Positions 1 to 64,000 are shown, counted from the stretch's first letter. The stretch is DNA of 64,000 nt from a bacterium (GCA_029009515.1 JAQXJZ010000001.1:32122-96121); one strand, 5' to 3'. Made by a program: numbers and translations. The notes: generated by a model from the sequence alone, not told the origin.

Positions 1-1
1 G

Positions 2-2347
2 GCCATCTGCGAGCAGCTGACCGATCCTGCATTGAGCAAGGGGCTGGTAGAGCGCGATGTGATTCGCATTGTAACGCCTGGTACGGTGGTGGATCCCACT
101 CAGCTGGATGAAAAGGCGCCCAGCTACGTGCTTTGCGTGGTGTTTACTGGCAAGGCTGTACAGCTGGCTTATGCGGACGTGAGTACCGGCGAGCTGATCG
201 TGCATCAGCTGGTGGACGCCGAGCGTACGCTGCGCGATGAACTGACGCGCATCAAGCCGCATGAGATTGTCACCAACAGTCTGGAAAAGCTGCGTCCCTT
301 TATCAGCGATCATATGAGCTGCACGGAACTGCCGGACAGCTGCCTTTCCAAAAAGTCGGCTTCTCAGGCGGTGATGAAGCAGTTCCAGGTGCAGAGCCTT
401 TCCGCGCTCGGCCTGGACGACCGCGACAAGCGCTTTATTGCAGCAGGCGGACTGCTGTATTATCTGAGCGATACGCAGCGCAACAAGTTGTGCCATATCA
501 CGCAGCTGAGCATTTATCAGGGTGCGAACACCATGTTTCTCGACCGTATGACCCGCCGCAATCTGGAGCTGACGGAGAGCCTTCGGTCCGGCGAACGCCG
601 CGGGTCGCTGCTGTGGCTGCTTGACAAAACGCATACCGCCATGGGTGCGCGCCTGCTGCGCACATGGGTGGAGAATCCCATGATTGAGCGCAGCGCCATT
701 CAGACCCGTCTGGATGCGGTGGAAGCACTGCGTGATCGTTTTATGGAAGCCGAAGAGATCGGGCAGGCGCTTGAAAACGTATCCGATATGGAACGTCTGG
801 TTGGCAAGATCAGCTACAACAACCTGACGGCACGCGATTGCCTTGCGCTGCTGCGGTCCCTTCGCGCTGTGGCTCCTGTGAAGGAGATCCTGAACTCCTA
901 TGATGCCGTTCCCATTCAGGCGTTGGCTCATACCATGACGCCGCTGGAAAGCCTCTGCGATCTGATTGAGCGCGCCATCAATCCGGACGCGCCCATCACC
1001 ATGGCAGATGGCGGCGTGATCCGCAAGGGATATCATGCCGAACTGGATGAATACCGCGAGGCGACCATCAACGGCAAGCAGTGGATACTCGACATGGAAG
1101 CCGCTGAGCGTCAGGAAACCGGCATCAAGAACCTCAAGATCAATTACAATCGCGTATTCGGCTACTATATCGAGGTGACCAAGAGCAATCTGGATATGGT
1201 GCCGCTGCGCTATACGCGCCGTCAGACACTGGCCAATGCCGAGCGGTACATCACGCCTGAGCTGCAGGAGATCGAGCGTAAGATCACCAACGCCACGCAG
1301 CTGGCACTTGGTCTGGAAGTGACACTGTTTACGGAAGTTCGCGACGCGATTGCAGCAGAAATCAGTGCTATCCAGCAGAATGCACTGGCCCTCAAAACCG
1401 CTGATGCACTCCTGTCGCTCGCTACTGTCGCGCGTGAAAACGACTATGTGAAGCCCGTTCTCAACGAGGAAGGCATCCTTCGCATCACGGAAGGCCGCCA
1501 TCCCATTGTGGAACGCATGAATTCGGACGCGCCCTTTGTGCCCAATGATGTGGACATGGACACGGACGAAAACCGCATGCTCATCATCACCGGTCCCAAC
1601 ATGGCTGGTAAGAGCACCTACATGCGTCAGGTGGCGCTGATTACTCTGATGGCGCATATTGGCAGCTTTGTGCCTGCGCAGGAAGCGCAGATCAGCCTGT
1701 GCGACCGTATTTTCACCCGCATCGGCGCGTCGGATGACCTTGCAGGCGGCCAGAGTACCTTCATGGTTGAAATGAGCGAGACGGCTGCCATCCTCCGTAG
1801 TGCAAGCGATAAGTCGCTGGTCATTCTGGATGAAATCGGCCGCGGTACCAGCACCTTTGACGGCCTTGCCATTGCGTGGGCCGTGGTGGAATATCTGCTG
1901 GATAAAAAGAAGATTGGCGCCAAGACGCTGTTTGCCACGCACTATCACGAACTGAGCGAGCTGGAAGGCCGTTTCCAGGGCGTGAAGAACTATTGCATTT
2001 CCGTTATGGAGCATGGCGAGGACGTCATCTTCCTGCGCAAGATCATGCCCGGCGGAGCTGACCGCAGCTATGGCGTGCACGTGGCACGTCTGGCCGGCGT
2101 ACCTGCGCCGGTGGTCGCGCGTGCGCATGAAATTCAGGCTCGTCTTGAAGTGAGCGACATCAATCAGGAGAGCATCTCCGCCAATATTCTGGAGAAAAAG
2201 AAGAGGGAAGCCAAGCAGACGGATATGTTCCATCTGGCGCAGGACGACCTCATCGAGGAACTGCAGAATCTGGACGTGCTTTCTGTAACGCCCATGGATG
2301 CGCTCAACATCCTCTTCCGTCTGCGCGAAAAAGCACGCAGACTGTAA
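2..2347 (+). CDS. mutS: DNA mismatch repair protein MutS (5' end cut by window)
   Basis: ATPase that recognises mismatches and starts mismatch repair with MutL. The track starts at a TTG at 32, but the frame is open to base 2 and reads AICEQLTDPALSKG, a conserved stretch inside MutS domain I. The true start is therefore left of the window, and roughly the first 80-100 residues, including the mismatch-contacting Phe-x-Glu motif, are missing. Visible parts (track numbering): core and lever domains at about 170-470, Walker A GPNMAGKST near 521, Walker B LVILDEIGRGTSTFDG near 597, and the helix-turn-helix C-terminus. The stop lies 9 nt before mutL, so the two are co-transcribed. Identification is certain; only the start is unknown. 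Confidence 0.97.
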   Translation, partial: AICEQLTDPALSKGLVERDVIRIVTPGTVVDPTQLDEKAPSYVLCVVFTGKAVQLAYADVSTGELIVHQLVDAERTLRDELTRIKPHEIVTNSLEKLRPFISDHMSCTELPDSCLSKKSASQAVMKQFQVQSLSALGLDDRDKRFIAAGGLLYYLSDTQRNKLCHITQLSIYQGANTMFLDRMTRRNLELTESLRSGERRGSLLWLLDKTHTAMGARLLRTWVENPMIERSAIQTRLDAVEALRDRFMEAEEIGQALENVSDMERLVGKISYNNLTARDCLALLRSLRAVAPVKEILNSYDAVPIQALAHTMTPLESLCDLIERAINPDAPITMADGGVIRKGYHAELDEYREATINGKQWILDMEAAERQETGIKNLKINYNRVFGYYIEVTKSNLDMVPLRYTRRQTLANAERYITPELQEIERKITNATQLALGLEVTLFTEVRDAIAAEISAIQQNALALKTADALLSLATVARENDYVKPVLNEEGILRITEGRHPIVERMNSDAPFVPNDVDMDTDENRMLIITGPNMAGKSTYMRQVALITLMAHIGSFVPAQEAQISLCDRIFTRIGASDDLAGGQSTFMVEMSETAAILRSASDKSLVILDEIGRGTSTFDGLAIAWAVVEYLLDKKKIGAKTLFATHYHELSELEGRFQGVKNYCISVMEHGEDVIFLRKIMPGGADRSYGVHVARLAGVPAPVVARAHEIQARLEVSDINQESISANILEKKKREAKQTDMFHLAQDDLIEELQNLDVLSVTPMDALNILFRLREKARRL

Positions 2348-2356
2348 GGAGCAAAT

Positions 2357-4411
2357 ATGGCTGTCATCAAAAAACTGTCTCAGGAGATTATCGGTCAGAT
2401 TGCGGCTGGCGAAGTGGTGGAACGCCCTGCCGCCGCGGTCAAGGAACTGGTGGAAAATAGCATCGACGCTGGCGCGAAGAACATCACCGTCGAGCTTCGC
2501 GAAGGCGGCATCAAGTATCTGCGCGTCTCTGACAACGGCAGGGGCATTCCTGCCGAGCAGATCCGCATGGCGTTTGAACGCCATGCCACCAGCAAGATCT
2601 CTGAGGCTAAGGATCTGTTTGATATTCATACGCTGGGCTTCCGTGGTGAAGCGCTGGCCTCCATTGCTGCCGTTTCCCGAGTGACGTGCACCACGCGCAC
2701 ACAGGATGCGGACTTTGGCACGCGCGCCGTGGTGGAAGCGGGGGAATTCACCGACATTCGTCAGGCTGCTTCGCCCGTTGGCACCACCATTGTGGCGGAG
2801 GATTTGTTCTACAACACGCCTGTCAGACTGAAATTCCTCAAGAAGCCCGCTGCTGAAGCCACCATGGTGTCAGATTATATGCTTCGGCTGATTCTGTCTC
2901 ATCCGGAGGTTTCCTTCCGTTACGTCAGTCAGGGCAAGACGGTCTATCACAGCACCGGCGACGGCAAGATCGAATCCGCCCTGTATGCGCTGTATGGCCG
3001 CGAGGCTTTCCAGCAGATGCGCAAGGTATCCGGTCACATGAACGGCGTGCTGCTTTCCGGCTACGTTGGCGTGGGTGAACTTTCGCGCGGCAACAGGGCG
3101 CAGCAGTCCTTCTTTGTCAACGGGCGTTATTTCCGCAGCGCTTTGCTTAGCCATGCCCTTGAAAAGGGCTGCGAGGGCCGCGTGATGGTCGGGCGTTTCC
3201 CGATGTGCGCGCTGTTCCTCGAATTGCCCCGTCAGCAGGTGGACGTGAATGTCCATCCCAACAAGCTGGAAGTACGCTTCCAGAATGAGATTGCCATCGC
3301 TGCGGCCATTGAAACGCTTGTACGCGAAGCCATGCACGCTGAAAGCCTTGGCGCAAAGCTCAATCAGCCTTTATCTGCGCCTGTTGTCGATGCGCCGAAA
3401 CCTGCCTTTACCGTTGTGGAGATGAATCCTCCCAAGGAAGAGGCTAAAACGGAAACGCCTGTTCCTGAGGCAGAGAAGCCCAGGCCGCTTCAGGTTGATA
3501 CAACTGCAGAGGATCAAATCAGTCAGGCGGTTGCCAATCTCAAGCCTGTCGTAATTGATGATGCGCCCAAAGCTGAACCGCTTCGTCAGGCGCCTTCCAT
3601 CGCTGCCATGTATACGCGTGCGGTAACTCCGCCGCCTGTGGTCAGGTCTGCGTCGCCTGCACCTGTCGTCAAAGCAGAGATACCCAAGCCGGTTTCTGTT
3701 GGCGCTGCAAAACCTGTGGAGGCACCCAAACCGGCCGCTGTGGTCGTCGCTGTTCCTGAAAAAAAGGAAACGCCGCCTGCTCAGCCCGTGCCCGTTGAAG
3801 AGCAGACGGTGCTTGCAGAAGTGCAGGAAGCGCCTGTGCCGCTCCGTCTTGCTGGAATCCTCTTTGATACCTATTGGATGTTTGAGTCCGGCGACAGGGT
3901 GCTGATGGTGGATCAGCATGCCGCGCATGAGCGCATTCTCTATGACCAGATGATGGAGCGCTTTGAGAAAGACCGTATTTCGCAAAAGCTTCTTGCGCCT
4001 CAGCTTGTGCAGCTTACCCCGTACGATATGGCTCACTTGCCTGAGTTTGCGCCTCTGCTTTCGCAGGCTGGTTTTGAGGTAGAGCAGTTTGACGATACCT
4101 GTGTGGCGCTCCACGCCATTCCCACCTTCTTTGGTGTGAACGATTCACCCAAGGAGCTTCTGCTGGAGGCGCTGGCTGAATGGCAGGCCGGACGCGGCGA
4201 AGTAACGCGTGAACGCATGCGCCGCAGGGTTGCCCAGATGGCCTGCAAACGTGCCATCAAGGGCGGCGACAAGCTGAGCGAGACGGAAATCCGCGGTTTT
4301 ATGCAGGAAATGCTCAAGAGCGAGTCCATGCCCACCTGTCCGCATGGGCGACCCATTGTAACCGAGATCACGCGCTATGCGCTGGAGAAGCGCTTTAAGC
4401 GCGTACAATAA
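2357..4411 (+). CDS. mutL: DNA mismatch repair protein MutL, endonuclease type
   Basis: Links MutS to strand removal; in bacteria without MutH the C-terminal domain nicks DNA. The N-terminal GHKL ATPase (about 1-330) shows ENSIDAGA, DNGRGI and GFRGEAL. A long Pro/Ala/Glu-rich linker covers about 335-490. The C-terminal dimerisation and nuclease domain carries DQHAAHERILYDQ near 518, an ACKRAIKGG motif and CPHGRPI near 660, the metal-binding set of nicking MutLs. The last acidic residue of the first motif is Asp rather than the more usual Glu. AAGGAG lies upstream of the ATG, 9 nt after mutS. The 684-residue length is slightly long because of the linker. Confidence 0.97.
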   Translation: MAVIKKLSQEIIGQIAAGEVVERPAAAVKELVENSIDAGAKNITVELREGGIKYLRVSDNGRGIPAEQIRMAFERHATSKISEAKDLFDIHTLGFRGEALASIAAVSRVTCTTRTQDADFGTRAVVEAGEFTDIRQAASPVGTTIVAEDLFYNTPVRLKFLKKPAAEATMVSDYMLRLILSHPEVSFRYVSQGKTVYHSTGDGKIESALYALYGREAFQQMRKVSGHMNGVLLSGYVGVGELSRGNRAQQSFFVNGRYFRSALLSHALEKGCEGRVMVGRFPMCALFLELPRQQVDVNVHPNKLEVRFQNEIAIAAAIETLVREAMHAESLGAKLNQPLSAPVVDAPKPAFTVVEMNPPKEEAKTETPVPEAEKPRPLQVDTTAEDQISQAVANLKPVVIDDAPKAEPLRQAPSIAAMYTRAVTPPPVVRSASPAPVVKAEIPKPVSVGAAKPVEAPKPAAVVVAVPEKKETPPAQPVPVEEQTVLAEVQEAPVPLRLAGILFDTYWMFESGDRVLMVDQHAAHERILYDQMMERFEKDRISQKLLAPQLVQLTPYDMAHLPEFAPLLSQAGFEVEQFDDTCVALHAIPTFFGVNDSPKELLLEALAEWQAGRGEVTRERMRRRVAQMACKRAIKGGDKLSETEIRGFMQEMLKSESMPTCPHGRPIVTEITRYALEKRFKRVQ

Positions 4412-4420
4412 GGAGTATTC

Positions 4421-5365
4421 ATGTTCAAACCACGTGCGATTGCCATTGCCGGGCCAACAGCCAGCGGCAAGAGCGATCTGGCGCTGAAAGTGGCTCAGAA
4501 GCTTGACGGCGAAATCGTCTGCATGGATTCCATGCAGATCTACCGCCGCATGAACATCGGCACCGCCAAACCTACCGCTCAGGAACAGGCGATGGTTACG
4601 CATCACATGCTGGATATTCTGGAGCCGACGGACAGCTATGCTGTGGCCGATTATGCACTGGATGCTGAAAAGGTGATCCGGGATATCATCAGCAGAGGCA
4701 AGCTGCCCATTCTTACCGGCGGAACCGGGCTGTATCTGAAGGCGCTGATGCACGGCCTTACTTTGGGCGGTGCAGGCGGCGATGAAAAGCTCCGTGAAAA
4801 GCTCAATGCCATCGCGCAGGAGCCGGACGGAAAGCAGCAGCTTCACGACCGCCTTGCGCAGATTGATCCCGTCTCAGCTGAAAAGCTGCATGTCAACGAC
4901 ATACGGCGTGTGATCCGCGCCATTGAAGTGTTTGAAACGACGGGAACACCCATCAGCCAGCAGAAGCAGGAAGAACAAAGCGGACCTTTTGACATCCTCC
5001 CTTTGGCAATTGACATTCCAAGGCCTGTTTTGTACGAGCGTCTGGAAAAACGCGTGCATCAGATGATGCGAGACGGTCTGCTCAAGGAAGTCAAGGCGCT
5101 TCTTGCCGAAGGCGTAACCCCTCAGATGCAGTCCATGCAGGGCATCGGTTATAAAGAACTGGTGCCGGTCGCTCAAAAGACGGTCAAAGTGGATGACGCA
5201 GTATGGCAGATCATCCTCAATACGCGCCATTATGCCAAGCGCCAGGGAACGTGGCTGCGCAACGAGCCCAAAGTGATCTGGATGAGCGAGACAGGGGAGG
5301 AGCGCACGAAACGCGCCCTCTCCCTGATTGAAACCTTTATGACGGAAGGAACGAAAGAAGCATGA
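4421..5365 (+). CDS. miaA: tRNA dimethylallyltransferase MiaA
   Basis: Adds a dimethylallyl group to A37 of tRNAs that read codons starting with U. The P-loop GPTASGKSDLA is at the N-terminus, followed by DSMQIYRRMNIGTAKP (substrate binding) and GGTGLYLKAL. The C-terminus has the family motif TRHYAKRQGTWLRN. Its 314 residues match the family. AAGGAG precedes the ATG, 9 nt after mutL. The mutS-mutL-miaA order is common in Firmicutes. The last 4 nt overlap the next gene. Confidence 0.97.
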   Translation: MFKPRAIAIAGPTASGKSDLALKVAQKLDGEIVCMDSMQIYRRMNIGTAKPTAQEQAMVTHHMLDILEPTDSYAVADYALDAEKVIRDIISRGKLPILTGGTGLYLKALMHGLTLGGAGGDEKLREKLNAIAQEPDGKQQLHDRLAQIDPVSAEKLHVNDIRRVIRAIEVFETTGTPISQQKQEEQSGPFDILPLAIDIPRPVLYERLEKRVHQMMRDGLLKEVKALLAEGVTPQMQSMQGIGYKELVPVAQKTVKVDDAVWQIILNTRHYAKRQGTWLRNEPKVIWMSETGEERTKRALSLIETFMTEGTKEA

Positions 5366-6594
5366 AACAACTGATTCAGCAGGCGGAAAAGCGCTGCCAG
5401 CCGATGTTTGAAAAGATCGACGAAATTGCGCTTTACAACACGGAAAAGGTGCTTAACGCACTGCAGAACTACGGCGTTGCCGCCCGTCACTTTGCTCCTA
5501 CGACCGGTTATGGGTACGATGACATCGGCCGTGACACGCTTGAAAAGATCTTTGCTGATCTGTTCGAGGCGGACGCTGCTATCGTTCGTCCCCAGATTGC
5601 CTCCGGCACGCATGCCCTGTCCATGTGTCTGTTCGGTCTGCTGTGTCCCGGCGATGAACTGATGTATGCTTCCGGCGCTCCTTACGATACGCTGGAAGAC
5701 GTTATTGGCGTTCGCGGCTGCCCGCCCGGATCTCTCAAGGAAATGGGCGTGAGCTATTGCGAAGTGCCCATGAGCAGCGAGGGTAAGCTGGACATAGAAG
5801 CTATCCGTGCGGCCATGAAGCCCAACACCCGTGTGGTGGCTGTGCAGCGAAGCCGCGGCTATTCCTCCCGTCCCAGCCTGATGCCTGAGGATGTAAAGCC
5901 TCTGGCGGATATGTTACATGCGGAATTCCCGAATGCATGCCTGATGGTGGACAACTGCTACGGCGAATTCGTGTGTGAAAAAGAGCCCACTCAGTTTGGC
6001 GCTGATGTGTGCGTAGGCAGCCTCATCAAGAATCCCGGCGGCGGACTGGCTCCTACCGGCGGTTATCTGGTAGGACGTGAGGATCTGATTGAGCGTATCA
6101 GCTATCGCCTCACCGCGCCGGGCATCGGCCGCGAGGTAGGCAGTTATGCGGGCAGCTATCAGCCCTTCTATCAGGGCCTGTTCATGGCGCCTCATGTGGT
6201 TGCACAGGCGATCAAGACGGCTGTGCTGGCGGCTTCTGCCTGTGAACTGCTCGGCATGAAGAGCACCCCCGCATCCGACGCAAGACGCACGGATATCATT
6301 CAGGCGCTGGAACTTGGTACACCCGAAAGGCTGATTGCTTTCTGTCAGGGCATCCAGATGGCTTCTCCCATTGACAGCATGGCGTTGCCGGAACCGTGGG
6401 ATATGCCCGGCTATCAGCATCAGGTCATTATGGCTGCCGGTACCTTTGTGAGCGGCGCTTCCATCGAGCTCAGCGCTGATGCTCCCATGCGCGAGCCCTA
6501 TCTGGCTTTCCTGCAGGGCGGTTTGACCTACAGCCACGGTAAGCTGGCGCTGATCCGCACGCTGGAATACATGCGCAAAAAGGGCTGCCTGTAA
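5362..6594 (+). CDS. Methionine gamma-lyase family / YnbB-like PLP enzyme
   Basis: PLP-dependent fold-type I protein of the family annotated as methionine gamma-lyase or 'aluminium resistance' protein (YnbB-like). Hallmarks are the N-terminal YNTEKVLNAL, FAPTTGYGYDDIGRDTLE, IASGTHALSMCL, and the presumed Schiff-base lysine in GSLIKNPGGGLAPTGGY near residue 223. It overlaps miaA by ATGA, so translation is coupled; the same miaA neighbourhood is common in clostridia. The true substrate in this family is poorly established, so the lyase name is a family label. It ends just before a strong terminator. Confidence 0.85.
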   Translation: MKQLIQQAEKRCQPMFEKIDEIALYNTEKVLNALQNYGVAARHFAPTTGYGYDDIGRDTLEKIFADLFEADAAIVRPQIASGTHALSMCLFGLLCPGDELMYASGAPYDTLEDVIGVRGCPPGSLKEMGVSYCEVPMSSEGKLDIEAIRAAMKPNTRVVAVQRSRGYSSRPSLMPEDVKPLADMLHAEFPNACLMVDNCYGEFVCEKEPTQFGADVCVGSLIKNPGGGLAPTGGYLVGREDLIERISYRLTAPGIGREVGSYAGSYQPFYQGLFMAPHVVAQAIKTAVLAASACELLGMKSTPASDARRTDIIQALELGTPERLIAFCQGIQMASPIDSMALPEPWDMPGYQHQVIMAAGTFVSGASIELSADAPMREPYLAFLQGGLTYSHGKLALIRTLEYMRKKGCL

Positions 6595-6609
6595 TCCAAC
6601 ATGTTTTTT

Positions 6610-6649
6610 CCCTCCCGCACATAGCCTTGTGCAGGGAGGGATTTGTTTT
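6610..6649 (+). terminator. Rho-independent terminator overlapping the next gene's ribosome site
   Basis: The arms CCCTCCCGCACA and TGTGCAGGGAGGG form a 12-bp stem with one bulged A and a 6-nt loop, followed by the T-rich ATTTGTTTT. It closes the mutS-mutL-miaA-ynbB unit. The 3' arm (GGGAGGG) sits 7 nt before the TTG start of the spoIVFA-like gene and can act as its Shine-Dalgarno sequence. Confidence 0.85.
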
Positions 6650-7337
6650 GGATAAACAGACGCAGGTCAGGAATGTAAAGGTCAGGCAGCGTGCCTCGCG
6701 GCTGGATAGCCCATTGTTTCATCTGACACAGGCGGAGGAACTTCCACCAGAGAAGGGATGGTTTGCAACGCTTATGCAGTTTGATCAGCTGGCACGGAAT
6801 CTGGCGGTTGTTGGCGTGCTGTTGGTCATGGTTGTTGCTGTACGGAATGCCGGTGGGCCGGAAGCACAGAGCGTGTTTAGCGCGCTCCAGACAAGCACAG
6901 CGATGCAATGGGATGAAAGTGTAGGAAAACTCTCGTTTGTGAATGCACTTTTTCCGGAAAGCATACGGGCTGTGTGGAATGAGGAGGCAGACGTTGCAGT
7001 ATTCTCGCCTGTAAACGGAGATGTTGTACATACGTGGACGCGCAAAGAACCCTATGTGATGATTCAATCCAGACTGCGCGATGTTCGGGCAGCAGAAGAT
7101 GGGGAAGTGATGAGCATTGCACACGGACCGGATGAAGAGCGTATTGTGAGAATTCGACACGCAAACTGCGAAACGCTCTATGGCAACCTGCAAAGCGTCA
7201 ATCTTCAGGAAGGCGACAAGGTGTATGCGGGCGATGTCATCGCTCAGCTGATGGAAGGACGAAACCTTTCGTTTGAACTCCGGGTGGACGGCAGATCGGT
7301 TGATCCGCGCGGACGTCTGATGCCCATTCTCGAATGA
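6648..7337 (+). CDS. spoIVFA: SpoIVFA-like membrane protein with degenerate M23/LytM domain
   Basis: Likely partner or inhibitor of the intramembrane protease SpoIVFB in the mother-cell membrane during sporulation. It has a charged N-terminus, one membrane segment (about 47-66, NLAVVGVLLVMVVAV) and a C-terminal LytM-like beta domain (FSPVNGDV, YGNLQSVNLQEGDKVYAGDVI, FELRVDGRSVDPRG). The HxH zinc motif of active M23 enzymes is absent: the usual HFE-type strand reads SFELRVDG. It is therefore probably non-catalytic, as SpoIVFA is. I prefer the TTG at 6648 over the track's TTG at 6627 because GGGAGGG lies 7 nt upstream. It overlaps spoIVFB by ATGA. SpoIIQ is a less likely alternative. Confidence 0.8.
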   Translation: MDKQTQVRNVKVRQRASRLDSPLFHLTQAEELPPEKGWFATLMQFDQLARNLAVVGVLLVMVVAVRNAGGPEAQSVFSALQTSTAMQWDESVGKLSFVNALFPESIRAVWNEEADVAVFSPVNGDVVHTWTRKEPYVMIQSRLRDVRAAEDGEVMSIAHGPDEERIVRIRHANCETLYGNLQSVNLQEGDKVYAGDVIAQLMEGRNLSFELRVDGRSVDPRGRLMPILE

Positions 7338-8167
7338 CATTCGGCAAACAGTACAGGTTTTCGATTCATCCTGCCGGATTTGTTGGCTTTGCCGCTGCAC
7401 TTCTTTTCCTGCCAAGCAGAACAGTGCTTGCGGCAGCGGCAGCGCTTCTGCTGCATGAAGCCGGACATATGGCTGCGCTTTGGATGTGTGGTGTTCGATC
7501 GTGGCATTTTGAGGTGACGCCTTTTGGAGGGATGGCAGACGCCAGAACGTTTGACAGTCTTACGCCATTCCGACAGGTCTGTTCTGCAGGTTCCGGGATC
7601 CTTATCAGTTTGCTTGGTGCGCTGGGTTGCATGAAGTTAAAATGGTTCCATCCCTTTTGGCACAGTTTTATACAATTTCAGCTTTCTCTGGCTTTTGTGA
7701 ATTGTCTGCCGGTTTGGCCGCTGGATGGTTCACGCGTACTGGTTGCAGCTGCTTCTGTCTTTGGGAAAGAGGCAGCGATGAAACGTGTTCTTGCAATCAC
7801 TGCAAAAGGAATGGGTATTTGCTTTGTTCTTCTGGGATTGTGGGGCGTTTGGCACGGGGAATGCAACTGGTCGCTGCTCGCGTCCGGGCCATATCTATGG
7901 TATGCTTCACAGGAAGGCAGAGTATCGGAAAAAGTACGCAGGATGTCTCTTGCACAGAGTAGCAAGCGCAGCAGAAAACGCATTCTTCCGTTGACTGCAT
8001 ATATATGTAACGAGCATACAGATGTATGCGCTTTTGCTCATATGCTCGGAAGGTTTTCTGCAGAGAGGTACCATCTGCTTTTACAGCTGAATGAAATGGG
8101 GCAGATCAGCAGAATTCTGACGGAAGACGAACTGAGCCGCCTTGTTTTTGAAGATAGAAAGGATTGA
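7334..8167 (+). CDS. spoIVFB: SpoIVFB-like site-2 intramembrane metalloprotease (M50)
   Basis: Zinc protease of the membrane; in Bacillus SpoIVFB cleaves pro-sigma-K. HEAGH is at residues 41-45 in the second hydrophobic segment, and the second metal motif WPLDGSRVL gives Asp131. This spacing closely matches Bacillus SpoIVFB (His43, His47, Asp137). Several membrane segments are followed by a soluble C-terminal region of about 90 residues. It is translationally coupled to the SpoIVFA-like gene, which supports the sporulation role. Whether pro-sigma-K exists in this organism cannot be seen here. Confidence 0.88.
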   Translation: MTFGKQYRFSIHPAGFVGFAAALLFLPSRTVLAAAAALLLHEAGHMAALWMCGVRSWHFEVTPFGGMADARTFDSLTPFRQVCSAGSGILISLLGALGCMKLKWFHPFWHSFIQFQLSLAFVNCLPVWPLDGSRVLVAAASVFGKEAAMKRVLAITAKGMGICFVLLGLWGVWHGECNWSLLASGPYLWYASQEGRVSEKVRRMSLAQSSKRSRKRILPLTAYICNEHTDVCAFAHMLGRFSAERYHLLLQLNEMGQISRILTEDELSRLVFEDRKD

Positions 8168-8180
8168 CAGCCGGATTTTG

Positions 8181-8209
8181 TAGACAAAGCCATGTTCTTG
8201 TGATACAAT
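8181..8209 (+). promoter_or_regulatory. Sigma-A-type promoter for the SpoIID-like gene
   Basis: The -35 TAGACA (8181-8186) lies 17 nt from the -10 TACAAT (8204-8209), which has an extended TG motif (TGATACAAT). It sits 44 nt before the start of the SpoIID-domain gene. A vegetative-type promoter suggests the gene is not purely sporulation-controlled. Confidence 0.7.
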
Positions 8210-8252
8210 TCAAAATAGTTACGAAAGTATTACGGAACTGCGGAAGGAGGCG

Positions 8253-11200
8253 ATGAAGGTGTTTGCAGCGACTGAAAAGCGGGCACAGCGATTCATCGCT
8301 TTTTTTGTGTCTGTTTTTTTGATTCTTGCTTTTATTCCTGCATATGCCTCTTCTGTCAATGGCGTTCAGGTGGTTTCGGCCTCTCTTTCCAGTGAAACCA
8401 AAACCATGAATGGTATGGTGCGTATCTATCTTTCTTCTCTGGGAAACCCTTCTACCCTGAACTTGACAGTACGCGGCAACTACAGCGTCAACGGTCAGTT
8501 TCTCTCCAGCGGTACGGCGCTGACGGTTGGTTTTGATTCCTTCAGCGGTTCCATTACGCTCGGCTATAGCGGACAAACGCGCAATATGGGCAGAAGTTTT
8601 TCCATCCGCCGCCATAGCGCCAGCGGGGCCAATGGCATTCTGATTGCGCAGGCGCGCGAAAGCCAGAATCCTTATCCGGGCGATCTGTCGTTTGAGGTGG
8701 TTGCGACCACCACCGGATATAAGCTGTATACCATCGCACATGTCTATATTGAGGACTATCTCTACGGCGTGCTGCCTTATGAAATGGGCAATTCCAGCAG
8801 CCTGGAGGCGCTCAAGGCGCAGGCGGTTGCCGCACGTACCTATACGGTGCGTATGATGAGCCGCCGTGCTTCCGGCATGTACGACGTGGTGGATACCACC
8901 AGCGATCAGGTTTACCGTGGCACGCCTTCGGGCAACGCCAACTGTGTCAGCGCTGTGGATGCCACCCGCGGTATTGTGCTGATGTATGGCTCTGAATACA
9001 TCACTACCTACTATTCTGCAAGCAACGGCGGTCAGACAGAAACCGCGCGCGGCGGTACGAGCTATGCCTACATGAAGGTAAAAGACGATCCCTTCGATTA
9101 TGCCAATCCCAATTCCACCGTCAAAAGCAAAACCATCTATGCTGATCTGACCAATCCGTCCAATCCTGCACAGCTCGTGAGCCTGCTCAAAACAAAAGCT
9201 GCCAGCAAGCTCAATCAGATGGGCTATTCTGCAAGCTCTTCCAACACAAGGCTGCTTACACTGAAAAGCATAACGCCCCATACCCCCATGTATGCATCGC
9301 CCAGCAGGCTGTACACAAAGCTCGATTTTTCCATGACGGTTGCAACGCCGGCTGTTTCGGGCGTTAATTTGACTGTTACCTGCGATATTTTTGATGAGCT
9401 GGAAAGCATTCTGTCCATGGGCATCCAGTCCTCGGACAATGAGTTGTGGAGCGTGGCCACCGGCACAAACAGCTTCCAGCTGCAGGCACGGCGCTATGGT
9501 CATGGTATGGGCATGAGTCAGCGCGGCGCAATGTACATGGCAAAGCTAGGCTACACCTACGACCAGATTCTTGGTTTTTATTTTGACGGCTGCAGGCGTG
9601 TGCGGCACAGCTTTGTCCAGACGGTTCTCGATTCCTCTTCCAACGAAACGAGCACGGTACAGCCGCCGGCAGATCTGGACGAGAGTTCCAGCTATGCTTG
9701 TCGCGGAATCGTGACCCTTCCCAATGCCTCTTCTGTGCTTGGCATCCGCTCTTCCCGATCCAGCAGCGCCGCGCTTGTAGGTACCGCTGCAAACGGCGCT
9801 ATGGTGGAAGTGCTGTATAACGACGGAAACTGGTGTCAGATCCGCTTTGGTGAAACATGCGGATATGTGCCCGCCGGTTCGCTGATCATTTCCGGTTCTG
9901 CACCTCAGACACAGATGCCGGTCAGCTCTATTTTGGGCTTTGCAACCGTTACGGCTGGAGATTACGTCAATCTGCGCTCTTCCGGCAGCATGAACGGAAG
10001 AGTGCTTGGCACTGCACCTGCCGGAGCTGTATTGACGGTGTTCGGCCGTGAGGGAGCATGGGCGAGAGTGCAGTATAATGCGCTTTCTGCCTATGTCAGC
10101 ACACAGTACATCTCCGCCGTAAGCGCTTCTTATCCTTCCGGCGGTGTATCTTCCGGAAATGCATCAGCAATCATCCGCACCGAGGACGGCGTCTCCAGCG
10201 TTAATCTGCGCGAGTCGCCGTCCATGGGCGCATGGGTGTTGACCCAGATGCCTTCCGGCGCGTCTGTGACGGTGCTTTCGGATGACGGTTCCTGGAGCAA
10301 GGTGATCTATCAGGGATACACAGGCTATGTGGTTTCGTCGTTTGTCTATGGTACTGAGGAAGAGCCTGTTCCGCCGGTGATGGATGACCTTCCTTCTGCT
10401 CCGCCAGTTTCCGCACAGGCAGCCATTGTAGCTACCGAATTCGGCGCGCTCAACATGCGCAGTGAGCCGCGTGCAGGCAGCCTGATTCTCACAACCATTC
10501 CCAAAGGCGTGCAGGTGCAGGTAACCTCGCGCGGAAACGAATGGTCTGCCGTTTATTACAACGGTCTCAACGGCTATGTCGTCAGCAGTTATCTCGCTTT
10601 CGAGCAGCAGAATCATCACCCGGAAACGACGCCTTCCGTGGATGCTGCCACCGTTGTCACGCCAAGCGGATGGCTGAATCTGCGCAGCGAGCCTCGTTCC
10701 GGCAGCCCCATTCTGACTACCATTGCGCCTTATGAACAGGTGAAGGTGCTTTCCTATGGCGCTGAATGGTGCCGCGTTACCTATCACAGCATCACAGGGT
10801 ATGTGATGACACGCTTCCTCTCCTTCGAAGATGAGGAAGAGCCTGAACCGGAACAGACGGTTCAGGCTACGGTAACCACTTCCTCCGGGGCGCTTAATCT
10901 GCGTCTCGAGCCCTCTGCGCTTTCGGCGGTGATCGGTCTGATTCCGCAATACGAAACCGTTACCGTCCATCAGCGCGGAAGCAGCTGGTGTTATGTGACC
11001 TATGATGGCATAAGCGGCTATGTGATGACGGATTTCCTGACCTTCGGGCCGTTTTCCGTTCCCGATGCGGACGACTCTGTCGATAGCGCCTATGTAAACA
11101 CTTCCTCCGGAGCGCTCAATCTGCGCGAATATCCCGGCAGTGCTTACCGCGTCCTCACTGCCGTTCCGCGCGGTGAAGAAGTCTCTGTACTGCAGTACGG

Positions 11201-11780
11201 AGATGAATGGTGTCAGGTGAGGTACAACGGTTGGACAGGCTATGTGATGACGTCCTACCTGAGCTGGCAGAAGCCCGAAACTCCGCCCCGGCCTGCAGAG
11301 CCTGAAAGCACTGCAGCATGGGTTGTTACGTCGTCCGGTTCTCTCAACCTGCGTGAAGGTCCTTCGGCTATGACGCCCGTGCTTGCGCTCATTCCAAGAC
11401 TTGCACAGGTTGAGATCATCGACAAGGGCAACGAGTGGAGTTTTATCCGTTATCAGAGCCAGTTTGGCTATGTGATGACGCGCTATCTCTCTGAGGAATA
11501 TCCCGCCGCGGACACGGAGATGCCCGGAACCGTCATTGCCAATGGCAGCATGAAGCTGGACGTCACCTTAACGCTGCCGCCCTATGCGCTGTATGCCGTC
11601 AATGAGACTGGCTATCCCGTTGATCTGTACCGGATGTGTGAGGAAAGCGGTACTCCTGTTGCCACCATCGAGCCTTGGGACGAAGTGGAAATCGTCCTGA
11701 TCGGCGAAGTGTGGAGTTGTGTTGCATACGAAGGAAGACAGGGATATTGTCAAACCAGATTGCTGAGTGTGATAGAATGA
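8253..11780 (+). CDS. Secreted SpoIID/LytB-domain protein with eight to nine SH3b repeats
   Basis: Probably an exported cell-wall enzyme. SpoIID is a peptidoglycan lytic transglycosylase. A signal peptide (about 1-33, FFVSVFLILAFIPAYA) is followed by a beta region and a SpoIID domain (about 150-450) with LPYEM giving Glu177 at the position of the SpoIID catalytic Glu, AQAVAARTY, YYSASNGGQTE and GHGMGMSQRGA. The rest (about 480-1175) is a chain of SH3b units, typically xLNLRxxPxxxSxVLxxIPxGxxVxV..WxxVxYxGxxGYVMTxYL. I count eight clear copies plus one divergent C-terminal copy. At 1175 residues it is far larger than SpoIID (about 340). GGAAGGAGG precedes the ATG. It overlaps trmN6 by ATGA. Confidence 0.9.
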   Translation: MKVFAATEKRAQRFIAFFVSVFLILAFIPAYASSVNGVQVVSASLSSETKTMNGMVRIYLSSLGNPSTLNLTVRGNYSVNGQFLSSGTALTVGFDSFSGSITLGYSGQTRNMGRSFSIRRHSASGANGILIAQARESQNPYPGDLSFEVVATTTGYKLYTIAHVYIEDYLYGVLPYEMGNSSSLEALKAQAVAARTYTVRMMSRRASGMYDVVDTTSDQVYRGTPSGNANCVSAVDATRGIVLMYGSEYITTYYSASNGGQTETARGGTSYAYMKVKDDPFDYANPNSTVKSKTIYADLTNPSNPAQLVSLLKTKAASKLNQMGYSASSSNTRLLTLKSITPHTPMYASPSRLYTKLDFSMTVATPAVSGVNLTVTCDIFDELESILSMGIQSSDNELWSVATGTNSFQLQARRYGHGMGMSQRGAMYMAKLGYTYDQILGFYFDGCRRVRHSFVQTVLDSSSNETSTVQPPADLDESSSYACRGIVTLPNASSVLGIRSSRSSSAALVGTAANGAMVEVLYNDGNWCQIRFGETCGYVPAGSLIISGSAPQTQMPVSSILGFATVTAGDYVNLRSSGSMNGRVLGTAPAGAVLTVFGREGAWARVQYNALSAYVSTQYISAVSASYPSGGVSSGNASAIIRTEDGVSSVNLRESPSMGAWVLTQMPSGASVTVLSDDGSWSKVIYQGYTGYVVSSFVYGTEEEPVPPVMDDLPSAPPVSAQAAIVATEFGALNMRSEPRAGSLILTTIPKGVQVQVTSRGNEWSAVYYNGLNGYVVSSYLAFEQQNHHPETTPSVDAATVVTPSGWLNLRSEPRSGSPILTTIAPYEQVKVLSYGAEWCRVTYHSITGYVMTRFLSFEDEEEPEPEQTVQATVTTSSGALNLRLEPSALSAVIGLIPQYETVTVHQRGSSWCYVTYDGISGYVMTDFLTFGPFSVPDADDSVDSAYVNTSSGALNLREYPGSAYRVLTAVPRGEEVSVLQYGDEWCQVRYNGWTGYVMTSYLSWQKPETPPRPAEPESTAAWVVTSSGSLNLREGPSAMTPVLALIPRLAQVEIIDKGNEWSFIRYQSQFGYVMTRYLSEEYPAADTEMPGTVIANGSMKLDVTLTLPPYALYAVNETGYPVDLYRMCEESGTPVATIEPWDEVEIVLIGEVWSCVAYEGRQGYCQTRLLSVIE
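9684..11777 (+). repeat. Tandem SH3b cell-wall-binding repeats (coding)
   Basis: Eight repeats of about 65-90 residues, plus a ninth degenerate one at the C-terminus, lie within the SpoIID-domain gene. Repeats 4-8 are most alike, sharing LNLR or LNMR near the start and GYVMT or GYVVS near the end. They are separated by acidic or Pro-rich linkers. SH3b domains usually bind peptidoglycan. Confidence 0.85.
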
Positions 11781-12523
11781 TGGAACAGAATTTGTTGAAA
11801 GATGGGGAGCGGGTGGATGACCTGCAACGCAACGGCCTGAGAATCATCCAAAGCCCCTCCGCCTTCCGTTTTGGTATGGATGCAGTCCTTCTTGCGGATT
11901 TCACCCGTCTGCGCCCGCGTGACCGCGTTGCGGATTTCGGAACCGGCACAGGAATTCTTCCGCTTCTGCTAAGCCAGAAGGATGAAAGCTGTACCTTTGA
12001 GGCCATTGAACTGCAGCCGGATATGGCTGATATGGCCACCAGATCCGTACGGCTGAATGGTTTGGATGACCGTATTCATGTGCATGCCATGGATATGAGA
12101 CAGGCTTATGAATTGCTTGGCTATCAGAGCATGGATGCCGTGATCTGCAATCCGCCGTATGGGAAAAAAGGAGGCACGCTGGGGAGCGAAACTGCCTCCG
12201 TGCTTCTTGCACGGCATGAAACCGACTGCACCATCGACGACGTAGCCAAAGCTTGCGCTGCATTGCTGAAGAATCACGGCAGGCTGAGCATCGTGTTTCC
12301 GGCGCAGCGGCTGCTTGAATTGTGCGATGCGCTCAGAAATCACAGGCTTGAGCCAAAGCGAATCCGCATGGTATGTGCGCATGTGGACAAGCCGCCGTAT
12401 CTTGTGATGATTGAGGCTATGAAGAATACAAAGCCGCATCTGCTATGGATGCCTCCGCTGGTAGTCTATCACGCGGATGGAACGGAAACAGACGAAATCA
12501 AGCGCATTTATCACCAGATCTGA
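11777..12523 (+). CDS. tRNA1(Val) (adenine37-N6)-methyltransferase TrmN6-like
   Basis: SAM-dependent N6-adenine methyltransferase of the YfiC/TrmN6 family. It contains the N-terminal VDDLQRNGLRIIQSP, FRFGMDAVLLADF, the SAM loop ADFGTGTGILPLLL and the adenine-binding NPPY (CNPPYGKKG). The track opens the frame at 11675, but the ATG at 11777 overlaps the preceding stop as ATGA and gives the standard N-terminus and 248 residues. The 3' end overlaps the convergent SpoVB-like gene by 26 bp. The tRNA target is taken from the family. Confidence 0.85.
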   Translation: MMEQNLLKDGERVDDLQRNGLRIIQSPSAFRFGMDAVLLADFTRLRPRDRVADFGTGTGILPLLLSQKDESCTFEAIELQPDMADMATRSVRLNGLDDRIHVHAMDMRQAYELLGYQSMDAVICNPPYGKKGGTLGSETASVLLARHETDCTIDDVAKACAALLKNHGRLSIVFPAQRLLELCDALRNHRLEPKRIRMVCAHVDKPPYLVMIEAMKNTKPHLLWMPPLVVYHADGTETDEIKRIYHQI

Positions 12524-13805
12524 ATTGGTTTCGCCTCCAGCGCATGAGCCAGAGAACTGACAGGAGGATGGAAAAAAGCTGAGCCGTGTAGTTTGCATAC
12601 ACAACACCATGAATTCGCATCAGTGGATTGGCGGTCCAGTGCCACGTCAGCAAAAGCATGAGCACAGAAGAGATACAGCTGATTCCCATAGATGCATTCT
12701 GGAGTCCGAGTGCAGACAGCACGTTTCCTGTCATGTGACCCGCAGCCATCAGCACGGTCAGCGGCGCGCACAGCCGGAACAGCTCCGTCAGCTCCGGCAG
12801 GCGGTAGATCCTGCTGGCTGCAAAAGGCGCTACAACGTGGATTGCCCCTGCGCACACCGCCGCAGTTGGAAGGCAGGCGGCGGCACAAAGCATAAGCAGC
12901 CTTTTCAGTTCGGATGGATGTTCCTCTGCTTTGGCGATTTTGGGGAGCGAAACCATGGAAAGCGCACTTGTGAAAACGCCCGGAAGCATCAGAATGGGCA
13001 TTACCATGCCGTTGAGCATGCCGAGCCTTGCCGTAGCCTCCGCCGCAGCCAGACCGCTTGTTTGCAGCCTTGAAGGAATCAGAATCGCTGTAAGAGAACG
13101 CAGAAGGGTTTGTATCAGCCTTGAAACGGTTGTTGGAAAGGCAAGCTTCACAATCTGGTTGCTTGCGTCTCTCAGTTCACCGTGATAAGAGCGCTTGGTA
13201 TGCAAAGAGGTCATGACCAGAACAAGCCCGATGATTTCCGCTATGAGCGTTGCTGCTGTTGGAACGGCGGCAAGCCATCCAGCAGTGAGCGAGTAAAGCT
13301 GGCGCAGCATCAGAAATGTGAGCGCAAATCTTACAATCTGCTCCATAAGTTCGCTCGCAGCAGGAAGCAGGCTCTGACCCGTTCCATAACAATAGCCATT
13401 CAAAACGGCCGAATAACCAAGAATCAGTACGCACGGTGCAGAAAACCATAAGGATGGCAAAACGCGCATATCTCCTGTCAAACCTGCAAAAACGGGAGAG
13501 AGAAGCCAGAGAAGGGGAATCAGAACCAGAGAAACGCTCCTGGCAATGCGAAGCCCTGCATACATGGGAACCAACCGTTCCTTGGTTGCGGCTTTTGCTG
13601 TCATTCGGCTGATCGCTGCCGGAAGACCGGACGTGAGCGGCGCTATGATAACCATGTGCACGCTTTGCGCCAGTTCCATTACGCCCATGACCTCTGCGCC
13701 GAGCAATCGCGAAAGCATTACGCGCATTGCAAGACCCAAAGCGCGCACAACTGCGTTCACACCAGTCAGAATCACGGTTTGTTTCTTTGCCCCCGAAAAC
13801 ATCAT
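12498..13805 (-). CDS. SpoVB-like polysaccharide flippase (MVF/MOP superfamily)
   Basis: Polytopic membrane protein with 12-14 predicted segments. SpoVB-family proteins flip lipid-linked cell-wall precursors during spore cortex synthesis. The N-terminus (GVNAVVRALGLAMRVMLSRLLGAE, then PAAISRMTAK) is typical. At 435 residues it is shorter than Bacillus SpoVB (about 520). GGAGG lies only 2 nt before the first ATG, so the second ATG (13802) is probably used. It is convergent with trmN6 and divergent from the dCMP deaminase gene. A general MurJ-like role is possible. Confidence 0.82.
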   Translation of the reverse strand: MMFSGAKKQTVILTGVNAVVRALGLAMRVMLSRLLGAEVMGVMELAQSVHMVIIAPLTSGLPAAISRMTAKAATKERLVPMYAGLRIARSVSLVLIPLLWLLSPVFAGLTGDMRVLPSLWFSAPCVLILGYSAVLNGYCYGTGQSLLPAASELMEQIVRFALTFLMLRQLYSLTAGWLAAVPTAATLIAEIIGLVLVMTSLHTKRSYHGELRDASNQIVKLAFPTTVSRLIQTLLRSLTAILIPSRLQTSGLAAAEATARLGMLNGMVMPILMLPGVFTSALSMVSLPKIAKAEEHPSELKRLLMLCAAACLPTAAVCAGAIHVVAPFAASRIYRLPELTELFRLCAPLTVLMAAGHMTGNVLSALGLQNASMGISCISSVLMLLLTWHWTANPLMRIHGVVYANYTAQLFSILLSVLWLMRWRRNQFRSGDKCA

Positions 13806-13824
13806 CGCTTCGCCTCCGTAGCAA

Positions 13825-13850
13825 AGCGTATGAGAGAAAAAAGGAAAAAT
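13825..13850 (-). promoter_or_regulatory. Possible sigma-E-like promoter of the SpoVB-like gene
   Basis: On the minus strand CATACGCT (plus 13825-13832) resembles the sigma-E -10 CATACA-T, with an AT-rich stretch containing GTATTTTT upstream. Sigma-E control would suit a SpoVB-type gene, but the match is partial. Confidence 0.3.
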
Positions 13851-13910
13851 ACATACGAATGCAGAATGATATGCATCATCTGCCGTACATCAGAAAGCGA
13901 GGCGTTTGCC

Positions 13911-14375
13911 ATGGCTCAGTGGGATAAGTGGGATATCCGGTTTATGAAAATGGCGTATGTGATCTCCGAGTGGACAAGCTGCAATGTCGAAGGACGAAGC
14001 ATCGGCTGCGTCATCGTCAAGGATAAGCGGATCATGACCACCGGCTACAACGGCGCTCCCGCCGGTCTGCGCACCTGCCGCGAGCGCGGCGAGTGCATGC
14101 GCAGAAAGCTCAACATTGAATCCGGCACGCGCGCCGAGGTGTGCTATGCCATTCATGCTGAGCAGAATGCCATCCTGCAGGCGGCCAAACTTGGCATTTC
14201 CATCGACGGCGCCACGTTGTACTGCACCCATCAGCCCTGTTCCGTCTGCGCAAAGATGATCGTCAATGTCGGCATCAAGCGCGTTGTGTATCAGCAGGGT
14301 TACCCTGATAAATTCTCACTGGAGATTTTTGAGGAAGCCGGAGTGAAGCTGGAGCAGTTTGATCTGGAAGTATAA
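13911..14375 (+). CDS. Deoxycytidylate (dCMP) deaminase
   Basis: Zinc enzyme converting dCMP to dUMP for dTMP synthesis (ComEB family). Zinc and catalytic motifs are HAEQNAI and CTHQPCSVC; the substrate loop is GYNGAPAGL. The track opens the frame at 13656, but the ATG at 13911 (MAQWDKWDIRFMKMAY) gives the normal 154-residue protein, and upstream residues are not conserved in type. The upstream SD is weak (CGAGG). It is a single-gene unit ending at a strong terminator. Confidence 0.92.
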   Translation: MAQWDKWDIRFMKMAYVISEWTSCNVEGRSIGCVIVKDKRIMTTGYNGAPAGLRTCRERGECMRRKLNIESGTRAEVCYAIHAEQNAILQAAKLGISIDGATLYCTHQPCSVCAKMIVNVGIKRVVYQQGYPDKFSLEIFEEAGVKLEQFDLEV

Positions 14376-14381
14376 AAAAGG

Positions 14382-14412
14382 CCGGTCTGGCGAATGAAGC
14401 CAGACCGGTTTT
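14382..14412. terminator. Bidirectional terminator between dCMP deaminase and DUF6062 genes
   Basis: Perfect 10-bp stem CCGGTCTGGC/GCCAGACCGG with a 7-nt loop. It has TTTT downstream on the plus strand and a run of A (14375-14380) upstream that becomes a T-run for the minus-strand gene. Confidence 0.9.
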
Positions 14413-14414
14413 GA

Positions 14415-15161
14415 TTACTCTGTTTTCTGCTTTTCCGGTGCAATGCAGGCGCTGCGCAGACGGTTGATGGTGCGTTCCAGCGCATTGCGGCTGTTTCCCC
14501 AGGGCTTGTCGTGGTTGCGGTAGTCAAACTTGAGCGTGAACCACTCCAGATCCTTTTCGTCCTGAGAAAGATTCTCTTTCACGAGTGAAAGCAGACTTTG
14601 GGCAAACAGCTGCTGATTGGCAGCATTCAGATGCTTCTGCGCATGCCTGAGGAGCTCGGCAGCATGGGGCAGACACACGCCCTTGGAGCTTTCCCACCTT
14701 TTCCTGAAGGCGGTATCCGTCTTCCACAGATGCAGGAAGGTGTACAGGTAGCGCTGCATGTGGCTGTTGATATCCTCGCAGATGACGCAGGTGGAACTGA
14801 GTTTTTCAAAGGCTTCGGTCAAAGCCTCCAGCCCTTCGCCCTTGGCTCCAAAGAGTCCCCTGCGCTTGCCGTCGGGAATCAGCTTATCCATGGCGTCCAG
14901 TTTTTTGAGCAGTTCCTTGCTGTGCGAATCGGTCAGCAGCGCATGCCCAAGGCGGTTCTGCATCATGAAAAGCTGCTGATGGTGTTTATCGCAGATGCCG
15001 GTTTCGTTCACCCGGATGCGCGTGTCGGGCTCCATCACGCTGCCGCCAAGGCTGCGGTCGATTTCCGTTTCTTCACACTTCTGGTACAGTGCGCAAAGAG
15101 GACAGCAGCTGTCAAGCTCCATGGCTTCCCATACAGGAATTGTATCGAGATGATATTGCAT
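14415..15161 (-). CDS. DUF6062 family protein
   Basis: A 248-residue soluble protein whose start (MQYHLDTIPVWEAMELDSCCPLCALYQ) is typical of DUF6062. It has paired cysteines that could bind metal: CCPLC near 20, GICDKHH near 58 and CVIC near 125, with a later CLPHA. The middle is helical and rich in charged residues. The function is unknown. It stands alone between a terminator and a divergent gene. The SD GGAGG precedes the ATG. Confidence 0.75.
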   Translation of the reverse strand: MQYHLDTIPVWEAMELDSCCPLCALYQKCEETEIDRSLGGSVMEPDTRIRVNETGICDKHHQQLFMMQNRLGHALLTDSHSKELLKKLDAMDKLIPDGKRRGLFGAKGEGLEALTEAFEKLSSTCVICEDINSHMQRYLYTFLHLWKTDTAFRKRWESSKGVCLPHAAELLRHAQKHLNAANQQLFAQSLLSLVKENLSQDEKDLEWFTLKFDYRNHDKPWGNSRNALERTINRLRSACIAPEKQKTE

Positions 15162-15285
15162 ATTCAGCCTCCATCAAGTATAATGACAGTAATCATATCG
15201 TAGCAGATTGCCGCCCAAAGCGCAACCTCTCATAGTGAGAATCTTTCTGTCATAAACTCCTGCAAAAGCTTTCGGGAGGAGCCAG

Positions 15286-16116
15286 ATGGAAAGAAGAACA
15301 CGTGTATATCCGGCCAGAAAACCCTTCAGCCGCTGGATCAGTCTTTTTTTGTTGCTTCTATCTGCTGTATTGATGGTTTCAGGCGTTGTTTTGCCGCGGA
15401 CGCAAGATGACCTTTCCATCCTTCGCATTCCGCAGGCAACCACGCCGCCTGTGGATACACCGTTTGATGATGCTCCGGCCAGCAGAGAAATCACCCTTCC
15501 TTCGTCCCAGTGGTATGCGCTGCAGCTTGGCGCGTTTGAGGATGCGGAGGCGGCCCGGAAATGCGCTGATCAATTTACTGCGCGCGGGGCAGGCGGATAC
15601 ATCTGGCAGGATGCACGCTATCGCGTTTTGGCTGCTGTATATCCTTTGAAAGAGGATGCGCAGCAGGTGAGGCAGCAATTGGATTCCCAGCATGGGGTTG
15701 ACAGCTATCTCTATTCCGTGGATCTTCCTGCGCTGAAACTTCGCCTGAACGGCATGCAGGGACAGCTGGATATCCTTGAAGCGGCCTTTGTTCACGCTTC
15801 TGATCTGGTCGTTCAATTGCAGCGTCTGAGCGTGCTGATGGATCGCCAGGAACGATCCGTCGATGAGGTTTTGACGGAAACTGCGCAGATCGGGCAGCTG
15901 CTTCAGACGGTCTCACAACGGCTGAAGCAGCGATTCACCGTTCCGCGTCCTGCGTGTGTGGAAGGCTTGATTGCCAGCTTTGACAGCTTTTTGTCCTTTG
16001 CGTTGGACATGGACAGCAGCACAAGTTTGGTGAAGCTGGGAAGCGCTTTGAAGCGCCAGACGCTGTCATCATTGCATGCGCTGAAACAGATTTACGATAC
16101 TTTAGGCAATACATAG
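15286..16116 (+). CDS. SPOR-domain membrane-anchored protein
   Basis: The basic N-terminus (ERRTRVYPARKPFSR) is followed by one membrane segment (about 17-36) and a Pro/Thr-rich linker. A SPOR domain covers about 82-150 (WYALQLGAFEDAEAARKCADQF, ending LYSVDLPAL), then an alpha-helical tail to 276. SPOR domains bind denuded septal or cortex peptidoglycan, so a role in division or spore-wall remodelling is likely. GGGAGGAG precedes the ATG. It lies only 12 nt before the DRTGG gene and may share a transcript with the hydrogenase signalling cassette. Confidence 0.8.
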   Translation: MERRTRVYPARKPFSRWISLFLLLLSAVLMVSGVVLPRTQDDLSILRIPQATTPPVDTPFDDAPASREITLPSSQWYALQLGAFEDAEAARKCADQFTARGAGGYIWQDARYRVLAAVYPLKEDAQQVRQQLDSQHGVDSYLYSVDLPALKLRLNGMQGQLDILEAAFVHASDLVVQLQRLSVLMDRQERSVDEVLTETAQIGQLLQTVSQRLKQRFTVPRPACVEGLIASFDSFLSFALDMDSSTSLVKLGSALKRQTLSSLHALKQIYDTLGNT

Positions 16117-16128
16117 GAGGTTGTTGCA

Positions 16129-16488
16129 ATGACAATCCGGGAGCTGGTTACTCTGTTGGATGCACGTGTACTCTTGGGTGAGGAGAAGCTGGATCAGGAG
16201 GTCAGTTCTGGCTTTGCCAGCGACCTGATGAGCGACGTGCTGGCTTTTGTGAACGACAAAACGGTGCTGATTACCGGTCTTACCAATGTGCATGTCATGC
16301 GCACCTGCGAAATGCTCGACATCCACTGCATTGTTTTTGCCAGGGGCAAGGTTCCTTCCGAGGAAGTGCTGGAAGAAGCCGAAGAACTGGGCATTGTGGT
16401 AATGACCACCAAACATACCTGCTACAACACCTGCGGCCTGATGTATCAGGCTGGAATTCGCGGTACTGATCGCCGCACCGGCGCCTGA
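16129..16488 (+). CDS. DRTGG-domain protein 1
   Basis: A 119-residue stand-alone DRTGG-type domain (TIRELVTLLDARVLLGEEKLDQEV). DRTGG domains also occur in phosphotransacetylase and CBS proteins, where they probably bind ligands; their role next to hydrogenases is unknown. AGGAGG precedes the ATG. It is the first gene of a five-gene cassette (DRTGG, HATPase, sensory hydrogenase, DRTGG, PHP) that recurs beside HydABC in clostridia. The C-terminal half has CYNTCGLMYQAG, similar in layout to the second DRTGG protein. Confidence 0.8.
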   Translation: MTIRELVTLLDARVLLGEEKLDQEVSSGFASDLMSDVLAFVNDKTVLITGLTNVHVMRTCEMLDIHCIVFARGKVPSEEVLEEAEELGIVVMTTKHTCYNTCGLMYQAGIRGTDRRTGA

Positions 16489-16505
16489 GCGCAGAAAGAG
16501 GACAA

Positions 16506-16937
16506 ATGATGCAAGGAAGTATCTTGAGCCATTCTTATGATGTGAATGCCGGCGAATTCCAGACGGCGGGCGACGCCTCTGCCAGCATCAAGCGCAAACT
16601 GAAGCAGATTGGTGTGAACAGCACGGTTCTGCGCAGAATTGCCGTTGCCAGCTACGAGGCTGAACTCAACCTGATCATTCACAGCCACGGCGGAAAGCTG
16701 ACGCTGGATATGACGCCTGAAGCCATTATCCTGACCTCTTCCGATGTTGGTCCCGGTATTGCTGATATCAGCAAGGCCATGCAGGAGGGTTATTCTACCG
16801 CGAGCGAAGAGGCCCGCGATCTGGGTTTTGGCGCTGGTATGGGTCTGCCCAACATGAAGCGCAATGCGGACACCTTCGGCATTGAAAGCGAACTGGGCAA
16901 GGGCACGACCATCCAGATGGGATTTAGCCTGAAGTGA
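16506..16937 (+). CDS. Anti-sigma-factor-like HATPase (RsbW type)
   Basis: A 143-residue GHKL ATPase domain without histidine-kinase dimerisation helices. Motifs are AVASYEAELNLIIHSHGG (N-box region), SSDVGPGI (G1) and GFGAGMGLPNMKRNAD (G2), ending in GKGTTIQMGFSL. RsbW/SpoIIAB-type proteins phosphorylate anti-sigma-factor antagonists or bind sigma factors. A role here in passing on the sensory hydrogenase state is inferred from position. It starts 17 nt after the DRTGG gene. An adjacent ATG at 16509 is an alternative start. Confidence 0.82.
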   Translation: MMQGSILSHSYDVNAGEFQTAGDASASIKRKLKQIGVNSTVLRRIAVASYEAELNLIIHSHGGKLTLDMTPEAIILTSSDVGPGIADISKAMQEGYSTASEEARDLGFGAGMGLPNMKRNADTFGIESELGKGTTIQMGFSLK

Positions 16938-16962
16938 CGCTCCGTAGCGTTGGAGGTTTTTG

Positions 16963-18267
16963 ATGAATACCAAACGTTTTCACTCGGTACGCCTTGACAA
17001 GGAAAAGTGTAAGGCGTGTACAAACTGTCTGAGACGCTGCCCTACAGAAGCCATCCGTGTGCGCGGCGGAAGAGCGCACATTATTGATGAGCGCTGCATT
17101 GACTGCGGCGAATGCATCCGCGTATGCGAATATCATGCCAAGTATGCGCAGACGGATCCGCTGGCCTGCATCAACCGCTTCAAGTACAAGATTGCACTGC
17201 CTGCGCCGGCCCTGTACGGCCAGTTCAAGCATCTTGTTGGCGCGTCGCAGGTACTGGAAGGGCTGCTCAAAATCGGCTTTGACGAAGTGTTTGAAGTCGC
17301 GGAGGGGGCAGATATCGTCACGCGCGCCATCCGCGAGCGCATGCGCAATATTGATCGCAGCAAATATCCTATCATTTCGTCGGCCTGTCCTGCCATTGTG
17401 CGTCTGATTCGTGTGCGTTTCCCGGATCTGATCCCGCACATCATCGACGTGCGTCAGCCCATGGAAGTGGCTGCCATGGTTGCCAAGCAGGAATTCTGCA
17501 AGCGCAACGATGTACCGCCGGAAGAGGTTGGCTGTTTTTTCATCACGCCCTGCGCGGCCAAAATGACCGCCATCCGCAATCCCATCGGTCATGAGACTTC
17601 CGCTGTTGATGGCGCTATTTCCATGATGGAGATTTACGGTCTGCTCAGCAGCCAGATGAAGACCATTCCGCTGGATACCAACATCTCGCGTGCCACTGCC
17701 TATGGCGTTGGCTGGGCCAACAGCGGCGGTGAAGCGGCTGCCGTGTGCCCGGAGCACAGCATGAGCGTAGACGGCATTGAAAACGTCATACGCGTGCTGG
17801 AGGAAATTGAAAACGATAAGCTGCCGGATTTGGTTTTCTTTGAAGGATCGGCCTGTACCGGCGGATGTGTTGGCGGGCCGCTGACCTTTGAAAACAACTA
17901 TATCGCCCGTGGAGCCATCCGCACGCTGATGCATGGCTGTGACATTACCCATCCTGATGAAAAGGTGAAGGTTTCCACCCTGAACAAGTACAATCTCCTG
18001 AGCGACAAGCACATCACAGCCAACAGCGCCATGAAGCTGGACGATGATATTGTGGAAGCCATGCGCAAAATTGAGCAGATGGAGGAGATTGTCAAACGTC
18101 TGCCCGGTTTTGACTGCGGCAGCTGCGGAAGTCCCACCTGCCGTACGTTTGCAGAAGATATCGTGCGCGGCTATGCCACAGAGCTGGATTGCATCCATAT
18201 CCTGAAGGACCATTTAAAGGTCATGGCACAGCAGATGGTTGAACTGGCCAAAACCACCAGAGAGTGA
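16963..18267 (+). CDS. Putative sensory [FeFe] hydrogenase with C-terminal Fe-S domain
   Basis: About 434 residues. Two [4Fe-4S] motifs (CKACTNCLRRCP, CIDCGECIRVCE) precede a hydrogenase large-subunit domain. H-cluster motifs are altered: SSACPAI instead of TSCCPxW, TPCAAK instead of MPCxxK, and EGSACTGGCVGGP for the third. The Cys that shuttles protons in catalytic enzymes (first of CC) is Ala, as reported for HydS-type sensory hydrogenases, while the cluster-ligand Cys is kept. A C-terminal four-Cys Fe-S domain (DCGSCGSPTC, then Cys 16 residues on) follows. The ATG at 16963 has GGAGG upstream; the track's TTG is one codon earlier. It probably senses H2 or redox state. Confidence 0.85.
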   Translation: MNTKRFHSVRLDKEKCKACTNCLRRCPTEAIRVRGGRAHIIDERCIDCGECIRVCEYHAKYAQTDPLACINRFKYKIALPAPALYGQFKHLVGASQVLEGLLKIGFDEVFEVAEGADIVTRAIRERMRNIDRSKYPIISSACPAIVRLIRVRFPDLIPHIIDVRQPMEVAAMVAKQEFCKRNDVPPEEVGCFFITPCAAKMTAIRNPIGHETSAVDGAISMMEIYGLLSSQMKTIPLDTNISRATAYGVGWANSGGEAAAVCPEHSMSVDGIENVIRVLEEIENDKLPDLVFFEGSACTGGCVGGPLTFENNYIARGAIRTLMHGCDITHPDEKVKVSTLNKYNLLSDKHITANSAMKLDDDIVEAMRKIEQMEEIVKRLPGFDCGSCGSPTCRTFAEDIVRGYATELDCIHILKDHLKVMAQQMVELAKTTRE

Positions 18268-18278
18268 GGAAATGGAAA

Positions 18279-18626
18279 ATGACTGTACGCGAATTGATGA
18301 CCACCATTGGTGCTACCTGCGTGAACCCCGAAGCCAATCTGGACGCCGAAATCACCTGCGGCTACTCCTGCGATCTGCTCAGCTGGGTGCTGGCGCACGG
18401 CAAGGCTGGCATGGCCTGGTGCACCGTTCAGACCCATGTCAATGTAATTGCTGTTTCCGTGCTGATGGAAATGGCCTGCGTTATTCTGGTCGAAGGCGTT
18501 GAGCCGGAAGAAGCCTCGCTTAAAAAGGCGATTGACGAAGAAATGCCTATTCTTTCCACCAGCAAAACCGCTTACGAGGTGTGCGTGCTGATGGGCCAGG
18601 CCGGCGTGCTGCCGCCCGCTGAATAA
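18279..18626 (+). CDS. DRTGG-domain protein 2
   Basis: A second small DRTGG-type protein of 115 residues (MTVRELMTTIGATCVNPEANLDAEI), paralogous to the one at 16129. Both start TxRELxT and end in a YxxC..LM.QAG stretch. The ATG at 18279 is preceded by GTGAGG and gives an N-terminus matching the paralogue; the track's earlier start is unlikely. It lies 11 nt after the sensory hydrogenase. The presence of two paralogues suggests a heterodimer or two ligands (inference). Confidence 0.8.
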   Translation: MTVRELMTTIGATCVNPEANLDAEITCGYSCDLLSWVLAHGKAGMAWCTVQTHVNVIAVSVLMEMACVILVEGVEPEEASLKKAIDEEMPILSTSKTAYEVCVLMGQAGVLPPAE

Positions 18627-18628
18627 CC

Positions 18629-19336
18629 ATGGGCGCTTTTTGTGATCTGCACATGCACAGCTGCCTTTCGCCCTGTGCGGATGATGAGATGACGCCGTGG
18701 AATATGGTTGGCATGTCAAAAATCAAGGGGCTGGATGTGATTGCCGTTACGGACCATAACGCCTGTCTGAATGCCGAAGATGCTATGGCAGCAGGCAGGG
18801 AATATGGGGTAGAGGTGATTCCGGGAATGGAAATCACCAGCCGCGAAGAAGTGCATATCCTGGGCTATTTCTACACGCTTGAGGATGCTCTGAAAGCAGG
18901 AGAAGAAGTATATGCGCATCTTCCTGCGATTGATAACAATCCGCTTCTCTTTGGCAATCAGATCATCATGCGTGACGGCGATACTCCCAGCGGAACGCTT
19001 GACAAACTGCTGATCAACGCAACGGATCTCAGCGTGGATGAGGTTTGCGAGCTTGTGCGAAGGCATCACGGCGTTCCTGTGCCAGCGCATATCAACCGCG
19101 GCAGCAATGGTATGATCGGCGCCCTCGGTTTGATGCCCTTTCTGCCGGAATATCCGGTGGTTGAGGTCTACAAAGGCGTTGATTGCCCCGCCTATGCCAT
19201 GAAAGGTCGTTTTTTGCTGCACTCGAGCGATGCGCATCACCTGGAAGACATTCAGGAACAGGTGTTTGAGCTGGATACGGAGCCTACAGCGCAAGCAGTT
19301 CTCAAGTTAATTGAAAAAATGAATCAGCCGATCTGA
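18629..19336 (+). CDS. PHP-domain phosphoesterase
   Basis: A 235-residue PHP-domain protein. Metal-binding motifs are DLHMHSCLSPC (N-terminus), VTDHN, a His in PAHINRG and the C-terminal SSDAHH. PHP proteins are metal-dependent phosphoesterases; the TrpH/YciV group acts on nucleotides such as pAp. It starts 2 nt after the second DRTGG gene and is the last gene of the signalling cassette, ending at a terminator. A signalling-nucleotide substrate is possible but unproven. Confidence 0.85.
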   Translation: MGAFCDLHMHSCLSPCADDEMTPWNMVGMSKIKGLDVIAVTDHNACLNAEDAMAAGREYGVEVIPGMEITSREEVHILGYFYTLEDALKAGEEVYAHLPAIDNNPLLFGNQIIMRDGDTPSGTLDKLLINATDLSVDEVCELVRRHHGVPVPAHINRGSNGMIGALGLMPFLPEYPVVEVYKGVDCPAYAMKGRFLLHSSDAHHLEDIQEQVFELDTEPTAQAVLKLIEKMNQPI

Positions 19337-19340
19337 AGCA

Positions 19341-19379
19341 AGCGCCAGATAACACAAAAGATGGTATCTGGCGCTTTTT
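19341..19379 (+). terminator. Terminator of the sensory cassette
   Basis: Perfect 11-bp stem AGCGCCAGATA/TATCTGGCGCT followed by TTTTT. It separates the regulatory cassette from the catalytic hydrogenase operon. Confidence 0.92.
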
Positions 19380-19470
19380 GTACATAACAGATAAATATTC
19401 GCGCGTTTCTGGCATATTAAATAAAAAATTCACAAATTCTATCAAAAAGCGTGCAATTCCAAACAAAGTA

Positions 19471-19479
19471 TGATATAAT
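19471..19479 (+). promoter_or_regulatory. Extended -10 promoter of the hydrogenase operon
   Basis: TGATATAAT (TG-n-TATAAT) lies 65 nt before the NuoE-like start; the -35 (GTGCAA) is weak. The leader just downstream holds TGTACGTGTGTACA (two TGTAC units 3 nt apart). A TTCACAA sequence at 19429-19435 resembles one half of a Rex site. Either could be a regulatory site; neither is proven. Confidence 0.6.
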
Positions 19480-19543
19480 ATTCACGATGTGTACGTGTGT
19501 ACATTTCGGTTCGCAACATTAATGGAGGAGGTCTCAGGCTGCC

Positions 19544-20017
19544 ATGTCCAATCATAACGAAAAATATGAAAAGCTGGCGGAAGTCATTCAGGCTCACAAG
19601 GAGCAAAAGGGCGCGCTGATGCCTGTGCTTCAGGAAGCACAGAACATCTTCGGCTGCGTTTCCGAAGACGTTCAGAAGGTGATTGCGGAGGGCCTTGGTG
19701 TGACTCTCAGCGAAGTCTACGGCGTCGCTACTTTCTACTCTCAGTTCTCTCTGCAGCCCAAGGGCAAGTACGTTGCCGGCGTTTGCCTCGGTACCGCCTG
19801 CTACGTCAAGAACTCTCAGAAGGTGCTGGATAAGCTGTGCTCCGAGCTGGGCATTCAGCCTGGTCAGACTACTGCTGATGGTCTGTTCTCCGTTCAGGCT
19901 ACCCGCTGCCTGGGCGCCTGCGGTCTGGCTCCGGTCATGATGATCAACGACGATGTTTTCGGTCGTCTGACTGAAAATGAAGTTCCCGGCATCATTGCCA
20001 AGTACAAGGCTTCGTAA
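19544..20017 (+). CDS. hydC: NAD-linked [FeFe] hydrogenase, NuoE/HydC-like [2Fe-2S] subunit
   Basis: A 157-residue thioredoxin-like ferredoxin. The four [2Fe-2S] ligands are in VCLGTACYVKNS and TRCLGACGLAPV. It passes electrons inside the HydABC complex, which couples NADH and ferredoxin to H2. GGAGGAGG precedes the ATG. It is first of a five-gene operon with strongly biased codon use (CTG, AAG, ATC), suggesting high expression. Confidence 0.93.
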   Translation: MSNHNEKYEKLAEVIQAHKEQKGALMPVLQEAQNIFGCVSEDVQKVIAEGLGVTLSEVYGVATFYSQFSLQPKGKYVAGVCLGTACYVKNSQKVLDKLCSELGIQPGQTTADGLFSVQATRCLGACGLAPVMMINDDVFGRLTENEVPGIIAKYKAS

Positions 20018-20020
20018 ACC

Positions 20021-20569
20021 ATGCGTGATCTGAGCATGCATGTTCTGGATATTGCCCAGAACAGTATCAAGGCTGGCGCTGCGCTGGTTACCGTTTCCTT
20101 CACGATGGATGAAAAAGGCGTGCTGACCTTTTCTGTTCTGGATGACGGCTGCGGTATGGCGCCTGATTTCCTGGCTCGTGTAACCGATCCATTCACCACA
20201 ACGCGTACCACGCGCAAGGTTGGGCTTGGCATTCCCATGCTCAAGCAAAGCGCTGAAATGTGCGGCGGGGCGTTTGGCATCGAAAGCGAAGTGGGGAAAG
20301 GAACCTGCATTCACGCCTCCTTTGATACCAGAAACATCGACTGTATTCCTTTGGGAGACATTTGTGATTCCCTGCTGTCGCTGGTCGTGCTCAATCCCAC
20401 TCAACCCGAATTCCTTTTCCAGGCTGAAGCCCCCGGAATGGAAGCCTGTTTTGATACAAGACAGCTTCGTGAGGTGCTTGGCGGCGTTCCGCTCAATGAG
20501 CCGGATGTCATCGCCTGGATGAAGGACAGTATCGACGAAGAATTCAAACCAATTTTGGAGGTGTCCTGA
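20021..20569 (+). CDS. HATPase-domain protein in the hydrogenase operon
   Basis: A 182-residue GHKL ATPase. The N-box is LDIAQNSIKAGA, G1 is DDGCGM, and F/G2 is DPFTTTRTTRKVGLGIPMLKQSAE, close to sensor-kinase ATPase domains. There is no dimerisation/phosphoacceptor helix or input domain. A C-terminal extension of about 70 residues has no motif I know. It sits 3 nt after hydC, inside the hydrogenase operon. This small ATPase is commonly found at this spot in clostridia; its role is not established. Confidence 0.82.
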   Translation: MRDLSMHVLDIAQNSIKAGAALVTVSFTMDEKGVLTFSVLDDGCGMAPDFLARVTDPFTTTRTTRKVGLGIPMLKQSAEMCGGAFGIESEVGKGTCIHASFDTRNIDCIPLGDICDSLLSLVVLNPTQPEFLFQAEAPGMEACFDTRQLREVLGGVPLNEPDVIAWMKDSIDEEFKPILEVS

Positions 20570-20572
20570 TTT

Positions 20573-20947
20573 ATGAAGTCTCTGGCTGAATTGGAAGCGA
20601 TCCGCGCTAAGACCCTTGAAAGGGTTGCCATGCGCAAGGAAGGCGACAATGCCATTCGCGTGGTCGTGGGCATGGCTACCTGCGGCATCGCTGCCGGCGC
20701 TCGTCCTGTTATGCTCAAGTTCCTCGAGGAAGTCCAGAAGCGTAACCTGCAGAACGTGACCGTTTCTCAGACCGGCTGCATCGGCATGTGCCGTCTGGAG
20801 CCCATGCTGGACGTCATCGTTCCCGGCAAGGAAAAGGTTACCTACGTGAAGGTTAATCCCGACATGGTGTCCCGCATTGTTGCCGAGCACATCGTCAACG
20901 GCCGTCCTGTTCAGGAATACACCATCGGCGCCGCTGAAGGCAAATAA
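20573..20947 (+). CDS. (2Fe-2S) thioredoxin-like ferredoxin domain protein
   Basis: A 124-residue protein resembling the N-terminal ferredoxin domain of the NuoF-like subunit. It has MATCGIAAGAR and TGCIGMC, so only three cysteines are visible in the cluster positions; the second Cys of the first pair is missing. Homologues beside HydB often share this pattern. It lies between the HATPase and NuoF-like genes, spaced 3 and 21 nt. It may be an accessory electron carrier or an assembly/signalling partner (inference). Confidence 0.82.
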   Translation: MKSLAELEAIRAKTLERVAMRKEGDNAIRVVVGMATCGIAAGARPVMLKFLEEVQKRNLQNVTVSQTGCIGMCRLEPMLDVIVPGKEKVTYVKVNPDMVSRIVAEHIVNGRPVQEYTIGAAEGK

Positions 20948-20968
20948 GACTGCTAAGGAGGAACGAAC

Positions 20969-22759
20969 ATGGATCTTTTTCGCGCACATGTACTTGTCTG
21001 CGGCGGTACTGGCTGTACTTCGAGCGGCTCTGCTGAGCTGATCGCCCGTTTCGAAGAGCAGATTGCCAAGAACGGCCTGGACAAGGAAGTTAAGGTTATC
21101 CGCACCGGCTGCTTCGGTCTTTGCGAAGCCGGCCCCGTTGTTATTGTGTATCCCGAAGGCACCTTCTACAGCCGCATCCGCGTGGAAGATGTGGACGAGA
21201 TCGTCTCTGAGCATCTGCTCAAGGGCCGTACTGTTCAGCATCTGGTCTACAAGGAGAAGGCCGACGAAGAACAGCATGCCACTCTGGAGAACATCGACTT
21301 CTACCGTCCCCAGATGCGTCTTGCTCTGCGCAACTGCGGCGTGATCGACCCTGAGAACATCGACGAGTACATCGCTTTTGACGGTTACAAGGCTCTGGCC
21401 AAGGTTCTGACCGAGATGTCTCCCGAAGATGTCATTCAGGAAATGATCAAGTCCGGCCTGCGTGGTCGTGGCGGCGGCGGTTTCCCCACCGGCAAGAAGT
21501 GGCAGTTTGCTGCGGCTTCCAAGTCCGAGCAGAAGTACATCATCTGCAACGCTGACGAGGGCGACCCCGGCGCGTTCATGGATCGCTCCATTCTGGAAGG
21601 CGACCCGCACTCTGTGATCGAAGCCATGGCCATCGGCGGCTACGCCATCGGCGCCTCCGAAGGTTATGTGTACGTCCGTGCTGAGTATCCCATCGCTGTT
21701 AAGCGTCTGCAGCACGCTATCAACCAGGCCCGTGAATATGGCCTGCTGGGCAAGAACATCTTTGGCACCGGCTTTGACTTTGATATCTTCATCCGTCTGG
21801 GCGCTGGCGCTTTCGTCTGCGGCGAAGAAACTGCTCTGATGCGCTCCATCGAAGGTATGCGCGGCGAGCCCACTCCCAAGCCTCCGTTCCCCGCTGTCCG
21901 CGGTCTGTTTGACAAGCCCTCCAACATCAACAACGTTGAGACCTATGCCAACATCCCGCTGATCATCAACAAGGGCGCTGACTGGTTCACCAGCATCGGT
22001 ACTCCTGGCAACAGCGGCACCAAGGTGTTCGCTCTGGGCGGCAAGATCAACAACACTGGTCTGGTCGAAGTTCCCATGGGCACTCCTCTGCGCGACGTCA
22101 TCTACAAGATCGGCGGCGGCATCCCCAACGGCAAGGCCTTCAAGGCTGTTCAGACCGGTGGTCCTTCCGGCGGCTGCATCCCCGCTGAGAACCTGGACAT
22201 CGCCATCGACTATGACTCTCTGACCGCGATCGGCTCCATGATGGGTTCCGGCGGTATGATCGTCATGGACGAAGACAACTGCATGGTTGACATCGCTCGC
22301 TTCTTCCTTGACTTTACCGTCGATGAGAGCTGCGGTAAGTGCACTCCCTGCCGCATCGGTACCCGCCGTATGCTGGAGATCCTCGAGCGCATCACCGAGG
22401 GCAAGGGCGAAGAAGGCGACATCGAGAAGCTGGAAGCTCTGGCTGCCAACATCAAGGCAACCGCTCTGTGCGGCCTGGGCCAGACTGCTCCCAACCCCGT
22501 TCTGTCTACGCTGAAGTACTTCCGTCATGAGTACGAGGCGCACATCAAGGAGAAGCGCTGCCCCGCGCATCACTGCCAGAAGCTGCTCAACTACGAGATC
22601 ACTGACAAGTGCCGTGGCTGCACCGCTTGCGCCCGTGTTTGCCCCGTCAATGCCATCACCGGCAGCGTGAAGGAAATGCACCACATCGACACCACCAAGT
22701 GCATCAAGTGCGGCTCCTGCATGGAGAAGTGCCGCTTTGGCGCCATCGTCAAGAACTAA
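20969..22759 (+). CDS. hydB: NAD-linked [FeFe] hydrogenase, NuoF/HydB-like flavin subunit
   Basis: A 596-residue subunit with the NADH/FMN site. The N-terminal [2Fe-2S] thioredoxin-like domain (about 1-100) has VCGGTGCTSSGS and TGCFGLCEAGP. The FMN/NADH domain has GRGGGGFPTGKKW, CNADEGDPGAFMDR and GAYVCGEETAL-like GAFVCGEETALM. The [4Fe-4S] site is ESCGKCTPCRIGTRRM. Two C-terminal [4Fe-4S] motifs are CRGCTACARVCP and CIKCGSCMEKC. The domain order matches bifurcating HydB. AAGGAGG precedes the ATG. Confidence 0.95.
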   Translation: MDLFRAHVLVCGGTGCTSSGSAELIARFEEQIAKNGLDKEVKVIRTGCFGLCEAGPVVIVYPEGTFYSRIRVEDVDEIVSEHLLKGRTVQHLVYKEKADEEQHATLENIDFYRPQMRLALRNCGVIDPENIDEYIAFDGYKALAKVLTEMSPEDVIQEMIKSGLRGRGGGGFPTGKKWQFAAASKSEQKYIICNADEGDPGAFMDRSILEGDPHSVIEAMAIGGYAIGASEGYVYVRAEYPIAVKRLQHAINQAREYGLLGKNIFGTGFDFDIFIRLGAGAFVCGEETALMRSIEGMRGEPTPKPPFPAVRGLFDKPSNINNVETYANIPLIINKGADWFTSIGTPGNSGTKVFALGGKINNTGLVEVPMGTPLRDVIYKIGGGIPNGKAFKAVQTGGPSGGCIPAENLDIAIDYDSLTAIGSMMGSGGMIVMDEDNCMVDIARFFLDFTVDESCGKCTPCRIGTRRMLEILERITEGKGEEGDIEKLEALAANIKATALCGLGQTAPNPVLSTLKYFRHEYEAHIKEKRCPAHHCQKLLNYEITDKCRGCTACARVCPVNAITGSVKEMHHIDTTKCIKCGSCMEKCRFGAIVKN

Positions 22760-22780
22760 CACGCTTAGGAGGAACGTAAC

Positions 22781-24526
22781 ATGGCTAATATGATTCCGCT
22801 TACCATTGATGGCGTGAAGGTTGAAGTTCCTGCTGGTACTACGGTTCTTGAGGCTGCCCGTATCGCCAATGTGAACATCCCCACGCTCTGCTATCTGAAG
22901 GATATCAACGCTACCGGCAACTGCCGTATCTGCGTTGTGGACACCGGCGCCCGTGCTCTGCAGGCTGCCTGCGTTCTGCCCGTGACCCCCAACATGGTGG
23001 TCAAGACCAACACTCCTGCCGTGCGCGCCGCCCGTAAGCTCAACCTCGAGCTGATCCTGAGCAACCACGACAAGAAGTGCCTGAGCTGCTCCCGCAGCCA
23101 GAACTGCGAACTGCAGAAGCTGTGCCTGGATCTGGGCGTTGAGAACGGCGATCGTTTCGCTGGTGCTCAGAACAAGTACGAAATCGACCTGTCTTCTCCC
23201 TCCGTCGTGCGCGACAACAACAAGTGCATTCTGTGCCGTCGTTGCGTGGGCGCTTGCGCGAATGTCCAGAAGATTGGCGTTATCGGCGCCATGAACCGCG
23301 GCTTCAAGACCGCTATCGGCAGCCCCTGGGACAAGAACCTGGCTGAAATGGCTTGCATCAACTGCGGCCAGTGCATCGCTGTTTGCCCCGTTGGCGCTCT
23401 GACCGAGAAGACCGAAACCGACAAGGTTTGGGATGCGATCAACGATCCTACCAAGCACGTTGTCGTGCAGCCCGCTCCCGCTGTCCGCGCCGCTCTGGGC
23501 GAGGAATTTGGCCTGCCCATGGGCACCAGCGTGACCGGCAAGATGGCTGCTGCCATGCGTCGTCTGGGCTTTGACAAGGTGTTCGACACCGACTTCGGTG
23601 CTGACCTGACCATCATGGAAGAGGCCTATGAGCTGATCGACCGCATCACCAACGGCGGCGTTCTGCCCATGATCACCAGCTGCTCTCCCGGCTGGATCAA
23701 GTTCTGCGAGCACTACTATCCCGAGTTCATCCAGAATCTGAGCTCCTGCAAGTCTCCTCACGAGATGGCCGGCGCGATGATCAAGACTTACTACGCCGAG
23801 AAGGCCGGTATCGATCCCAAGGACATCGTTGTTGTGTCCGTGATGCCCTGCACCGCCAAGAAGTTCGAAGCCAAGCGTCCTGAGCTGGGCCACAACGGCA
23901 TGGCTGACGTCGATTACGTCATCACCACCCGCGAGCTCGCCAAGATGATCAAGGAAGCCGGTATCGACTTCTGCAAGCTGGCTGATGAAGACTTCGACAA
24001 GCTGATGGGCGAATCCACCGGCGCTGCCGTTATCTTCGGTGTGACCGGCGGCGTTATGGAAGCTGCTCTGCGTACCGCTTACGAAGCGATCACCGGCGAA
24101 GAGCTGAAGGACGTCAACTTCCACGCTGTCCGCGGCATGGAAGGCATCAAGGAAGCCACTGTTAAGGTTGGCGACCTGGATGTGAACGTTGCTGTTTGCT
24201 CCAGCACCGGCAAGGCTGCTGAGCTGCTCGACAGCATCAAGGCTGGCGAGAAGACCTATCACTTCATCGAGGTCATGGGTTGCCCCGGCGGCTGCGTCAA
24301 TGGCGGCGGTCAGCCCATCGTGTCTGCCCAGGTTCGCAACTGGACCGACATCCGCGCCGAGCGCGCCAAGGCTCTCTACTCTGAGGACGAGTCCAAGACC
24401 CTTCGCAAGAGTCACGAGAACCCCGAAATCAAGCAGATTTATGCCGACTTCCTCGGCAAGCCCAACAGCCACAAGGCTCACGAGCTTCTGCACACCACTT
24501 ACGAGCAGAGGGATCTGTACATCTGA
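22781..24526 (+). CDS. hydA: [FeFe] hydrogenase catalytic subunit HydA
   Basis: A 581-residue catalytic subunit. The order is an N-terminal [2Fe-2S] domain (CYLKDINATGNCRIC), a His/Cys [4Fe-4S] site (HDKKCLSCSRSQNC), two ferredoxin clusters (CILCRRCVGAC, CINCGQCIAVCP) and the H-cluster domain. Its motifs are TSCSPGW, VMPCTAKKFEAKRPE and GCPGGCVNGGGQP, then a C-terminal tail. One Cys of the usual TSCCPxW is Ser. AGGAGG precedes the ATG, 21 nt after hydB. It is the last gene, followed by a strong terminator. Maturases HydEFG are not in the window. Confidence 0.95.
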   Translation: MANMIPLTIDGVKVEVPAGTTVLEAARIANVNIPTLCYLKDINATGNCRICVVDTGARALQAACVLPVTPNMVVKTNTPAVRAARKLNLELILSNHDKKCLSCSRSQNCELQKLCLDLGVENGDRFAGAQNKYEIDLSSPSVVRDNNKCILCRRCVGACANVQKIGVIGAMNRGFKTAIGSPWDKNLAEMACINCGQCIAVCPVGALTEKTETDKVWDAINDPTKHVVVQPAPAVRAALGEEFGLPMGTSVTGKMAAAMRRLGFDKVFDTDFGADLTIMEEAYELIDRITNGGVLPMITSCSPGWIKFCEHYYPEFIQNLSSCKSPHEMAGAMIKTYYAEKAGIDPKDIVVVSVMPCTAKKFEAKRPELGHNGMADVDYVITTRELAKMIKEAGIDFCKLADEDFDKLMGESTGAAVIFGVTGGVMEAALRTAYEAITGEELKDVNFHAVRGMEGIKEATVKVGDLDVNVAVCSSTGKAAELLDSIKAGEKTYHFIEVMGCPGGCVNGGGQPIVSAQVRNWTDIRAERAKALYSEDESKTLRKSHENPEIKQIYADFLGKPNSHKAHELLHTTYEQRDLYI

Positions 24527-24540
24527 TTGTAAGTTTTCTG

Positions 24541-24573
24541 CAGGTGGGAGAGATAATCTCCCACCTGTTTTTT
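24541..24573 (+). terminator. Terminator of the hydrogenase operon
   Basis: Perfect 11-bp stem CAGGTGGGAGA/TCTCCCACCTG with a 5-nt loop, followed by TTTTTT. Confidence 0.95.
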
Positions 24574-24662
24574 ACATTTCAAAACTTTGAACAAAGTATG
24601 GCTTTTTGGCGCAACGTGTCGTATACTGGTAAAAGAGTACGAAACCCGGGAGGTATGATTGC

Positions 24663-24860
24663 ATGCAAGAACCGCCGCGCCATGAGCCGCAGCCTGCTCC
24701 TAAGCCCAGAAGGGGCAGACGCCGCAGTCGTGTAAGGCGCTTTTTTTGTGGATATCTGATGTTTGTTGGTTCTTTGACCACTCTGTATGTACTCATCCAG
24801 CTGCTTGTGTGGGCGTTTGTGGAAATTGGCAAGTGGATGCCTGCCAACCCCGGATTGTAA
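24663..24860 (+). CDS. Small Arg-rich single-pass membrane protein
   Basis: A 65-residue protein that I do not recognise. Residues 1-27 are Pro- and Arg-rich (PKPRRGRRRSRVRR), followed by one hydrophobic segment (about 30-55) and a short tail, giving a cytoplasmic basic N-terminus. GGGAGG lies 9 nt before the ATG, which supports translation. It is 12 nt ahead of the DUF4230 gene and likely co-transcribed. A TATACT -10-like element lies at 24622, but no convincing -35 was found. Confidence 0.65.
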   Translation: MQEPPRHEPQPAPKPRRGRRRSRVRRFFCGYLMFVGSLTTLYVLIQLLVWAFVEIGKWMPANPGL

Positions 24861-24872
24861 TGGAGGTACAGA

Positions 24873-25493
24873 ATGAAAAAATTCCTGAAGCGCTTTTTTT
24901 CATTTTTGCTCATGCTCGTTTTCGCGTTTGCTCTTGTGCAATATGGACCGAATCTCTACGTGCGCTTTTTTGGCGAGAAGAATGCACGTTGGATCAGCGA
25001 GCGATTTTCTGAAACCCTGAAAGAGAAGAACGAGCTGGTTGTGTACGAGATTGAAACCACTGGACAGGAAACGGTTACGCAGGATGCCTGGCTGCTTGGC
25101 ACCGTGCAGAAGGTTGAACTGCCTTACTCGTTCCAGATGTCCTTTACGGTCGACCTTTCCAGTGCCAAGGTTGACGTGGCCGAGAACGTCATCAAGGTCC
25201 GTGTTCCTTCGCCTGAAGCAGGCTATCAGAAACTGACGGTTGACGAGAACAACATCCGCAAGAATGACTGGCTCTATCCGCTTACGCCGGAACGCTACGA
25301 GCAGATCAAACGTCATGTAGAAAACAAACTGTATGACGAATACAGTGTGAATCAAGACTATTGCGATCACGCCTGGAATGTGACAGTTCACAACCTGCAG
25401 AAACTATTTCGAGCTGTGACAGATCAAAGTCTGTTTGGCGATGTTTATGAAATTCAGATCATTCAGGATGACAGCCTTCTCATTGAAAAATAA
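24873..25493 (+). CDS. DUF4230 membrane-anchored protein
   Basis: A 206-residue protein with an N-terminal membrane anchor (about 8-24, FFSFLLMLVFAFALVQYG) and an extracytoplasmic domain of the DUF4230 type (ELVVYEIETTGQETV, AWLLGTVQKVELPYSFQMSFTVDLSSA, VRVPSPE). The family's function is unknown. TGGAGG precedes the ATG. It ends at a terminator that isolates it from the motor-like operon downstream. Confidence 0.78.
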   Translation: MKKFLKRFFSFLLMLVFAFALVQYGPNLYVRFFGEKNARWISERFSETLKEKNELVVYEIETTGQETVTQDAWLLGTVQKVELPYSFQMSFTVDLSSAKVDVAENVIKVRVPSPEAGYQKLTVDENNIRKNDWLYPLTPERYEQIKRHVENKLYDEYSVNQDYCDHAWNVTVHNLQKLFRAVTDQSLFGDVYEIQIIQDDSLLIEK

Positions 25494-25509
25494 TTGAATG
25501 CCTGAGTGA

Positions 25510-25537
25510 AGCCGACCTTTTTGGGTCGGCTTTTTTT
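25510..25537 (+). terminator. Terminator after the DUF4230 gene
   Basis: 8-bp stem AGCCGACC/GGTCGGCT with a TTTTTG loop, followed by seven T. Confidence 0.92.
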
Positions 25538-25589
25538 GATCAATAAACGTAACAATCTGTTGTATAACCGTCCATTTGTTCCAATGATA

Positions 25590-25618
25590 TTTACATATTG
25601 TGAAAATAGTGTTACAAT
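25590..25618 (+). promoter_or_regulatory. Sigma-A promoter of the ZorAB-like operon
   Basis: The -35 TTTACA (25590-25595) and the -10 TACAAT (25613-25618) are 17 nt apart; each matches consensus at five of six positions. The expected transcript starts about 40 nt before the first gene. No terminator is visible until 29520, so it may drive four genes. Confidence 0.75.
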
Positions 25619-25664
25619 TATCATTGTTTGATTGTCATCAATGGATTTCACCGGAGGTGTAGAA

Positions 25665-26873
25665 ATGGATAATGTCATTATGACAAGGCTTACGGCGAAT
25701 CTTTCGGAAATAGTGGTTTATGCTGCCATCGTGGTTGTCACATTGACTGGTTTTTGCAAGTGTATTTATCCGCTGCTTCGTAATGCAGCGCTTCTCAATC
25801 GCGCAGTTGTCAAGCTGGAGAAAAGCACTGCCGCAGGCGATCGTCCTCTTTGGCGCGAAGCGCGCTTTCTTGGCAGATCTCTGCGCAATGAGTGGCAGCA
25901 GTTCCTGCTGAATGCCGGGCAGCTTGATCTTCGCGGCATGCCCTGTGATACTGGCGAATACATCAACGAAGAAACCGTCATCGACAAGCCCGGCCATGCG
26001 CAGCTTGCTGAGCTGATTCCCAGTTTACTGACTTCTCTGGGTATCCTGGGTACCTTCATGGGCTTGATGCAGGGCCTCACCAGCGTCGATTTCTCCAATG
26101 CCGAAGGTACCATTCAGAGCATTCCTCAGCTTCTGGGTGGTATGAAGTTTGCATTTGCCACGTCTGTAGCTGGCATTGCCTGTTCGCTGACATTCAACAT
26201 GTTGAATCGTATGGCTGTTGGCCGCGCTGTTCGCGCATTGGATAACTTTGAAGATGCTTTCTACGAGCTTGCCATGCCGCGTCCGCTTCAGCCCGAAGTG
26301 CAGATGATCTGCCAGAAACAGGACGATGAAGCACGGATGATTCGACTGGCAGAAAGCATCAGCAACCATGTAGCTGCATCCCTTGAAATGGCGGTCAGCC
26401 GGGCCATGAATCCGCTGACACAGTCGCTTGATACCTTCATTAAGTGCGCAACTCGTGAACAGGTTGACGGCGTACGCAGGATTGTGGGGCAGTTTGTGCA
26501 GCAGCTGAATGTAACGCTGAATGAACAGATCAGCTCTCTCGGTGAAAACATGCGTGTGGTTTCGGAAGCCCAGAAGGAAACGCAGAAAAACCTGCACAAT
26601 ACCATTGCCGCTGTACAGGCGATGTCCAATGCTGCGCAGGATATCCAGCATTCCACCAGCGAAATCGCTGCCAATATGCAGCAGCTGAGCGATGAGATGC
26701 ACATGCGCAGCGAGGCCGCTGTGAATGCGCAGGATTCTGCTGATCAGCTGGCTGTACGCCTTGAAAACCTGAGCGATTCTCTGCGCCGCATGCAGCTTGC
26801 GGTCGATGTGCTGACTGCTGAACTGAATGGAACACAGCTGCCTGTGCTGGACGACGATAACGTGGAGATGTAA
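25665..26873 (+). CDS. ZorA/MotA/ExbB-like proton-channel protein with long helical tail
   Basis: A 402-residue membrane protein. The segments are about 13-33, 117-138 (LIPSLLTSLGILGTFMGLMQGL) and 160-182 (GMKFAFATSVAGIACSLTFN), the layout seen in ZorA-type stator units. Residues about 183-402 are a helical cytoplasmic tail with coiled-coil and chemoreceptor-like stretches (ISSLGENMRVVSEAQKETQK). These proteins use ion flow to drive a MotB-like partner, which follows 15 nt downstream. GGAGG precedes the ATG at 25665; the track's 25632 start lacks a ribosome site. No Zorya effectors (ZorC, ZorD, ZorE) or flagellar genes are nearby. Confidence 0.82.
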   Translation: MDNVIMTRLTANLSEIVVYAAIVVVTLTGFCKCIYPLLRNAALLNRAVVKLEKSTAAGDRPLWREARFLGRSLRNEWQQFLLNAGQLDLRGMPCDTGEYINEETVIDKPGHAQLAELIPSLLTSLGILGTFMGLMQGLTSVDFSNAEGTIQSIPQLLGGMKFAFATSVAGIACSLTFNMLNRMAVGRAVRALDNFEDAFYELAMPRPLQPEVQMICQKQDDEARMIRLAESISNHVAASLEMAVSRAMNPLTQSLDTFIKCATREQVDGVRRIVGQFVQQLNVTLNEQISSLGENMRVVSEAQKETQKNLHNTIAAVQAMSNAAQDIQHSTSEIAANMQQLSDEMHMRSEAAVNAQDSADQLAVRLENLSDSLRRMQLAVDVLTAELNGTQLPVLDDDNVEM

Positions 26874-26888
26874 GAAGGAGGGGAGGCA

Positions 26889-27995
26889 ATGGCTCGCAGA
26901 AAGAGAAACCGTCGTATGAGCGGAAAGGCGGATGGCGGATCTGCATGGATCAGCTATTCGGATATGATGGCAGCACTGCTGTTGCTGTTTGTTCTCATAC
27001 TTTGTTACAGCCTTTACCAATACTTTATCATGCTCGAAACCAAAACAGCCGAGCTGGACGAGCAGGCCCTCCTTTTGGGCAAGCAGCAGTTAACGCTTGA
27101 CGAGCAAAAGAAGACGCTTGAAAAGCAGCAAACCACGCTTAATCTGCAGCAGACTACGCTGGAAAAACAGCAGAAAGAGCTGGAAACGCAACAGACGGCT
27201 CTGAAAACGCAGGAAACAGAGTTGTCTGCCGCGCTTACGCAGCTTGATGAGCAAAGGGGATTGCTGACCAAGCAGGAGCTGACCCTTGAAGAGCAGGAAA
27301 AGATTATCCTGGCTGCTCAAAAAGAGCTTACCACCAAAGAAACAGAACTAAAGAAAGCCAATACCGAACTTGAGACGCAGCAGAAGGCTTTGCTGGATGC
27401 AACCATCCTGCTTGGCGAACAGCAAAAAGCCATGGAAACTCAGCAGCGCAAGCTGGATGATCTGGTTGGTGTTCGCACGAAGATTGTTCGTGAGCTAACG
27501 ACCGCGCTGAATAAGGCCGCACTCAAGGCAAGTGTAGACGCCAACACCGGTGATATTGTGCTGGAAAGCGCTGTGTTCTTTGATTATGGCAAAAACACCA
27601 TCAAAGAAGCCGGTCAGGCATTCCTGGATCAGTTCATTCCCATTTACCTTGGGGTTCTGCTTCAGCCCGAATACGATGATTATCTTGGTGAAATCATTAT
27701 CGAGGGCCATACCGATACCAACGGCGAATATCTGTTCAACCTCGAACTCTCTCAGGAGCGCGCGCTGAGCGTTGCAGCGTATTGCCTGGAAATGCCTTCA
27801 CTTACGAATAACCAGTTGGAAAAGCTGCGCGAAATTCTCACTGCGAAGGGCAGAAGCGAATCCGATCCCATCTACAATGCGGATGGAACTATCAACATGG
27901 AAGCGTGCAGACGCGTTGAGTTCAAATTCCGCATGAAGGATTCCGAGATGATTGACGAAATTCGCGATATTCTGTCATCTGACGACATGCAGTAA
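26889..27995 (+). CDS. ZorB/MotB-like OmpA-domain protein with 20-heptad stalk
   Basis: A 368-residue partner of the preceding channel. The basic N-terminus is followed by one membrane helix with the conserved acidic residue (SYSDMMAALLLLFVL; Asp25), as in MotB and ZorB. Residues 56-195 form an unbroken series of 20 heptads, mostly LxxQQxx. The C-terminal OmpA/MotB peptidoglycan-binding domain (about 213-355) has ESAVFFDYGKNTI, IIIEGHTDTNGEY, LSQERALSVAAYC and RRVEFKF. This domain in a Gram-positive cell points to anchoring in the thick wall. AAGGAGG precedes the ATG. Confidence 0.85.
   Translation: MARRKRNRRMSGKADGGSAWISYSDMMAALLLLFVLILCYSLYQYFIMLETKTAELDEQALLLGKQQLTLDEQKKTLEKQQTTLNLQQTTLEKQQKELETQQTALKTQETELSAALTQLDEQRGLLTKQELTLEEQEKIILAAQKELTTKETELKKANTELETQQKALLDATILLGEQQKAMETQQRKLDDLVGVRTKIVRELTTALNKAALKASVDANTGDIVLESAVFFDYGKNTIKEAGQAFLDQFIPIYLGVLLQPEYDDYLGEIIIEGHTDTNGEYLFNLELSQERALSVAAYCLEMPSLTNNQLEKLREILTAKGRSESDPIYNADGTINMEACRRVEFKFRMKDSEMIDEIRDILSSDDMQ
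27054..27473 (+). repeat. Twenty in-register heptad repeats (21-bp coding period)
   Basis: Reading from residue 56, nearly every seventh residue is Leu (LDEQALL, LGKQQLT, LDEQKKT, LEKQQTT and so on to LDDLVGV), with Gln dominating the fourth position. No register slip is seen over 140 residues. A continuous alpha helix of this length would be about 21 nm (0.1485 nm per residue). Confidence 0.9.
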
Positions 27996-28005
27996 AGGAG
28001 CTTGC

Positions 28006-28500
28006 ATGAAAGGACTCAAAATTGCAGCCATTGCATCTTTTTCGCTGCTTCTGGTTATGCTGGTACTGGTAGGGTACCTGTTTATGACGGCCGAAGTTTC
28101 GGTGGTACAGGTAACGGCGCATGGCATACCGGCCTCTTCGGATCCTGCTGCGTTTGAACAGCTGAAGACGTCAGTTGAGGAAGGAACATTTCAGGGGACA
28201 TTATTTCAGAAACCTCTTGAATGGAAGGATGCAAGCGAATACGTCTATCTGACCTATACCATTAGACTGCAGAACAATTGCCTTGTTCCTATCGATATGG
28301 TGGAAGCTCAGGTTGTTCCGCTTTCTACAGATATCCTGCAGATTGGTGACTATGAAGTTCGTTCGCTGGATCTCAAAAGCCAAGGCGATCTGAACGTGCG
28401 TATTCTGGCTCCTAAGGACACTCATTCTGTACGCGAGCTGATTGTCACGTATTATCTCTGGGGCGTCTCAGGAAGCGTTAAAACGCTGTTTGGACAGTAA
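28006..28500 (+). CDS. Unrecognised single-pass extracytoplasmic protein of the motor operon
   Basis: A 164-residue protein of no family I recognise. It has an N-terminal anchor (about 5-28, IAAIASFSLLLVMLVLVGYLFM) and a predicted beta-rich extracytoplasmic domain (YVYLTYTIRLQNNCLVPIDMVEAQVVPLS, VRSLDLKSQGDLNVRIL). This resembles an Ig-like fold but has no motif. AAAGGAG precedes the ATG at 28006, 10 nt after the ZorB-like gene; the track's earlier start has no ribosome site. Its position suggests a third subunit of the motor-like complex. Confidence 0.7.
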   Translation: MKGLKIAAIASFSLLLVMLVLVGYLFMTAEVSVVQVTAHGIPASSDPAAFEQLKTSVEEGTFQGTLFQKPLEWKDASEYVYLTYTIRLQNNCLVPIDMVEAQVVPLSTDILQIGDYEVRSLDLKSQGDLNVRILAPKDTHSVRELIVTYYLWGVSGSVKTLFGQ

Positions 28501-28540
28501 AAACAAACTGATAAGCCGCTTTTTGATTAGGAGGTTTGTT

Positions 28541-29518
28541 ATGTGTACTGCCGTTTCTTATCAGCCTAAAGATCATTACTTTGGTCGTAATCTCGATCTT
28601 GAATACTCATATAACGAAACCATTACCATCACACCGCGGTGTTTTCCGCTTCATTTCCGGCATGCAAATACGCTTGAACATCACCTTGCAATGATTGGCA
28701 TGGCCTATGTAGCGGATGGGTATCCACTCTACTACGAGGCAACAAATGAGGCAGGACTCAGCATGGCAGGTCTCAATTTCCCGGGAAACGCGGTGTATTG
28801 CAGTAACCCTGAAAGCCATGAATCAGTTGCCCCTTTTGAATTGATCCCCTGGATTCTGGCACAGTACAGTAATGCTGCTGAAGCCGTGGAAGCCATCAAA
28901 CAGCTCAGTCTTGTTCATGAGCATTTCAGAGATGATCTTCCCGTCACACCACTTCATTGGCTTCTTTCAGACAAGGACGCATCGTTTGTCATCGAAAGTA
29001 TGACCGACGGAATACTCATTCTCGAGAATCCTGTTGGTGTTCTCACGAATAATCCGCCTTTTGAGTACCATATGCTGCGTCTCAATGACTTCCTGAATGT
29101 TACAAACCGGCCGCCTGAGAACCGCTTTGCCGATGAAATCACGCTGGTTCCATACAGCCTTGGCATGGGCAGTATAGGCCTGCCTGGCGATATGTCATCC
29201 TCCTCACGCTTCGTTCGTGCAGCTTTCGTTAAAGCAAACTCCATCCCTTCGGACGATGACGCAGAAAATCTCTCGCAATTCTTTCATATTCTGGATGCAG
29301 TCTTTCAGCCCAAAGGCTGTACAATGCTGCAGTCTGGGCTTTACGAATACACGCTCTATTCCAGCTGCTGCAATACAACACGAGGCGTGTACTACTACAA
29401 AACCTACGAAAACAACCAGATTTCAGGTGTAAATATGCATGCGGAAAATCTGGACGCTTCTTCTCTGATCATATATCCTATGCTGTCTGCTCAGCAAATC
29501 CACATGCAAAATCAATAA
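28541..29518 (+). CDS. Choloylglycine hydrolase (bile salt hydrolase type)
   Basis: N-terminal-nucleophile amidase that deconjugates bile salts or cleaves penicillin V-type amides. Removal of Met1 would expose Cys2 (MCTAVSY). Active-site positions visible are GRNLDLEY (Arg16, Asp19), NEAGLSMAGLNFPGNA, LTNNPPFEYH (Asn170/171) and SSRFVRAAF (Arg223/226). The 325-residue length and sequence fit gut-Firmicute bile salt hydrolases. No signal peptide, so cytoplasmic. AGGAGG precedes the ATG at 28541; there is only a 40-nt gap from the motor operon and no terminator between. Substrate preference cannot be read from sequence alone. Confidence 0.9.
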   Translation: MCTAVSYQPKDHYFGRNLDLEYSYNETITITPRCFPLHFRHANTLEHHLAMIGMAYVADGYPLYYEATNEAGLSMAGLNFPGNAVYCSNPESHESVAPFELIPWILAQYSNAAEAVEAIKQLSLVHEHFRDDLPVTPLHWLLSDKDASFVIESMTDGILILENPVGVLTNNPPFEYHMLRLNDFLNVTNRPPENRFADEITLVPYSLGMGSIGLPGDMSSSSRFVRAAFVKANSIPSDDDAENLSQFFHILDAVFQPKGCTMLQSGLYEYTLYSSCCNTTRGVYYYKTYENNQISGVNMHAENLDASSLIIYPMLSAQQIHMQNQ

Positions 29519-29519
29519 G

Positions 29520-29551
29520 AAAAGGAGCGGGACAATCGTCTCGCTCCTTTT
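29520..29551. terminator. Bidirectional terminator between bile salt hydrolase and nagA
   Basis: 14-bp stem AAAAGGAGCGGGAC/GTCTCGCTCCTTTT with one G-T pair and a 4-nt loop. It has T-rich flanks for both the plus-strand hydrolase and the minus-strand nagA transcripts. Confidence 0.85.
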
Positions 29552-29567
29552 GGGTGAACGGATTGAA

Positions 29568-30683
29568 TCAGCCGATGGTTCCCACAAACTCATACTTCTC
29601 GTCAAAGCGGGCGAAGATGGCGGGGGAGCCAACCTTGATCATGCCCATCTCGCTATTGCCAATGGACTCAGCAGGCGTAGAAGTGGTCATGGTGGCAGCC
29701 TCTTCAGCGGTTGCGCCAAAGGCCATCAGATTCTGGAATGCACGCACCATGGTCAGCGTGCTGCCCGCCAGCGTGCCGTCTTCCAGACGAGCTGCGCCCT
29801 CCTTCACAAACACATCCTGACCACCCAGCTGGTACTTGCCATCGGGCATGCCGGCTGCTTCCATGGCGTCGGTGATGGCCACGGCAAGCTTCTTGCCTTT
29901 GCAGCGCATAATCAGGCGCACGATGTCGGGATGGAGGTGAATGCCGTCGCTGATGAATTCGCAGGCAATGCGGTCATCCACCATAGCGGCACCGGGCACA
30001 CCGGGCGCTCGATGATTCAGAGGCGTCTGCGCGTTGAAGGTGTGGGTGATGTGATTGGCGCCATGATCAGCAGCGGCGTGGACGGTTTCCGCATCCGCAG
30101 AGGTATGGCCGATGCTGACGGTAATGCCGCTTTCAGTCAGACGCTTGATGAAATCCAGCGCGCCTTCCTTTTCAGGAGCCATCGTGATCATGCGCACAAT
30201 GCCTTCATTGCCGCCGGTATACAGCTGCCAGTTCTCTTCGTTAGGAAGCACGAAGTACTGCTTGGGCTGAGCACCCGCCTTGCTTTCACTCAGGAAGGGA
30301 GCTTCCATGTGAGCGCCAAGAACGATTGCTCCGTCCTTTTCAGGAGTGTCCATCACAGCCTTGATGCCGTCAAGCGCCTTGCACGTATCTTCGGGACTGG
30401 CACTCATGGTGGTGGGAAGGAAGGCAGCCACGCCGAATTTCTTCAGTTCACGACTCATGTGACGTACAGCTTCTTCACCATTCATGGTATCCTTGCCCAT
30501 GAAGGCATGAATGTGAACATCCACGAAGCCCGGCAGAAGCACATCGCCGCCAAGATCAAGCACCTTTTCGCCGTTTTCAGGCAGGTTGGAACCGATCTGG
30601 GCAATCTTACCATCCTTCACCAGGATATCGGTGTTGTCGTTGAATACACCATTGATAAAAGCCCTTGCGTTGCGAATGATCAT
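29568..30683 (-). CDS. nagA: N-acetylglucosamine-6-phosphate deacetylase
   Basis: Metal-dependent amidohydrolase that removes acetate from GlcNAc-6-P during amino-sugar use and wall recycling. Metal and catalytic motifs are VDVHIHAFMGKD, GAHMEAPF, SIGHTSADAE, THTFNAQTPLNHR, ISDGIHLHPD and TDAMEAAG. The 371 residues match the family. AAGGAAGG precedes the ATG. It is the last gene of the minus-strand arsR-potABCD unit, an unusual partner for a polyamine transporter; nagB is not in the window. Confidence 0.95.
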   Translation of the reverse strand: MIIRNARAFINGVFNDNTDILVKDGKIAQIGSNLPENGEKVLDLGGDVLLPGFVDVHIHAFMGKDTMNGEEAVRHMSRELKKFGVAAFLPTTMSASPEDTCKALDGIKAVMDTPEKDGAIVLGAHMEAPFLSESKAGAQPKQYFVLPNEENWQLYTGGNEGIVRMITMAPEKEGALDFIKRLTESGITVSIGHTSADAETVHAAADHGANHITHTFNAQTPLNHRAPGVPGAAMVDDRIACEFISDGIHLHPDIVRLIMRCKGKKLAVAITDAMEAAGMPDGKYQLGGQDVFVKEGAARLEDGTLAGSTLTMVRAFQNLMAFGATAEEAATMTTSTPAESIGNSEMGMIKVGSPAIFARFDEKYEFVGTIG

Positions 30684-30713
30684 GGTAACCTTCCTTTCTT
30701 TTTCCTTTGCTCG

Positions 30714-31745
30714 TTACTGATTCTTGAAAGCGGTGTAGATCTCCTGGAACTTGGTCTCGTGAGCGCCGATATCCAGAATGAACTCAGCATCCACCAGCAA
30801 TTCGTCAGGCACATTCATGACAGAGGCATTCTTGAAGGTATCGCTCAGATACGCTTCGGCAGCCTCGTTCACGCACATATAATACTGCATTTCAGCGTTG
30901 TTGGCAGCCACTTCGGGACGCATGAGATAATCCAGCAGCACATGAGCATTATCAGCGTTCTTGGCGCCAGCGGGAATCACAAAGCCATCGATGCCATAGC
31001 CGAGGCCTTCCTTGGGATACACAACCTTAAAGTCAGGATGCTCAAGCTGCACCATGTAGACGAAGGGAGTGAACATGAAACCAACGCTGGCTTCGCCAGT
31101 GGTAACCGCGGTGTAAGACTCCATGTCACCGAAGGTGCGGATGTTCTTGTACAGGGGCATCAGCTTTTCCTGCATCTGCGCAAGCACTTCAGGGTCGGTC
31201 TCGTTCATGCTCTGACCCATGGTCTTGAGGGTGATGCCGCACAGCACGCGGGCATTCTCCAGCACGGCCACGCTGTCGGTGAGCTGTTCATTCCACAGGT
31301 CTTCGTAACCGGTGATTTCAAAGGGAACGCGGGCAGGATCATAAATGATCAGCGGGCAGCCGGCAACGTAGGGGATGACATACTCGTTGGCAGGGTCGTA
31401 GGACTGGCTGAGGAAGGTGGGGTTGAGGTTGCCATAGTTGGCAAACTTGCTCATATCCAGCTTCTGCAGCAGGCCCTGTTCACGCAGGATGTTGAGGGAA
31501 TAGTCGCTGGAGAGAATCAGGTCATAGTCAGCGCCGCCTCCCTGAGTAACCTTCAGCAGCATGCTGTCGATGGAATCCATGGGGGACCAGATGACCTTAA
31601 TGCCGGTTTCCTGCTCGAAGTTGTACAGGGTATCAGCATCGATGTAGCCTTCCCAGCTGAGAATGTTGACTACCTTTTCTTCTGCGAAGCTGAAGGCAGG
31701 AATCGCCATCAGCAGGCAGAGCACGAGAGCGAGGATCTTTTTCAT
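30714..31745 (-). CDS. potD: Spermidine/putrescine ABC transporter substrate-binding protein
   Basis: Extracellular solute-binding protein of the PotD family, 343 residues. The mature part starts VVNILSWEGYIDADTLYNFEQETG, typical of polyamine binders, with ADYDLILSSDYS. The signal peptide is KKILALVLCLLMAIPAFSFA. A good lipobox is not seen: the only Cys gives LVLC, with Leu where Gly, Ala or Ser is usual. How it stays attached is therefore unclear. AAGGAG precedes the ATG. It is fifth in the arsR-potABCD-nagA unit. Ligand specificity is inferred. Confidence 0.92.
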   Translation of the reverse strand: MKKILALVLCLLMAIPAFSFAEEKVVNILSWEGYIDADTLYNFEQETGIKVIWSPMDSIDSMLLKVTQGGGADYDLILSSDYSLNILREQGLLQKLDMSKFANYGNLNPTFLSQSYDPANEYVIPYVAGCPLIIYDPARVPFEITGYEDLWNEQLTDSVAVLENARVLCGITLKTMGQSMNETDPEVLAQMQEKLMPLYKNIRTFGDMESYTAVTTGEASVGFMFTPFVYMVQLEHPDFKVVYPKEGLGYGIDGFVIPAGAKNADNAHVLLDYLMRPEVAANNAEMQYYMCVNEAAEAYLSDTFKNASVMNVPDELLVDAEFILDIGAHETKFQEIYTAFKNQ

Positions 31746-31816
31746 GGTCTTGTATCTCCTTTCTGTTTTGGGTCTCGTTTATGTCTTTCGCCATTTTTAC
31801 ACGGCGGGACATTTGT

Positions 31817-32653
31817 TCAGGAACGCGCAAGCTTTTTCTGGCGCTGTGCACGCGCGCTGGAGAGGTAACGGCTGAGTGCTACCGCCAGGAAGATCACACC
31901 CATGGTGATGGTGCACAGAGCGTTCACCATCGGCGAAACGCCAACCTTTACGCTGGAATAGATCTTGATGGGCAGCGTACCCTCGCCCGCTCCATATACA
32001 AAGAAGCTGATGACAAAGTCGTCAAGCGACATGGCGAGCGCCAGAAAGCAGCCGCTGATGATGGCAGGCCGGCACAGGGGAAGGGTGATATCGCGCATTA
32101 CACGGGCAGGATTGGCACCCAGGTCCCTCGCTGCATCGAACAAAGCCGGATCCATACCGGCAAGGCGGCTCTTCACATTCAGAAACACATAGGGGATACA
32201 GAACGTGCTGTGGGCCAGAACCAGTCGAAGTTCGTTTCCGCGGATTCCAAGCGCATTGAAGATAACCATGAATGCCAAACCAAGAATGATTTCCGGAATC
32301 ATGATGGGAAGCGTTACAAGCATCTCCATGGCTGCATCCATTTTGGTTGCATGCTTCTTGTCCATGATGGTTCGCTGCGCCATTCCAATAGCGCCCAGCG
32401 TACCCACCACACTGGAAACCAGCACGGACCACAATGCCACGCGAAGACTGAGCACCAGAGCGCCGCCAAATCCGCTCCTGCCGCTGAACAGCTTCTGGTA
32501 CCACATGGTGGACCAGCCAGTAAACGCAATGGGTATGCGCGCGGTATTGTCATTGAAGGAATAGATCACCACAACGATGATCGGCAGATACATGATCAGA
32601 AGCACCAGCGACAGGAACAGCAGGGAACCAAATGATTTCTTTTTCATTTTCAT
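31817..32653 (-). CDS. potC: Polyamine ABC transporter permease PotC
   Basis: Six-helix inner-membrane permease of 278 residues, with the EAA loop DAARDLGANPARVMRDITLPLCRPAI that contacts the ATPase. The N-terminal PIIVVVIYSFNDNT is typical of PotC/PotI-type permeases. It lies 9 nt after potB and 71 nt before potD. Confidence 0.93.
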   Translation of the reverse strand: MKMKKKSFGSLLFLSLVLLIMYLPIIVVVIYSFNDNTARIPIAFTGWSTMWYQKLFSGRSGFGGALVLSLRVALWSVLVSSVVGTLGAIGMAQRTIMDKKHATKMDAAMEMLVTLPIMIPEIILGLAFMVIFNALGIRGNELRLVLAHSTFCIPYVFLNVKSRLAGMDPALFDAARDLGANPARVMRDITLPLCRPAIISGCFLALAMSLDDFVISFFVYGAGEGTLPIKIYSSVKVGVSPMVNALCTITMGVIFLAVALSRYLSSARAQRQKKLARS

Positions 32654-32662
32654 TCCCTCCCG

Positions 32663-33520
32663 TCAGAACATGCTCATGCCGTCAGAACCGCCCACACGGC
32701 GATACACGGCAATCACAGCGCCCGTTACCGTCAGCAGGAGTACGCTGAGAGCAGCTGCCATGGGCAGATCACGGCTGTTGATGAGCTGCTGAATCAATCC
32801 ACCGGCAAGAACGCTCTTGGATCCGCCAAGCAAGTCATTCAGGAAAAACAGGCCCATCGAAGGGATGAACACCAGCACACAGCCAGCCATCAGGCCCGCC
32901 AGCGTCAGCGGAACGGTAATGGTGAAGAAAGCATACAGGGGAGACGCACCCAGATCGCGCGCGGCCTCCACAACGGAAAAATCCAGTTTATCAACCGTTG
33001 TAAAGGTGGGCAGAATCATGAAGGGAATCAGCGCGTACACCATACCAAGCAGAACCGCGCCATCGGTATAAAGCAGTTTCAGAGGCTCTTTAATGATGCC
33101 GAGCTGCATCAGTACCGAGTTGACCGGTCCGTTACCCATCAGCAGAATGCGCCAGCCGTAGATGCGGATCAGCGCATTGGTCCAGAACGGCACGATGATG
33201 AGGAGCATGATGATCGACCGTGCCATCGGATTGAGCCTTGCCATCAGGTAACCAAAGGGATAGCCGATCAGGATGCAAAGCGCCGTGGTGAGCGCCGCAA
33301 GACGCAGGCTCTTGAGCAGTACATTCAGGTACTGAGGAGATGCAAGACGAAGATAATTGCCAAAGGTGATCTCGTTTGTAACGCCTACCATTTCGCCGCG
33401 CGTCAGAAAGCTCAGGCCAAGCACGTACAGCAGCGAAACGAACACAAACGCGATGGACCAGAGATACATGGGCAGCTTGAGCAGACGCGAAAAGCGAATA
33501 TCCTGCTGTTTGGTTTCCAT
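32663..33520 (-). CDS. potB: Polyamine ABC transporter permease PotB
   Basis: Six-helix permease of 285 residues; EAA loop EAARDLGASPLYAFFTITVPLTLAG. The track starts at a GTG (33523), but the following ATG (33520) is equally well placed behind GGAGG. Either start overlaps the potA stop, so the genes are translationally coupled. Confidence 0.93.
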   Translation of the reverse strand: METKQQDIRFSRLLKLPMYLWSIAFVFVSLLYVLGLSFLTRGEMVGVTNEITFGNYLRLASPQYLNVLLKSLRLAALTTALCILIGYPFGYLMARLNPMARSIIMLLIIVPFWTNALIRIYGWRILLMGNGPVNSVLMQLGIIKEPLKLLYTDGAVLLGMVYALIPFMILPTFTTVDKLDFSVVEAARDLGASPLYAFFTITVPLTLAGLMAGCVLVFIPSMGLFFLNDLLGGSKSVLAGGLIQQLINSRDLPMAAALSVLLLTVTGAVIAVYRRVGGSDGMSMF

Positions 33521-34608
33521 CACATGTCCTCCAGTTCATCCGGAACAATGGGGGAATGTGCGGCGCTCCAGCCCACATATACCTCGGTTCCCACAGAATA
33601 CTTGTCCATCTCAGCCGTCTGGGATACGGCATTGAGCACAACGGAATCATTCAGACGGATCTGCGTATGCTGCATACCGCCCGTATATTCCTTGTTTTCA
33701 ATGACGCCCTTGAGGTTCATGCCATGCTGCGGCTGGCTGCCATAGCGCACACGCTGAGGGCGCAGGCAGAGAACCGCACGGTCGCCCTTTGCAGGCTGCC
33801 AGTTGGAAGCTGCGCAAGCGGAAAGCTCCAGACCAGACACATTCAGTTTCAGGTCTGCACCATTCTGCTCCGTCACAACGCCGTGAATCAGATTGCTCTG
33901 GCCAATGAAATCTGCACAGAAGAGCGTCCGGGGATGCTCGTAAATCTCTTCCGGCGTACCCATCTGCTCGATCTTGCCATTTCGCATGATGACGATGCGG
34001 CTGGACATGTTGAGCGCTTCTTCCTGATCATGGGTGATATAGATGAACGTAATGCCCAGTTTGCGCTGCAGCTGCTTCAGTTCCTTCTGCATCTCCTGGC
34101 GGAGCTTCAGATCCAGCGCACCAAGAGGTTCATCCAGCAGAAGAATCTTGGGCTGCAGAACGACAGCACGGGCAATAGCGATGCGCTGCTTCTGACCGCC
34201 GGAAAGCTGGGAAGGCATGCGCTTTTCAAAACCAGACAGCCGTACAAGCGCCAGTGCAGCCTGTACGCGTTCCCGCTGTTCCTGCTTGCTTACCTTCATA
34301 ACGCGAAGTCCATACGCGATATTCTGGAAAACATTCATATGGGGGAAGAGTGCGTAATTCTGGAAAACCGTATTCACCTGACGTTTTTCAGGCGGAATGT
34401 TGGTTACATCCACACCTTCCAGCTCCACATGGCCGCTGGTAGGCTGTTCCAGACCTGCAATAATGCGCAGGGTGGTGGTTTTGCCGCAGCCACTGGGACC
34501 AAGCAGCGTTAAAAATTCGCCAGGATACACATCCAAATCAATATTCTGCAGAATAGGGCCTTCGCCAAAATCCTTGCAAAGCCCTTTCAGACGAAGAATC
34601 GGTTCCAT
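33520..34608 (-). CDS. potA: Polyamine ABC transporter ATP-binding protein PotA
   Basis: A 362-residue ABC ATPase. Walker A is GPSGCGKTTTLRII, the signature LSGGQKQRIAIARA and Walker B LLLDEPLGALD, with a switch His in YITHDQEEAL. A TOBE-type beta domain follows (about 240-360). It starts 1 nt after the arsR-type stop codon, so regulator and transporter share one transcript. Confidence 0.95.
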   Translation of the reverse strand: MEPILRLKGLCKDFGEGPILQNIDLDVYPGEFLTLLGPSGCGKTTTLRIIAGLEQPTSGHVELEGVDVTNIPPEKRQVNTVFQNYALFPHMNVFQNIAYGLRVMKVSKQEQRERVQAALALVRLSGFEKRMPSQLSGGQKQRIAIARAVVLQPKILLLDEPLGALDLKLRQEMQKELKQLQRKLGITFIYITHDQEEALNMSSRIVIMRNGKIEQMGTPEEIYEHPRTLFCADFIGQSNLIHGVVTEQNGADLKLNVSGLELSACAASNWQPAKGDRAVLCLRPQRVRYGSQPQHGMNLKGVIENKEYTGGMQHTQIRLNDSVVLNAVSQTAEMDKYSVGTEVYVGWSAAHSPIVPDELEDM

Positions 34609-34609
34609 T

Positions 34610-34903
34610 TCAGTCTCCCTTCTGCTTGGACGAAGAACAAAGCGCCTTCAAAAGCGATTGAATGCTGGGCCAGATTTCCATGTTGATAGAATAAATCACA
34701 GCACAGCCTTCCTTGCGGGCATGAACCAAACCAACGTCTACCAATAGCTTCATGTGATAGCTGATGGTAGGCTGCGTGCACTCGAAGGAGCGAAGAATCT
34801 CACAGCCGTTCATGTCCTGCTTCGATAGAATCTGCAAGATTCCCAGGCGCGTCTCGTCGCAAAGTACCTTCAGAATGGGGATGGAAGCCTTCAAACACTC
34901 CAT
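34610..34903 (-). CDS. ArsR-family transcriptional regulator of the pot operon
   Basis: A 97-residue winged-helix regulator (LKVLCDETRLGILQIL, TQPTISYHMKLLVDVGLVHARKEG). The alpha-3 metal site ELCVCDL of classical ArsR/SmtB proteins is not present; Cys residues occur instead as GCEILRSFEC. A metal ligand is therefore uncertain, and a different effector is possible. It is the first gene of the pot unit, 1 nt from potA, and a 16-bp palindrome lies just upstream, which suggests autorepression. AAGGAGG precedes the ATG. Confidence 0.85.
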   Translation of the reverse strand: MECLKASIPILKVLCDETRLGILQILSKQDMNGCEILRSFECTQPTISYHMKLLVDVGLVHARKEGCAVIYSINMEIWPSIQSLLKALCSSSKQKGD

Positions 34904-34931
34904 ATCCGACGTGCCTCCTTGCTCATGAATA

Positions 34932-34947
34932 ATAGAAGGACTTCTAT
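34932..34947. promoter_or_regulatory. Palindromic operator for the ArsR-family regulator
   Basis: ATAGAAG-GA-CTTCTAT is a perfect 7+7 inverted repeat, about 10 nt downstream of the minus-strand -10 box and before the arsR start. This is where a bound dimer would block transcription. Confidence 0.65.
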
Positions 34948-34956
34948 ATCGATCAT

Positions 34957-34985
34957 ATTTTATATCATATGCCCCTTGCTGTCAA
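34957..34985 (-). promoter_or_regulatory. Sigma-A promoter of arsR-potABCD-nagA
   Basis: Minus-strand -35 TTGACA (plus 34980-34985) and -10 TAAAAT (plus 34957-34962) are separated by 17 nt. The -35 is a perfect match and the -10 matches five of six positions. Confidence 0.82.
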
Positions 34986-35026
34986 TATATGTTGCATACC
35001 ATTTGACAGCATATTATATATCACCG

Positions 35027-35055
35027 GTGACAGCGGAATTGAAACGTGTTATAAT
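35027..35055 (+). promoter_or_regulatory. Sigma-A promoter of the TraX-like gene
   Basis: The -35 GTGACA (35027-35032) and the -10 TATAAT (35050-35055) are separated by 17 nt. Transcription would start near 35062, which matters for choosing the start codon of the next gene. Confidence 0.82.
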
Positions 35056-35071
35056 ATTAATCGGATGAAAA

Positions 35072-35866
35072 ATGAAAGCAGGTGTTTGTTTGGCTGCCTT
35101 GAGAAACGAACGGCTTGCCGGTAATCAGGACACGTCTTTTTTGAAGCTCCTTGCCCTGATTTTTATGTTTGTTGATCACCTTGGCGCCAGCCTGATGACA
35201 AATGTGTTTGAAATGCGTGTCATTGGCCGCATGGCTTTTCCATTGTACGCATGGTGTCTGGTGGTCGGAAGCGTTAAGACCCGCAATCCGGTCAAATACG
35301 GGCTGCGTCTGCTCGTGCTGGCTGTCATCTCTCAACCCCTGTACATGATGGCGCTGAATCATGGCTGGGCTGATTTTGGCATTCTCTATACGCTGCTTGT
35401 CTCGCTAATCGCCATTCAGGGCATTCGCATCCAGAAGCTTGGCAGCCAATTATGGGGTCCTGCACTTTGTTATCTTCTGCTTGGCTATATCAAGGTAGAC
35501 TACGGCTGGAAAGGTCTTACCTTCATTTTGATTCTGTACCTGGCAAGAGAGAGCAGGAGCGGTCTGATCGGCGCCTACCTGGCGTATTCCCTGTTTTGGG
35601 GCGCGTCGAGCTCTGCAGTGACCCAGTTGTTTGGTTATCCGCTCACATTTCTTAACTGGAAGGGCATTGGTTCTGTCCTGTATTCCTTCTTCAGACTGCA
35701 GGGCATGATTTGGCTTGCGCTTCCGCTGATTGTCTGCCCGACAAACACCGGCATCCGTCTGCCCAAATGGCTTGGATATGGACTGTATCCGCTTCATCTG
35801 GTGGTTCTGATCATTCTGAAACTGGCCAGCGGTATCTCTTTTTCCAGCATGCTGCGAGGCTTCTGA
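35072..35866 (+). CDS. TraX-family membrane protein (acyltransferase-like)
   Basis: Polytopic membrane protein of about 260 residues in the TraX family, named after the F-pilin acetylase. The first segment is LKLLALIFMFVDHLGASL, then MRVIGRMAFPLYAWCLVVG, a typical TraX/acyltransferase-3-like signature with the His in the first helix. No conjugation genes are nearby, so the target is unknown. The track's ATG at 35072 would sit about 10 nt into the transcript without a ribosome site. The TTG at 35090 has GCAGGTG 5 nt upstream and may be the real start. Confidence 0.82.
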   Translation: MKAGVCLAALRNERLAGNQDTSFLKLLALIFMFVDHLGASLMTNVFEMRVIGRMAFPLYAWCLVVGSVKTRNPVKYGLRLLVLAVISQPLYMMALNHGWADFGILYTLLVSLIAIQGIRIQKLGSQLWGPALCYLLLGYIKVDYGWKGLTFILILYLARESRSGLIGAYLAYSLFWGASSSAVTQLFGYPLTFLNWKGIGSVLYSFFRLQGMIWLALPLIVCPTNTGIRLPKWLGYGLYPLHLVVLIILKLASGISFSSMLRGF

Positions 35867-35883
35867 CTGCAGGAGGTTTTTCT

Positions 35884-36789
35884 ATGACACCATACAAGGT
35901 CTATGCAGACGCGGCGGCGGACGTCCCGCGCGAACTGCGCAGCCGCTATCAAATCGAAGTGCTGCCCATTGCTGTCGCGCTTGGAGAAAAGACGTTCCAA
36001 AGCGGACTGGATCTTGAAAACGAGGATTTTTATGGAATGCTGGAAGAATTCGACGGCATTCCGGTTACTTCTCAGGTGACGCCGTATGCCTTTGAGGAAC
36101 TTTTTGAAAAGGAATTTTCAGAAGGCACCCGCGAACTGCTGATCTTTCTGATCAACGCAAAAGGCTCTGCCACCTACAATAATGCAATCGCTACGCGCGA
36201 GCGTTTCTTCGCAGATCATCCCCAAGCCAAAGAGCAAATGCGAATCCATTTGTTTGATGGCGCCAGCTACTCCTTTGGCTACGGCTATCCCGCTGTCCTG
36301 GCTGCTCAAAAGCTTGAAATGGGCATGAACACAGATGAAGTGGTGGAGTTGGCCAACGAGCAGCTCCAGAAGCAGCGTATCTTTTTCGGACTTTTTTCGC
36401 TGAAATATGCCGGAAAATCTGGCCGCATCCCCAGTGCAGCCGTGTTTGTCGGCGAAGCGTTGGGCATCAAGCCTATCATGCAGGTATGGGATCATGCCAT
36501 CACAACTGTCGGCAAGGCACGCGGTGATAAAAAGCTGATCAAAGAGATTGTCAAAATGACGTTGGATGATATGGAACCCAACACACCATACAGCATCGGG
36601 TATGGTTCTGACCCTTCTGTCATGGAAGAACTGACTGTCGAAATGACCAAAAAAGTGGGATATCCGCCTGTTTATACTTTCCGGATTGGCCCTGCCATTG
36701 CCATCAATGCCGGACCTAAGGTGGTAGGGGTAGTGTTTGAAGCAAACCAGAAAAAGCTCGCAAAAGAAGACAAGAAAAAGAACGGCTAA
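35884..36789 (+). CDS. DegV-family fatty-acid-binding protein
   Basis: A 301-residue DegV/FakB-type protein. Such proteins bind a fatty acid for phosphorylation by FakA. Family landmarks are the N-terminal VYADAAADVPREL, the TSQVTPYAFEELF region, and AGPKVVGVVFEAN at the end. AGGAGG precedes the ATG at 35884; the track's 35710 start lies inside traX. It lies 17 nt after the TraX-like gene, so co-transcribed. The bound lipid is not known. Confidence 0.88.
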   Translation: MTPYKVYADAAADVPRELRSRYQIEVLPIAVALGEKTFQSGLDLENEDFYGMLEEFDGIPVTSQVTPYAFEELFEKEFSEGTRELLIFLINAKGSATYNNAIATRERFFADHPQAKEQMRIHLFDGASYSFGYGYPAVLAAQKLEMGMNTDEVVELANEQLQKQRIFFGLFSLKYAGKSGRIPSAAVFVGEALGIKPIMQVWDHAITTVGKARGDKKLIKEIVKMTLDDMEPNTPYSIGYGSDPSVMEELTVEMTKKVGYPPVYTFRIGPAIAINAGPKVVGVVFEANQKKLAKEDKKKNG

Positions 36790-36790
36790 G

Positions 36791-36830
36791 AAAACGCCTT
36801 CGGATGTTTGCTTCATCCGAAGGCGTTTCT
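36791..36830. terminator. Bidirectional terminator between degV and mgtC
   Basis: Perfect 15-bp stem AAACGCCTTCGGATG/CATCCGAAGGCGTTT with a 7-nt loop. A T-run (TTTTCTT) is seen on the minus strand and a shorter one on the plus strand. Confidence 0.9.
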
Positions 36831-36869
36831 GTATAGAACACATTTGCTCCCGAACCAGGAGGCTATCTA

Positions 36870-37556
36870 TCAGGTATTGCGCGTACGCACGCCCTGAATG
36901 TTGGCGTATTCGGACAGCTTGTTCACAATGTCCTTATACGTGGCCTTGCCCTGCATATCCAGCGTATAGATGTTGGTATACAGGTTATACTTACCCTTGT
37001 TCTCCACGTGGAAGTCGATATCCAGTACATTGACGCCAATGCTCTGGAAGTAGTCGTTGATGAAAGCAATGGTCTCCACACGGTGAATAAACTTGATTTC
37101 CACGTGCTTCACGGCATTCACATGCACCACGCGCTGCAGAAGTGCCAGCGTAATAACCACAATCAAACAACCGGCAACGGCCAGCGTATAGTAGCCCATG
37201 CCAACAGCCAAGCCCAAGCATGCAACGTTCCATAGGGAAGCCGCCGTGGTCAGACCGGCAATTTTCTTCTGGCTGATAAAGATTGTTCCAGCACCAAGAA
37301 AACCGATGCCGCTGACAACCTGCGCACTGATGCGGCCATAGCTGACCGCAATACCCGTGTTCATATTGTTCATGTTCAGACTGATGGTATCAGAAATGAT
37401 CAAACTCTCCATGATGGCGATAATCGAAGCGCCAACACATACCAGAACGTGCGTACGAAGACCCGCGGGACGGTTTTTGCGCTCGCGCTCCATACCAATA
37501 ACGCAGCCAATAACAACAGCCAAAAGCAAACGAAGGCCCTGTTCCCACCATACCAT
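36870..37556 (-). CDS. MgtC/SapB-family membrane protein
   Basis: A 228-residue protein with four or five membrane helices and a C-terminal ACT-like domain (about 140-228). Family motifs are GCVIGMERERKNRPAGLRTHVLVCVGA and GIGFLGAGTI. MgtC-type proteins are linked to Mg2+ stress and ATP-synthase control; the exact role here is unknown. The track's start at 37607 is replaced by the ATG at 37556, which has AGGAGG 9 nt upstream. It starts 16 nt after the lexA stop with no terminator between, so it probably shares the LexA transcript. Confidence 0.88.
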   Translation of the reverse strand: MVWWEQGLRLLLAVVIGCVIGMERERKNRPAGLRTHVLVCVGASIIAIMESLIISDTISLNMNNMNTGIAVSYGRISAQVVSGIGFLGAGTIFISQKKIAGLTTAASLWNVACLGLAVGMGYYTLAVAGCLIVVITLALLQRVVHVNAVKHVEIKFIHRVETIAFINDYFQSIGVNVLDIDFHVENKGKYNLYTNIYTLDMQGKATYKDIVNKLSEYANIQGVRTRNT

Positions 37557-37572
37557 GTTTGAACGCCTCCTA

Positions 37573-38181
37573 TTAAAAAATTCGGTACAACGAAACCACT
37601 TTACCAAGGATAGTCAGATCCGGAACAATAATGGGTTCCATTGTGGGGTTCTCCGGCTGAAGACGGAAGCAGCCATTTTCTTTATAATAACGCTTGCAGG
37701 TTGCTTCATCCTCAATCATTGCAATCACAATATCACCGTTATAAGCGGTGTTTTGCTTGCGAACAACCACATAATCGCCATCCAGAATACCAGCATTGAT
37801 CATGCTTTCGCCGGTAACGGAAAGAATATAGTGCTCACCGCTGCCAAGCATGCTCTGAGGCAGAGAAATGTAATCTTCAATGTTCTCAGTAGCAAGAATA
37901 GGCATACCGGCAGTAACGCGACCAACAACGGGTACAGTCACCATATCGGTGCGATAAGCCTGATGATCCGCAGGCACCGAAATGGCGCGCGGCTTCATGG
38001 AATCGCGGTAAAGAAGGCCTTTCTTTTCCAAACGGATCAGATGCCCATGAACGGTTGATGTGCTTTTGAGGCCAATGGCTTCACAAATCTCACGAACAGA
38101 TGGGGGATAGCCCTTCTGCAAAGTCGCTTTTTCGATGTAAGCAAGGATTTTGGCTTGCGTATCACCGCGTGCGTTGCTCAT
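37573..38181 (-). CDS. lexA: SOS repressor LexA
   Basis: A 202-residue repressor of the DNA-damage response. The N-terminal winged HTH ([24 protein letters not shown]) is followed by a self-cleavage domain with the Ala-Gly site (RVTAGMPIL), the catalytic Ser in [13 protein letters not shown] and Lys in ATCKRYY. The ATG at 38181 is preceded by AGGAGG; the track's 38187 TTG is less likely. A consensus LexA box lies upstream. It is followed by mgtC. Confidence 0.96.
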
Positions 38182-38213
38182 CACCAATCCCTCCTTACGT
38201 CATTTCTGGTAAC

Positions 38214-38242
38214 AGAATAACACATTGCAGACGTTTTTTCAA
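38214..38242 (-). promoter_or_regulatory. Sigma-A promoter of lexA
   Basis: Minus-strand -35 TTGAAA (plus 38237-38242) and -10 TATTCT (plus 38214-38219) are 17 nt apart. The LexA box lies 8 nt upstream of the -35. Confidence 0.65.
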
Positions 38243-38250
38243 GGATTTGG

Positions 38251-38264
38251 CGAACAAATGTTTC
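38251..38264. promoter_or_regulatory. LexA (SOS) box
   Basis: CGAACAAATGTTTC matches the Firmicute LexA consensus CGAACRNRYGTTYC at every position. It lies in the 90-nt gap between the recombinase stop and the lexA start, so lexA (and mgtC) should be autoregulated. Confidence 0.9.
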
Positions 38265-38271
38265 TGTTTGT

Positions 38272-39378
38272 TCAAACATCATCTTCAGAAGATGCGTTGA
38301 AGGAAGGCAAATGAACATTTTCAGCAGCTTGCCTGCGTCGTTCTTCGCTCATGGCTGCGTAGTGCTTTCGGGTCGTGTTTACATTCGCGTGACCCAGTGC
38401 GTCTGCAACCAGATAGATGTCTTCCGTTTCATGATAAAGACGCGTGGCATAAGTGCTGCGAAGCTTGTGTGGACTCATACGCTTTTTGAGCGGAACAGCC
38501 ACAGAACAGTACTTTTTCACCATCAACTGCACTGCTCGCTGGGAAATACGGCGCCTCTGGAGAGAAAGGAAGAAAGCATTTTCATCTTCTTTAACCGCTG
38601 CTTTGATTGTTTTGCGATCTTCAAGATATGCCTTCAACGCATCCGTAACTTCAGGCGGATAATACAGGATTACCTGGTTGCCCCCTTTGCGCGTAACGAG
38701 CACGGCGTGATTATCAAAATCAAGGTCTGTCATATCGATTCCAACACATTCGCTCACACGGATGCCTGTACCAAGAAACAGCATCAGAATGGCATAATCA
38801 CGCTTTCGAGTATGTTGATGAAACTGCTGCTGTTTTTCAGTCAGTTTGCCACCATCTTCCGCAACCGAAAGAAGACGTTCCACTTCAGGACCGGCAAGAT
38901 GAAGAATGGGTTTTTCATGCAGTTTGGGAAGTGAAACCAATGCTGCAATGTTGCCGCCAATTCGTTCGGCTTTGAAGAGATAGTCAAAGAAAGAACGCAG
39001 CGATGACAGCTTGCGCATCACTCCGCATTCATGATTCCGAAGAACTTTCTGCTGTTCAACCGTTTCGCCGATTTCTTCATCTTTATAGTACAAAGTGAGG
39101 TAATCAGAATAGGCATGAAGGTGCTTGGCCGTGAAATAGGCCAGATCCTGATCCGTCCAATTCTGAGGCGATTTTTCAGCGAAATACGCAATCTCCTTCG
39201 TTGCAAACGTGCAAAACGTCTGTAAATCGATCGTGTAGGCCATGCGAGTGAGGACACTGGTGGTCATGGCGATACTGTTGATGAAATCAGAACACGCTGC
39301 AGGAAGCGTACGCAGCATGTTGCGGATTTTTTCGGTGCGAACCGCATTAAGATGTTCCTGGTAGGATTGATTGGCCAA
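38272..39378 (-). CDS. Tyrosine recombinase (XerC/XerD-like)
   Basis: A 368-residue site-specific recombinase. An N-terminal SAM-like core-binding domain (about 15-170) precedes the catalytic domain with Arg in GTGIRVSECVG, Lys in TRKGGN, HKLRSTYA (His, Arg), LGHANVNTT and the nucleophile Tyr in RKHYAAM. A chromosomal recombinase just upstream of lexA is a recurring clostridial arrangement, so this is probably a housekeeping Xer-type enzyme rather than a mobile-element integrase; no element ends are visible. CGGAGGG precedes the start. Confidence 0.88.
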   Translation of the reverse strand: MANQSYQEHLNAVRTEKIRNMLRTLPAACSDFINSIAMTTSVLTRMAYTIDLQTFCTFATKEIAYFAEKSPQNWTDQDLAYFTAKHLHAYSDYLTLYYKDEEIGETVEQQKVLRNHECGVMRKLSSLRSFFDYLFKAERIGGNIAALVSLPKLHEKPILHLAGPEVERLLSVAEDGGKLTEKQQQFHQHTRKRDYAILMLFLGTGIRVSECVGIDMTDLDFDNHAVLVTRKGGNQVILYYPPEVTDALKAYLEDRKTIKAAVKEDENAFFLSLQRRRISQRAVQLMVKKYCSVAVPLKKRMSPHKLRSTYATRLYHETEDIYLVADALGHANVNTTRKHYAAMSEERRRQAAENVHLPSFNASSEDDV

Positions 39379-39426
39379 AATTCAAACCCTCCGTAGTAAA
39401 TGATCAAAAAACCTCATTTCTCCACT

Positions 39427-39462
39427 CAACTATTCGTAAAAGTGTTCTTTAGCGAATAGTTG
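39427..39462. promoter_or_regulatory. Inverted repeat after the recombinase promoter
   Basis: CAACTATTCG and CGAATAGTTG form a perfect 10-bp inverted repeat with a 16-nt spacer, directly downstream of the minus-strand -10 of the recombinase gene. It could be an operator or a recombinase binding site. It does not have the 11-6-11 layout of dif. Confidence 0.6.
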
Positions 39463-39469
39463 CAGATTT

Positions 39470-39498
39470 ATCTTATAACATTCCCCTCCAGATGTCAA
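39470..39498 (-). promoter_or_regulatory. Promoter of the recombinase gene
   Basis: Minus-strand -35 TTGACA (plus 39493-39498) and -10 TAAGAT (plus 39470-39475) are separated by 17 nt. TATAAG two bases upstream is an alternative -10 with 15-nt spacing. Confidence 0.65.
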
Positions 39499-39533
39499 GC
39501 TCTTTCTTTTTCATAACAAAGACCCCAAAAAGA

Positions 39534-39571
39534 AAACCTGCACGAAACGTGGTTTCCTTTCGTGCAGGTTT
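39534..39571 (-). terminator. Terminator of proC-rnhA
   Basis: 14-bp stem AAACCTGCACGAAA/TTTCGTGCAGGTTT with a 10-nt loop. On the minus strand it is followed by TTCTTTTTGG, just after the rnhA stop. Confidence 0.88.
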
Positions 39572-39576
39572 CCCTT

Positions 39577-40104
39577 TTACTTTTGAGGCGTTTGAACAGA
39601 TTGTGGAATCGGATTGCTCTCCTCTTCCTTTTCCCCATTCATACGTCGGTAGTCTTTGATAGCCGAGGTTGCCAGTTCATCACATCGATTGTTCCAGGGA
39701 TTATCAGCATGCCCCTTCACCTTGTAAAAACGAATATCGTGCTTTTTGATTTTGATAATCTGAAGCAGCAGCTTCCAAAGATCGCTGTTCTCTACCGGCT
39801 GCTTCTTGCTGTTCATCCACCCATTACGCTGCCAGTTGTCAATCCAATGATCATTAAAGGCGTTGACCGTGTATGCCGAATCGGAATACACTTCTACAAT
39901 GCATGGCTCCTTCAAAGCGCCAAGTCCGCTGATCACAGCAAAGATTTCCATACGGTTATTGGTTGTGTTAGGCATATGGCCAGACATTTCTTTGGTCTTG
40001 CCATTGAAATTCAGGATACATCCCCAACCACCGGGACCAGGATTGCCAGAGCAGGCGCCGTCTGTATACAATTGTACCGTTTTCTTCGGTTTGATTTCGC
40101 TCAT
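39577..40104 (-). CDS. rnhA: Ribonuclease HI
   Basis: Degrades RNA in RNA-DNA hybrids. The 175 residues carry all four metal-binding acids: YTDGACSGNPGPGGWG, NRMEIFAV, YSDSAYTV and NNRCDELA. A GHADNPWNN loop with the catalytic His is present. The C-terminal 20 residues are a low-complexity tail (EEESNPIPQSVQTPQ). Its start overlaps the proC stop by 4 nt. Confidence 0.95.
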   Translation of the reverse strand: MSEIKPKKTVQLYTDGACSGNPGPGGWGCILNFNGKTKEMSGHMPNTTNNRMEIFAVISGLGALKEPCIVEVYSDSAYTVNAFNDHWIDNWQRNGWMNSKKQPVENSDLWKLLLQIIKIKKHDIRFYKVKGHADNPWNNRCDELATSAIKDYRRMNGEKEEESNPIPQSVQTPQK

Positions 40105-40928
40105 GCCTTCGGACTCCTGTTCTGCGCTTCCGTCATCTGACGGTTCTTATCAGCGCAAGCAACCATCGCCTTGATCACAGCTGCGCGCATGCCGCCTTCC
40201 TCCAACGCCTGTACCGCTTCGATGGTCGTACCGCCGGGAGAACAAACCTGATCCTTCAACACCGCAGGATGCAGATGTGTATCAAGAACCATCTTGGCCG
40301 ATCCCATCACAGCCTGGGCAGCTGCTTCAATCGCCATCTGCCTGGGCATGCCAAGCTTGACGGCTGCATCCGCCATAGCATCAATGAACATAAAGACGTA
40401 GGCAGGGCTGCTGCCGCTGACTGCGATCACCGCATCAATCAATCGTTCAGGAACGATCTGCACAACACCCAGCGTAGCAAACAGCCGCTGCGCCCAGACA
40501 AAGGATTCTGCATCCAGCGAGGTCTCCTCACACAGCGCAGACAATCCCGCTCCAACCAGAGCAGGCGTATTAGGCATCACGCGCAGGAGCTGAATGCCTT
40601 CGCAGCCGCTCAATACATTCTTCAGCATTTCAACGGACCAGCCCGCAGCAATAGAAATCACTTTTTTGTTTTTAAGCACCGGAGCAATTTCCTTCAGTAC
40701 GCCTTCCAGAAAAACGGGTTTAACAGCCAGCACCACCCACTCGCAGGCTTGAGCAAGTTCAGCATTGCACTGAGCAACGTGAACGCCGTATTGACGTACC
40801 CATACTTCCGTAAGCGACTGATTGAGATCATAGATCATCACTTCGTCAGCAGAAAGATAACCGCTTTTCAAAGCACCTTTCAGAATGGCACCACCCATGT
40901 TGCCGGCACCGATAAATCCAATTTTCAT
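40101..40928 (-). CDS. proC: Pyrroline-5-carboxylate reductase
   Basis: Last step of proline synthesis. The 275 residues begin MKIGFIGAGNMGGAIL (NAD(P)-binding), with AVKPVFLEGVLKEI, GSSPAYVFMFIDAMADAAVKLG and VCSPGGTTIEAVQALE. I chose the ATG at 40928 because it gives the standard N-terminus; the track's 40943 ATG adds MGEDC. proA lies 21 kb away on the same strand. It is coupled to rnhA by an ATGA overlap. Confidence 0.95.
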   Translation of the reverse strand: MKIGFIGAGNMGGAILKGALKSGYLSADEVMIYDLNQSLTEVWVRQYGVHVAQCNAELAQACEWVVLAVKPVFLEGVLKEIAPVLKNKKVISIAAGWSVEMLKNVLSGCEGIQLLRVMPNTPALVGAGLSALCEETSLDAESFVWAQRLFATLGVVQIVPERLIDAVIAVSGSSPAYVFMFIDAMADAAVKLGMPRQMAIEAAAQAVMGSAKMVLDTHLHPAVLKDQVCSPGGTTIEAVQALEEGGMRAAVIKAMVACADKNRQMTEAQNRSPKA

Positions 40929-40952
40929 GCAGTCTTCCCCCATTCTGATTGG

Positions 40953-40980
40953 AAAATGCGGCGGAAATGTATCCGCCGCA
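40953..40980 (-). terminator. Terminator of the rnf operon
   Basis: 9-bp stem TGCGGCGGA/TCCGCCGCA with a 6-nt loop; on the minus strand it is followed by TTTTCC. It lies between rnfB and proC; the T-run is short, so readthrough into proC is possible. Confidence 0.7.
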
Positions 40981-41001
40981 TCAATGGGATTCCCCTATTT
41001 T

Positions 41002-42033
41002 TTACGCTTCCTGCGTACCAACCTTGGCGTTAGCATCGCGGGCATGATCACGCACACGCATGGTGATGGCCTTCTTGGGGCACTTCAGCGCACACTGACC
41101 GCAGCCGGTGCAGGCTTCGTTCACTTCGTGAACCTGCTTAAGCACGCCAGAAATGGCGTCAAACTTACAATTGCGCTTACAGATCGTGCAGCCGATGCAC
41201 AGATCGCGATCAATTTCAGCAATCAGACGGTTGTCAAAGTCACCCCACAGAGAACCATTGGGGCAGGTTTCGGCACACATCATGCAGCCAACACACTTTT
41301 CGTGGTCGATCACAGGCAGATTGTTCACCATGGTGATAGCGCCAAACTTGCAGGCATCCATACACTTGGCACAGCCAACGCAACCGATCTTGCAGTTATC
41401 GCTGACGACTTTGCCTTCTTCGGCTGCACGGCACAGCAGACGAACAGGAACGGTCACGGGCTGAAGGCTCAGCACTTTCTTGGGGCAAGCACGCACGCAA
41501 GCGCCGCAGCTGGTGCACTTTTCAGGATCAACCTTGGCAATACCGGTCGCTTCATCGATATGAATAGCATCGAACTTACAGGCACGTACACAGGTACCCA
41601 AACCGAGGCATGCATACTTGCAGGAACGATTGCCGTTGTTAATGGTAGCAGCGGCTACGCAGTCCTGAATGCCATGGTACTCAAACTTATCGCGGCAGCG
41701 ATCCTTGGAACCCTGACACACAACGGTCGCCACATTGCGAACCTGATCAGGCATGTCTTCCAAACCGAGGATCTCAGCAATAGCGTTGGCACAGGCAGCA
41801 CCGCCAACTGGGCAAGCGCTGATGGGCGCAGTGCCGGCAGCAATAGCATCGGCCAGAGCATCGCAGCCAGCAAAACCGCAGCCGCCACAGTTGGCGCCGG
41901 GCAGAGCAGCACGCACAGCATCACGCTTGGGATCAGAAGGCATTTCAAAAACCTTGTTGGCCAACATCAGCAGAACGCCGAAAACAAGGCCCAGAGCGCC
42001 AAGCACCAGAACGCTAATCAGAATAGCAGTCAT
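41002..42033 (-). CDS. rnfB: Rnf complex subunit RnfB, ferredoxin-rich
   Basis: Membrane-attached ferredoxin-accepting subunit, 343 residues. An N-terminal anchor (about 1-26) precedes the four-Cys domain GANCGGCGFAGCDALADAI. Further Cys motifs include CKYACLGLGTC, CTSCGACVRACP, CKIGCVGCAKCMDAC, CVGCMMCAETCP, CIGCTICKRNC and CTGCGQCALKCP, so it carries more [4Fe-4S] clusters than proteobacterial RnfB, as is usual in clostridia. It is last in the operon, 18 nt after rnfA. Confidence 0.95.
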   Translation of the reverse strand: MTAILISVLVLGALGLVFGVLLMLANKVFEMPSDPKRDAVRAALPGANCGGCGFAGCDALADAIAAGTAPISACPVGGAACANAIAEILGLEDMPDQVRNVATVVCQGSKDRCRDKFEYHGIQDCVAAATINNGNRSCKYACLGLGTCVRACKFDAIHIDEATGIAKVDPEKCTSCGACVRACPKKVLSLQPVTVPVRLLCRAAEEGKVVSDNCKIGCVGCAKCMDACKFGAITMVNNLPVIDHEKCVGCMMCAETCPNGSLWGDFDNRLIAEIDRDLCIGCTICKRNCKFDAISGVLKQVHEVNEACTGCGQCALKCPKKAITMRVRDHARDANAKVGTQEA

Positions 42034-42051
42034 TTGACAGGCACTCCTTTC

Positions 42052-42627
42052 TTAAATCAGGCCAGAGAAGCCCTGGAAGGCCAGAGACATCAGACCGGCA
42101 GTAATCAGCGCGCCAGGGAAACCATCCATCCACTTGGGCATGTTGCTGGTGGACAGACGTTCGCGGATGCTGGCAAACAGCACGATAGCCAGCATGAAGC
42201 CAAGAGCAGCGCCGACGCCGTTGACCACGGACTCGATCAGGTTGTAGCCCTCACGGGTGTTCAGCAGCGCAACGCCCAGCACGGCGCAGTTGGTGGTGAT
42301 CAGAGGCAGGTAAACACCCAGCGCCTGATACAGGCTGCGGCTGATCTTCTTGAGTGCGATTTCAACAATCTGAACCAGCACCGCAATCACAAGAATAAAC
42401 GCAATGGTCTGCATGTATTCCAGATCAAGCGGCACAAGCAGGTAGCTCTGGATGAAGTAGGTAATCAGAGAGGCCAGCGCCATAACAAAGGTTACGGCCA
42501 TGCCCATACCCATAGCAGTTTCCACCTTCTTGGAAACGCCCAGGAAAGGACAGATGCCCAGGAACTGGGACATAACGAAGTTGTTGACCAAAACGCTGCC
42601 AACGATGATCAAGAGAATTTCACTCAT
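42052..42627 (-). CDS. rnfA: Rnf complex subunit RnfA
   Basis: A 191-residue six-helix membrane protein of the RnfA/NqrE family ([43 protein letters not shown]). RnfA and RnfE form an inverted-topology pair that holds a membrane Fe-S centre; both half-motifs (GICPFLG here, GMCPTLA in RnfE) are present. It overlaps rnfE by ATGA. Confidence 0.95.
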
Positions 42628-43262
42628 GCGATTCCCTCCTTCGCTTTCGCGCTCTTATGTTTGGCAACACTCTTAACAACGGCGTTGACGATCAGGATCA
42701 TAATACCCAGAACGATGAAGCCGCCAGCAGGAGAAACGACGATTGCCATGGGCTTGTAAGCGGCGGGCATCACCTGAACGCCGAACAGCTTGCCGCTGCC
42801 GATGATCTCACGCACAGCGGAAAGGAGCGTCAGAGAAGCGGTGAAACCCAAGCCCATGCCCAGTCCGTCAACGATGGAAGGCAGAACATCATTCTTGGAC
42901 GCGAAGGATTCTGCACGAGCAAAGATGATGCAGTTGACAACGATCAGCGGGATGTAGATGCCCAGAGAACTGGACAGCGCCGGCAGGAACGCCTTGATGA
43001 CCAGATCGATGATGGTAACGAACGTTGCAATAACCACGATGTAGCTGGGAATGCGTACACGATCGGGAATAATCTTGCGAAGAGCAGAGATGACCAGATT
43101 GGCAAAAACCAGCACAAACGTCGTGGACAGACCCATGCCCAGGCCCTGAGAAGCAGCCGTGGAAACAGCCAGCGTCGGGCACATGCCCAGCAGCAGGCGG
43201 AAGGTCGGGTTTTCATTCAGGATACCATTCATGAAAACCGAGAGGAGAGACTTCTTTTTCAT
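42624..43262 (-). CDS. rnfE: Rnf complex subunit RnfE
   Basis: A 212-residue six-helix subunit of the RnfE/NqrD family ([44 protein letters not shown]). It directly overlaps rnfD by ATGA, leaving no room for rnfG, which usually lies between them in clostridial rnfCDGEAB operons. Confidence 0.95.
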
Positions 43263-44236
43263 GCTTTAGCGCCTCCCTTGATTTTCTCCGTACCGAAGCT
43301 CTTCGGCATGGTCCACTTATCGATGAAGGGGGTGAGAACATTCATGAACAGGATGGCGAAGGAGCAGCCTTCGGGATAGCTGCCATAGGTGCGGATGACA
43401 AACAGCAGCACGGCACAGCCAATGCCCATGATGGCGCGGCCCGTCTTGGTATAGGGGCAGGTCACATAGTCGGTAGCCATGAAGAAGGCGCCCAGCATCA
43501 GGCCGCCGCTCAGAATGTGGAACAGAGCGGTTTCAGCGCTGCCGGTGGAGATCAGGAACAGAACGAAAGCCGTGCCGATGAAGAAGGCAGGCACGCGCCA
43601 GTCGATCACGCGGCGAACAATCAGGTAGATGCCGCCAAGGATCAGGGTCAGCTTGCAGGTTTCACCCAGCATGCCGGGCACGTCGCCGATGAACAGCTGC
43701 CACAGGGTGTAGCTGCCATTGGCCAGAGGAGTGGCAGAAGCGATAGCGTCCGCTTCAACCTTGGCCAGGCCAAACAGCTGGCCGCCAGCGGGAACAGCAG
43801 TAGCAGCCATCAGAGCGGTCCAGGAGAGCATCAGAATGGTGCGGGCAGCCAGAGCGGGGTTCATGAAGTTCTGGCCAAGACCGCCGAACATCTGCTTGAC
43901 AAGGATGATGGCGATGGCGGAGCCGATCGCAGCCATCCACCAGGGAGCGTTGGCAGGAATGTTGAAGGCCAGCAGCATGCCGGTCACAACAGCGCTCAGG
44001 TCGCCAATGGTCACCTTCTGGTGAGTCAGGCGCTGGTAAACAGCCTCAGACAGCACGGCAGAAACAACAGCAACCAGAATCAGACCCAGCGCAGGAGCGC
44101 CAAAGAACCACACGGCAGCCAGCGCGGTGGGCAGCATGGCAATCACTACATCGCCCATCAGACGGCGCGTGGACACAGAAGTGTCACGAATCAGGGGCGA
44201 AGAAGCAACAACGAGCTTTTTCTGCATATTGATCAC
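43259..44236 (-). CDS. rnfD: Rnf complex subunit RnfD
   Basis: A 325-residue membrane subunit with 9-10 helices. The flavinylation-type motif SATPLA (Thr attachment of FMN) is visible near residue 163, resembling SGATPLA of other RnfD/NqrB proteins. The start is probably the GTG at 44236, which overlaps the rnfC stop as GTGA and has AAAGGGG upstream; an ATG at 44227 is an alternative. There is no C-terminal FMN-binding (RnfG-like) fusion. Confidence 0.94.
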   Translation of the reverse strand: MINMQKKLVVASSPLIRDTSVSTRRLMGDVVIAMLPTALAAVWFFGAPALGLILVAVVSAVLSEAVYQRLTHQKVTIGDLSAVVTGMLLAFNIPANAPWWMAAIGSAIAIILVKQMFGGLGQNFMNPALAARTILMLSWTALMAATAVPAGGQLFGLAKVEADAIASATPLANGSYTLWQLFIGDVPGMLGETCKLTLILGGIYLIVRRVIDWRVPAFFIGTAFVLFLISTGSAETALFHILSGGLMLGAFFMATDYVTCPYTKTGRAIMGIGCAVLLFVIRTYGSYPEGCSFAILFMNVLTPFIDKWTMPKSFGTEKIKGGAKA

Positions 44237-45585
44237 TTATCCCCTTTCTTAGCGGCAGCTTCCTTGCGGCGCTGCGTAATGATGCGCTTGGCAACGCGGC
44301 AGCTCTGGGTGAGGTTGCGGCGGGACGGGCACGCCCATGCGCAGGAACCGCACTCCATGCAGTTCATGGCGTTAAGCTTTTCAGCCTCTTCGAACAGATC
44401 CTTGCGGACATTGCGGTCGATGGCAGCAGGCACCAACTTCATCGGGCAAGCCTGGATGCAGCGGCCGCAGCGGATGCAAGCCTGTTCTTCATCGATGGCA
44501 GCAATCTGATCCATGGCCAGAATGCCGGAGCAGCCCTTGGTGACAGGAATGTCTTCGCGGCTGATGGCCATGCCCATCATGGGGCCGCCATAAATCAGCA
44601 TCTTCACATTGGCCTCAAAACCATCGGAGGTATCCACCAGCCACTCTACAGGAGTGCCGATGCGAACCAGATAGTTGGCAGGCTTGTTGAACAGTCCGCC
44701 CAGAGTGACCACGCGCTCAACCAGCGGACGGCCTTCGTAAGCGGCACGGTGCAGAGCATAGCAGGTGCCCACGTTGCACACGATGACGCCCTGATCCAGC
44801 GGCAGACCACCCATACGAACCTTGCGGCCAGTCAGCGCATACACAAGCTGCTTTTCGCCGCCCTGCGGGTACTTGGTCTTGAGAGCCTGAACGCGGAAGC
44901 CTTCAAAGCTGCTGCAGGCCTTGGCCATCACAGCAATTGCGTCCTGCTTGTTGTCTTCAATGCCGATCATCACATTGGTGATTCCCAGCACCTTCTGAAT
45001 GAGACGAGCGCCGGAAACAATCTGCTCGGCATGCTCGATCATCAGTCGATGGTCAGCAGACAGATAGGGTTCGCACTCGGCGCCGTTGAGCACCAGCGTG
45101 TCAACCTTCTTGCCAGCGGGCACATTCAGCTTGACGGCCGTGGGGAAAGTAGCTCCGCCAAGACCCACAACGCCCTTTTCCCTGGCCAGTTCAGACAGCT
45201 GCTGAACAGACATGGCTTCGGGATTGGCAACAGGAGTCAGCGCAACCCACTCATCCTTAAAATCGTTATCGATGATCACGCTGAGCTGCTCCATGCCATT
45301 GGCAAGAATGCAGGGCACAACATCAACAACCGTGCCAGACACAGATGAATGCACCGCCGCGCTCATCGCGCCAACAGGCTCGCCAATCATCTGGCCGACT
45401 TTCACATAGTCCCCTTTGGCAACAAGCGCCTTGCAGGGGGCTCCAATATGCTGCTGAAGCGGAATGACCACGCGAGAGGGCTGCGGAGCAGTCGTGATCG
45501 GCATACCTGCCGTGATAACCTTGCCACCCTTTCCCTCATGCGGATGGATGCCGCCGGGAAAACTGTGTACGGTACTCATGCACAT
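44233..45585 (-). CDS. rnfC: Rnf complex subunit RnfC
   Basis: A 450-residue peripheral NADH/FMN subunit. The N-terminus is GGIHPHEGKG, with GLGGATFPTAVKLN (flavin/NADH region, NuoF-like), a SLBB-like part and two [4Fe-4S] motifs, CIRCGRCIQACP and CMECGSCAWACP. It is the first gene of the rnfCDEAB operon. GGAAGG precedes the ATG. A possible extended -10 (TGGTATACT) lies upstream near 45636. Confidence 0.95.
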   Translation of the reverse strand: MCMSTVHSFPGGIHPHEGKGGKVITAGMPITTAPQPSRVVIPLQQHIGAPCKALVAKGDYVKVGQMIGEPVGAMSAAVHSSVSGTVVDVVPCILANGMEQLSVIIDNDFKDEWVALTPVANPEAMSVQQLSELAREKGVVGLGGATFPTAVKLNVPAGKKVDTLVLNGAECEPYLSADHRLMIEHAEQIVSGARLIQKVLGITNVMIGIEDNKQDAIAVMAKACSSFEGFRVQALKTKYPQGGEKQLVYALTGRKVRMGGLPLDQGVIVCNVGTCYALHRAAYEGRPLVERVVTLGGLFNKPANYLVRIGTPVEWLVDTSDGFEANVKMLIYGGPMMGMAISREDIPVTKGCSGILAMDQIAAIDEEQACIRCGRCIQACPMKLVPAAIDRNVRKDLFEEAEKLNAMNCMECGSCAWACPSRRNLTQSCRVAKRIITQRRKEAAAKKGDK

Positions 45586-45692
45586 TCGTCCTTCCTGAAC
45601 AATTAGTAGTTAAGCATATATCGCCATTTGTCAGTATACCACAATCACTGCAAAGGTGGAAGTATAGTTTGCTTTTTCACAAAGGCTTTTTT

Positions 45693-47408
45693 TCATTTCA
45701 AAGCATTTTTCCATTCTTTTGCCGACTGCAGGATTGCTTTTGCGTGCGCAAGGCCGCTTTCCTGCTGCTCATCCGTCACGCCGATCAGACGCGCCACCTC
45801 TTTGATGCGTCCTTCCTCATCCAAAGTAACCACACTGGTGCGCGTGCGATCATCTGAAACAGACTTGCGAACCAGATACTGCGTATCCGCCATGGCTGCG
45901 ATTTGAGCAAGATGGGTGACGCACAGAACCTGATGGTATTGCGCAATAGATGCCATCTTCTGCGCAACGACGCCAGCAATGTGACCGCTGATACCCGTAT
46001 CAATTTCGTCAAAAATCATGCACGGAATGCCGTCGTGCGCTGCGCCCGCTGCCTTGAGCGCAAGCATCAGGCGGGAAAGCTCGCCGCCCGAGGCCGTCTT
46101 GTCAAGGGGCTTGAGGGGTTCGCCCGGGTTAGGAGCGATGTAGAAGCACACATGGTCATCGCCAAGCGCCGTAGGCACTTTCTTCTGTCCGGGTTCGGGC
46201 TCTTCAAATACGCATACAAAGCGTGTGGAACCCATGCCCAGATCTCTCAGCTGGCCTTCCATGGTCTTCTCAAACTGTCTTGCGATCTTTTCACGTTCGC
46301 AGGTAAGCTTTGCAGCCTCCGTACGGTAGACCTGAAGTTTCTGTTTATAGTCGGCCTCTGCCCTCTTTAGCCTGTCCTCCATGCTGCCAAGGCGCGACAG
46401 TTCTTCACGCAGTTCCTCGTGATGCGTTACCAGTTCATCAGCGGTCATTCCATATCTGCGTTCCAGTCTGCGAATCAGATCCAGCCGTTCCTGAACTGCC
46501 TCGCTTCTTTCGGGATCGAAGCTCTCCGTCTCGAGCATCTCCCGCAGCTCAATGCCGATTTCTTCCGCCTCATAATAGGCAGAGGAAAGACGATCGGCGA
46601 GGGCTTTGAAGCGAGGATCCAACTCCTCAATAACGCGCATGGCATCCGTTGCACTGCGCAGCTTGGTCACGATGCTCTGCTCCCGTCCGCCGCCCAGTAC
46701 TTCTTCATAACCCGTCCGTACGGCACGGTCGATTTTCTCTGCACCGGCAAACCGTGCTTTTTCGGCGGAAAGTCGCTCTGCTTCCCCCATTTCCAGCTTT
46801 GCTGCATCCAGATCTTTGACCCTGCTTTCAAGATAAACAAGCCGTTCAGCACGCTGAGCATTTTCCTTTCGCAAGGCAGAAAAACGAACGCTGCTTTCAC
46901 GCCAGAAACGGTACGCATTCTCCACTGCATTCAGCTGCGTGTGAAAGCTATCGCCGCCGAAGGAATCCAGAAAGCCCATATGCTGCTTGCTGTCCAGCAG
47001 ACTCTGATGCTCGTGCTGACCGTGAATATCGACCAGATGAGCCGTCACCTTGCGCAAGAAAGCAAGAGGTACAATTACGCCGCACACACGGCAGATGTTG
47101 CGTTCCCCTGTCGAAATCTCACGGTGAACGCTCATCAATCCCCCATCTGCTTCCAGTTCCTGCTCGCGAAGCAGTTCCTGCACTTCCGGAGAATTTGAAA
47201 TATCGATCAGGGCTTCAACAGACGCCTTTTCACACCCGGAACGGATCAAACCGCGGTCAGCACGTTCGCCCAGCACCAGATTGATGCTGTCCACAATGAT
47301 GGATTTACCAGCGCCTGTCTCGCCGCTGAGCACGTGCATGCCTTTATGAAACTGAATTTCCAAATGCTCGATCAGCGCAATATTGCGCACAGTCATTGAT
47401 ACAAGCAT
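45693..47408 (-). CDS. recN: DNA repair protein RecN
   Basis: SMC-like ATPase in double-strand-break repair, 571 residues. Walker A is SGETGAGKSIIVDS; coiled-coil arms cover about 150-370. The C-terminal signature is SGGELSRLMLALK and Walker B is MIFDEIDTGISG. It is the last gene of the nadK-argR-recN run, next to argR as in many Firmicutes. ATG 47408 or 47396 may be used. Confidence 0.95.
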   Translation of the reverse strand: MLVSMTVRNIALIEHLEIQFHKGMHVLSGETGAGKSIIVDSINLVLGERADRGLIRSGCEKASVEALIDISNSPEVQELLREQELEADGGLMSVHREISTGERNICRVCGVIVPLAFLRKVTAHLVDIHGQHEHQSLLDSKQHMGFLDSFGGDSFHTQLNAVENAYRFWRESSVRFSALRKENAQRAERLVYLESRVKDLDAAKLEMGEAERLSAEKARFAGAEKIDRAVRTGYEEVLGGGREQSIVTKLRSATDAMRVIEELDPRFKALADRLSSAYYEAEEIGIELREMLETESFDPERSEAVQERLDLIRRLERRYGMTADELVTHHEELREELSRLGSMEDRLKRAEADYKQKLQVYRTEAAKLTCEREKIARQFEKTMEGQLRDLGMGSTRFVCVFEEPEPGQKKVPTALGDDHVCFYIAPNPGEPLKPLDKTASGGELSRLMLALKAAGAAHDGIPCMIFDEIDTGISGHIAGVVAQKMASIAQYHQVLCVTHLAQIAAMADTQYLVRKSVSDDRTRTSVVTLDEEGRIKEVARLIGVTDEQQESGLAHAKAILQSAKEWKNALK

Positions 47409-47433
47409 AAGCCGATGTTTCCTTTCCGTACAC

Positions 47434-47886
47434 TCAGCGGCGCACCATGGCGCTCAGCCTTTCCATAACGGGCTGAACCTCTTCGATGGTACGCACAATC
47501 ATCAGAATAGTATTATCGCCAGCAATCGTGCCCAGGATTTCCGGCCACTGCAGGCTGTCGATGGTTTCAGCAGCAATGTTGGCGCTGGCAGACAGGGTCT
47601 TGATGATAATCTGGTTATAGGCACTGCTCATGCTGATCACCGTCTCGCTGAACATGCGGATCAGGCGTTCGTTGAGGCTGTTTTCGTTTTTGTCGGAAGT
47701 GGCATAGCGATACGCGCCATCGGCAGACAGCACCTTCACCAGTCTCAACTCCTTGATATCACGGGAAACCGTAGCCTGCGTTACCTGAAAACCACGCCTT
47801 CTGAGGGCATCAGCCAGATCCTCCTGGGTTTCGACGGCACGTTCTGCAATGATCTCCAAAATAGCAATCTGTCGGGCGGATTTCAT
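47434..47886 (-). CDS. argR: Arginine repressor ArgR/AhrC
   Basis: A 150-residue hexameric regulator. The N-terminal winged helix (QATVSRDIKELRLVKVL) binds ARG boxes; the C-terminal arginine-sensing domain has GTIAGDNTILMIV. AGGAG precedes the ATG. Tandem ArgR-like boxes overlap the promoter upstream of nadK, so it probably controls its own transcript. Confidence 0.94.
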   Translation of the reverse strand: MKSARQIAILEIIAERAVETQEDLADALRRRGFQVTQATVSRDIKELRLVKVLSADGAYRYATSDKNENSLNERLIRMFSETVISMSSAYNQIIIKTLSASANIAAETIDSLQWPEILGTIAGDNTILMIVRTIEEVQPVMERLSAMVRR

Positions 47887-47899
47887 GGTTCAACTCTCC

Positions 47900-48745
47900 T
47901 TATTCAGCGCTCCATTCGGAAAGCTTGATTCGTATCTTGCTAAAAAAGCGGTTGGGAGCCATACGAATAAACCGGGCACCCTGCGGTGACTTTGTGATGG
48001 TGAGCTCCTGACCATAGGCAAAATCAAATGCATCCTGTCCATCAATGGATACCATTGCTTTGACGTCGTCCGTCAAGCGAATGGAAAGCTTCTGGCTGGA
48101 CGCCGTAACCACAGGCCTGTGCTGCAGGGAATGGGCACAGATAGGCGTAAGCACCATGCATTCCACCTCCGGACACACAATCGGTCCGCCTGCGGACAGA
48201 GAATAGCCCGTAGAACCGGTTGAGGTGGAAACAATCAGCCCATCCGCAAGGAAACGGCCGATCGGATCGTCATCTACCCATGTATCAATCCCGATCAGGC
48301 GCGCATACCCGCCACGGCTGATAACAACGTCGTTCAAAGCCAGCTTCGGATCGCCACTGTCAATGGAAGCTGCCAGCATCATCCGGCTTTCGATGGAAAA
48401 ATCATCGCTCGCCAGTTTTTTACAGGTTTCATCCAGCTGTTCAAGCTCGATTTCTGTCAAAAAACCAACACGGCCAATGTTTACACCCAGCACAGGCAGA
48501 TGATAAGCAATCGCAACAGCATTGGCGCGCAGAAGCGTGCCATCACCGCCGACAGCCACCACAGCATCACACCCGTCAGGGCTCCCGCTCTGAAAACTCG
48601 AAATGCCCAGCCCGCTGGCCAAATCGTACAGCCAGGCTTCTGAAACAACCGAAATACCATGCCTGCAAAAGCAGTCAGACAGCTGCATGACCAAATCAGG
48701 CGTGTTCGGCTTGCGCTGGTGCATAAGAATGTATACCGATTTCAT
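47900..48745 (-). CDS. nadK: NAD kinase
   Basis: Phosphorylates NAD to NADP, 281 residues. Motifs are VAVGGDGTLLRA, GRVGFLTEIE, NDVVISRGG and STGSTGYSLSAGGPIV. The track opens at 48931, but that extension is basic and unlike NadK; the ATG at 48745 starts MKSVYILMHQRKP and has AAAGGCGG upstream. It lies 13 nt before argR. The promoter and tandem operator lie immediately upstream. Confidence 0.94.
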   Translation of the reverse strand: MKSVYILMHQRKPNTPDLVMQLSDCFCRHGISVVSEAWLYDLASGLGISSFQSGSPDGCDAVVAVGGDGTLLRANAVAIAYHLPVLGVNIGRVGFLTEIELEQLDETCKKLASDDFSIESRMMLAASIDSGDPKLALNDVVISRGGYARLIGIDTWVDDDPIGRFLADGLIVSTSTGSTGYSLSAGGPIVCPEVECMVLTPICAHSLQHRPVVTASSQKLSIRLTDDVKAMVSIDGQDAFDFAYGQELTITKSPQGARFIRMAPNRFFSKIRIKLSEWSAE

Positions 48746-48767
48746 GATTACGCCGCCTTTCTCATGC

Positions 48768-48796
48768 AGTATAACACAAAATGCATAGCCATGCAA
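48768..48796 (-). promoter_or_regulatory. Promoter of nadK-argR-recN
   Basis: Minus-strand -10 TATACT (plus 48768-48773) with -35 TTGCAT (plus 48791-48796), 17 nt apart. The weak -35 lies inside the ArgR-like boxes. Confidence 0.6.
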
Positions 48797-48813
48797 TAAT
48801 GCATAGTTATGCA
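48781..48813. promoter_or_regulatory. Tandem ArgR-like boxes
   Basis: ATGCATAGCCATGCA (48781-48795) and ATGCATAGTTATGCA (48799-48813) are two 15-bp palindromic copies exactly 3 bp apart. Tandem ARG boxes separated by 2-3 bp are the classical ArgR operator layout, and argR is the second gene downstream. The half-site (TGCAT) differs from the Bacillus TGAAT form, so assignment rests on layout and context. Confidence 0.7.
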
Positions 48814-48821
48814 CCTGCGAA

Positions 48822-49637
48822 TTATTCTTTTGCCAGCGTCTTGTGCGCCTGAGCAACCACCTGGGCAATCCTCTCAGCATCAACGGGCGTTTGTACCATT
48901 TCCTCCGGAAGAAGCTCGGTAATATACTCAATATTGCCTTCAGGGCCGGTGATCGGCGAGAAATCCAGCTGCGCCATGGCGTAGTTCATGCCCGGCACAA
49001 AGGCCGCTATATCCTCGATCACCTGACGGTGTACCGCAGGATCCCTTACAACGCCCTTCTTGCCAACATGCTCGCGACCAGCTTCAAACTGGGGCTTGAT
49101 CAGAATGCAGAAACGGCCTTTGTGATCCATCAATTCAGCCGCAACCGGCAGAATCAGCTTGACTGAGATGAAGGATACATCCATCACCGTAATATCCGGC
49201 ACGCAAGGGATTTCCTCGTGGGTCAGATAACGGGCATTTGTGCGCTCCATCACCGTTACACGCTCATCGCTGCGGATCTTCCAGTCCAGCTGGCCATAGC
49301 CAACGTCAATCGCGTAAACATGCTTCGCGCCATTCTGAAGCAGCACATCGGTAAAGCCGCCCGTTGCTGCGCCAATGTCCATAGCGACCGCGTCGGTCAC
49401 ATCCACCTGAAACACCTTCAAAGCCTTGTCAAGCTTCAGAGCGCCTCTGCCAACAAACGGGTGAACGTGGCCGCGAACGATCAGTTCCGCATCTTCAGCT
49501 ACCTTTTCGGAGGCTTTGAGCACCTTGACTTCCTTCACATAGACCTGACCTGCCATAATCATGGCCTGCGCCTTTTCCCTGCTGGGGGCAAGCCCCTGAC
49601 GCACCATGGCTAGATCCACGCGCAGCTTTTCAGCCAT
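48822..49637 (-). CDS. TlyA-family rRNA 2'-O-methyltransferase
   Basis: A 271-residue protein with an N-terminal S4 RNA-binding domain (RVDLAMVRQGLAPSREKAQAMI) and an FtsJ-type methyltransferase (DIGAATGGFTDVLL, DVSFISVKLILP, IKPQFEAGREHVGKKG). The ATG at 49637 overlaps the dxs 3' end by 8 nt. TlyA homologues methylate 16S/23S rRNA in some species; the substrate here is unproven. dxs-tlyA-argR-recN is a conserved Firmicute order. Confidence 0.92.
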   Translation of the reverse strand: MAEKLRVDLAMVRQGLAPSREKAQAMIMAGQVYVKEVKVLKASEKVAEDAELIVRGHVHPFVGRGALKLDKALKVFQVDVTDAVAMDIGAATGGFTDVLLQNGAKHVYAIDVGYGQLDWKIRSDERVTVMERTNARYLTHEEIPCVPDITVMDVSFISVKLILPVAAELMDHKGRFCILIKPQFEAGREHVGKKGVVRDPAVHRQVIEDIAAFVPGMNYAMAQLDFSPITGPEGNIEYITELLPEEMVQTPVDAERIAQVVAQAHKTLAKE

Positions 49638-51498
49638 GGCAGTCCACCACCTTTCGAACGTTCTGAATAATGCTCTCATCGTCCAGGCCAACTTCCGCAA
49701 GCAGGTGCTTGTGGTCGCCGTGCTGGATGAAACGGTCCTCTACCGCCATCACGGAAACGGGCGTTGTCATCCGGTTCTGCGCAGCCCATTCCAGTACAGC
49801 GCTGCCAAAACCGCCCTGCAAAACGTGCTCCTCAAGGGTCACAACAGGCGCGCCCTTTTCAAATATACGGCGGAGGGTTTCCGCGTCAAGCGGTTTGATG
49901 GTGGAAGCATTGATCACTTCAGCCCGAATGCCTTCCTTGGCCAGTTCATCCGCAGCCCGAAGAGCGGCTGCGGTCATGGTGCCGGCAGCCAGCAGCGTAA
50001 CGCTGTCGCCAGCGCGCAGGCTCTGCCACTTGCCGACGGCAAAGGAATCGATGCAGTATCCATCAGGCAGCTTTTCAGCATTCTTCGGGTAACGAATGGT
50101 GCAGGGCTTGCCAGCTTCATGAGCTGCCAGAATCATCAGCTTAAGCTCATCCGCGTCAGCCGGAGCCAAAACCGTCAGATTGGGAATATGACGCAGATAA
50201 GCAAAATCATACAGCCCCTGGTGAGACTGGCCATCCTCATTGGAAATGCCTGCGCGATCCAGCAAGCAAACCACCGGAAGATTCTGAATACACACATCAT
50301 GCAGCACCTGATCGTAACCGCGCTGCAGGAAAGTGGAATAAACAAAGAAGTACGGACGCATACCGCCGGAAGCAAGACCGGCGCAAAGCGTAACCGCATG
50401 CTCCTCGGCAATACCCACATCAAGGAAACGCTCAGGAAACGCCTTTTCAAACAGTTCCGTACGCGTTCCAAGCGGCATGGCAGCGGTGATAGCCATCACG
50501 CGAGAATCCTTTTTGGCAAGCTCAATGAGCGTCTCATTTGCTACATCGCCGTTTCCACGGCTGCTGGATGCATTGCTTCTTCCGCTCTCCACAAAGAACG
50601 GAGAAGTGCCGTGGAACGCTTCAGGCTTGCTCTCGGCGCGATGGTAGCCATAACCTTTCTTGGTAATGCAGTGAATGACGACAGGCTCATCCAGCAGTTT
50701 CGCCTGTCCGAGCATACGTTCCACCGCTTCCAGATCATTGCCGTCAATCGGCCCCAGATAGCGGAAACCAAGCGCAGAGAAGAAGCCTTCATCCACAAAA
50801 ACAGACTTTACCATGCGCTTGACAGTATGGACAAGGCGATACACCGGCTCCCCGATGACCGGGATGCGGCTCAGTCTGCTCTTGACGCGCTTTTTGGTGG
50901 TATTCCAGCCAGCGCTGGCGCGCAGATTGGACAGGTGCTTGCTCAGCGCGCCTACGTTCTGCGCAATGGACATCTCGTTGTCGTTGAGCAGAACAATCAT
51001 GCGCGTCTTGCTGTTGCCACAGTCATTGAGCGCTTCATAGCACATGCCGCCCGTCAGGGCGCCATCGCCCACAACCGCAATCACATGATGCTTCTGACCC
51101 TGAGCATCGCGTGCACGGGCAAGGCCCAGTGCGGCAGAAAGCGCCGTAGACGCATGGCCAGCCTCGAAGCAGTCGTATTCACTTTCGCAGCGGCGCGGGA
51201 AACCAGACAGGCCGCCATAAGTACGAAGCGTATCAAAGCGTTCATAACGTCCGGTCAGCAGCTTGTGCGGATAGGTCTGATGGCCAACGTCAAAGACGAT
51301 TTTATCCTGGGGCGTGTCAAAGACGCGGTGCAGTGCAAGCGTAATTTCCACAATGCCCAGATTGGACGACAGATGACCGCCATTCTGCGAAACCGTCTGA
51401 ATGATCTTGGTACGAAGATCATCCGCAAGTTCTTCGCATTCTTCACGGTTCAGATTGCGGATATCCTCCGGGGATTTAATTTCTGATAATGCAACCAT
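49630..51498 (-). CDS. dxs: 1-deoxy-D-xylulose-5-phosphate synthase
   Basis: TPP enzyme that starts the MEP isoprenoid pathway. The 622 residues carry SSNLGIVEIT, GHQTYPHKLLTGR, the TPP motif GDGALTGGMCYEALND, DVGIAEEHAVTLCAGLA and PYFFVYSTFLQRGYDQ. The ATG at 51498 has AAAGGAG upstream; the track's start at 51567 adds unrelated residues. It lies 16 nt after ddl. Confidence 0.96.
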   Translation of the reverse strand: MVALSEIKSPEDIRNLNREECEELADDLRTKIIQTVSQNGGHLSSNLGIVEITLALHRVFDTPQDKIVFDVGHQTYPHKLLTGRYERFDTLRTYGGLSGFPRRCESEYDCFEAGHASTALSAALGLARARDAQGQKHHVIAVVGDGALTGGMCYEALNDCGNSKTRMIVLLNDNEMSIAQNVGALSKHLSNLRASAGWNTTKKRVKSRLSRIPVIGEPVYRLVHTVKRMVKSVFVDEGFFSALGFRYLGPIDGNDLEAVERMLGQAKLLDEPVVIHCITKKGYGYHRAESKPEAFHGTSPFFVESGRSNASSSRGNGDVANETLIELAKKDSRVMAITAAMPLGTRTELFEKAFPERFLDVGIAEEHAVTLCAGLASGGMRPYFFVYSTFLQRGYDQVLHDVCIQNLPVVCLLDRAGISNEDGQSHQGLYDFAYLRHIPNLTVLAPADADELKLMILAAHEAGKPCTIRYPKNAEKLPDGYCIDSFAVGKWQSLRAGDSVTLLAAGTMTAAALRAADELAKEGIRAEVINASTIKPLDAETLRRIFEKGAPVVTLEEHVLQGGFGSAVLEWAAQNRMTTPVSVMAVEDRFIQHGDHKHLLAEVGLDDESIIQNVRKVVDCHG

Positions 51499-51514
51499 AG
51501 TGCTCCTTTGTAGT

Positions 51515-52720
51515 TCAGCCCAGCTTGGCTCCGTTCTTGGGGCCGGCTTTCCCGCCCAGAGATACATCGCTGAGGATGCTGGAGGAGTAAGCGTAGTTGC
51601 TGTCGTCCTTATCCTTCTTCGCCTCCATGGCGAATTCGACCAGCTTGTCGATCATTTCACGGTACGGCATGCCGGTAGCCTCCCACAGATAGAAAGCCAT
51701 GGAGCCGGGAAGCGTGTTGATCTCCGTGATGTACAGGCCGTCCGAAGCGGCGTCGTACATATAGTCGATGCGTACAACGCCCTTGCAGTCCATATTGTTG
51801 AAGATCTGCACGGACAGTTCCTGCACCTTCTGGCGCAGTTCAGGTTCGATGGGCGCAGGCAGAACGCGCTTGAGAGAAGCCATGCCCTTGCTGCCGCTGG
51901 CGCCGTATTTGTCCAGATAGCTCAGCAGATCGCCGCCGGTAACAGGCATCTCAATCTCGCTGGCCTTGGAATGACCATTGTAGCCCAGCACGGAACAATT
52001 CAGCTCCAGCGGCTTGTTCAGGCCCTGTTCCACCAGTACCTTGCGGTCAAAATCGAAGGCCAGTTCAAGCGCTTCTTCCAGTTCCTTGCGGTCATTGGCA
52101 CGGCTGACGCCAATGGAAGACCCCAGAGAAGCAGGCTTGGTGAACACAGGATAAGGCAGCGTCTTTTCAATCTGATCCATCACAGCATTGCGGTCCTGCT
52201 CCCACGCACGGCGGAGGAACCAGCAATCCGGCAGCACAGGAAAACCAGCGCCGCGGAAGAACTGCTTCATGTACACCTTATCCATGCCAATGGCGCTTGC
52301 ACCAACGCTGGAGCTGGAATACGGGATGTTGCACAGTTCCAGCACGCCCTGCACCGTGCCATCCTCGCCATGCATGCCATGGAAAACGGGAATGACGCAA
52401 TCCAGACGGGCTGCCACCACTTCCTTGTCCTTGCCAAGCAGGCCCTTGCCGCGCTCGATGTAGGTCAGTGCGCCGGAACCGGCGGTCAGATCCGGATTGA
52501 CCTTCACAACGCCCTTCTTCATCGGATCAAAGGGCGTGTAGGTAGCCATATCCAGCAGCGCTTCTCCAGTAAACCATTCTCCCTGCTTGCTGATGTAAAC
52601 CGGAATGATATCGTATTTTTCCTTGTCAGCGGCGCGCATCAGCTGAACTGCACTGATGATGGACACATCATGTTCGCAGGTACGGCTGCCGTAAAAAACG
52701 CCCAATTGCAGTTTGCTCAT
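51515..52720 (-). CDS. ddl: D-alanine--D-alanine ligase
   Basis: ATP-grasp ligase that makes the D-Ala-D-Ala dipeptide, 401 residues. The N-terminal GSRTCEHDVSIISA is followed by HGMHGEDGTVQG, the serine loop PYSSSSVGASAIGMDK, TKPASLGSSIGVS and EINTLPGSMAFYLW. GGAGG precedes the ATG at 52720. The C-terminal 30 residues are an unusual Ser/Gly/Lys-rich tail. It overlaps nothing but lies 14 nt from the MurF-like gene, its likely functional partner. D-Ala-D-Lac activity cannot be excluded from motifs alone. Confidence 0.93.
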   Translation of the reverse strand: MSKLQLGVFYGSRTCEHDVSIISAVQLMRAADKEKYDIIPVYISKQGEWFTGEALLDMATYTPFDPMKKGVVKVNPDLTAGSGALTYIERGKGLLGKDKEVVAARLDCVIPVFHGMHGEDGTVQGVLELCNIPYSSSSVGASAIGMDKVYMKQFFRGAGFPVLPDCWFLRRAWEQDRNAVMDQIEKTLPYPVFTKPASLGSSIGVSRANDRKELEEALELAFDFDRKVLVEQGLNKPLELNCSVLGYNGHSKASEIEMPVTGGDLLSYLDKYGASGSKGMASLKRVLPAPIEPELRQKVQELSVQIFNNMDCKGVVRIDYMYDAASDGLYITEINTLPGSMAFYLWEATGMPYREMIDKLVEFAMEAKKDKDDSNYAYSSSILSDVSLGGKAGPKNGAKLG

Positions 52721-52734
52721 GGATAATCCTCCAA

Positions 52735-54366
52735 TCAAGCTTCTTCGTAGTTATCTGGAAGGTCATTTTCATACAGCACAGTGTCAGTCGGACGAACCAT
52801 GCTGTGCAGCAGTGCGGTAGAAGCGTTGAGACTGTCAACGCGATGGATGTTTCTTTCGTCAAATTCAGCTTCTTTCAGGCCATCAATGATGGGCTGCACG
52901 CGCTTCTTGCCGACAATGATGGCAATATCAACGCAGCCAGCCATAGCCTTGCCGAATTCATAGTTGTAATCCGCTTCCTTCTCACCAAGCTCAACCATAC
53001 CGGGAGTGATAATGATGCGGCGCTGCGGGAAGTCTTTCAGCACCTGCAAAGCGGCTCTGGAGCTGACAGGGTTGGAATTGAAGGCGTCGTTGATAATGGT
53101 GAAGCCGCCGGGACGGGTGATGAGCTCCAGACGGTTCTTGACAGGCTGCAGCTTTTCGATGCCGTGAGAGATCTGGCGAAGGCTGAGTCCCAGATCGCTG
53201 GCAACAGCAGCGGCAAGCAGGATGTTCTGGATGTTATGCTCGCCCAGCAACTTGGTATGGCATTCAATGCTTCCCTTGTTGCGGATGTGAAGCGTGAATG
53301 TGCTGCCCAGCTGAGATACGCTCACCTTGTCGCACCAACAGTCAGACTTTTCGGGATCGCGTCCGCAGAGCACCTTGGTCTTCTGCGTCTTTTCATACAT
53401 CTGCGTGCAATACGCACCATCGTCGTAGAAATAGCAGTGGGAACCTTCCTGAGGCAGCCCTTCAATCAGCTCATACTTGGTGCCGGCAATGCGATCAATG
53501 GTCTTGAAGGTTTCCAGATGCTGCGGACCAACGGAGGTAATAATGCCGATGGTAGGCTTGACAAGGCGGCACATTTCTTTGATATCGCCCACATGTCGTG
53601 CACCCATTTCGCCCACAAACACCTGATAGGAAGGGGTGAGGCGCTCGCGGATGGCGCGGGAAACGCCCATCGGGGTGTTGAAGCTGGCAGGAGTGATCAG
53701 CGTAGGATACTTTTCGCTCAGGATGGTACCCAGAATATGCTTAACAGACGTTTTGCCATAACTGCCAGTGATGCCGATGCGGATCAATCGGTCGTTGGCC
53801 AGCAGCTTGCGGCGGGCATCGCGGAAATAACACTCGCTGATGGCCTTTTCGATCGGCCACGCAAGCAAACCAGACAGCGCCACAATCAGCGGCAGGAACA
53901 GCGGCCACGCCACAAACAGGTACATCGTAGCATAAAACTCAGCAAGCAGCCGGCTGATGAGCAGCATTACGATGGCGTGAACAACATACAAACGCTTCAC
54001 GCGAGCCGTAATAACAAACTTTTTCTTCGCATTTTTGGGGCGGAACAGCTTGGCAATCAACAGGCCTCCAGCCACTGCAATGGGCAGAATGAGAACAAGA
54101 TAGGCATAGCCCAAAAACTTGGAGTTGAGCGCCATAGCAGGCAGAGGAAGCACAACGGTGGCAAGCAGGCTCACAACAACGGCACACACGCCAGGCATGA
54201 AGCTGTTTTTCTTATTGCGCCACAGGGTACGGAAATAGCCGGGGAACTGATAGCTCTCCAGCTGGAAATAGTGCAGAAGCGTGCGGGAAGCAAACAGGCA
54301 GCACAATACAGGCACAAGAATCCACAGCCAGCTCAGCCACAGCACTTCAGGAACAATCTTAATCAC
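52735..54366 (-). CDS. Membrane-anchored MurF-like Mur ligase
   Basis: A 543-residue protein. Instead of the uridine-binding N-terminal domain of normal MurF, the first about 185 residues hold four or five membrane segments (WLWILVPVLCCLF, VCAVVVSLLATVVLP, YLVLILPIAVAGGLL, AIVMLLISRLL, YLFVAWPLFLPLIVAL). The central Mur ligase ATPase follows (GITGSYGKTSVKH, MGARHVGDI, ITSVGPQHLETF), then a MurF-type C-terminal domain (INDAFNSNPVSSRAALQVL). It probably adds D-Ala-D-Ala, or a related amino acid, to a membrane or lipid-linked substrate. It overlaps the hydrolase gene upstream by ATGA. Confidence 0.82.
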   Translation of the reverse strand: MIKIVPEVLWLSWLWILVPVLCCLFASRTLLHYFQLESYQFPGYFRTLWRNKKNSFMPGVCAVVVSLLATVVLPLPAMALNSKFLGYAYLVLILPIAVAGGLLIAKLFRPKNAKKKFVITARVKRLYVVHAIVMLLISRLLAEFYATMYLFVAWPLFLPLIVALSGLLAWPIEKAISECYFRDARRKLLANDRLIRIGITGSYGKTSVKHILGTILSEKYPTLITPASFNTPMGVSRAIRERLTPSYQVFVGEMGARHVGDIKEMCRLVKPTIGIITSVGPQHLETFKTIDRIAGTKYELIEGLPQEGSHCYFYDDGAYCTQMYEKTQKTKVLCGRDPEKSDCWCDKVSVSQLGSTFTLHIRNKGSIECHTKLLGEHNIQNILLAAAVASDLGLSLRQISHGIEKLQPVKNRLELITRPGGFTIINDAFNSNPVSSRAALQVLKDFPQRRIIITPGMVELGEKEADYNYEFGKAMAGCVDIAIIVGKKRVQPIIDGLKEAEFDERNIHRVDSLNASTALLHSMVRPTDTVLYENDLPDNYEEA

Positions 54367-55160
54367 GCGTTATTGCCTCCAAAGAAGAATGTGTTAACGA
54401 TAGCAGCAAAGCGCTGAGGCTCTTCAAGAAACGCAAAATGAGTGCGCCCTTCAAAGATCACCAGGCCAGCGTCAGGAATTTCTTTTTCCATCTTCTGCCC
54501 CATCCAAAGCGGGGTTTCCGTATCCGCGCTGCCCCAGATCAGCAGCGTGGATGCCTTGATAGAGGGCAAAAATTCAGACAGATCCTGATTGATTACCTTC
54601 ACAAAGGTCTTGCGCATATTGGGATTCAGCCGCTTGTAATCAGCAGAGCCATACTTCTGCACCAGCTTTTCCTGCATGGCGTCTGTCCACTTTTTCAGGA
54701 AGGGCACCTTCGCCAGCGCATTGATGATCGCCTTGAGCCGCTTGTAGGCAGACTGCTTTTTCGACTGCGTCTGTGCTGCCGGTTTGCGGATCCCCGCGCC
54801 GCCAGTAATCACCATTTTGCCCACCTTCTCAGGATGATGAGAAGACAGATAAATCGCTACACGACCGCCAAAAGAGTGTGCAACCACATCTGCACATTCA
54901 ATGCCCAGCTCGTTCATCAGAGCCAAAAGCTGCTCGGCATATTCCGGCACACCCCACGGTTCAGAGGGCTCGCCGCTCTGCCCGTGACCGGGAAAATCAA
55001 CCGCAAAAACATTGGCATTTTTGCGCCATTCCGTTTCAAAGGAAGAAAAGATGGAGCCATCGCAGCCCCAGCCATGCAAAAGCATCACAGTTGGCGCATC
55101 GCTCTTGTCGCACTTTTCGTAGCGATAAGCAATCTTGCAGCCATGAATCAAATCTTCCAA
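54363..55160 (-). CDS. Alpha/beta-hydrolase
   Basis: A 265-residue hydrolase. The oxyanion motif LLHGWGCDGS and the GHGQSG loop are followed by the nucleophile Ser in VAHSFGGR, the acid Asp in WGSADTETP and the His in GRTHFAFLEE, a complete triad. The substrate is unknown. It starts with TTG, preceded by AAAGGTGG at good spacing. It overlaps the MurF-like gene and precedes ddl, so a wall-related ester or amide is possible (inference). Confidence 0.85.
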   Translation of the reverse strand: MEDLIHGCKIAYRYEKCDKSDAPTVMLLHGWGCDGSIFSSFETEWRKNANVFAVDFPGHGQSGEPSEPWGVPEYAEQLLALMNELGIECADVVAHSFGGRVAIYLSSHHPEKVGKMVITGGAGIRKPAAQTQSKKQSAYKRLKAIINALAKVPFLKKWTDAMQEKLVQKYGSADYKRLNPNMRKTFVKVINQDLSEFLPSIKASTLLIWGSADTETPLWMGQKMEKEIPDAGLVIFEGRTHFAFLEEPQRFAAIVNTFFFGGNNA

Positions 55161-55217
55161 AGAAGCACCACCTTTCCGTAGTAACCCAACATATTTTACC
55201 CTATTCTATTCAAAAAG

Positions 55218-55252
55218 AAAAGCCATAACTGCATTTTTGCAGTCAGGCTTTT
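55218..55252 (-). terminator. Terminator of the pfkB-GNAT pair
   Basis: On the minus strand AAAAGCC and GGCTTTT flank ACTGCA/TGCAGT, giving a two-part stem followed by CTTTTTG. The hairpin includes the GNAT stop codon. Confidence 0.75.
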
Positions 55253-55731
55253 GAAATCTCGTACACGTAGCGCCTTTTTCGGCAGCTGATGGAGAACTCT
55301 GCGCGGCACCATGCAGGCACATCCACCGTGCTTTCCAGCACACACCCCAATTTTTCACACGTGCGAATGCTTGGCCAGTTATCTTCATCCGTCGTGATGA
55401 CAAATGATCGCATCTGCATGGCTTCAAATACGGGAATACACATGCGGCAAGCCTTCAGCGCACCGTTTCTGCCCTGAAAAGGCGGATCCATATGATAGCC
55501 AATATGGCCAAGATAATAGAGTCCTTCTCCTTCGCCAATGCGCAATGCGATCTCCCCTGCCACTTTTCCGGATGTCAGCTCCACAATATCAAAAATCAGG
55601 GAACACGCGCCGTCGAGCTGTGATACCCGGTGCGCATATTCGCGCGGACGCAGGGCAAACTCGCCGTCCTGAAACAGGTATTCCCCTCTGCGTCCTGCAC
55701 GCACGAATGCACGCTCTGCCGCTGTCTTCAT
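55243..55731 (-). CDS. GNAT-family N-acetyltransferase
   Basis: A 162-residue acetyltransferase resembling the RimJ/RimL type. The acetyl-CoA region is GYHMDPPFQGRNGALKACRM and the later strand-helix is DEDNWPSIRTCEKLGCVLES. The substrate is unknown. The start overlaps the stop of the sugar kinase gene by ATGA. Confidence 0.8.
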   Translation of the reverse strand: MKTAAERAFVRAGRRGEYLFQDGEFALRPREYAHRVSQLDGACSLIFDIVELTSGKVAGEIALRIGEGEGLYYLGHIGYHMDPPFQGRNGALKACRMCIPVFEAMQMRSFVITTDEDNWPSIRTCEKLGCVLESTVDVPAWCRAEFSISCRKRRYVYEISKA

Positions 55732-56651
55732 ACTTCCTGTACCGTTACTTTGGGCAGAAGAGCATCAAAATCATTCTTGCGCACCAGCTGGGTGCCGTCC
55801 GTCATCACGCTGGCAGCACCAGCAGCAACGCCATAACGGAACGCTTCCATCAATGTAGCGCCACCAGTCAGTCCAGCCAGAATGCCGCCGAGCATGGCGT
55901 CGCCTGCGCCGACGGTCGACTTGGCTTCAACCATCAGAGCCGGCGCAAACAGCGTCGTGGATTCATTCACGAACATCGCGCCATAGCGTCCCATGGAGAT
56001 CACAACGTTCTGCGCTCCGTAGCCCATCAGAAAGAGTGCGGCGTCGCGCAGGGAGCGCAGTGTGCGAAGCTCCTTTTTCATGATCGATTCAATCTCATGC
56101 AGATTGGGCTTAATCAGATAGGGCTTTTCCTTGATGCCATGCAAAAGCGATTCGCCCGCTGCGTCGAGCACACACTTCTTGCCCTCAAGGGCCTGCATAC
56201 AGCGCTGATAAGTGGTTTTGGCACAGCCAGCCGGCAGACGGCCGCTTAGAACCACATGCGAACTGTCTGCGCAGGTATGACGAAGCAGATCCAGAAACGC
56301 TTCCAGCTGCTCATCGTTCACAGAAATACCAGGTTCATTGAACTCGGTTATCTTCTTTTCGGCAGTATCAACCAGCTTCAGATTGGTGCGCACTTCGCCA
56401 GGCACGGAAAGGTAATCGAAAGAAAGTTCCTCTTTCTTCAGCATCTGCAGAAAGCTGGCGGCATTGTCTTCACCAAGGCAGCCAACACTGCGCACATCGG
56501 CGCCAAGCCGCTTCAGCACAATGGCAACATTGATTCCCTTGCCGCCAACATCAACACGCACATCGTGCAGGCGGTTTACTTCGCCAACCATCATCTGCTG
56601 AATGGTTGCGGTTTTATCAAAGCTGGGATTCATGCAAACAGTCGTAATCAC
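55728..56651 (-). CDS. PfkB-family sugar kinase (1-phosphofructokinase type)
   Basis: A 307-residue ribokinase-fold kinase. N-terminal TVCMNPSFDKTA and VGGKGINVAIVLKRLG are typical of 1-phosphofructokinase/tagatose-6-phosphate kinase; the C-terminal TVGAGDAMLGGILAG has the catalytic Asp. It starts with GTG at 56651, preceded by AAGGAG at 8-nt spacing; the track's 56726 start is non-conserved. No PTS genes are adjacent, so fructose-1-P is the most likely but unproven substrate. Confidence 0.87.
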   Translation of the reverse strand: MITTVCMNPSFDKTATIQQMMVGEVNRLHDVRVDVGGKGINVAIVLKRLGADVRSVGCLGEDNAASFLQMLKKEELSFDYLSVPGEVRTNLKLVDTAEKKITEFNEPGISVNDEQLEAFLDLLRHTCADSSHVVLSGRLPAGCAKTTYQRCMQALEGKKCVLDAAGESLLHGIKEKPYLIKPNLHEIESIMKKELRTLRSLRDAALFLMGYGAQNVVISMGRYGAMFVNESTTLFAPALMVEAKSTVGAGDAMLGGILAGLTGGATLMEAFRYGVAAGAASVMTDGTQLVRKNDFDALLPKVTVQEV

Positions 56652-56689
56652 TGTAAATGCTCCTTCCTGCAGTCTGGATAATGTCAAAC

Positions 56690-56715
56690 GGGACCGATGC
56701 AAATGCACCGGTCCC
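56690..56715 (-). terminator. Hairpin after the EF-G-like gene
   Basis: GGGACCG-A-TGCA and TGCA-C-CGGTCCC form an 11-bp stem with one mismatch, extended by outer TGTCAA/TTGACA. The T-run is weak, so termination or processing are both possible. Confidence 0.5.
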
Positions 56716-56735
56716 AATATTGACAATGCAGAGAA

Positions 56736-58820
56736 TTACTCCTCCTCGTCGTCCTCGATCTTCGCATTCTCGATGATCTTCTGGGCAACGTTGGCAGGCA
56801 CTTCTTCATAGCGCTCGAAGGACATGGTGAAGGAACCGCGAGCCTGAGTCATGGAACGCAGGTCGGTAGCGTACTTGAACATTTCGGCATGGGGAGCTTC
56901 CGCAACCAGCTGCTGCAGACCGTCAACCTGGTTCATACCCATGATGCGGCCGCGGCGCTTGTTCATGTCGCCCATGACGTCGCCCATGTACTCGTCGGGC
57001 ACGAGCACTTCCACGTGCATGATCGGCTCGAGCAGCACGGGAGAAGCCTGAGCGCAGCCGTTCTTGTAAGCGATACGGGCAGCGGTCTTGAAGGCCATTT
57101 CAGAAGAGTCGACGGGATGGTAGCTGCCGTCATACAGCTTGGCGTGCAGACCGACCATGGGATAGCCAGCCAGAACGCCCTTGCGGATGTGCTCGCGCAG
57201 GCCCTTCTCAACAGAGGGGATGAAGTTGCGCGGAACCACGCCGCCAACGACGGCATCTTCGAACTCGAAGTCGATGCCGGTATCGCCGATGGGAGAGAAC
57301 TCGATCCAGACATCACCGAACTGGCCGTGGCCACCGGACTGCTTCTTGTGGCGGCCCTGGATCTTCACGGTCTTCTTGATGGTCTCACGGTAAGGAATGC
57401 GAGGATCCTGCAGGTTGGCCTGAGCGCCGAACTTGCTGGCCAGCTTGTTGCGGATCACGTCCAGATGCAGTTCGCCCTGGCCGGAGATGAGGGTTTCGGT
57501 GGTCTCGACGTTCTTTTCCAGCTTGATGGAGGGATCTTCTTCCATCAGACGAGCCAGGCCGCTGAAGACCTTATCTTCTTCGCCCTGCTTGGCAGCAAAG
57601 ACGGCCTTGCTCATGCAGGGGATCGGATACTCGATGGCGGGATACTGGATGGGCTTGGCAGGATCGCACAGGGTATCGCCGGTGTTGGTGTACTGCAGCT
57701 TGGCCAGAGCGCCCATGTCGCCCGCCTGCAGCTGCTGCACGTTGATCTGCTTCTTGCCGCGCAGCACGTACAGACCGTTGATCTTTTCGGTCTTATCGCT
57801 GGTAGCGTTGTAGATGTTGCCGGTGGAAGACAGGGTGCCGCTCATGACCTTGAACAGGTTCAGCTTGCCGACGAAGGGGTCAGCGATGGTCTTGTAAACC
57901 AAAGCGCTGAAGGGCTCGTCATTGGCGCACTTGCGGGTTTCTTCTTCTTCGGTCTTGGGGTTCACACCGGTGTACACCTGGCGCACAGGAGAGGGCAGGA
58001 AATCAGCAATGACATCCAGCAGCTTGGACACGCCAACGCCGGTCAGACCGGAGCAGGGCACCACGGGGCAGATCTCGCCAGAGAACATGCCGGCCTTGAA
58101 GCCTTCCAGAATCTCCTCGTGAGTCAGTTCACCCTCTTCGAGGTACTTCATCATGAGCTCTTCATCAGCGCCAGCGGCAGCTTCGGTGATCTCTTCCAGA
58201 GCCTCGGCAATGGCATCGGCCATGTCGGAGGGAACGGGGATCTCCTTGGGCTGCCCCTTAGCAACGCGCTCATAGGCCTTGTTCTCCAGAACGTTGACCA
58301 GACCCTTGAAGTTGGCGCCGCTGCCGATGGGCAGGAGGATCGGCACAACGCTGCTGCCAAAACGCTCGCGCAGAGCAGCGGCAACCTTCGCAAAGTCAGC
58401 ATGATCGCGGTCCATCTGGTTGACGATGAACATCTTGCCGACGTTGTTCTTGGTGGCGTAGTTCCAGGCCTTCTCGGTGCCGACAGCAATGCCGCCAACA
58501 GCGTTAACCAGAATGGCAGCGGTTTCAACAACACGCAGAGGACCCATCATTTCACCGATGAAGTCAAAATAGCCAGGAACGTCGACGACGTTGATCATCT
58601 TCTGCTTCCACTCAATGGGAGCGGTGGCAGCACTGATGGAAATCTTTCTCTTGATCTCTTCGGGGTCGAAGTCGGTCACGGTGTTGCCGTCTTCGGTGCG
58701 GCCCTGACGATCGATGGCGCCAGCAGCGAACAGCAGCGCCTCAACAAGAGTCGTCTTGCCTTCGCTGCCATGACCCATGAGGGCGATGTTACGAATGTCT
58801 TTGGTCTGATAGTTTGCCAT
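56736..58820 (-). CDS. Elongation factor G-like GTPase
   Basis: A 694-residue translational GTPase with all EF-G domains. G1 reads GHGSEGKTTL instead of the canonical AHIDAGKTT and G4 reads NQMDRDH instead of NKMD, placing it in the EF-G-like paralogue group rather than the main FusA. Domain IV (SGGHGQFGDVWIEF) and domain V (RRGRIMGM) are present, with an acidic tail (EDDEEE). Its codon use is highly biased, as in the hydrogenase operon, suggesting strong expression. The exact role (translocation, recycling or stress) is not known. GGGGGA precedes the ATG. Confidence 0.88.
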   Translation of the reverse strand: MANYQTKDIRNIALMGHGSEGKTTLVEALLFAAGAIDRQGRTEDGNTVTDFDPEEIKRKISISAATAPIEWKQKMINVVDVPGYFDFIGEMMGPLRVVETAAILVNAVGGIAVGTEKAWNYATKNNVGKMFIVNQMDRDHADFAKVAAALRERFGSSVVPILLPIGSGANFKGLVNVLENKAYERVAKGQPKEIPVPSDMADAIAEALEEITEAAAGADEELMMKYLEEGELTHEEILEGFKAGMFSGEICPVVPCSGLTGVGVSKLLDVIADFLPSPVRQVYTGVNPKTEEEETRKCANDEPFSALVYKTIADPFVGKLNLFKVMSGTLSSTGNIYNATSDKTEKINGLYVLRGKKQINVQQLQAGDMGALAKLQYTNTGDTLCDPAKPIQYPAIEYPIPCMSKAVFAAKQGEEDKVFSGLARLMEEDPSIKLEKNVETTETLISGQGELHLDVIRNKLASKFGAQANLQDPRIPYRETIKKTVKIQGRHKKQSGGHGQFGDVWIEFSPIGDTGIDFEFEDAVVGGVVPRNFIPSVEKGLREHIRKGVLAGYPMVGLHAKLYDGSYHPVDSSEMAFKTAARIAYKNGCAQASPVLLEPIMHVEVLVPDEYMGDVMGDMNKRRGRIMGMNQVDGLQQLVAEAPHAEMFKYATDLRSMTQARGSFTMSFERYEEVPANVAQKIIENAKIEDDEEE

Positions 58821-58942
58821 TATAGTTCCCCCTTATTATCTTTCTGCATTCGGACGCATAGCCTCGCGGGCTGCATCATGCGGAAGAAATCAACAGAATA
58901 CGAAATGCTGCGTCGATGCATATGAAATTCCAGTCGAATGAC

Positions 58943-58971
58943 ATTATAGCAGAAAATACATCACTTGAAAA
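58943..58971 (-). promoter_or_regulatory. Extended -10 promoter of the EF-G-like gene
   Basis: Minus-strand TGCTATAAT (-10 at plus 58943-58948) with a weak -35 TTTTCA 17 nt upstream. It predicts an untranslated leader of about 115 nt, in which I see no known riboswitch. Confidence 0.65.
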
Positions 58972-59001
58972 GACAAAACGGAAAAAAACACGACATTTTG
59001 A

Positions 59002-59910
59002 TTAAACCTTTTGGGCAAACAGGTATTTTCTTTTTAAATAGCCTTCCAAATTGCCATATTCGCTCACTTTAATCTTGGAAATGTTCAGTTCCAGCATGCA
59101 TGCAAGCAAAATGGCAATGCCATGTACCACAATATCCGCACGCTGCGGCTGTAGGCACTCCAGTTTCAGCCGCTCCTCCATAGGCATGGGAGCAAGAAAT
59201 GCAATGGTATCCATCAGCGCTTCCTGCGTAAGCACATAACCATGAATGAATTCACGCTTCTGCCACGGAATTCTCTGCACCAGTGCCGCACAGGTGGTAA
59301 AGGTGCCTCCCACGCCTGTCCATTCCACGGCGCATTCAGTTGCAAAACGTTTCTTGACTTCACTCACCACTTCACGGGCTTTTGCTATCACTTCTTGAGC
59401 AGTTTCAACATCTGTAATCGGATACAATCTGCTGAACCGGACGGCGCCCATTTGCAGGCTGGTGGCCTCTTCGATCCGCCGTCCATTTCCTACTGCAATT
59501 TCCGTAGATCCGCCGCCGATGTCAATCAGTCCTGTTTCCCCTTCTCCTTCCGCAGCGCCCCAGAAGGACAGCTGCGCTTCTTCCTCGCCGCTGCACACTT
59601 CCAGCGTAAGCTGCGTGCTGTCATACAGTGCTTGGGCAAACGCCTGCTGATTGGCAGCATCGCGCACAGCGCTCGTCGCAAACAGATGCACGGTCTGCGC
59701 GCCCTCCTTCAGCGCTTCATCTCGGAAAGCACGCACACTGCTGCATGCATTCTCAATCATCTCAGGTCTGATATTCCCTTCTGCATCCAGCGCCGCAAAT
59801 ACACGCAGCCCTTCGCGGTAGCGTTTCAGCCGTTTCAATGTTCCTTCGGATAAATCTGCAACCAGCATTCGAAGAGAATTGGAACCAATGCCGATAGCTG
59901 CCGTTCGCAT
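59002..59910 (-). CDS. Ppx/GppA-family phosphatase
   Basis: A 302-residue exopolyphosphatase/pppGpp phosphohydrolase family protein with the actin-like ATPase fold: AIGIGSNSLRMLVADL, FATSAVRDAANQQAF, LIDIGGGSTEIAVG and GVGGTFTTCAAL. The ATG at 59910 has GGAAGAGG upstream; the track's 59994 start overlaps divIC. The substrate (polyphosphate or (p)ppGpp) cannot be told from motifs. Confidence 0.92.
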   Translation of the reverse strand: MRTAAIGIGSNSLRMLVADLSEGTLKRLKRYREGLRVFAALDAEGNIRPEMIENACSSVRAFRDEALKEGAQTVHLFATSAVRDAANQQAFAQALYDSTQLTLEVCSGEEEAQLSFWGAAEGEGETGLIDIGGGSTEIAVGNGRRIEEATSLQMGAVRFSRLYPITDVETAQEVIAKAREVVSEVKKRFATECAVEWTGVGGTFTTCAALVQRIPWQKREFIHGYVLTQEALMDTIAFLAPMPMEERLKLECLQPQRADIVVHGIAILLACMLELNISKIKVSEYGNLEGYLKRKYLFAQKV

Positions 59911-59949
59911 GGAGAACACCTCTTCCGTATGATTTTGCACAAATAAACA

Positions 59950-59983
59950 GAAATACCCTCTCCGGTTATCGGGAAGGTATTTC
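59950..59983 (-). terminator. Hairpin at the end of divIC
   Basis: GAAATACC/GGTATTTC (8 bp) with inner pairing, followed on the minus strand by TGTTTATTT. It overlaps the divIC stop and may reduce readthrough into the Ppx/GppA gene. Confidence 0.5.
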
Positions 59984-60280
59984 TTCATCACCATACAACA
60001 CTTCGGGATTGGTAATCACAAAGCGGATTTCGTCCGGCATCATATAGCCGTACAGCGTACGGGCCTGATTTTCGATAAAAGCATCCGTGCCCGCGGCTTC
60101 CAGCATTTCATTAAGATTGGTCTGCTCTTCCTGCAATTCAGCCAGACGCACCTTGCCATCGTCATAGGCAGCATCCAGCTCCTGAATGGTATCCGTCAGC
60201 GAGCTGTTATACCAGAAAAATCCAGCCATGATGCATGCGCAGGCAGCAATGACTACCCAAATACTCATGGTTCTGCGCAA
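59966..60280 (-). CDS. divIC: Septum formation initiator DivIC/FtsB-like
   Basis: A 104-residue single-pass protein. The membrane helix is about 6-24 (SIWVVIAACACIMAGFFWY); a coiled coil covers about 27-62, followed by the conserved YGYMMPDEIRFVI. It belongs to the FtsB/DivIC group of the division machinery. Its place after yabP and yabQ matches the Bacillus yabP-yabQ-divIC order. Confidence 0.9.
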   Translation of the reverse strand: MRRTMSIWVVIAACACIMAGFFWYNSSLTDTIQELDAAYDDGKVRLAELQEEQTNLNEMLEAAGTDAFIENQARTLYGYMMPDEIRFVITNPEVLYGDEEIPSR

Positions 60281-60312
60281 GCTGCATCATCCTTTCAAAA
60301 ACTTTGTCCTTA

Positions 60313-60645
60313 TTAATTTCTATTTTCAGAACAAGAATTCCTTCTTCTGAAATGCTTTTTCCACTTATCCAAAACCAAACGGAAAACCGTTCCCATTCCG
60401 CGCAGATAGATCAGCGCGCCGCACACCAAACCCAGCAGATGATAGAGCCGCAAGGATTCTTCCTGCAGCACATAGACAAGCCAGAACAGACTGGCGCCGC
60501 ATGCTGTCACCAAAAGCAAATCAATCCACAATCGCAGCATACCGCTGTTCTTTCCGAGATCAATGCACAAGGCAGCACCAAACCCGACCGGAACAGCCGA
60601 AAGAAAACTGCAAACCTGCGATGCTGTTTCAAAGAATAGTTTCAT
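60313..60645 (-). CDS. yabQ: Spore cortex biosynthesis protein YabQ
   Basis: A 110-residue polytopic membrane protein with three hydrophobic segments and a basic C-terminus (KWKKHFRRRN). It is weakly conserved in sequence, but its size, topology and position between yabP and divIC fit YabQ, required for spore cortex in Bacillus. The ATG at 60645 overlaps the yabP stop by ATGA; the track start at 60663 lies inside yabP. Confidence 0.8.
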   Translation of the reverse strand: MKLFFETASQVCSFLSAVPVGFGAALCIDLGKNSGMLRLWIDLLLVTACGASLFWLVYVLQEESLRLYHLLGLVCGALIYLRGMGTVFRLVLDKWKKHFRRRNSCSENRN

Positions 60646-60929
60646 CCATCCCTGCGCCTCCACGGCCAGACTCTGCCGGGCGTATGCCTTCCTTTCTCGT
60701 ATACGATTCCATCAATCTGGCCATCCACATCCAGTTTTCCATCCTCCAGCAGCAGCTTTCCAATATGAAGGTTTTCGCCTGTCAGAACCATCACGCCCGT
60801 ATCCACTTTCAGAACAATCTCCGTCTCATGAAAGCTGCACACGTCCATCACACCGGTAATACGCGCCGTTTTACGCCGATCAAGCTGAAGTGTATGCTGA
60901 ACACTTTCCGTTCTGCTTCCTGCATTCAT
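60642..60929 (-). CDS. yabP: Sporulation protein YabP
   Basis: A 95-residue protein with the YabP/YqfC pattern: HTLQLDRRKTARITGVMDVCSFHETEIVL, then GVMVLTGENLHIGKLLLEDGKLDVDGQIDGIVYE. It is a mother-cell sporulation protein needed at a late stage in Bacillus. GGGAGG precedes the ATG. It starts the yabP-yabQ-divIC run. Confidence 0.9.
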   Translation of the reverse strand: MNAGSRTESVQHTLQLDRRKTARITGVMDVCSFHETEIVLKVDTGVMVLTGENLHIGKLLLEDGKLDVDGQIDGIVYEKGRHTPGRVWPWRRRDG

Positions 60930-60970
60930 CTCCGCAACCTCCCTTTTCTGTATCTCTATGCTGGAAAAGA

Positions 60971-60999
60971 GAAAAAAAGAAGGCTGAAATCAGCCTTCT
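60971..60999 (-). terminator. Terminator of proA
   Basis: AGAAGGCT and AGCCTTCT form an 8-bp stem around GAAATC. On the minus strand it is followed by seven T, just after the proA stop. Confidence 0.88.
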
Positions 61000-61006
61000 G
61001 AAAATG

Positions 61007-62305
61007 TCAGGGAAGTTGAGGAGCGATGGGCGCATGCGTGAGGCTGATGGAACCCTCATTCAGCTCCCTCAGCGTCTGCCCGCTGCCATAAAGACGATAC
61101 TTGTACGTGCAGAGTCCTTCCATGCCCATCGGACCGCGCGCGTGAATCTTGCCAGTAGCAATGCCAACCTCTGCGCCAAATCCAAACAGGAAACCATCCG
61201 CAAAGCGCGTGGAACAATTGGCGAAAACATCAGCGCTATCCACCAGCGTCATAAATGCGGCGATGTGTTCATCGCTGGTGCTGATAATGGAATCAGTATG
61301 GTGAGAGCCAAAGTGATTGATATGATCAATCGCTTCCTGAAGCGAGCCGACTACTTTGATGGAGAGGATGGCGTCCAGATACTCCGTCTTCCAGTCCTCA
61401 TCATTCGCGGGAAGGCAATCAATCAGCTGACAGACCGTCTCGTCGCCGCGCAGCTCCACTCCGCGTTCTTTCAAAGCAGCGGCTACGGCAGGCAGGAAAT
61501 CCCCAGCGATGGCCTGGTGAACAAGCAGCGTCTCGGCAGCATTGCAGACCGAGAGGTTCTGCGTCTTGCTGTCCACGCACACCTTGAGCGCAAGTTCGGG
61601 ATCATAGCTCTCATCCACATAAACATGGCACAAACCATCTGCATGCCCCAGCACGGGAATCTCGCTGTTCTGCATGATATATCGAACAAAAGCATTGCTG
61701 CCGCGAGGAATAATCAGATCAATCAGGTCATGCAGTTTGAGCATCTCCTGTACATCCTCGCGCGAATGCAGAAGTCCGCACCAGTCGGCAGGCAGACCGC
61801 ATTCCACCGTGGCTTCCACAATCAGCTCAGCCAGCACCTCGTTGGTAAGCGCAGCTTCACGTCCGCCTTTCAGAAGCACAGCATTGCCACTCTTTAGGCA
61901 GAGCGAAGAAATCTGCACAAGGGCGTCCGGACGGCTTTCAAAAATGACGCCAATGACGCCAATTGGACAAGCAACACGGTACAGATTCAGCCCGGGGCTC
62001 AGTTCCTTGGCATACTGCACATGTCCGAGGGGATCCGGCAGCTGTGCCAGCGACCGCAGGCCTTCCGCCATGCGCTGACACTTTGTGTCCGTCAGTTTCA
62101 GTCGGCTCAGCAGCGGCGCGCTCAGCCCTTCCACAGTGGCTTTTTCTACGTCCTGCGCATTGGCCTCCAAAATGCGCTGACGGTTGTTTTCCAGTTTGAT
62201 GGCAATAGTCTCCAGCACAGCATTGCGCTGCTCCAGCGATGACGCTGCCAGCTTCAGCGCTGCTTCGCGCGCTGCCTGAGCCATGGTGCGAATGCTCTTC
62301 TCCAT
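61007..62305 (-). CDS. proA: Glutamate-5-semialdehyde dehydrogenase (gamma-glutamyl phosphate reductase)
   Basis: Second step of proline synthesis, 432 residues. Motifs are FESRPDALVQISSLCLKSGNAVLLKGGREA, IPRGSNAFVRYI and the active-site Cys in NLSVCNAAETLLV; MGMEGLCTYKY is near the end. The ATG at 62305 follows AAGGAGG; the track's 62365 start is upstream of that site. proB is not in the window; proC is at 40.1 kb. Confidence 0.96.
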   Translation of the reverse strand: MEKSIRTMAQAAREAALKLAASSLEQRNAVLETIAIKLENNRQRILEANAQDVEKATVEGLSAPLLSRLKLTDTKCQRMAEGLRSLAQLPDPLGHVQYAKELSPGLNLYRVACPIGVIGVIFESRPDALVQISSLCLKSGNAVLLKGGREAALTNEVLAELIVEATVECGLPADWCGLLHSREDVQEMLKLHDLIDLIIPRGSNAFVRYIMQNSEIPVLGHADGLCHVYVDESYDPELALKVCVDSKTQNLSVCNAAETLLVHQAIAGDFLPAVAAALKERGVELRGDETVCQLIDCLPANDEDWKTEYLDAILSIKVVGSLQEAIDHINHFGSHHTDSIISTSDEHIAAFMTLVDSADVFANCSTRFADGFLFGFGAEVGIATGKIHARGPMGMEGLCTYKYRLYGSGQTLRELNEGSISLTHAPIAPQLP

Positions 62306-62336
62306 CACAATGGCCTCCTTCATTTCATATGTATGC

Positions 62337-62365
62337 ATTATACGGCAATCGCTTTTCGTTGACAA
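62337..62365 (-). promoter_or_regulatory. Sigma-A promoter of proA
   Basis: Minus-strand -35 TTGTCA (plus 62360-62365) and -10 TATAAT (plus 62337-62342) are separated by 17 nt; a near-consensus promoter. Confidence 0.82.
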
Positions 62366-62369
62366 GTGC

Positions 62370-62399
62370 TTGCGTTTTCTACCCTCTCCATGCTATAAT
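62370..62399 (+). promoter_or_regulatory. Promoter of smpB
   Basis: Extended -10 TGCTATAAT (-10 at 62394-62399) with weak -35 TTGCGT (62370-62375), 18 nt apart. It is divergent from the proA promoter. Confidence 0.68.
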
Positions 62400-62443
62400 A
62401 TATTCCTGCCTATAGGCAAGGCTGTTGAAAGGAGGTCTCTTGC

Positions 62444-62914
62444 ATGCCGCATCAGAAGGGAATCAAGCTGGTATCCCAGAACAAAAAGGCGTATCACGAG
62501 TATTTTGTGGAAGAGACCTACGAGTGCGGCCTTTGTCTGAAGGGCACGGAAGTCAAAAGCATGCGTCAGGGTCGTGTGAATCTGAAGGAAAGCTTCTGCA
62601 TGATCCGCAATGGCGAAGTGTTTGCCGAGGGCATGCACATCAGCCCTTACGAGCAGGGCAACATCTTCAACACCGATCCCCTGCGCCCCAAAAAGCTGCT
62701 TTTGCACAAGAACGAAATCCGCAAGCTGGCCGGTCTTGTCAGCCGTCAGGGCTACACGCTGATTCCCCTGAAGGTCTATCTCAAAGACGGCCGCATGAAG
62801 CTGGAACTTGGCTTGTGCCGTGGTAAGCATCTGCATGACAAGCGCGATACCGCCGCCTCACGCGATGCTCAGCGCGAAATGGAGCGGGCCATCCGCCAGC
62901 GCGGAAGAGACTGA
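62444..62914 (+). CDS. smpB: SsrA-binding protein SmpB
   Basis: Binds tmRNA and delivers it to stalled ribosomes. The 156 residues include [50 protein letters not shown] and the basic tail [35 protein letters not shown] precedes the ATG. It lies 34 nt upstream of ssrA, the usual pairing. Confidence 0.97.
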
Positions 62915-62948
62915 TGAAACGAATCGCACGTCAGTGCATAACACACAT

Positions 62949-63295
62949 GGGGGTGTTTTGGTTTCGACGGGAGTTTATGAAGGTATGGTAAGCGAGCCGC
63001 GGCCCCTGAACCGCGTAACAACGGGGAAAAAAATAACTGACAATAGCGATTTCGCTTTCGCGGCCTAATGGCTGCGCGTTGGCCCTGAGCGCCCACTGCT
63101 CAGGTAACCAGCGTCATTAAAGTGGGGAACGAGCGCACCAAAGCTTTGAGGCGTCGCCCGTAAATATGAAGCTACCGTAGCCGCCAGCCTGTCACGGGGC
63201 GTGTGGTGAGGGGAATCCTAAAACCGTGAATGCGCTCGGAGAAAACCATATCGGCGTGCTTTCGGACGGGGGTTCGATTCCCCTCACCTCCACCA
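62949..63295 (+). ncRNA. ssrA: Transfer-messenger RNA (tmRNA, SsrA)
   Basis: Rescues stalled ribosomes and tags the unfinished protein. The 5' end GGGGGTGTTTTGGTTTCGACGG is typical. Its first seven bases pair with CACCTCC at the 3' end, and the T-arm GGTTCGATTCCCC, a discriminator A and an encoded CCA follow. The length is about 347 nt. The internal reading frame ends FAFAA plus stop. It lies just downstream of smpB. Confidence 0.97.
63024..63068 (+). other. tmRNA tag reading frame
   Basis: The frame ends ...TDNSDFAFAA-stop (TAA at 63066). The resume codon is uncertain; GGG at 63024 would give GKKITDNSDFAFAA. The C-terminal FAFAA fits the A-x-A-A type recognised by ClpXP. Confidence 0.7.
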
Positions 63296-63298
63296 CCT

Positions 63299-63339
63299 CA
63301 TCACCTGGTTTTTGATACAAACTGGGTGATGGTTTTTTT
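63299..63339 (+). terminator. tmRNA terminator
   Basis: CATCACCTGGTTT and AAACTGGGTGATG form a 13-bp stem with two G-T type pairs, followed by GTTTTTTT. Confidence 0.85.
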
Positions 63340-63601
63340 ATACTTCAAAGGCTCAAAAACCATGTAATCACAGGGTTTCTGAGCCTTTTGCTATTTCAGG
63401 GATGGGGTAATTTTCTCCCCTGGCGATGAGGTTTAATGCTCTTTTTCCGATCAGAACCGAAAAATCAGGTTTTTGGTTTTACCCCATGACCTATAACTGT
63501 CAAAGCTGACGGCATATAGACGCCTATGAGGTAATCACAGGGGACTTTCTTGGCAACGAGATCGCAGAAACTCCCCTGTTCTTTTGCTGGTTCCTATCTG
63601 A

Positions 63602-63757
63602 TATGGAACTGTTTGGTTTTTCGCCATCGTGTACTACTTAGAGGAATATCGAGAACAGCGGCTGGAGCACGAGGAGAGAAAGCCCCTGCGTTATAGCCGA
63701 CTGCCTGTTGGCCAAAAAATGATCCCCCTACGAAATGTAGGGGGATTTTACTATTAA
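63602..63757 (+). pseudogene. Possible 3' remnant of a gene, no start codon
   Basis: An open frame of 51 codons (VWFFAIVYYLEEYREQRLEHEE, then KPLRYSRLPVG) begins after a stop and lacks a plausible start or ribosome site. It looks like a membrane segment plus a charged tail. I do not recognise it. It may be chance coding. Confidence 0.25.
63722..63750. terminator. Hairpin between spacer and M20 peptidase
   Basis: Perfect 10-bp stem ATCCCCCTAC/GTAGGGGGAT with a 5-nt loop. TTTTA follows on the plus strand and CATTTTTTGG on the minus strand, so it can end the peptidase transcript. Confidence 0.8.
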
Positions 63758-63773
63758 AAGGAATTGCGGATGT

Positions 63774-64000
63774 TTATTCCTTATGGTCCTCCAGCCAGCG
63801 CAGGGCCATATACGCATATACGGCGCTGCCGCCGGGAAGAACGCTTTCATCGAACTTCGCCATAGGGTGGTGCTGGGGATAGCAATAGCCCTTTTCCGGC
63901 TGTCCGGCGGCCAGGGCCAGCATGACAGAGGGGACCTCCTGGCTGACATAGGCAAAATCCTCGGAACCGGCGGTCTTGGAGCCGCTTCCGCCACCCATGG
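63774..64000 (-). CDS. M20-family metallopeptidase/amidohydrolase, C-terminal part
   Basis: Only the last 75 codons lie in the window; the gene continues past the right edge. The sequence GSEDFAYVSQEVPSVMLALAAG is the conserved metal-ligand region near the end of M20 aminoacylase/carboxypeptidase-type enzymes, followed by YPQHHPMAKFDESVLPGGSAVYAYMAL. The ATG in the track is internal. The substrate is unknown (N-acyl-amino acids or aminobenzoyl-glutamate types are common). Confidence 0.88.
   Translation of the reverse strand, partial: MGGGSGSKTAGSEDFAYVSQEVPSVMLALAAGQPEKGYCYPQHHPMAKFDESVLPGGSAVYAYMALRWLEDHKE

Follow-up and report, generated by a model that had tools for sequence, protein, structure and literature searches.

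A sensory [FeFe] hydrogenase of a known kind lies inside a widespread six-part module, in a form that we have not found described. In the window (the whole 64-kb stretch of DNA that was analysed), five tightly spaced ORFs on the plus strand occupy positions 16129-19336 in the order DRTGG1-ATP1-HydS-DRTGG2-PHP, just as a preliminary description of this DNA had listed them. DRTGG1 (DR1; 16129..16488, 119 aa) matches Pfam PF07085 with 36.8 bits against a cut-off of 25.2, while DRTGG2 (DR2; 18264..18626, family start probably M6 at 18279) is of the PF07085 type with 24.1 bits, just below that cut-off; no further match to PF07085 was found elsewhere in the source genome. Between them lie ATP1 (16506..16937, 143 aa; PF02518, PF13581), a GHKL ATPase of the SpoIIAB/RsbT-like serine-kinase type, and the sensory hydrogenase HydS (16963..18267, 434 aa), which contains two 4Fe-4S motifs, PF02906 (E 3e-37) and PF04060. 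The fifth gene encodes a PHP-family metal-dependent phosphoesterase (18629..19336, 235 aa; PF02811, 37.7 bits). The terminator that had been said to separate these genes from the catalytic operon is a strong hairpin at 19340..19382 on the plus strand, with a 12-bp stem followed by a T run (-19.8 kcal/mol, z -4.5), which a simple scan overlooked because of its long loop. Downstream of it, again on the plus strand, follows the operon of an electron-bifurcating hydrogenase, the proposed target: HydC (NuoE-like; 19544..20017), ATP2 (20021..20569), a histidine-kinase/MutL-type ATPase without an H-box, a thioredoxin-like [2Fe-2S] ferredoxin (20573..20947), HydB (the NuoF-like NADH/flavin subunit; 20969..22759) and HydA, the catalytic group A [FeFe] hydrogenase (22781..24526; NF040763, 926 bits, cut-off 765).

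That the six parts, namely the five genes and ATP2, form one module is very well supported. We compared 291 Clostridia genomes, which are related to one another, so that Fisher p-values overstate independence. HydS homologues occur in 138 of the 291, roughly half. DR1 (strong matches) and HydS are found together in 135 genomes, with three genomes having HydS without DR1 and two the reverse; for PHP the corresponding numbers are 134, four and one, and several of these exceptions are fragmented assemblies. At 93 non-redundant HydS loci, DR1, ATP1 and DR2 are each present in 88-89 and PHP in 86, with the order DR1-ATP1-HydS-DR2-PHP nearly always kept. A chance neighbourhood was rejected because of this conserved order and the near 1:1 co-occurrence. 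The earlier view of a sensory hydrogenase embedded in a conserved module of the signalling type, recurrent in clostridia, is supported. The module also extends beyond the Clostridia, with DR1 present in 89 of 250 further genomes of the phylum and the full set in an Ignavibacteria bin (L168). In about 15 of the 93 loci the module is located inside the hyd operon, between hydC and ATP2, and the terminator in the window is thus a local arrangement. HydS is absent from some modules (such as L194, L195 and L245) and PHP from others (such as L154, L156 and G037), so neither is indispensable. We found no paper that describes the DRTGG and PHP components or the module at large, and, as had been stated earlier, it has no established mechanism; among papers, DRTGG was found named together with a hydrogenase only for an unrelated Desulfovibrio gene.

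The earlier count of five genes was correct as far as it went, but the extent of the cassette was underestimated: ATP2 is its sixth member, although it lies past the terminator and inside the catalytic operon. We assign it to the module because it tracks HydS and not HydA (present in 128 of 132 genomes where the two occur together vs. 13 of 114 that have HydA but lack HydS), accompanies the module where this lies at rnf loci lacking hydABC, and is found fused with PHP. For the same reasons, namely its move to rnf loci and its rarity in hydABC genomes without HydS, a role as a partner of a hydrogenase subunit was rejected. These distributions also bear on the idea that the proteins do not signal at all and instead build or protect Fe-S/flavin complexes such as HydABC and Rnf. 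The linkage to two multi-cluster enzymes and the resemblance of ATP2 to the MutL/Hsp90 superfamily would suit such an assembly or repair factor. However, the 114 HydA genomes that do without HydS, 101 of them also without ATP2, indicate that the module is dispensable for assembly, and ATP1 keeps residues of the kinase type and occurs joined to sensor domains, which makes this explanation very improbable.

In its domain and motif traits HydS agrees with the “sensory” [FeFe] hydrogenases of group D (M2e). All H-cluster cysteines are kept (C142, C197, C298 and C302), as are eight cysteines of the two N-terminal 4Fe-4S motifs (C16/19/22/26 and C45/48/51/55) and a C-terminal Cx2Cx4Cx16C arrangement within PF04060 (C385-C388-C393-C410), and no PAS domain was detected by Pfam in its 434 residues. 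Positions 141, 195 and 296, which we equated by motif with C299, M353 and M497 (cf. PMC8163306), are occupied by Ala, in the place of the proton-relay cysteine of catalytic enzymes, by Thr (among 227 family members, Thr in 150 and Ser in 74), and by Ser, where Leu is the commonest residue of the family (83/227). Absence of C299 and replacement of M353 and M497 (Ser and Leu in TamHydS) are, with the features above, among the traits listed for group D (PMC8163306). TamHydS, Cthe_0335, Athe_1292, Csac_1857 and Teth39_1463 have the same domain order, the missing C299, the Cx2Cx4Cx16C motif and no PAS domain, and such genes likewise precede a trimeric bifurcating hydrogenase and have a kinase-like ATPase close by (PMC8163306, PMC3561251, PMC3608648). 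This neighbourhood was therefore already known (PMC3561251, PMC3608648), but none of the three papers mentions DRTGG or PHP partners, gene fusions, versions linked to rnf or a connection with Rex; new here are the near 1:1 co-occurrence, the membership of ATP2, the fusions and the CBS exchange, and the linkage to rnf and to Rex. HydF is encoded in the source genome, which makes maturation of the H-cluster plausible. A group C set (L109), which contrasts with the PAS-less HydS, is encoded there as well. Group C HydS/HfsB (hfsABCD; R. albus hydS) similarly combines a sensory [FeFe] hydrogenase with Ser/Thr phospho-signalling and catalytic hydrogenases, but its HydS contains PAS and a SpoIIE/PP2C phosphatase accompanies it, neither of which is present in the window module.

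For ATP1 the nearest solved structure in a profile search is SpoIIAB (E 6e-12), ahead of RsbW (1e-4); RsbT was not among the solved structures matched, so that likeness to RsbT went unscored there. The score against the NCBIfam SpoIIAB model is 50.5 bits, below the equivalog cut-off of 135. The N-box Glu/Asn, DxGxG and GxGxG motifs are kept in 240-241 of 241 homologues, and Glu-51, Asn-55, Asp-80 and Gly-82 in all 241; the Asp equivalent to that of the DxGxG motif is needed for the kinase activity of RsbT (PMC4976288). ATP1 is better put as a putative kinase of the SpoIIAB/RsbT-like GHKL serine-kinase type than as “RsbW-like”, the label of the preliminary description. A function as an RsbW anti-sigma factor was rejected owing to the better SpoIIAB match and the absence of a sigma factor. 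Within the module, the 64-kb window contains neither a sigma factor nor a response regulator, as had been noted, and no STAS antagonist, PP2C phosphatase or sigma factor is present in the window module or recurrent near the 93 non-redundant loci. The RsbR-RsbS-RsbT stressosome and the SpoIIAA-SpoIIAB pair (PMC4976288) resemble the module in their SpoIIAB-type kinase, small regulators and exchangeable sensor domain, but differ in having a STAS protein, a PP2C phosphatase and a sigma factor; in the module, DRTGG proteins would stand in the STAS place.

The structure model of DR1 (pLDDT 92) gave Foldseek matches to the DRTGG domains 2ioj and 3l31, while a tandem PDB search with DR2 returned only weak DRTGG matches. 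The invariant motifs of DR1 are D32-L-[ML]-S35-D36 and T49-G-L, with Ser-35 present in 244 of 252 homologues; in DR2, Asp-37, Ser-40 and Asn-60 occur in 204 of 204. Ser-35 is located directly before a short helix, in a loop that is modelled with the lowest confidence within the core (pLDDT block 76). The target serine of SpoIIAA likewise precedes a helix, and by this analogy phosphorylation of the DR1 serine is a reasonable proposal, as are the invariant serines of the DRTGG proteins as phospho-acceptors. Alternatively, these serines could cap helices or contact a ligand.

The closest DRTGG structures belong to the CBS-DRTGG regulatory region of a Mn-dependent pyrophosphatase (3l2b, 3l31), which has in common with the module the DRTGG fold and its combination with CBS domains. 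There, however, the domains sit on one enzyme, whereas in the module they are separate proteins beside a kinase, and the eponymous TGGDR motif appears to be lost: the DRTGG proteins of the window have TGLxN where 2ioj, the sole aligned reference, has TGGDR. The metal ligands of PHP (H8, H10, H43, E68, H76, H154, D201 and H203) are kept in 192-193 of 193 homologues, and its model (pLDDT 96) is nearest to the nucleotide/nucleic-acid PHP enzymes 3o0f, EndoQ, RNase AM and 2yb1. Together with the CBS pairs that are fused to ATP1 in some genomes, these resemblances would accommodate a nucleotide messenger bound by the DRTGG or CBS domains, hydrolysed by PHP and read by the ATPases, which would couple energy charge to the redox enzymes in place of protein phosphorylation. 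We regard this as improbable, since the TGGDR of 2ioj is replaced, some modules have no PHP, and no messenger synthase is linked to the module.

Gene fusions point to candidate pairings within the module. DR1 is fused with ATP1 in L258, L274 and L275, DR2 is attached to the C-terminus of HydS in L259 and L290, and PHP is joined to ATP2 in L261, L268 and L289; each fusion reads as one uninterrupted ORF in two genomes or more, and one example of each was checked with Pfam. Each is also confined to a few lineages (one to three families), which counts against the proposed wiring. Nevertheless, the pairings HydS-DR2, DR1-ATP1 and PHP-ATP2 are fairly supported as probable partnerships. In four loci without HydS (L243, L244, L245 and L282), ATP1 carries an N-terminal CBS pair, which suggests that the kinase is where one sensor can be swapped for another; L249 has both the CBS pair on ATP1 and HydS. 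The sensor-relay-output scheme put forward earlier thus gains partial support as a putative wiring, for which the fusions are the chief evidence.

Membership, fusion pairings, intact catalytic residues and the swapping between hyd and rnf are read from the sequences; H2 sensing, phosphorylation, the phosphatase role and the target are what we infer. We hypothesize, tentatively and at slightly less than even confidence, that the module is a phospho-switch which informs ferredoxin:NAD enzymes of H2 or of the ferredoxin redox state. HydS would read H2 or redox state at its H-cluster and pass a conformational signal to DRTGG2, although the redox state of the C-terminal cluster of TamHydS is unchanged by H2 (PMC13104023), which counts against this signal path. 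DRTGG1 would be both partner and regulator of ATP1, and ATP1, as a SpoIIAB/RsbT-like serine kinase, would phosphorylate the DRTGG proteins on the invariant serine of their D-L-[ML]-S loop. The DRTGG proteins would thereby take the role that STAS proteins have in partner switching. PHP and ATP2 may reset or counteract this phosphorylation. The serine switch itself is moderately supported, with about even chances.

The output of such a phospho-switch would most likely be at the protein level, on the NuoF-type subunit common to the partner operons (HydB or RnfC), a weakly supported candidate. In ten of 113 tree rows the module stands before rnf and hydABC is missing; the hyd/rnf label requires seven changes on the tree, at least four of them on well supported branches. 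In L194 and L195 the order is DR1-ATP1-DR2-PHP-ATP2-rnf, and HydS is found elsewhere in the genome (L099, L095), there beside rnf-type genes. “Hydrogenase cassette” is therefore too narrow a name for the module, which in several lineages precedes rnf genes and can be without HydS. The HydB profile matches RnfC at 30-45 bits, and because of this homology we propose the NuoF-type subunit as a possible target common to both. The broader reading, a general redox phospho-switch of anaerobes in which DRTGG replaces STAS, either a group D hydrogenase or a CBS pair can serve as sensor, and control falls on the NuoF-type subunit shared by HydABC and Rnf, the two main energy-conserving ferredoxin:NAD enzymes, is speculative and rather unlikely.

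It has been asked how group D sensory hydrogenases signal when they have no PAS domain (PMC8163306, PMC13104023). Candidate partners within the module are indicated by the fusions, which together with the two invariant serines make this question directly testable. The rnf-linked versions would widen the role of the module from control of a hydrogenase to control of the ferredoxin/NADH balance of the cell; whether gut and industrial anaerobes form H2, ethanol or acetate depends on this balance.

In eleven loci, which represent about six lineages, the gene immediately upstream of DR1 and on its strand encodes Rex, a repressor that senses NADH; these loci are L252, L276, L282, L275, L274, L258 and L241 together with L137, L138, L140 and L149, which come from rumen relatives of the source lineage. 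Rex-like boxes are enriched before hydC (42 of 121 loci vs. 9.4 in shuffles), DR1 (24 of 171 vs. 9.0) and rnfC (13 of 26 vs. 3.0), but not before the operon-internal controls PHP (4 of 155 vs. 4.4) and HydA (0 of 88 vs. 1.4); the null consists of base shuffles within each region, and related loci are kept in the counts. Rex thus probably sets the transcription of the hyd, rnf and module operons in many relatives. The preliminary statement that no sigma factor or response regulator is present is accurate for the window, but in these relatives a transcription factor, Rex, does adjoin the module. The adjacent gene and the boxes would also agree with a kinase switch that ends on Rex, or on an unlinked sigma/anti-sigma pair, and sets hyd/rnf expression by H2, and deletion of a group C analogue alters adhE expression (PMC5707799). 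On the other hand, Rex senses NADH unaided, so that its linkage may reflect simple co-regulation, and no other regulator recurs beside the module, the recurrent neighbours at the 93 non-redundant loci being pyrKD, rnf, an ABC transporter and shadow ORFs. The 64-kb window itself has neither a Rex gene nor a Rex box above chance, the two Rex homologues of the source genome being on other contigs. We consider this transcriptional route doubtful and prefer a protein-level phospho-switch, with transcription of the same hyd/rnf operons set separately by Rex. The source assembly is clostridial (3.0 Mb, 86% completeness); among named relatives, metagenome bins of Clostridia from rumen and gut are nearest to it.

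Because only 12 bases separate the end of the gene for a SPOR-domain protein (15286-16116) from DRTGG1, the first gene of the module, and because an ORF is placed much as this gene is upstream of DRTGG1 in the compared loci L114 and L118, the SPOR-domain gene may lie on one transcript with DRTGG1.

Upstream of hydC (19544-20017), in the region 19440-19480 of the window, GCGTGCAATT is found about 20 bases 5' of a TATAAT-like box and is common to the close relatives L114, L137 and L138. Just after the box lies TGTAC-N4-GTACA, common to the window and L114. In the catalytic hydrogenase HydA (22781-24526), the first H-cluster motif reads TSCSPGW; its textbook form is TSCCPGW. Further along this clostridial genome, a MotA/ExbB-like and an OmpA/MotB-like gene form a pair at 25632-27995. 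Downstream of the module, one group of genomes repeatedly carries pyrK/dihydroorotate dehydrogenase-like genes, which lie 2.5 kb past HydS in L064 and in some eight further loci.

The window's genome also encodes a group C sensory hydrogenase of 592 residues with a PAS domain (L109; G000 contig 67, bases 1-12000); the genes beside it encode a phosphatase of the SpoIIE/PP2C type together with an Fe-S protein. Adjoining genes were read as adhE-like and pyruvate formate-lyase-like, and this arrangement resembles the hfsB-adhE link reported in Thermoanaerobacterium (PMC5707799). In two other loci, single ORFs of 770-782 residues (L290:13472-15781 and L259:13646-15991) combine a HydS-like domain with a histidine-kinase ATPase, a few kb away from the group D module.
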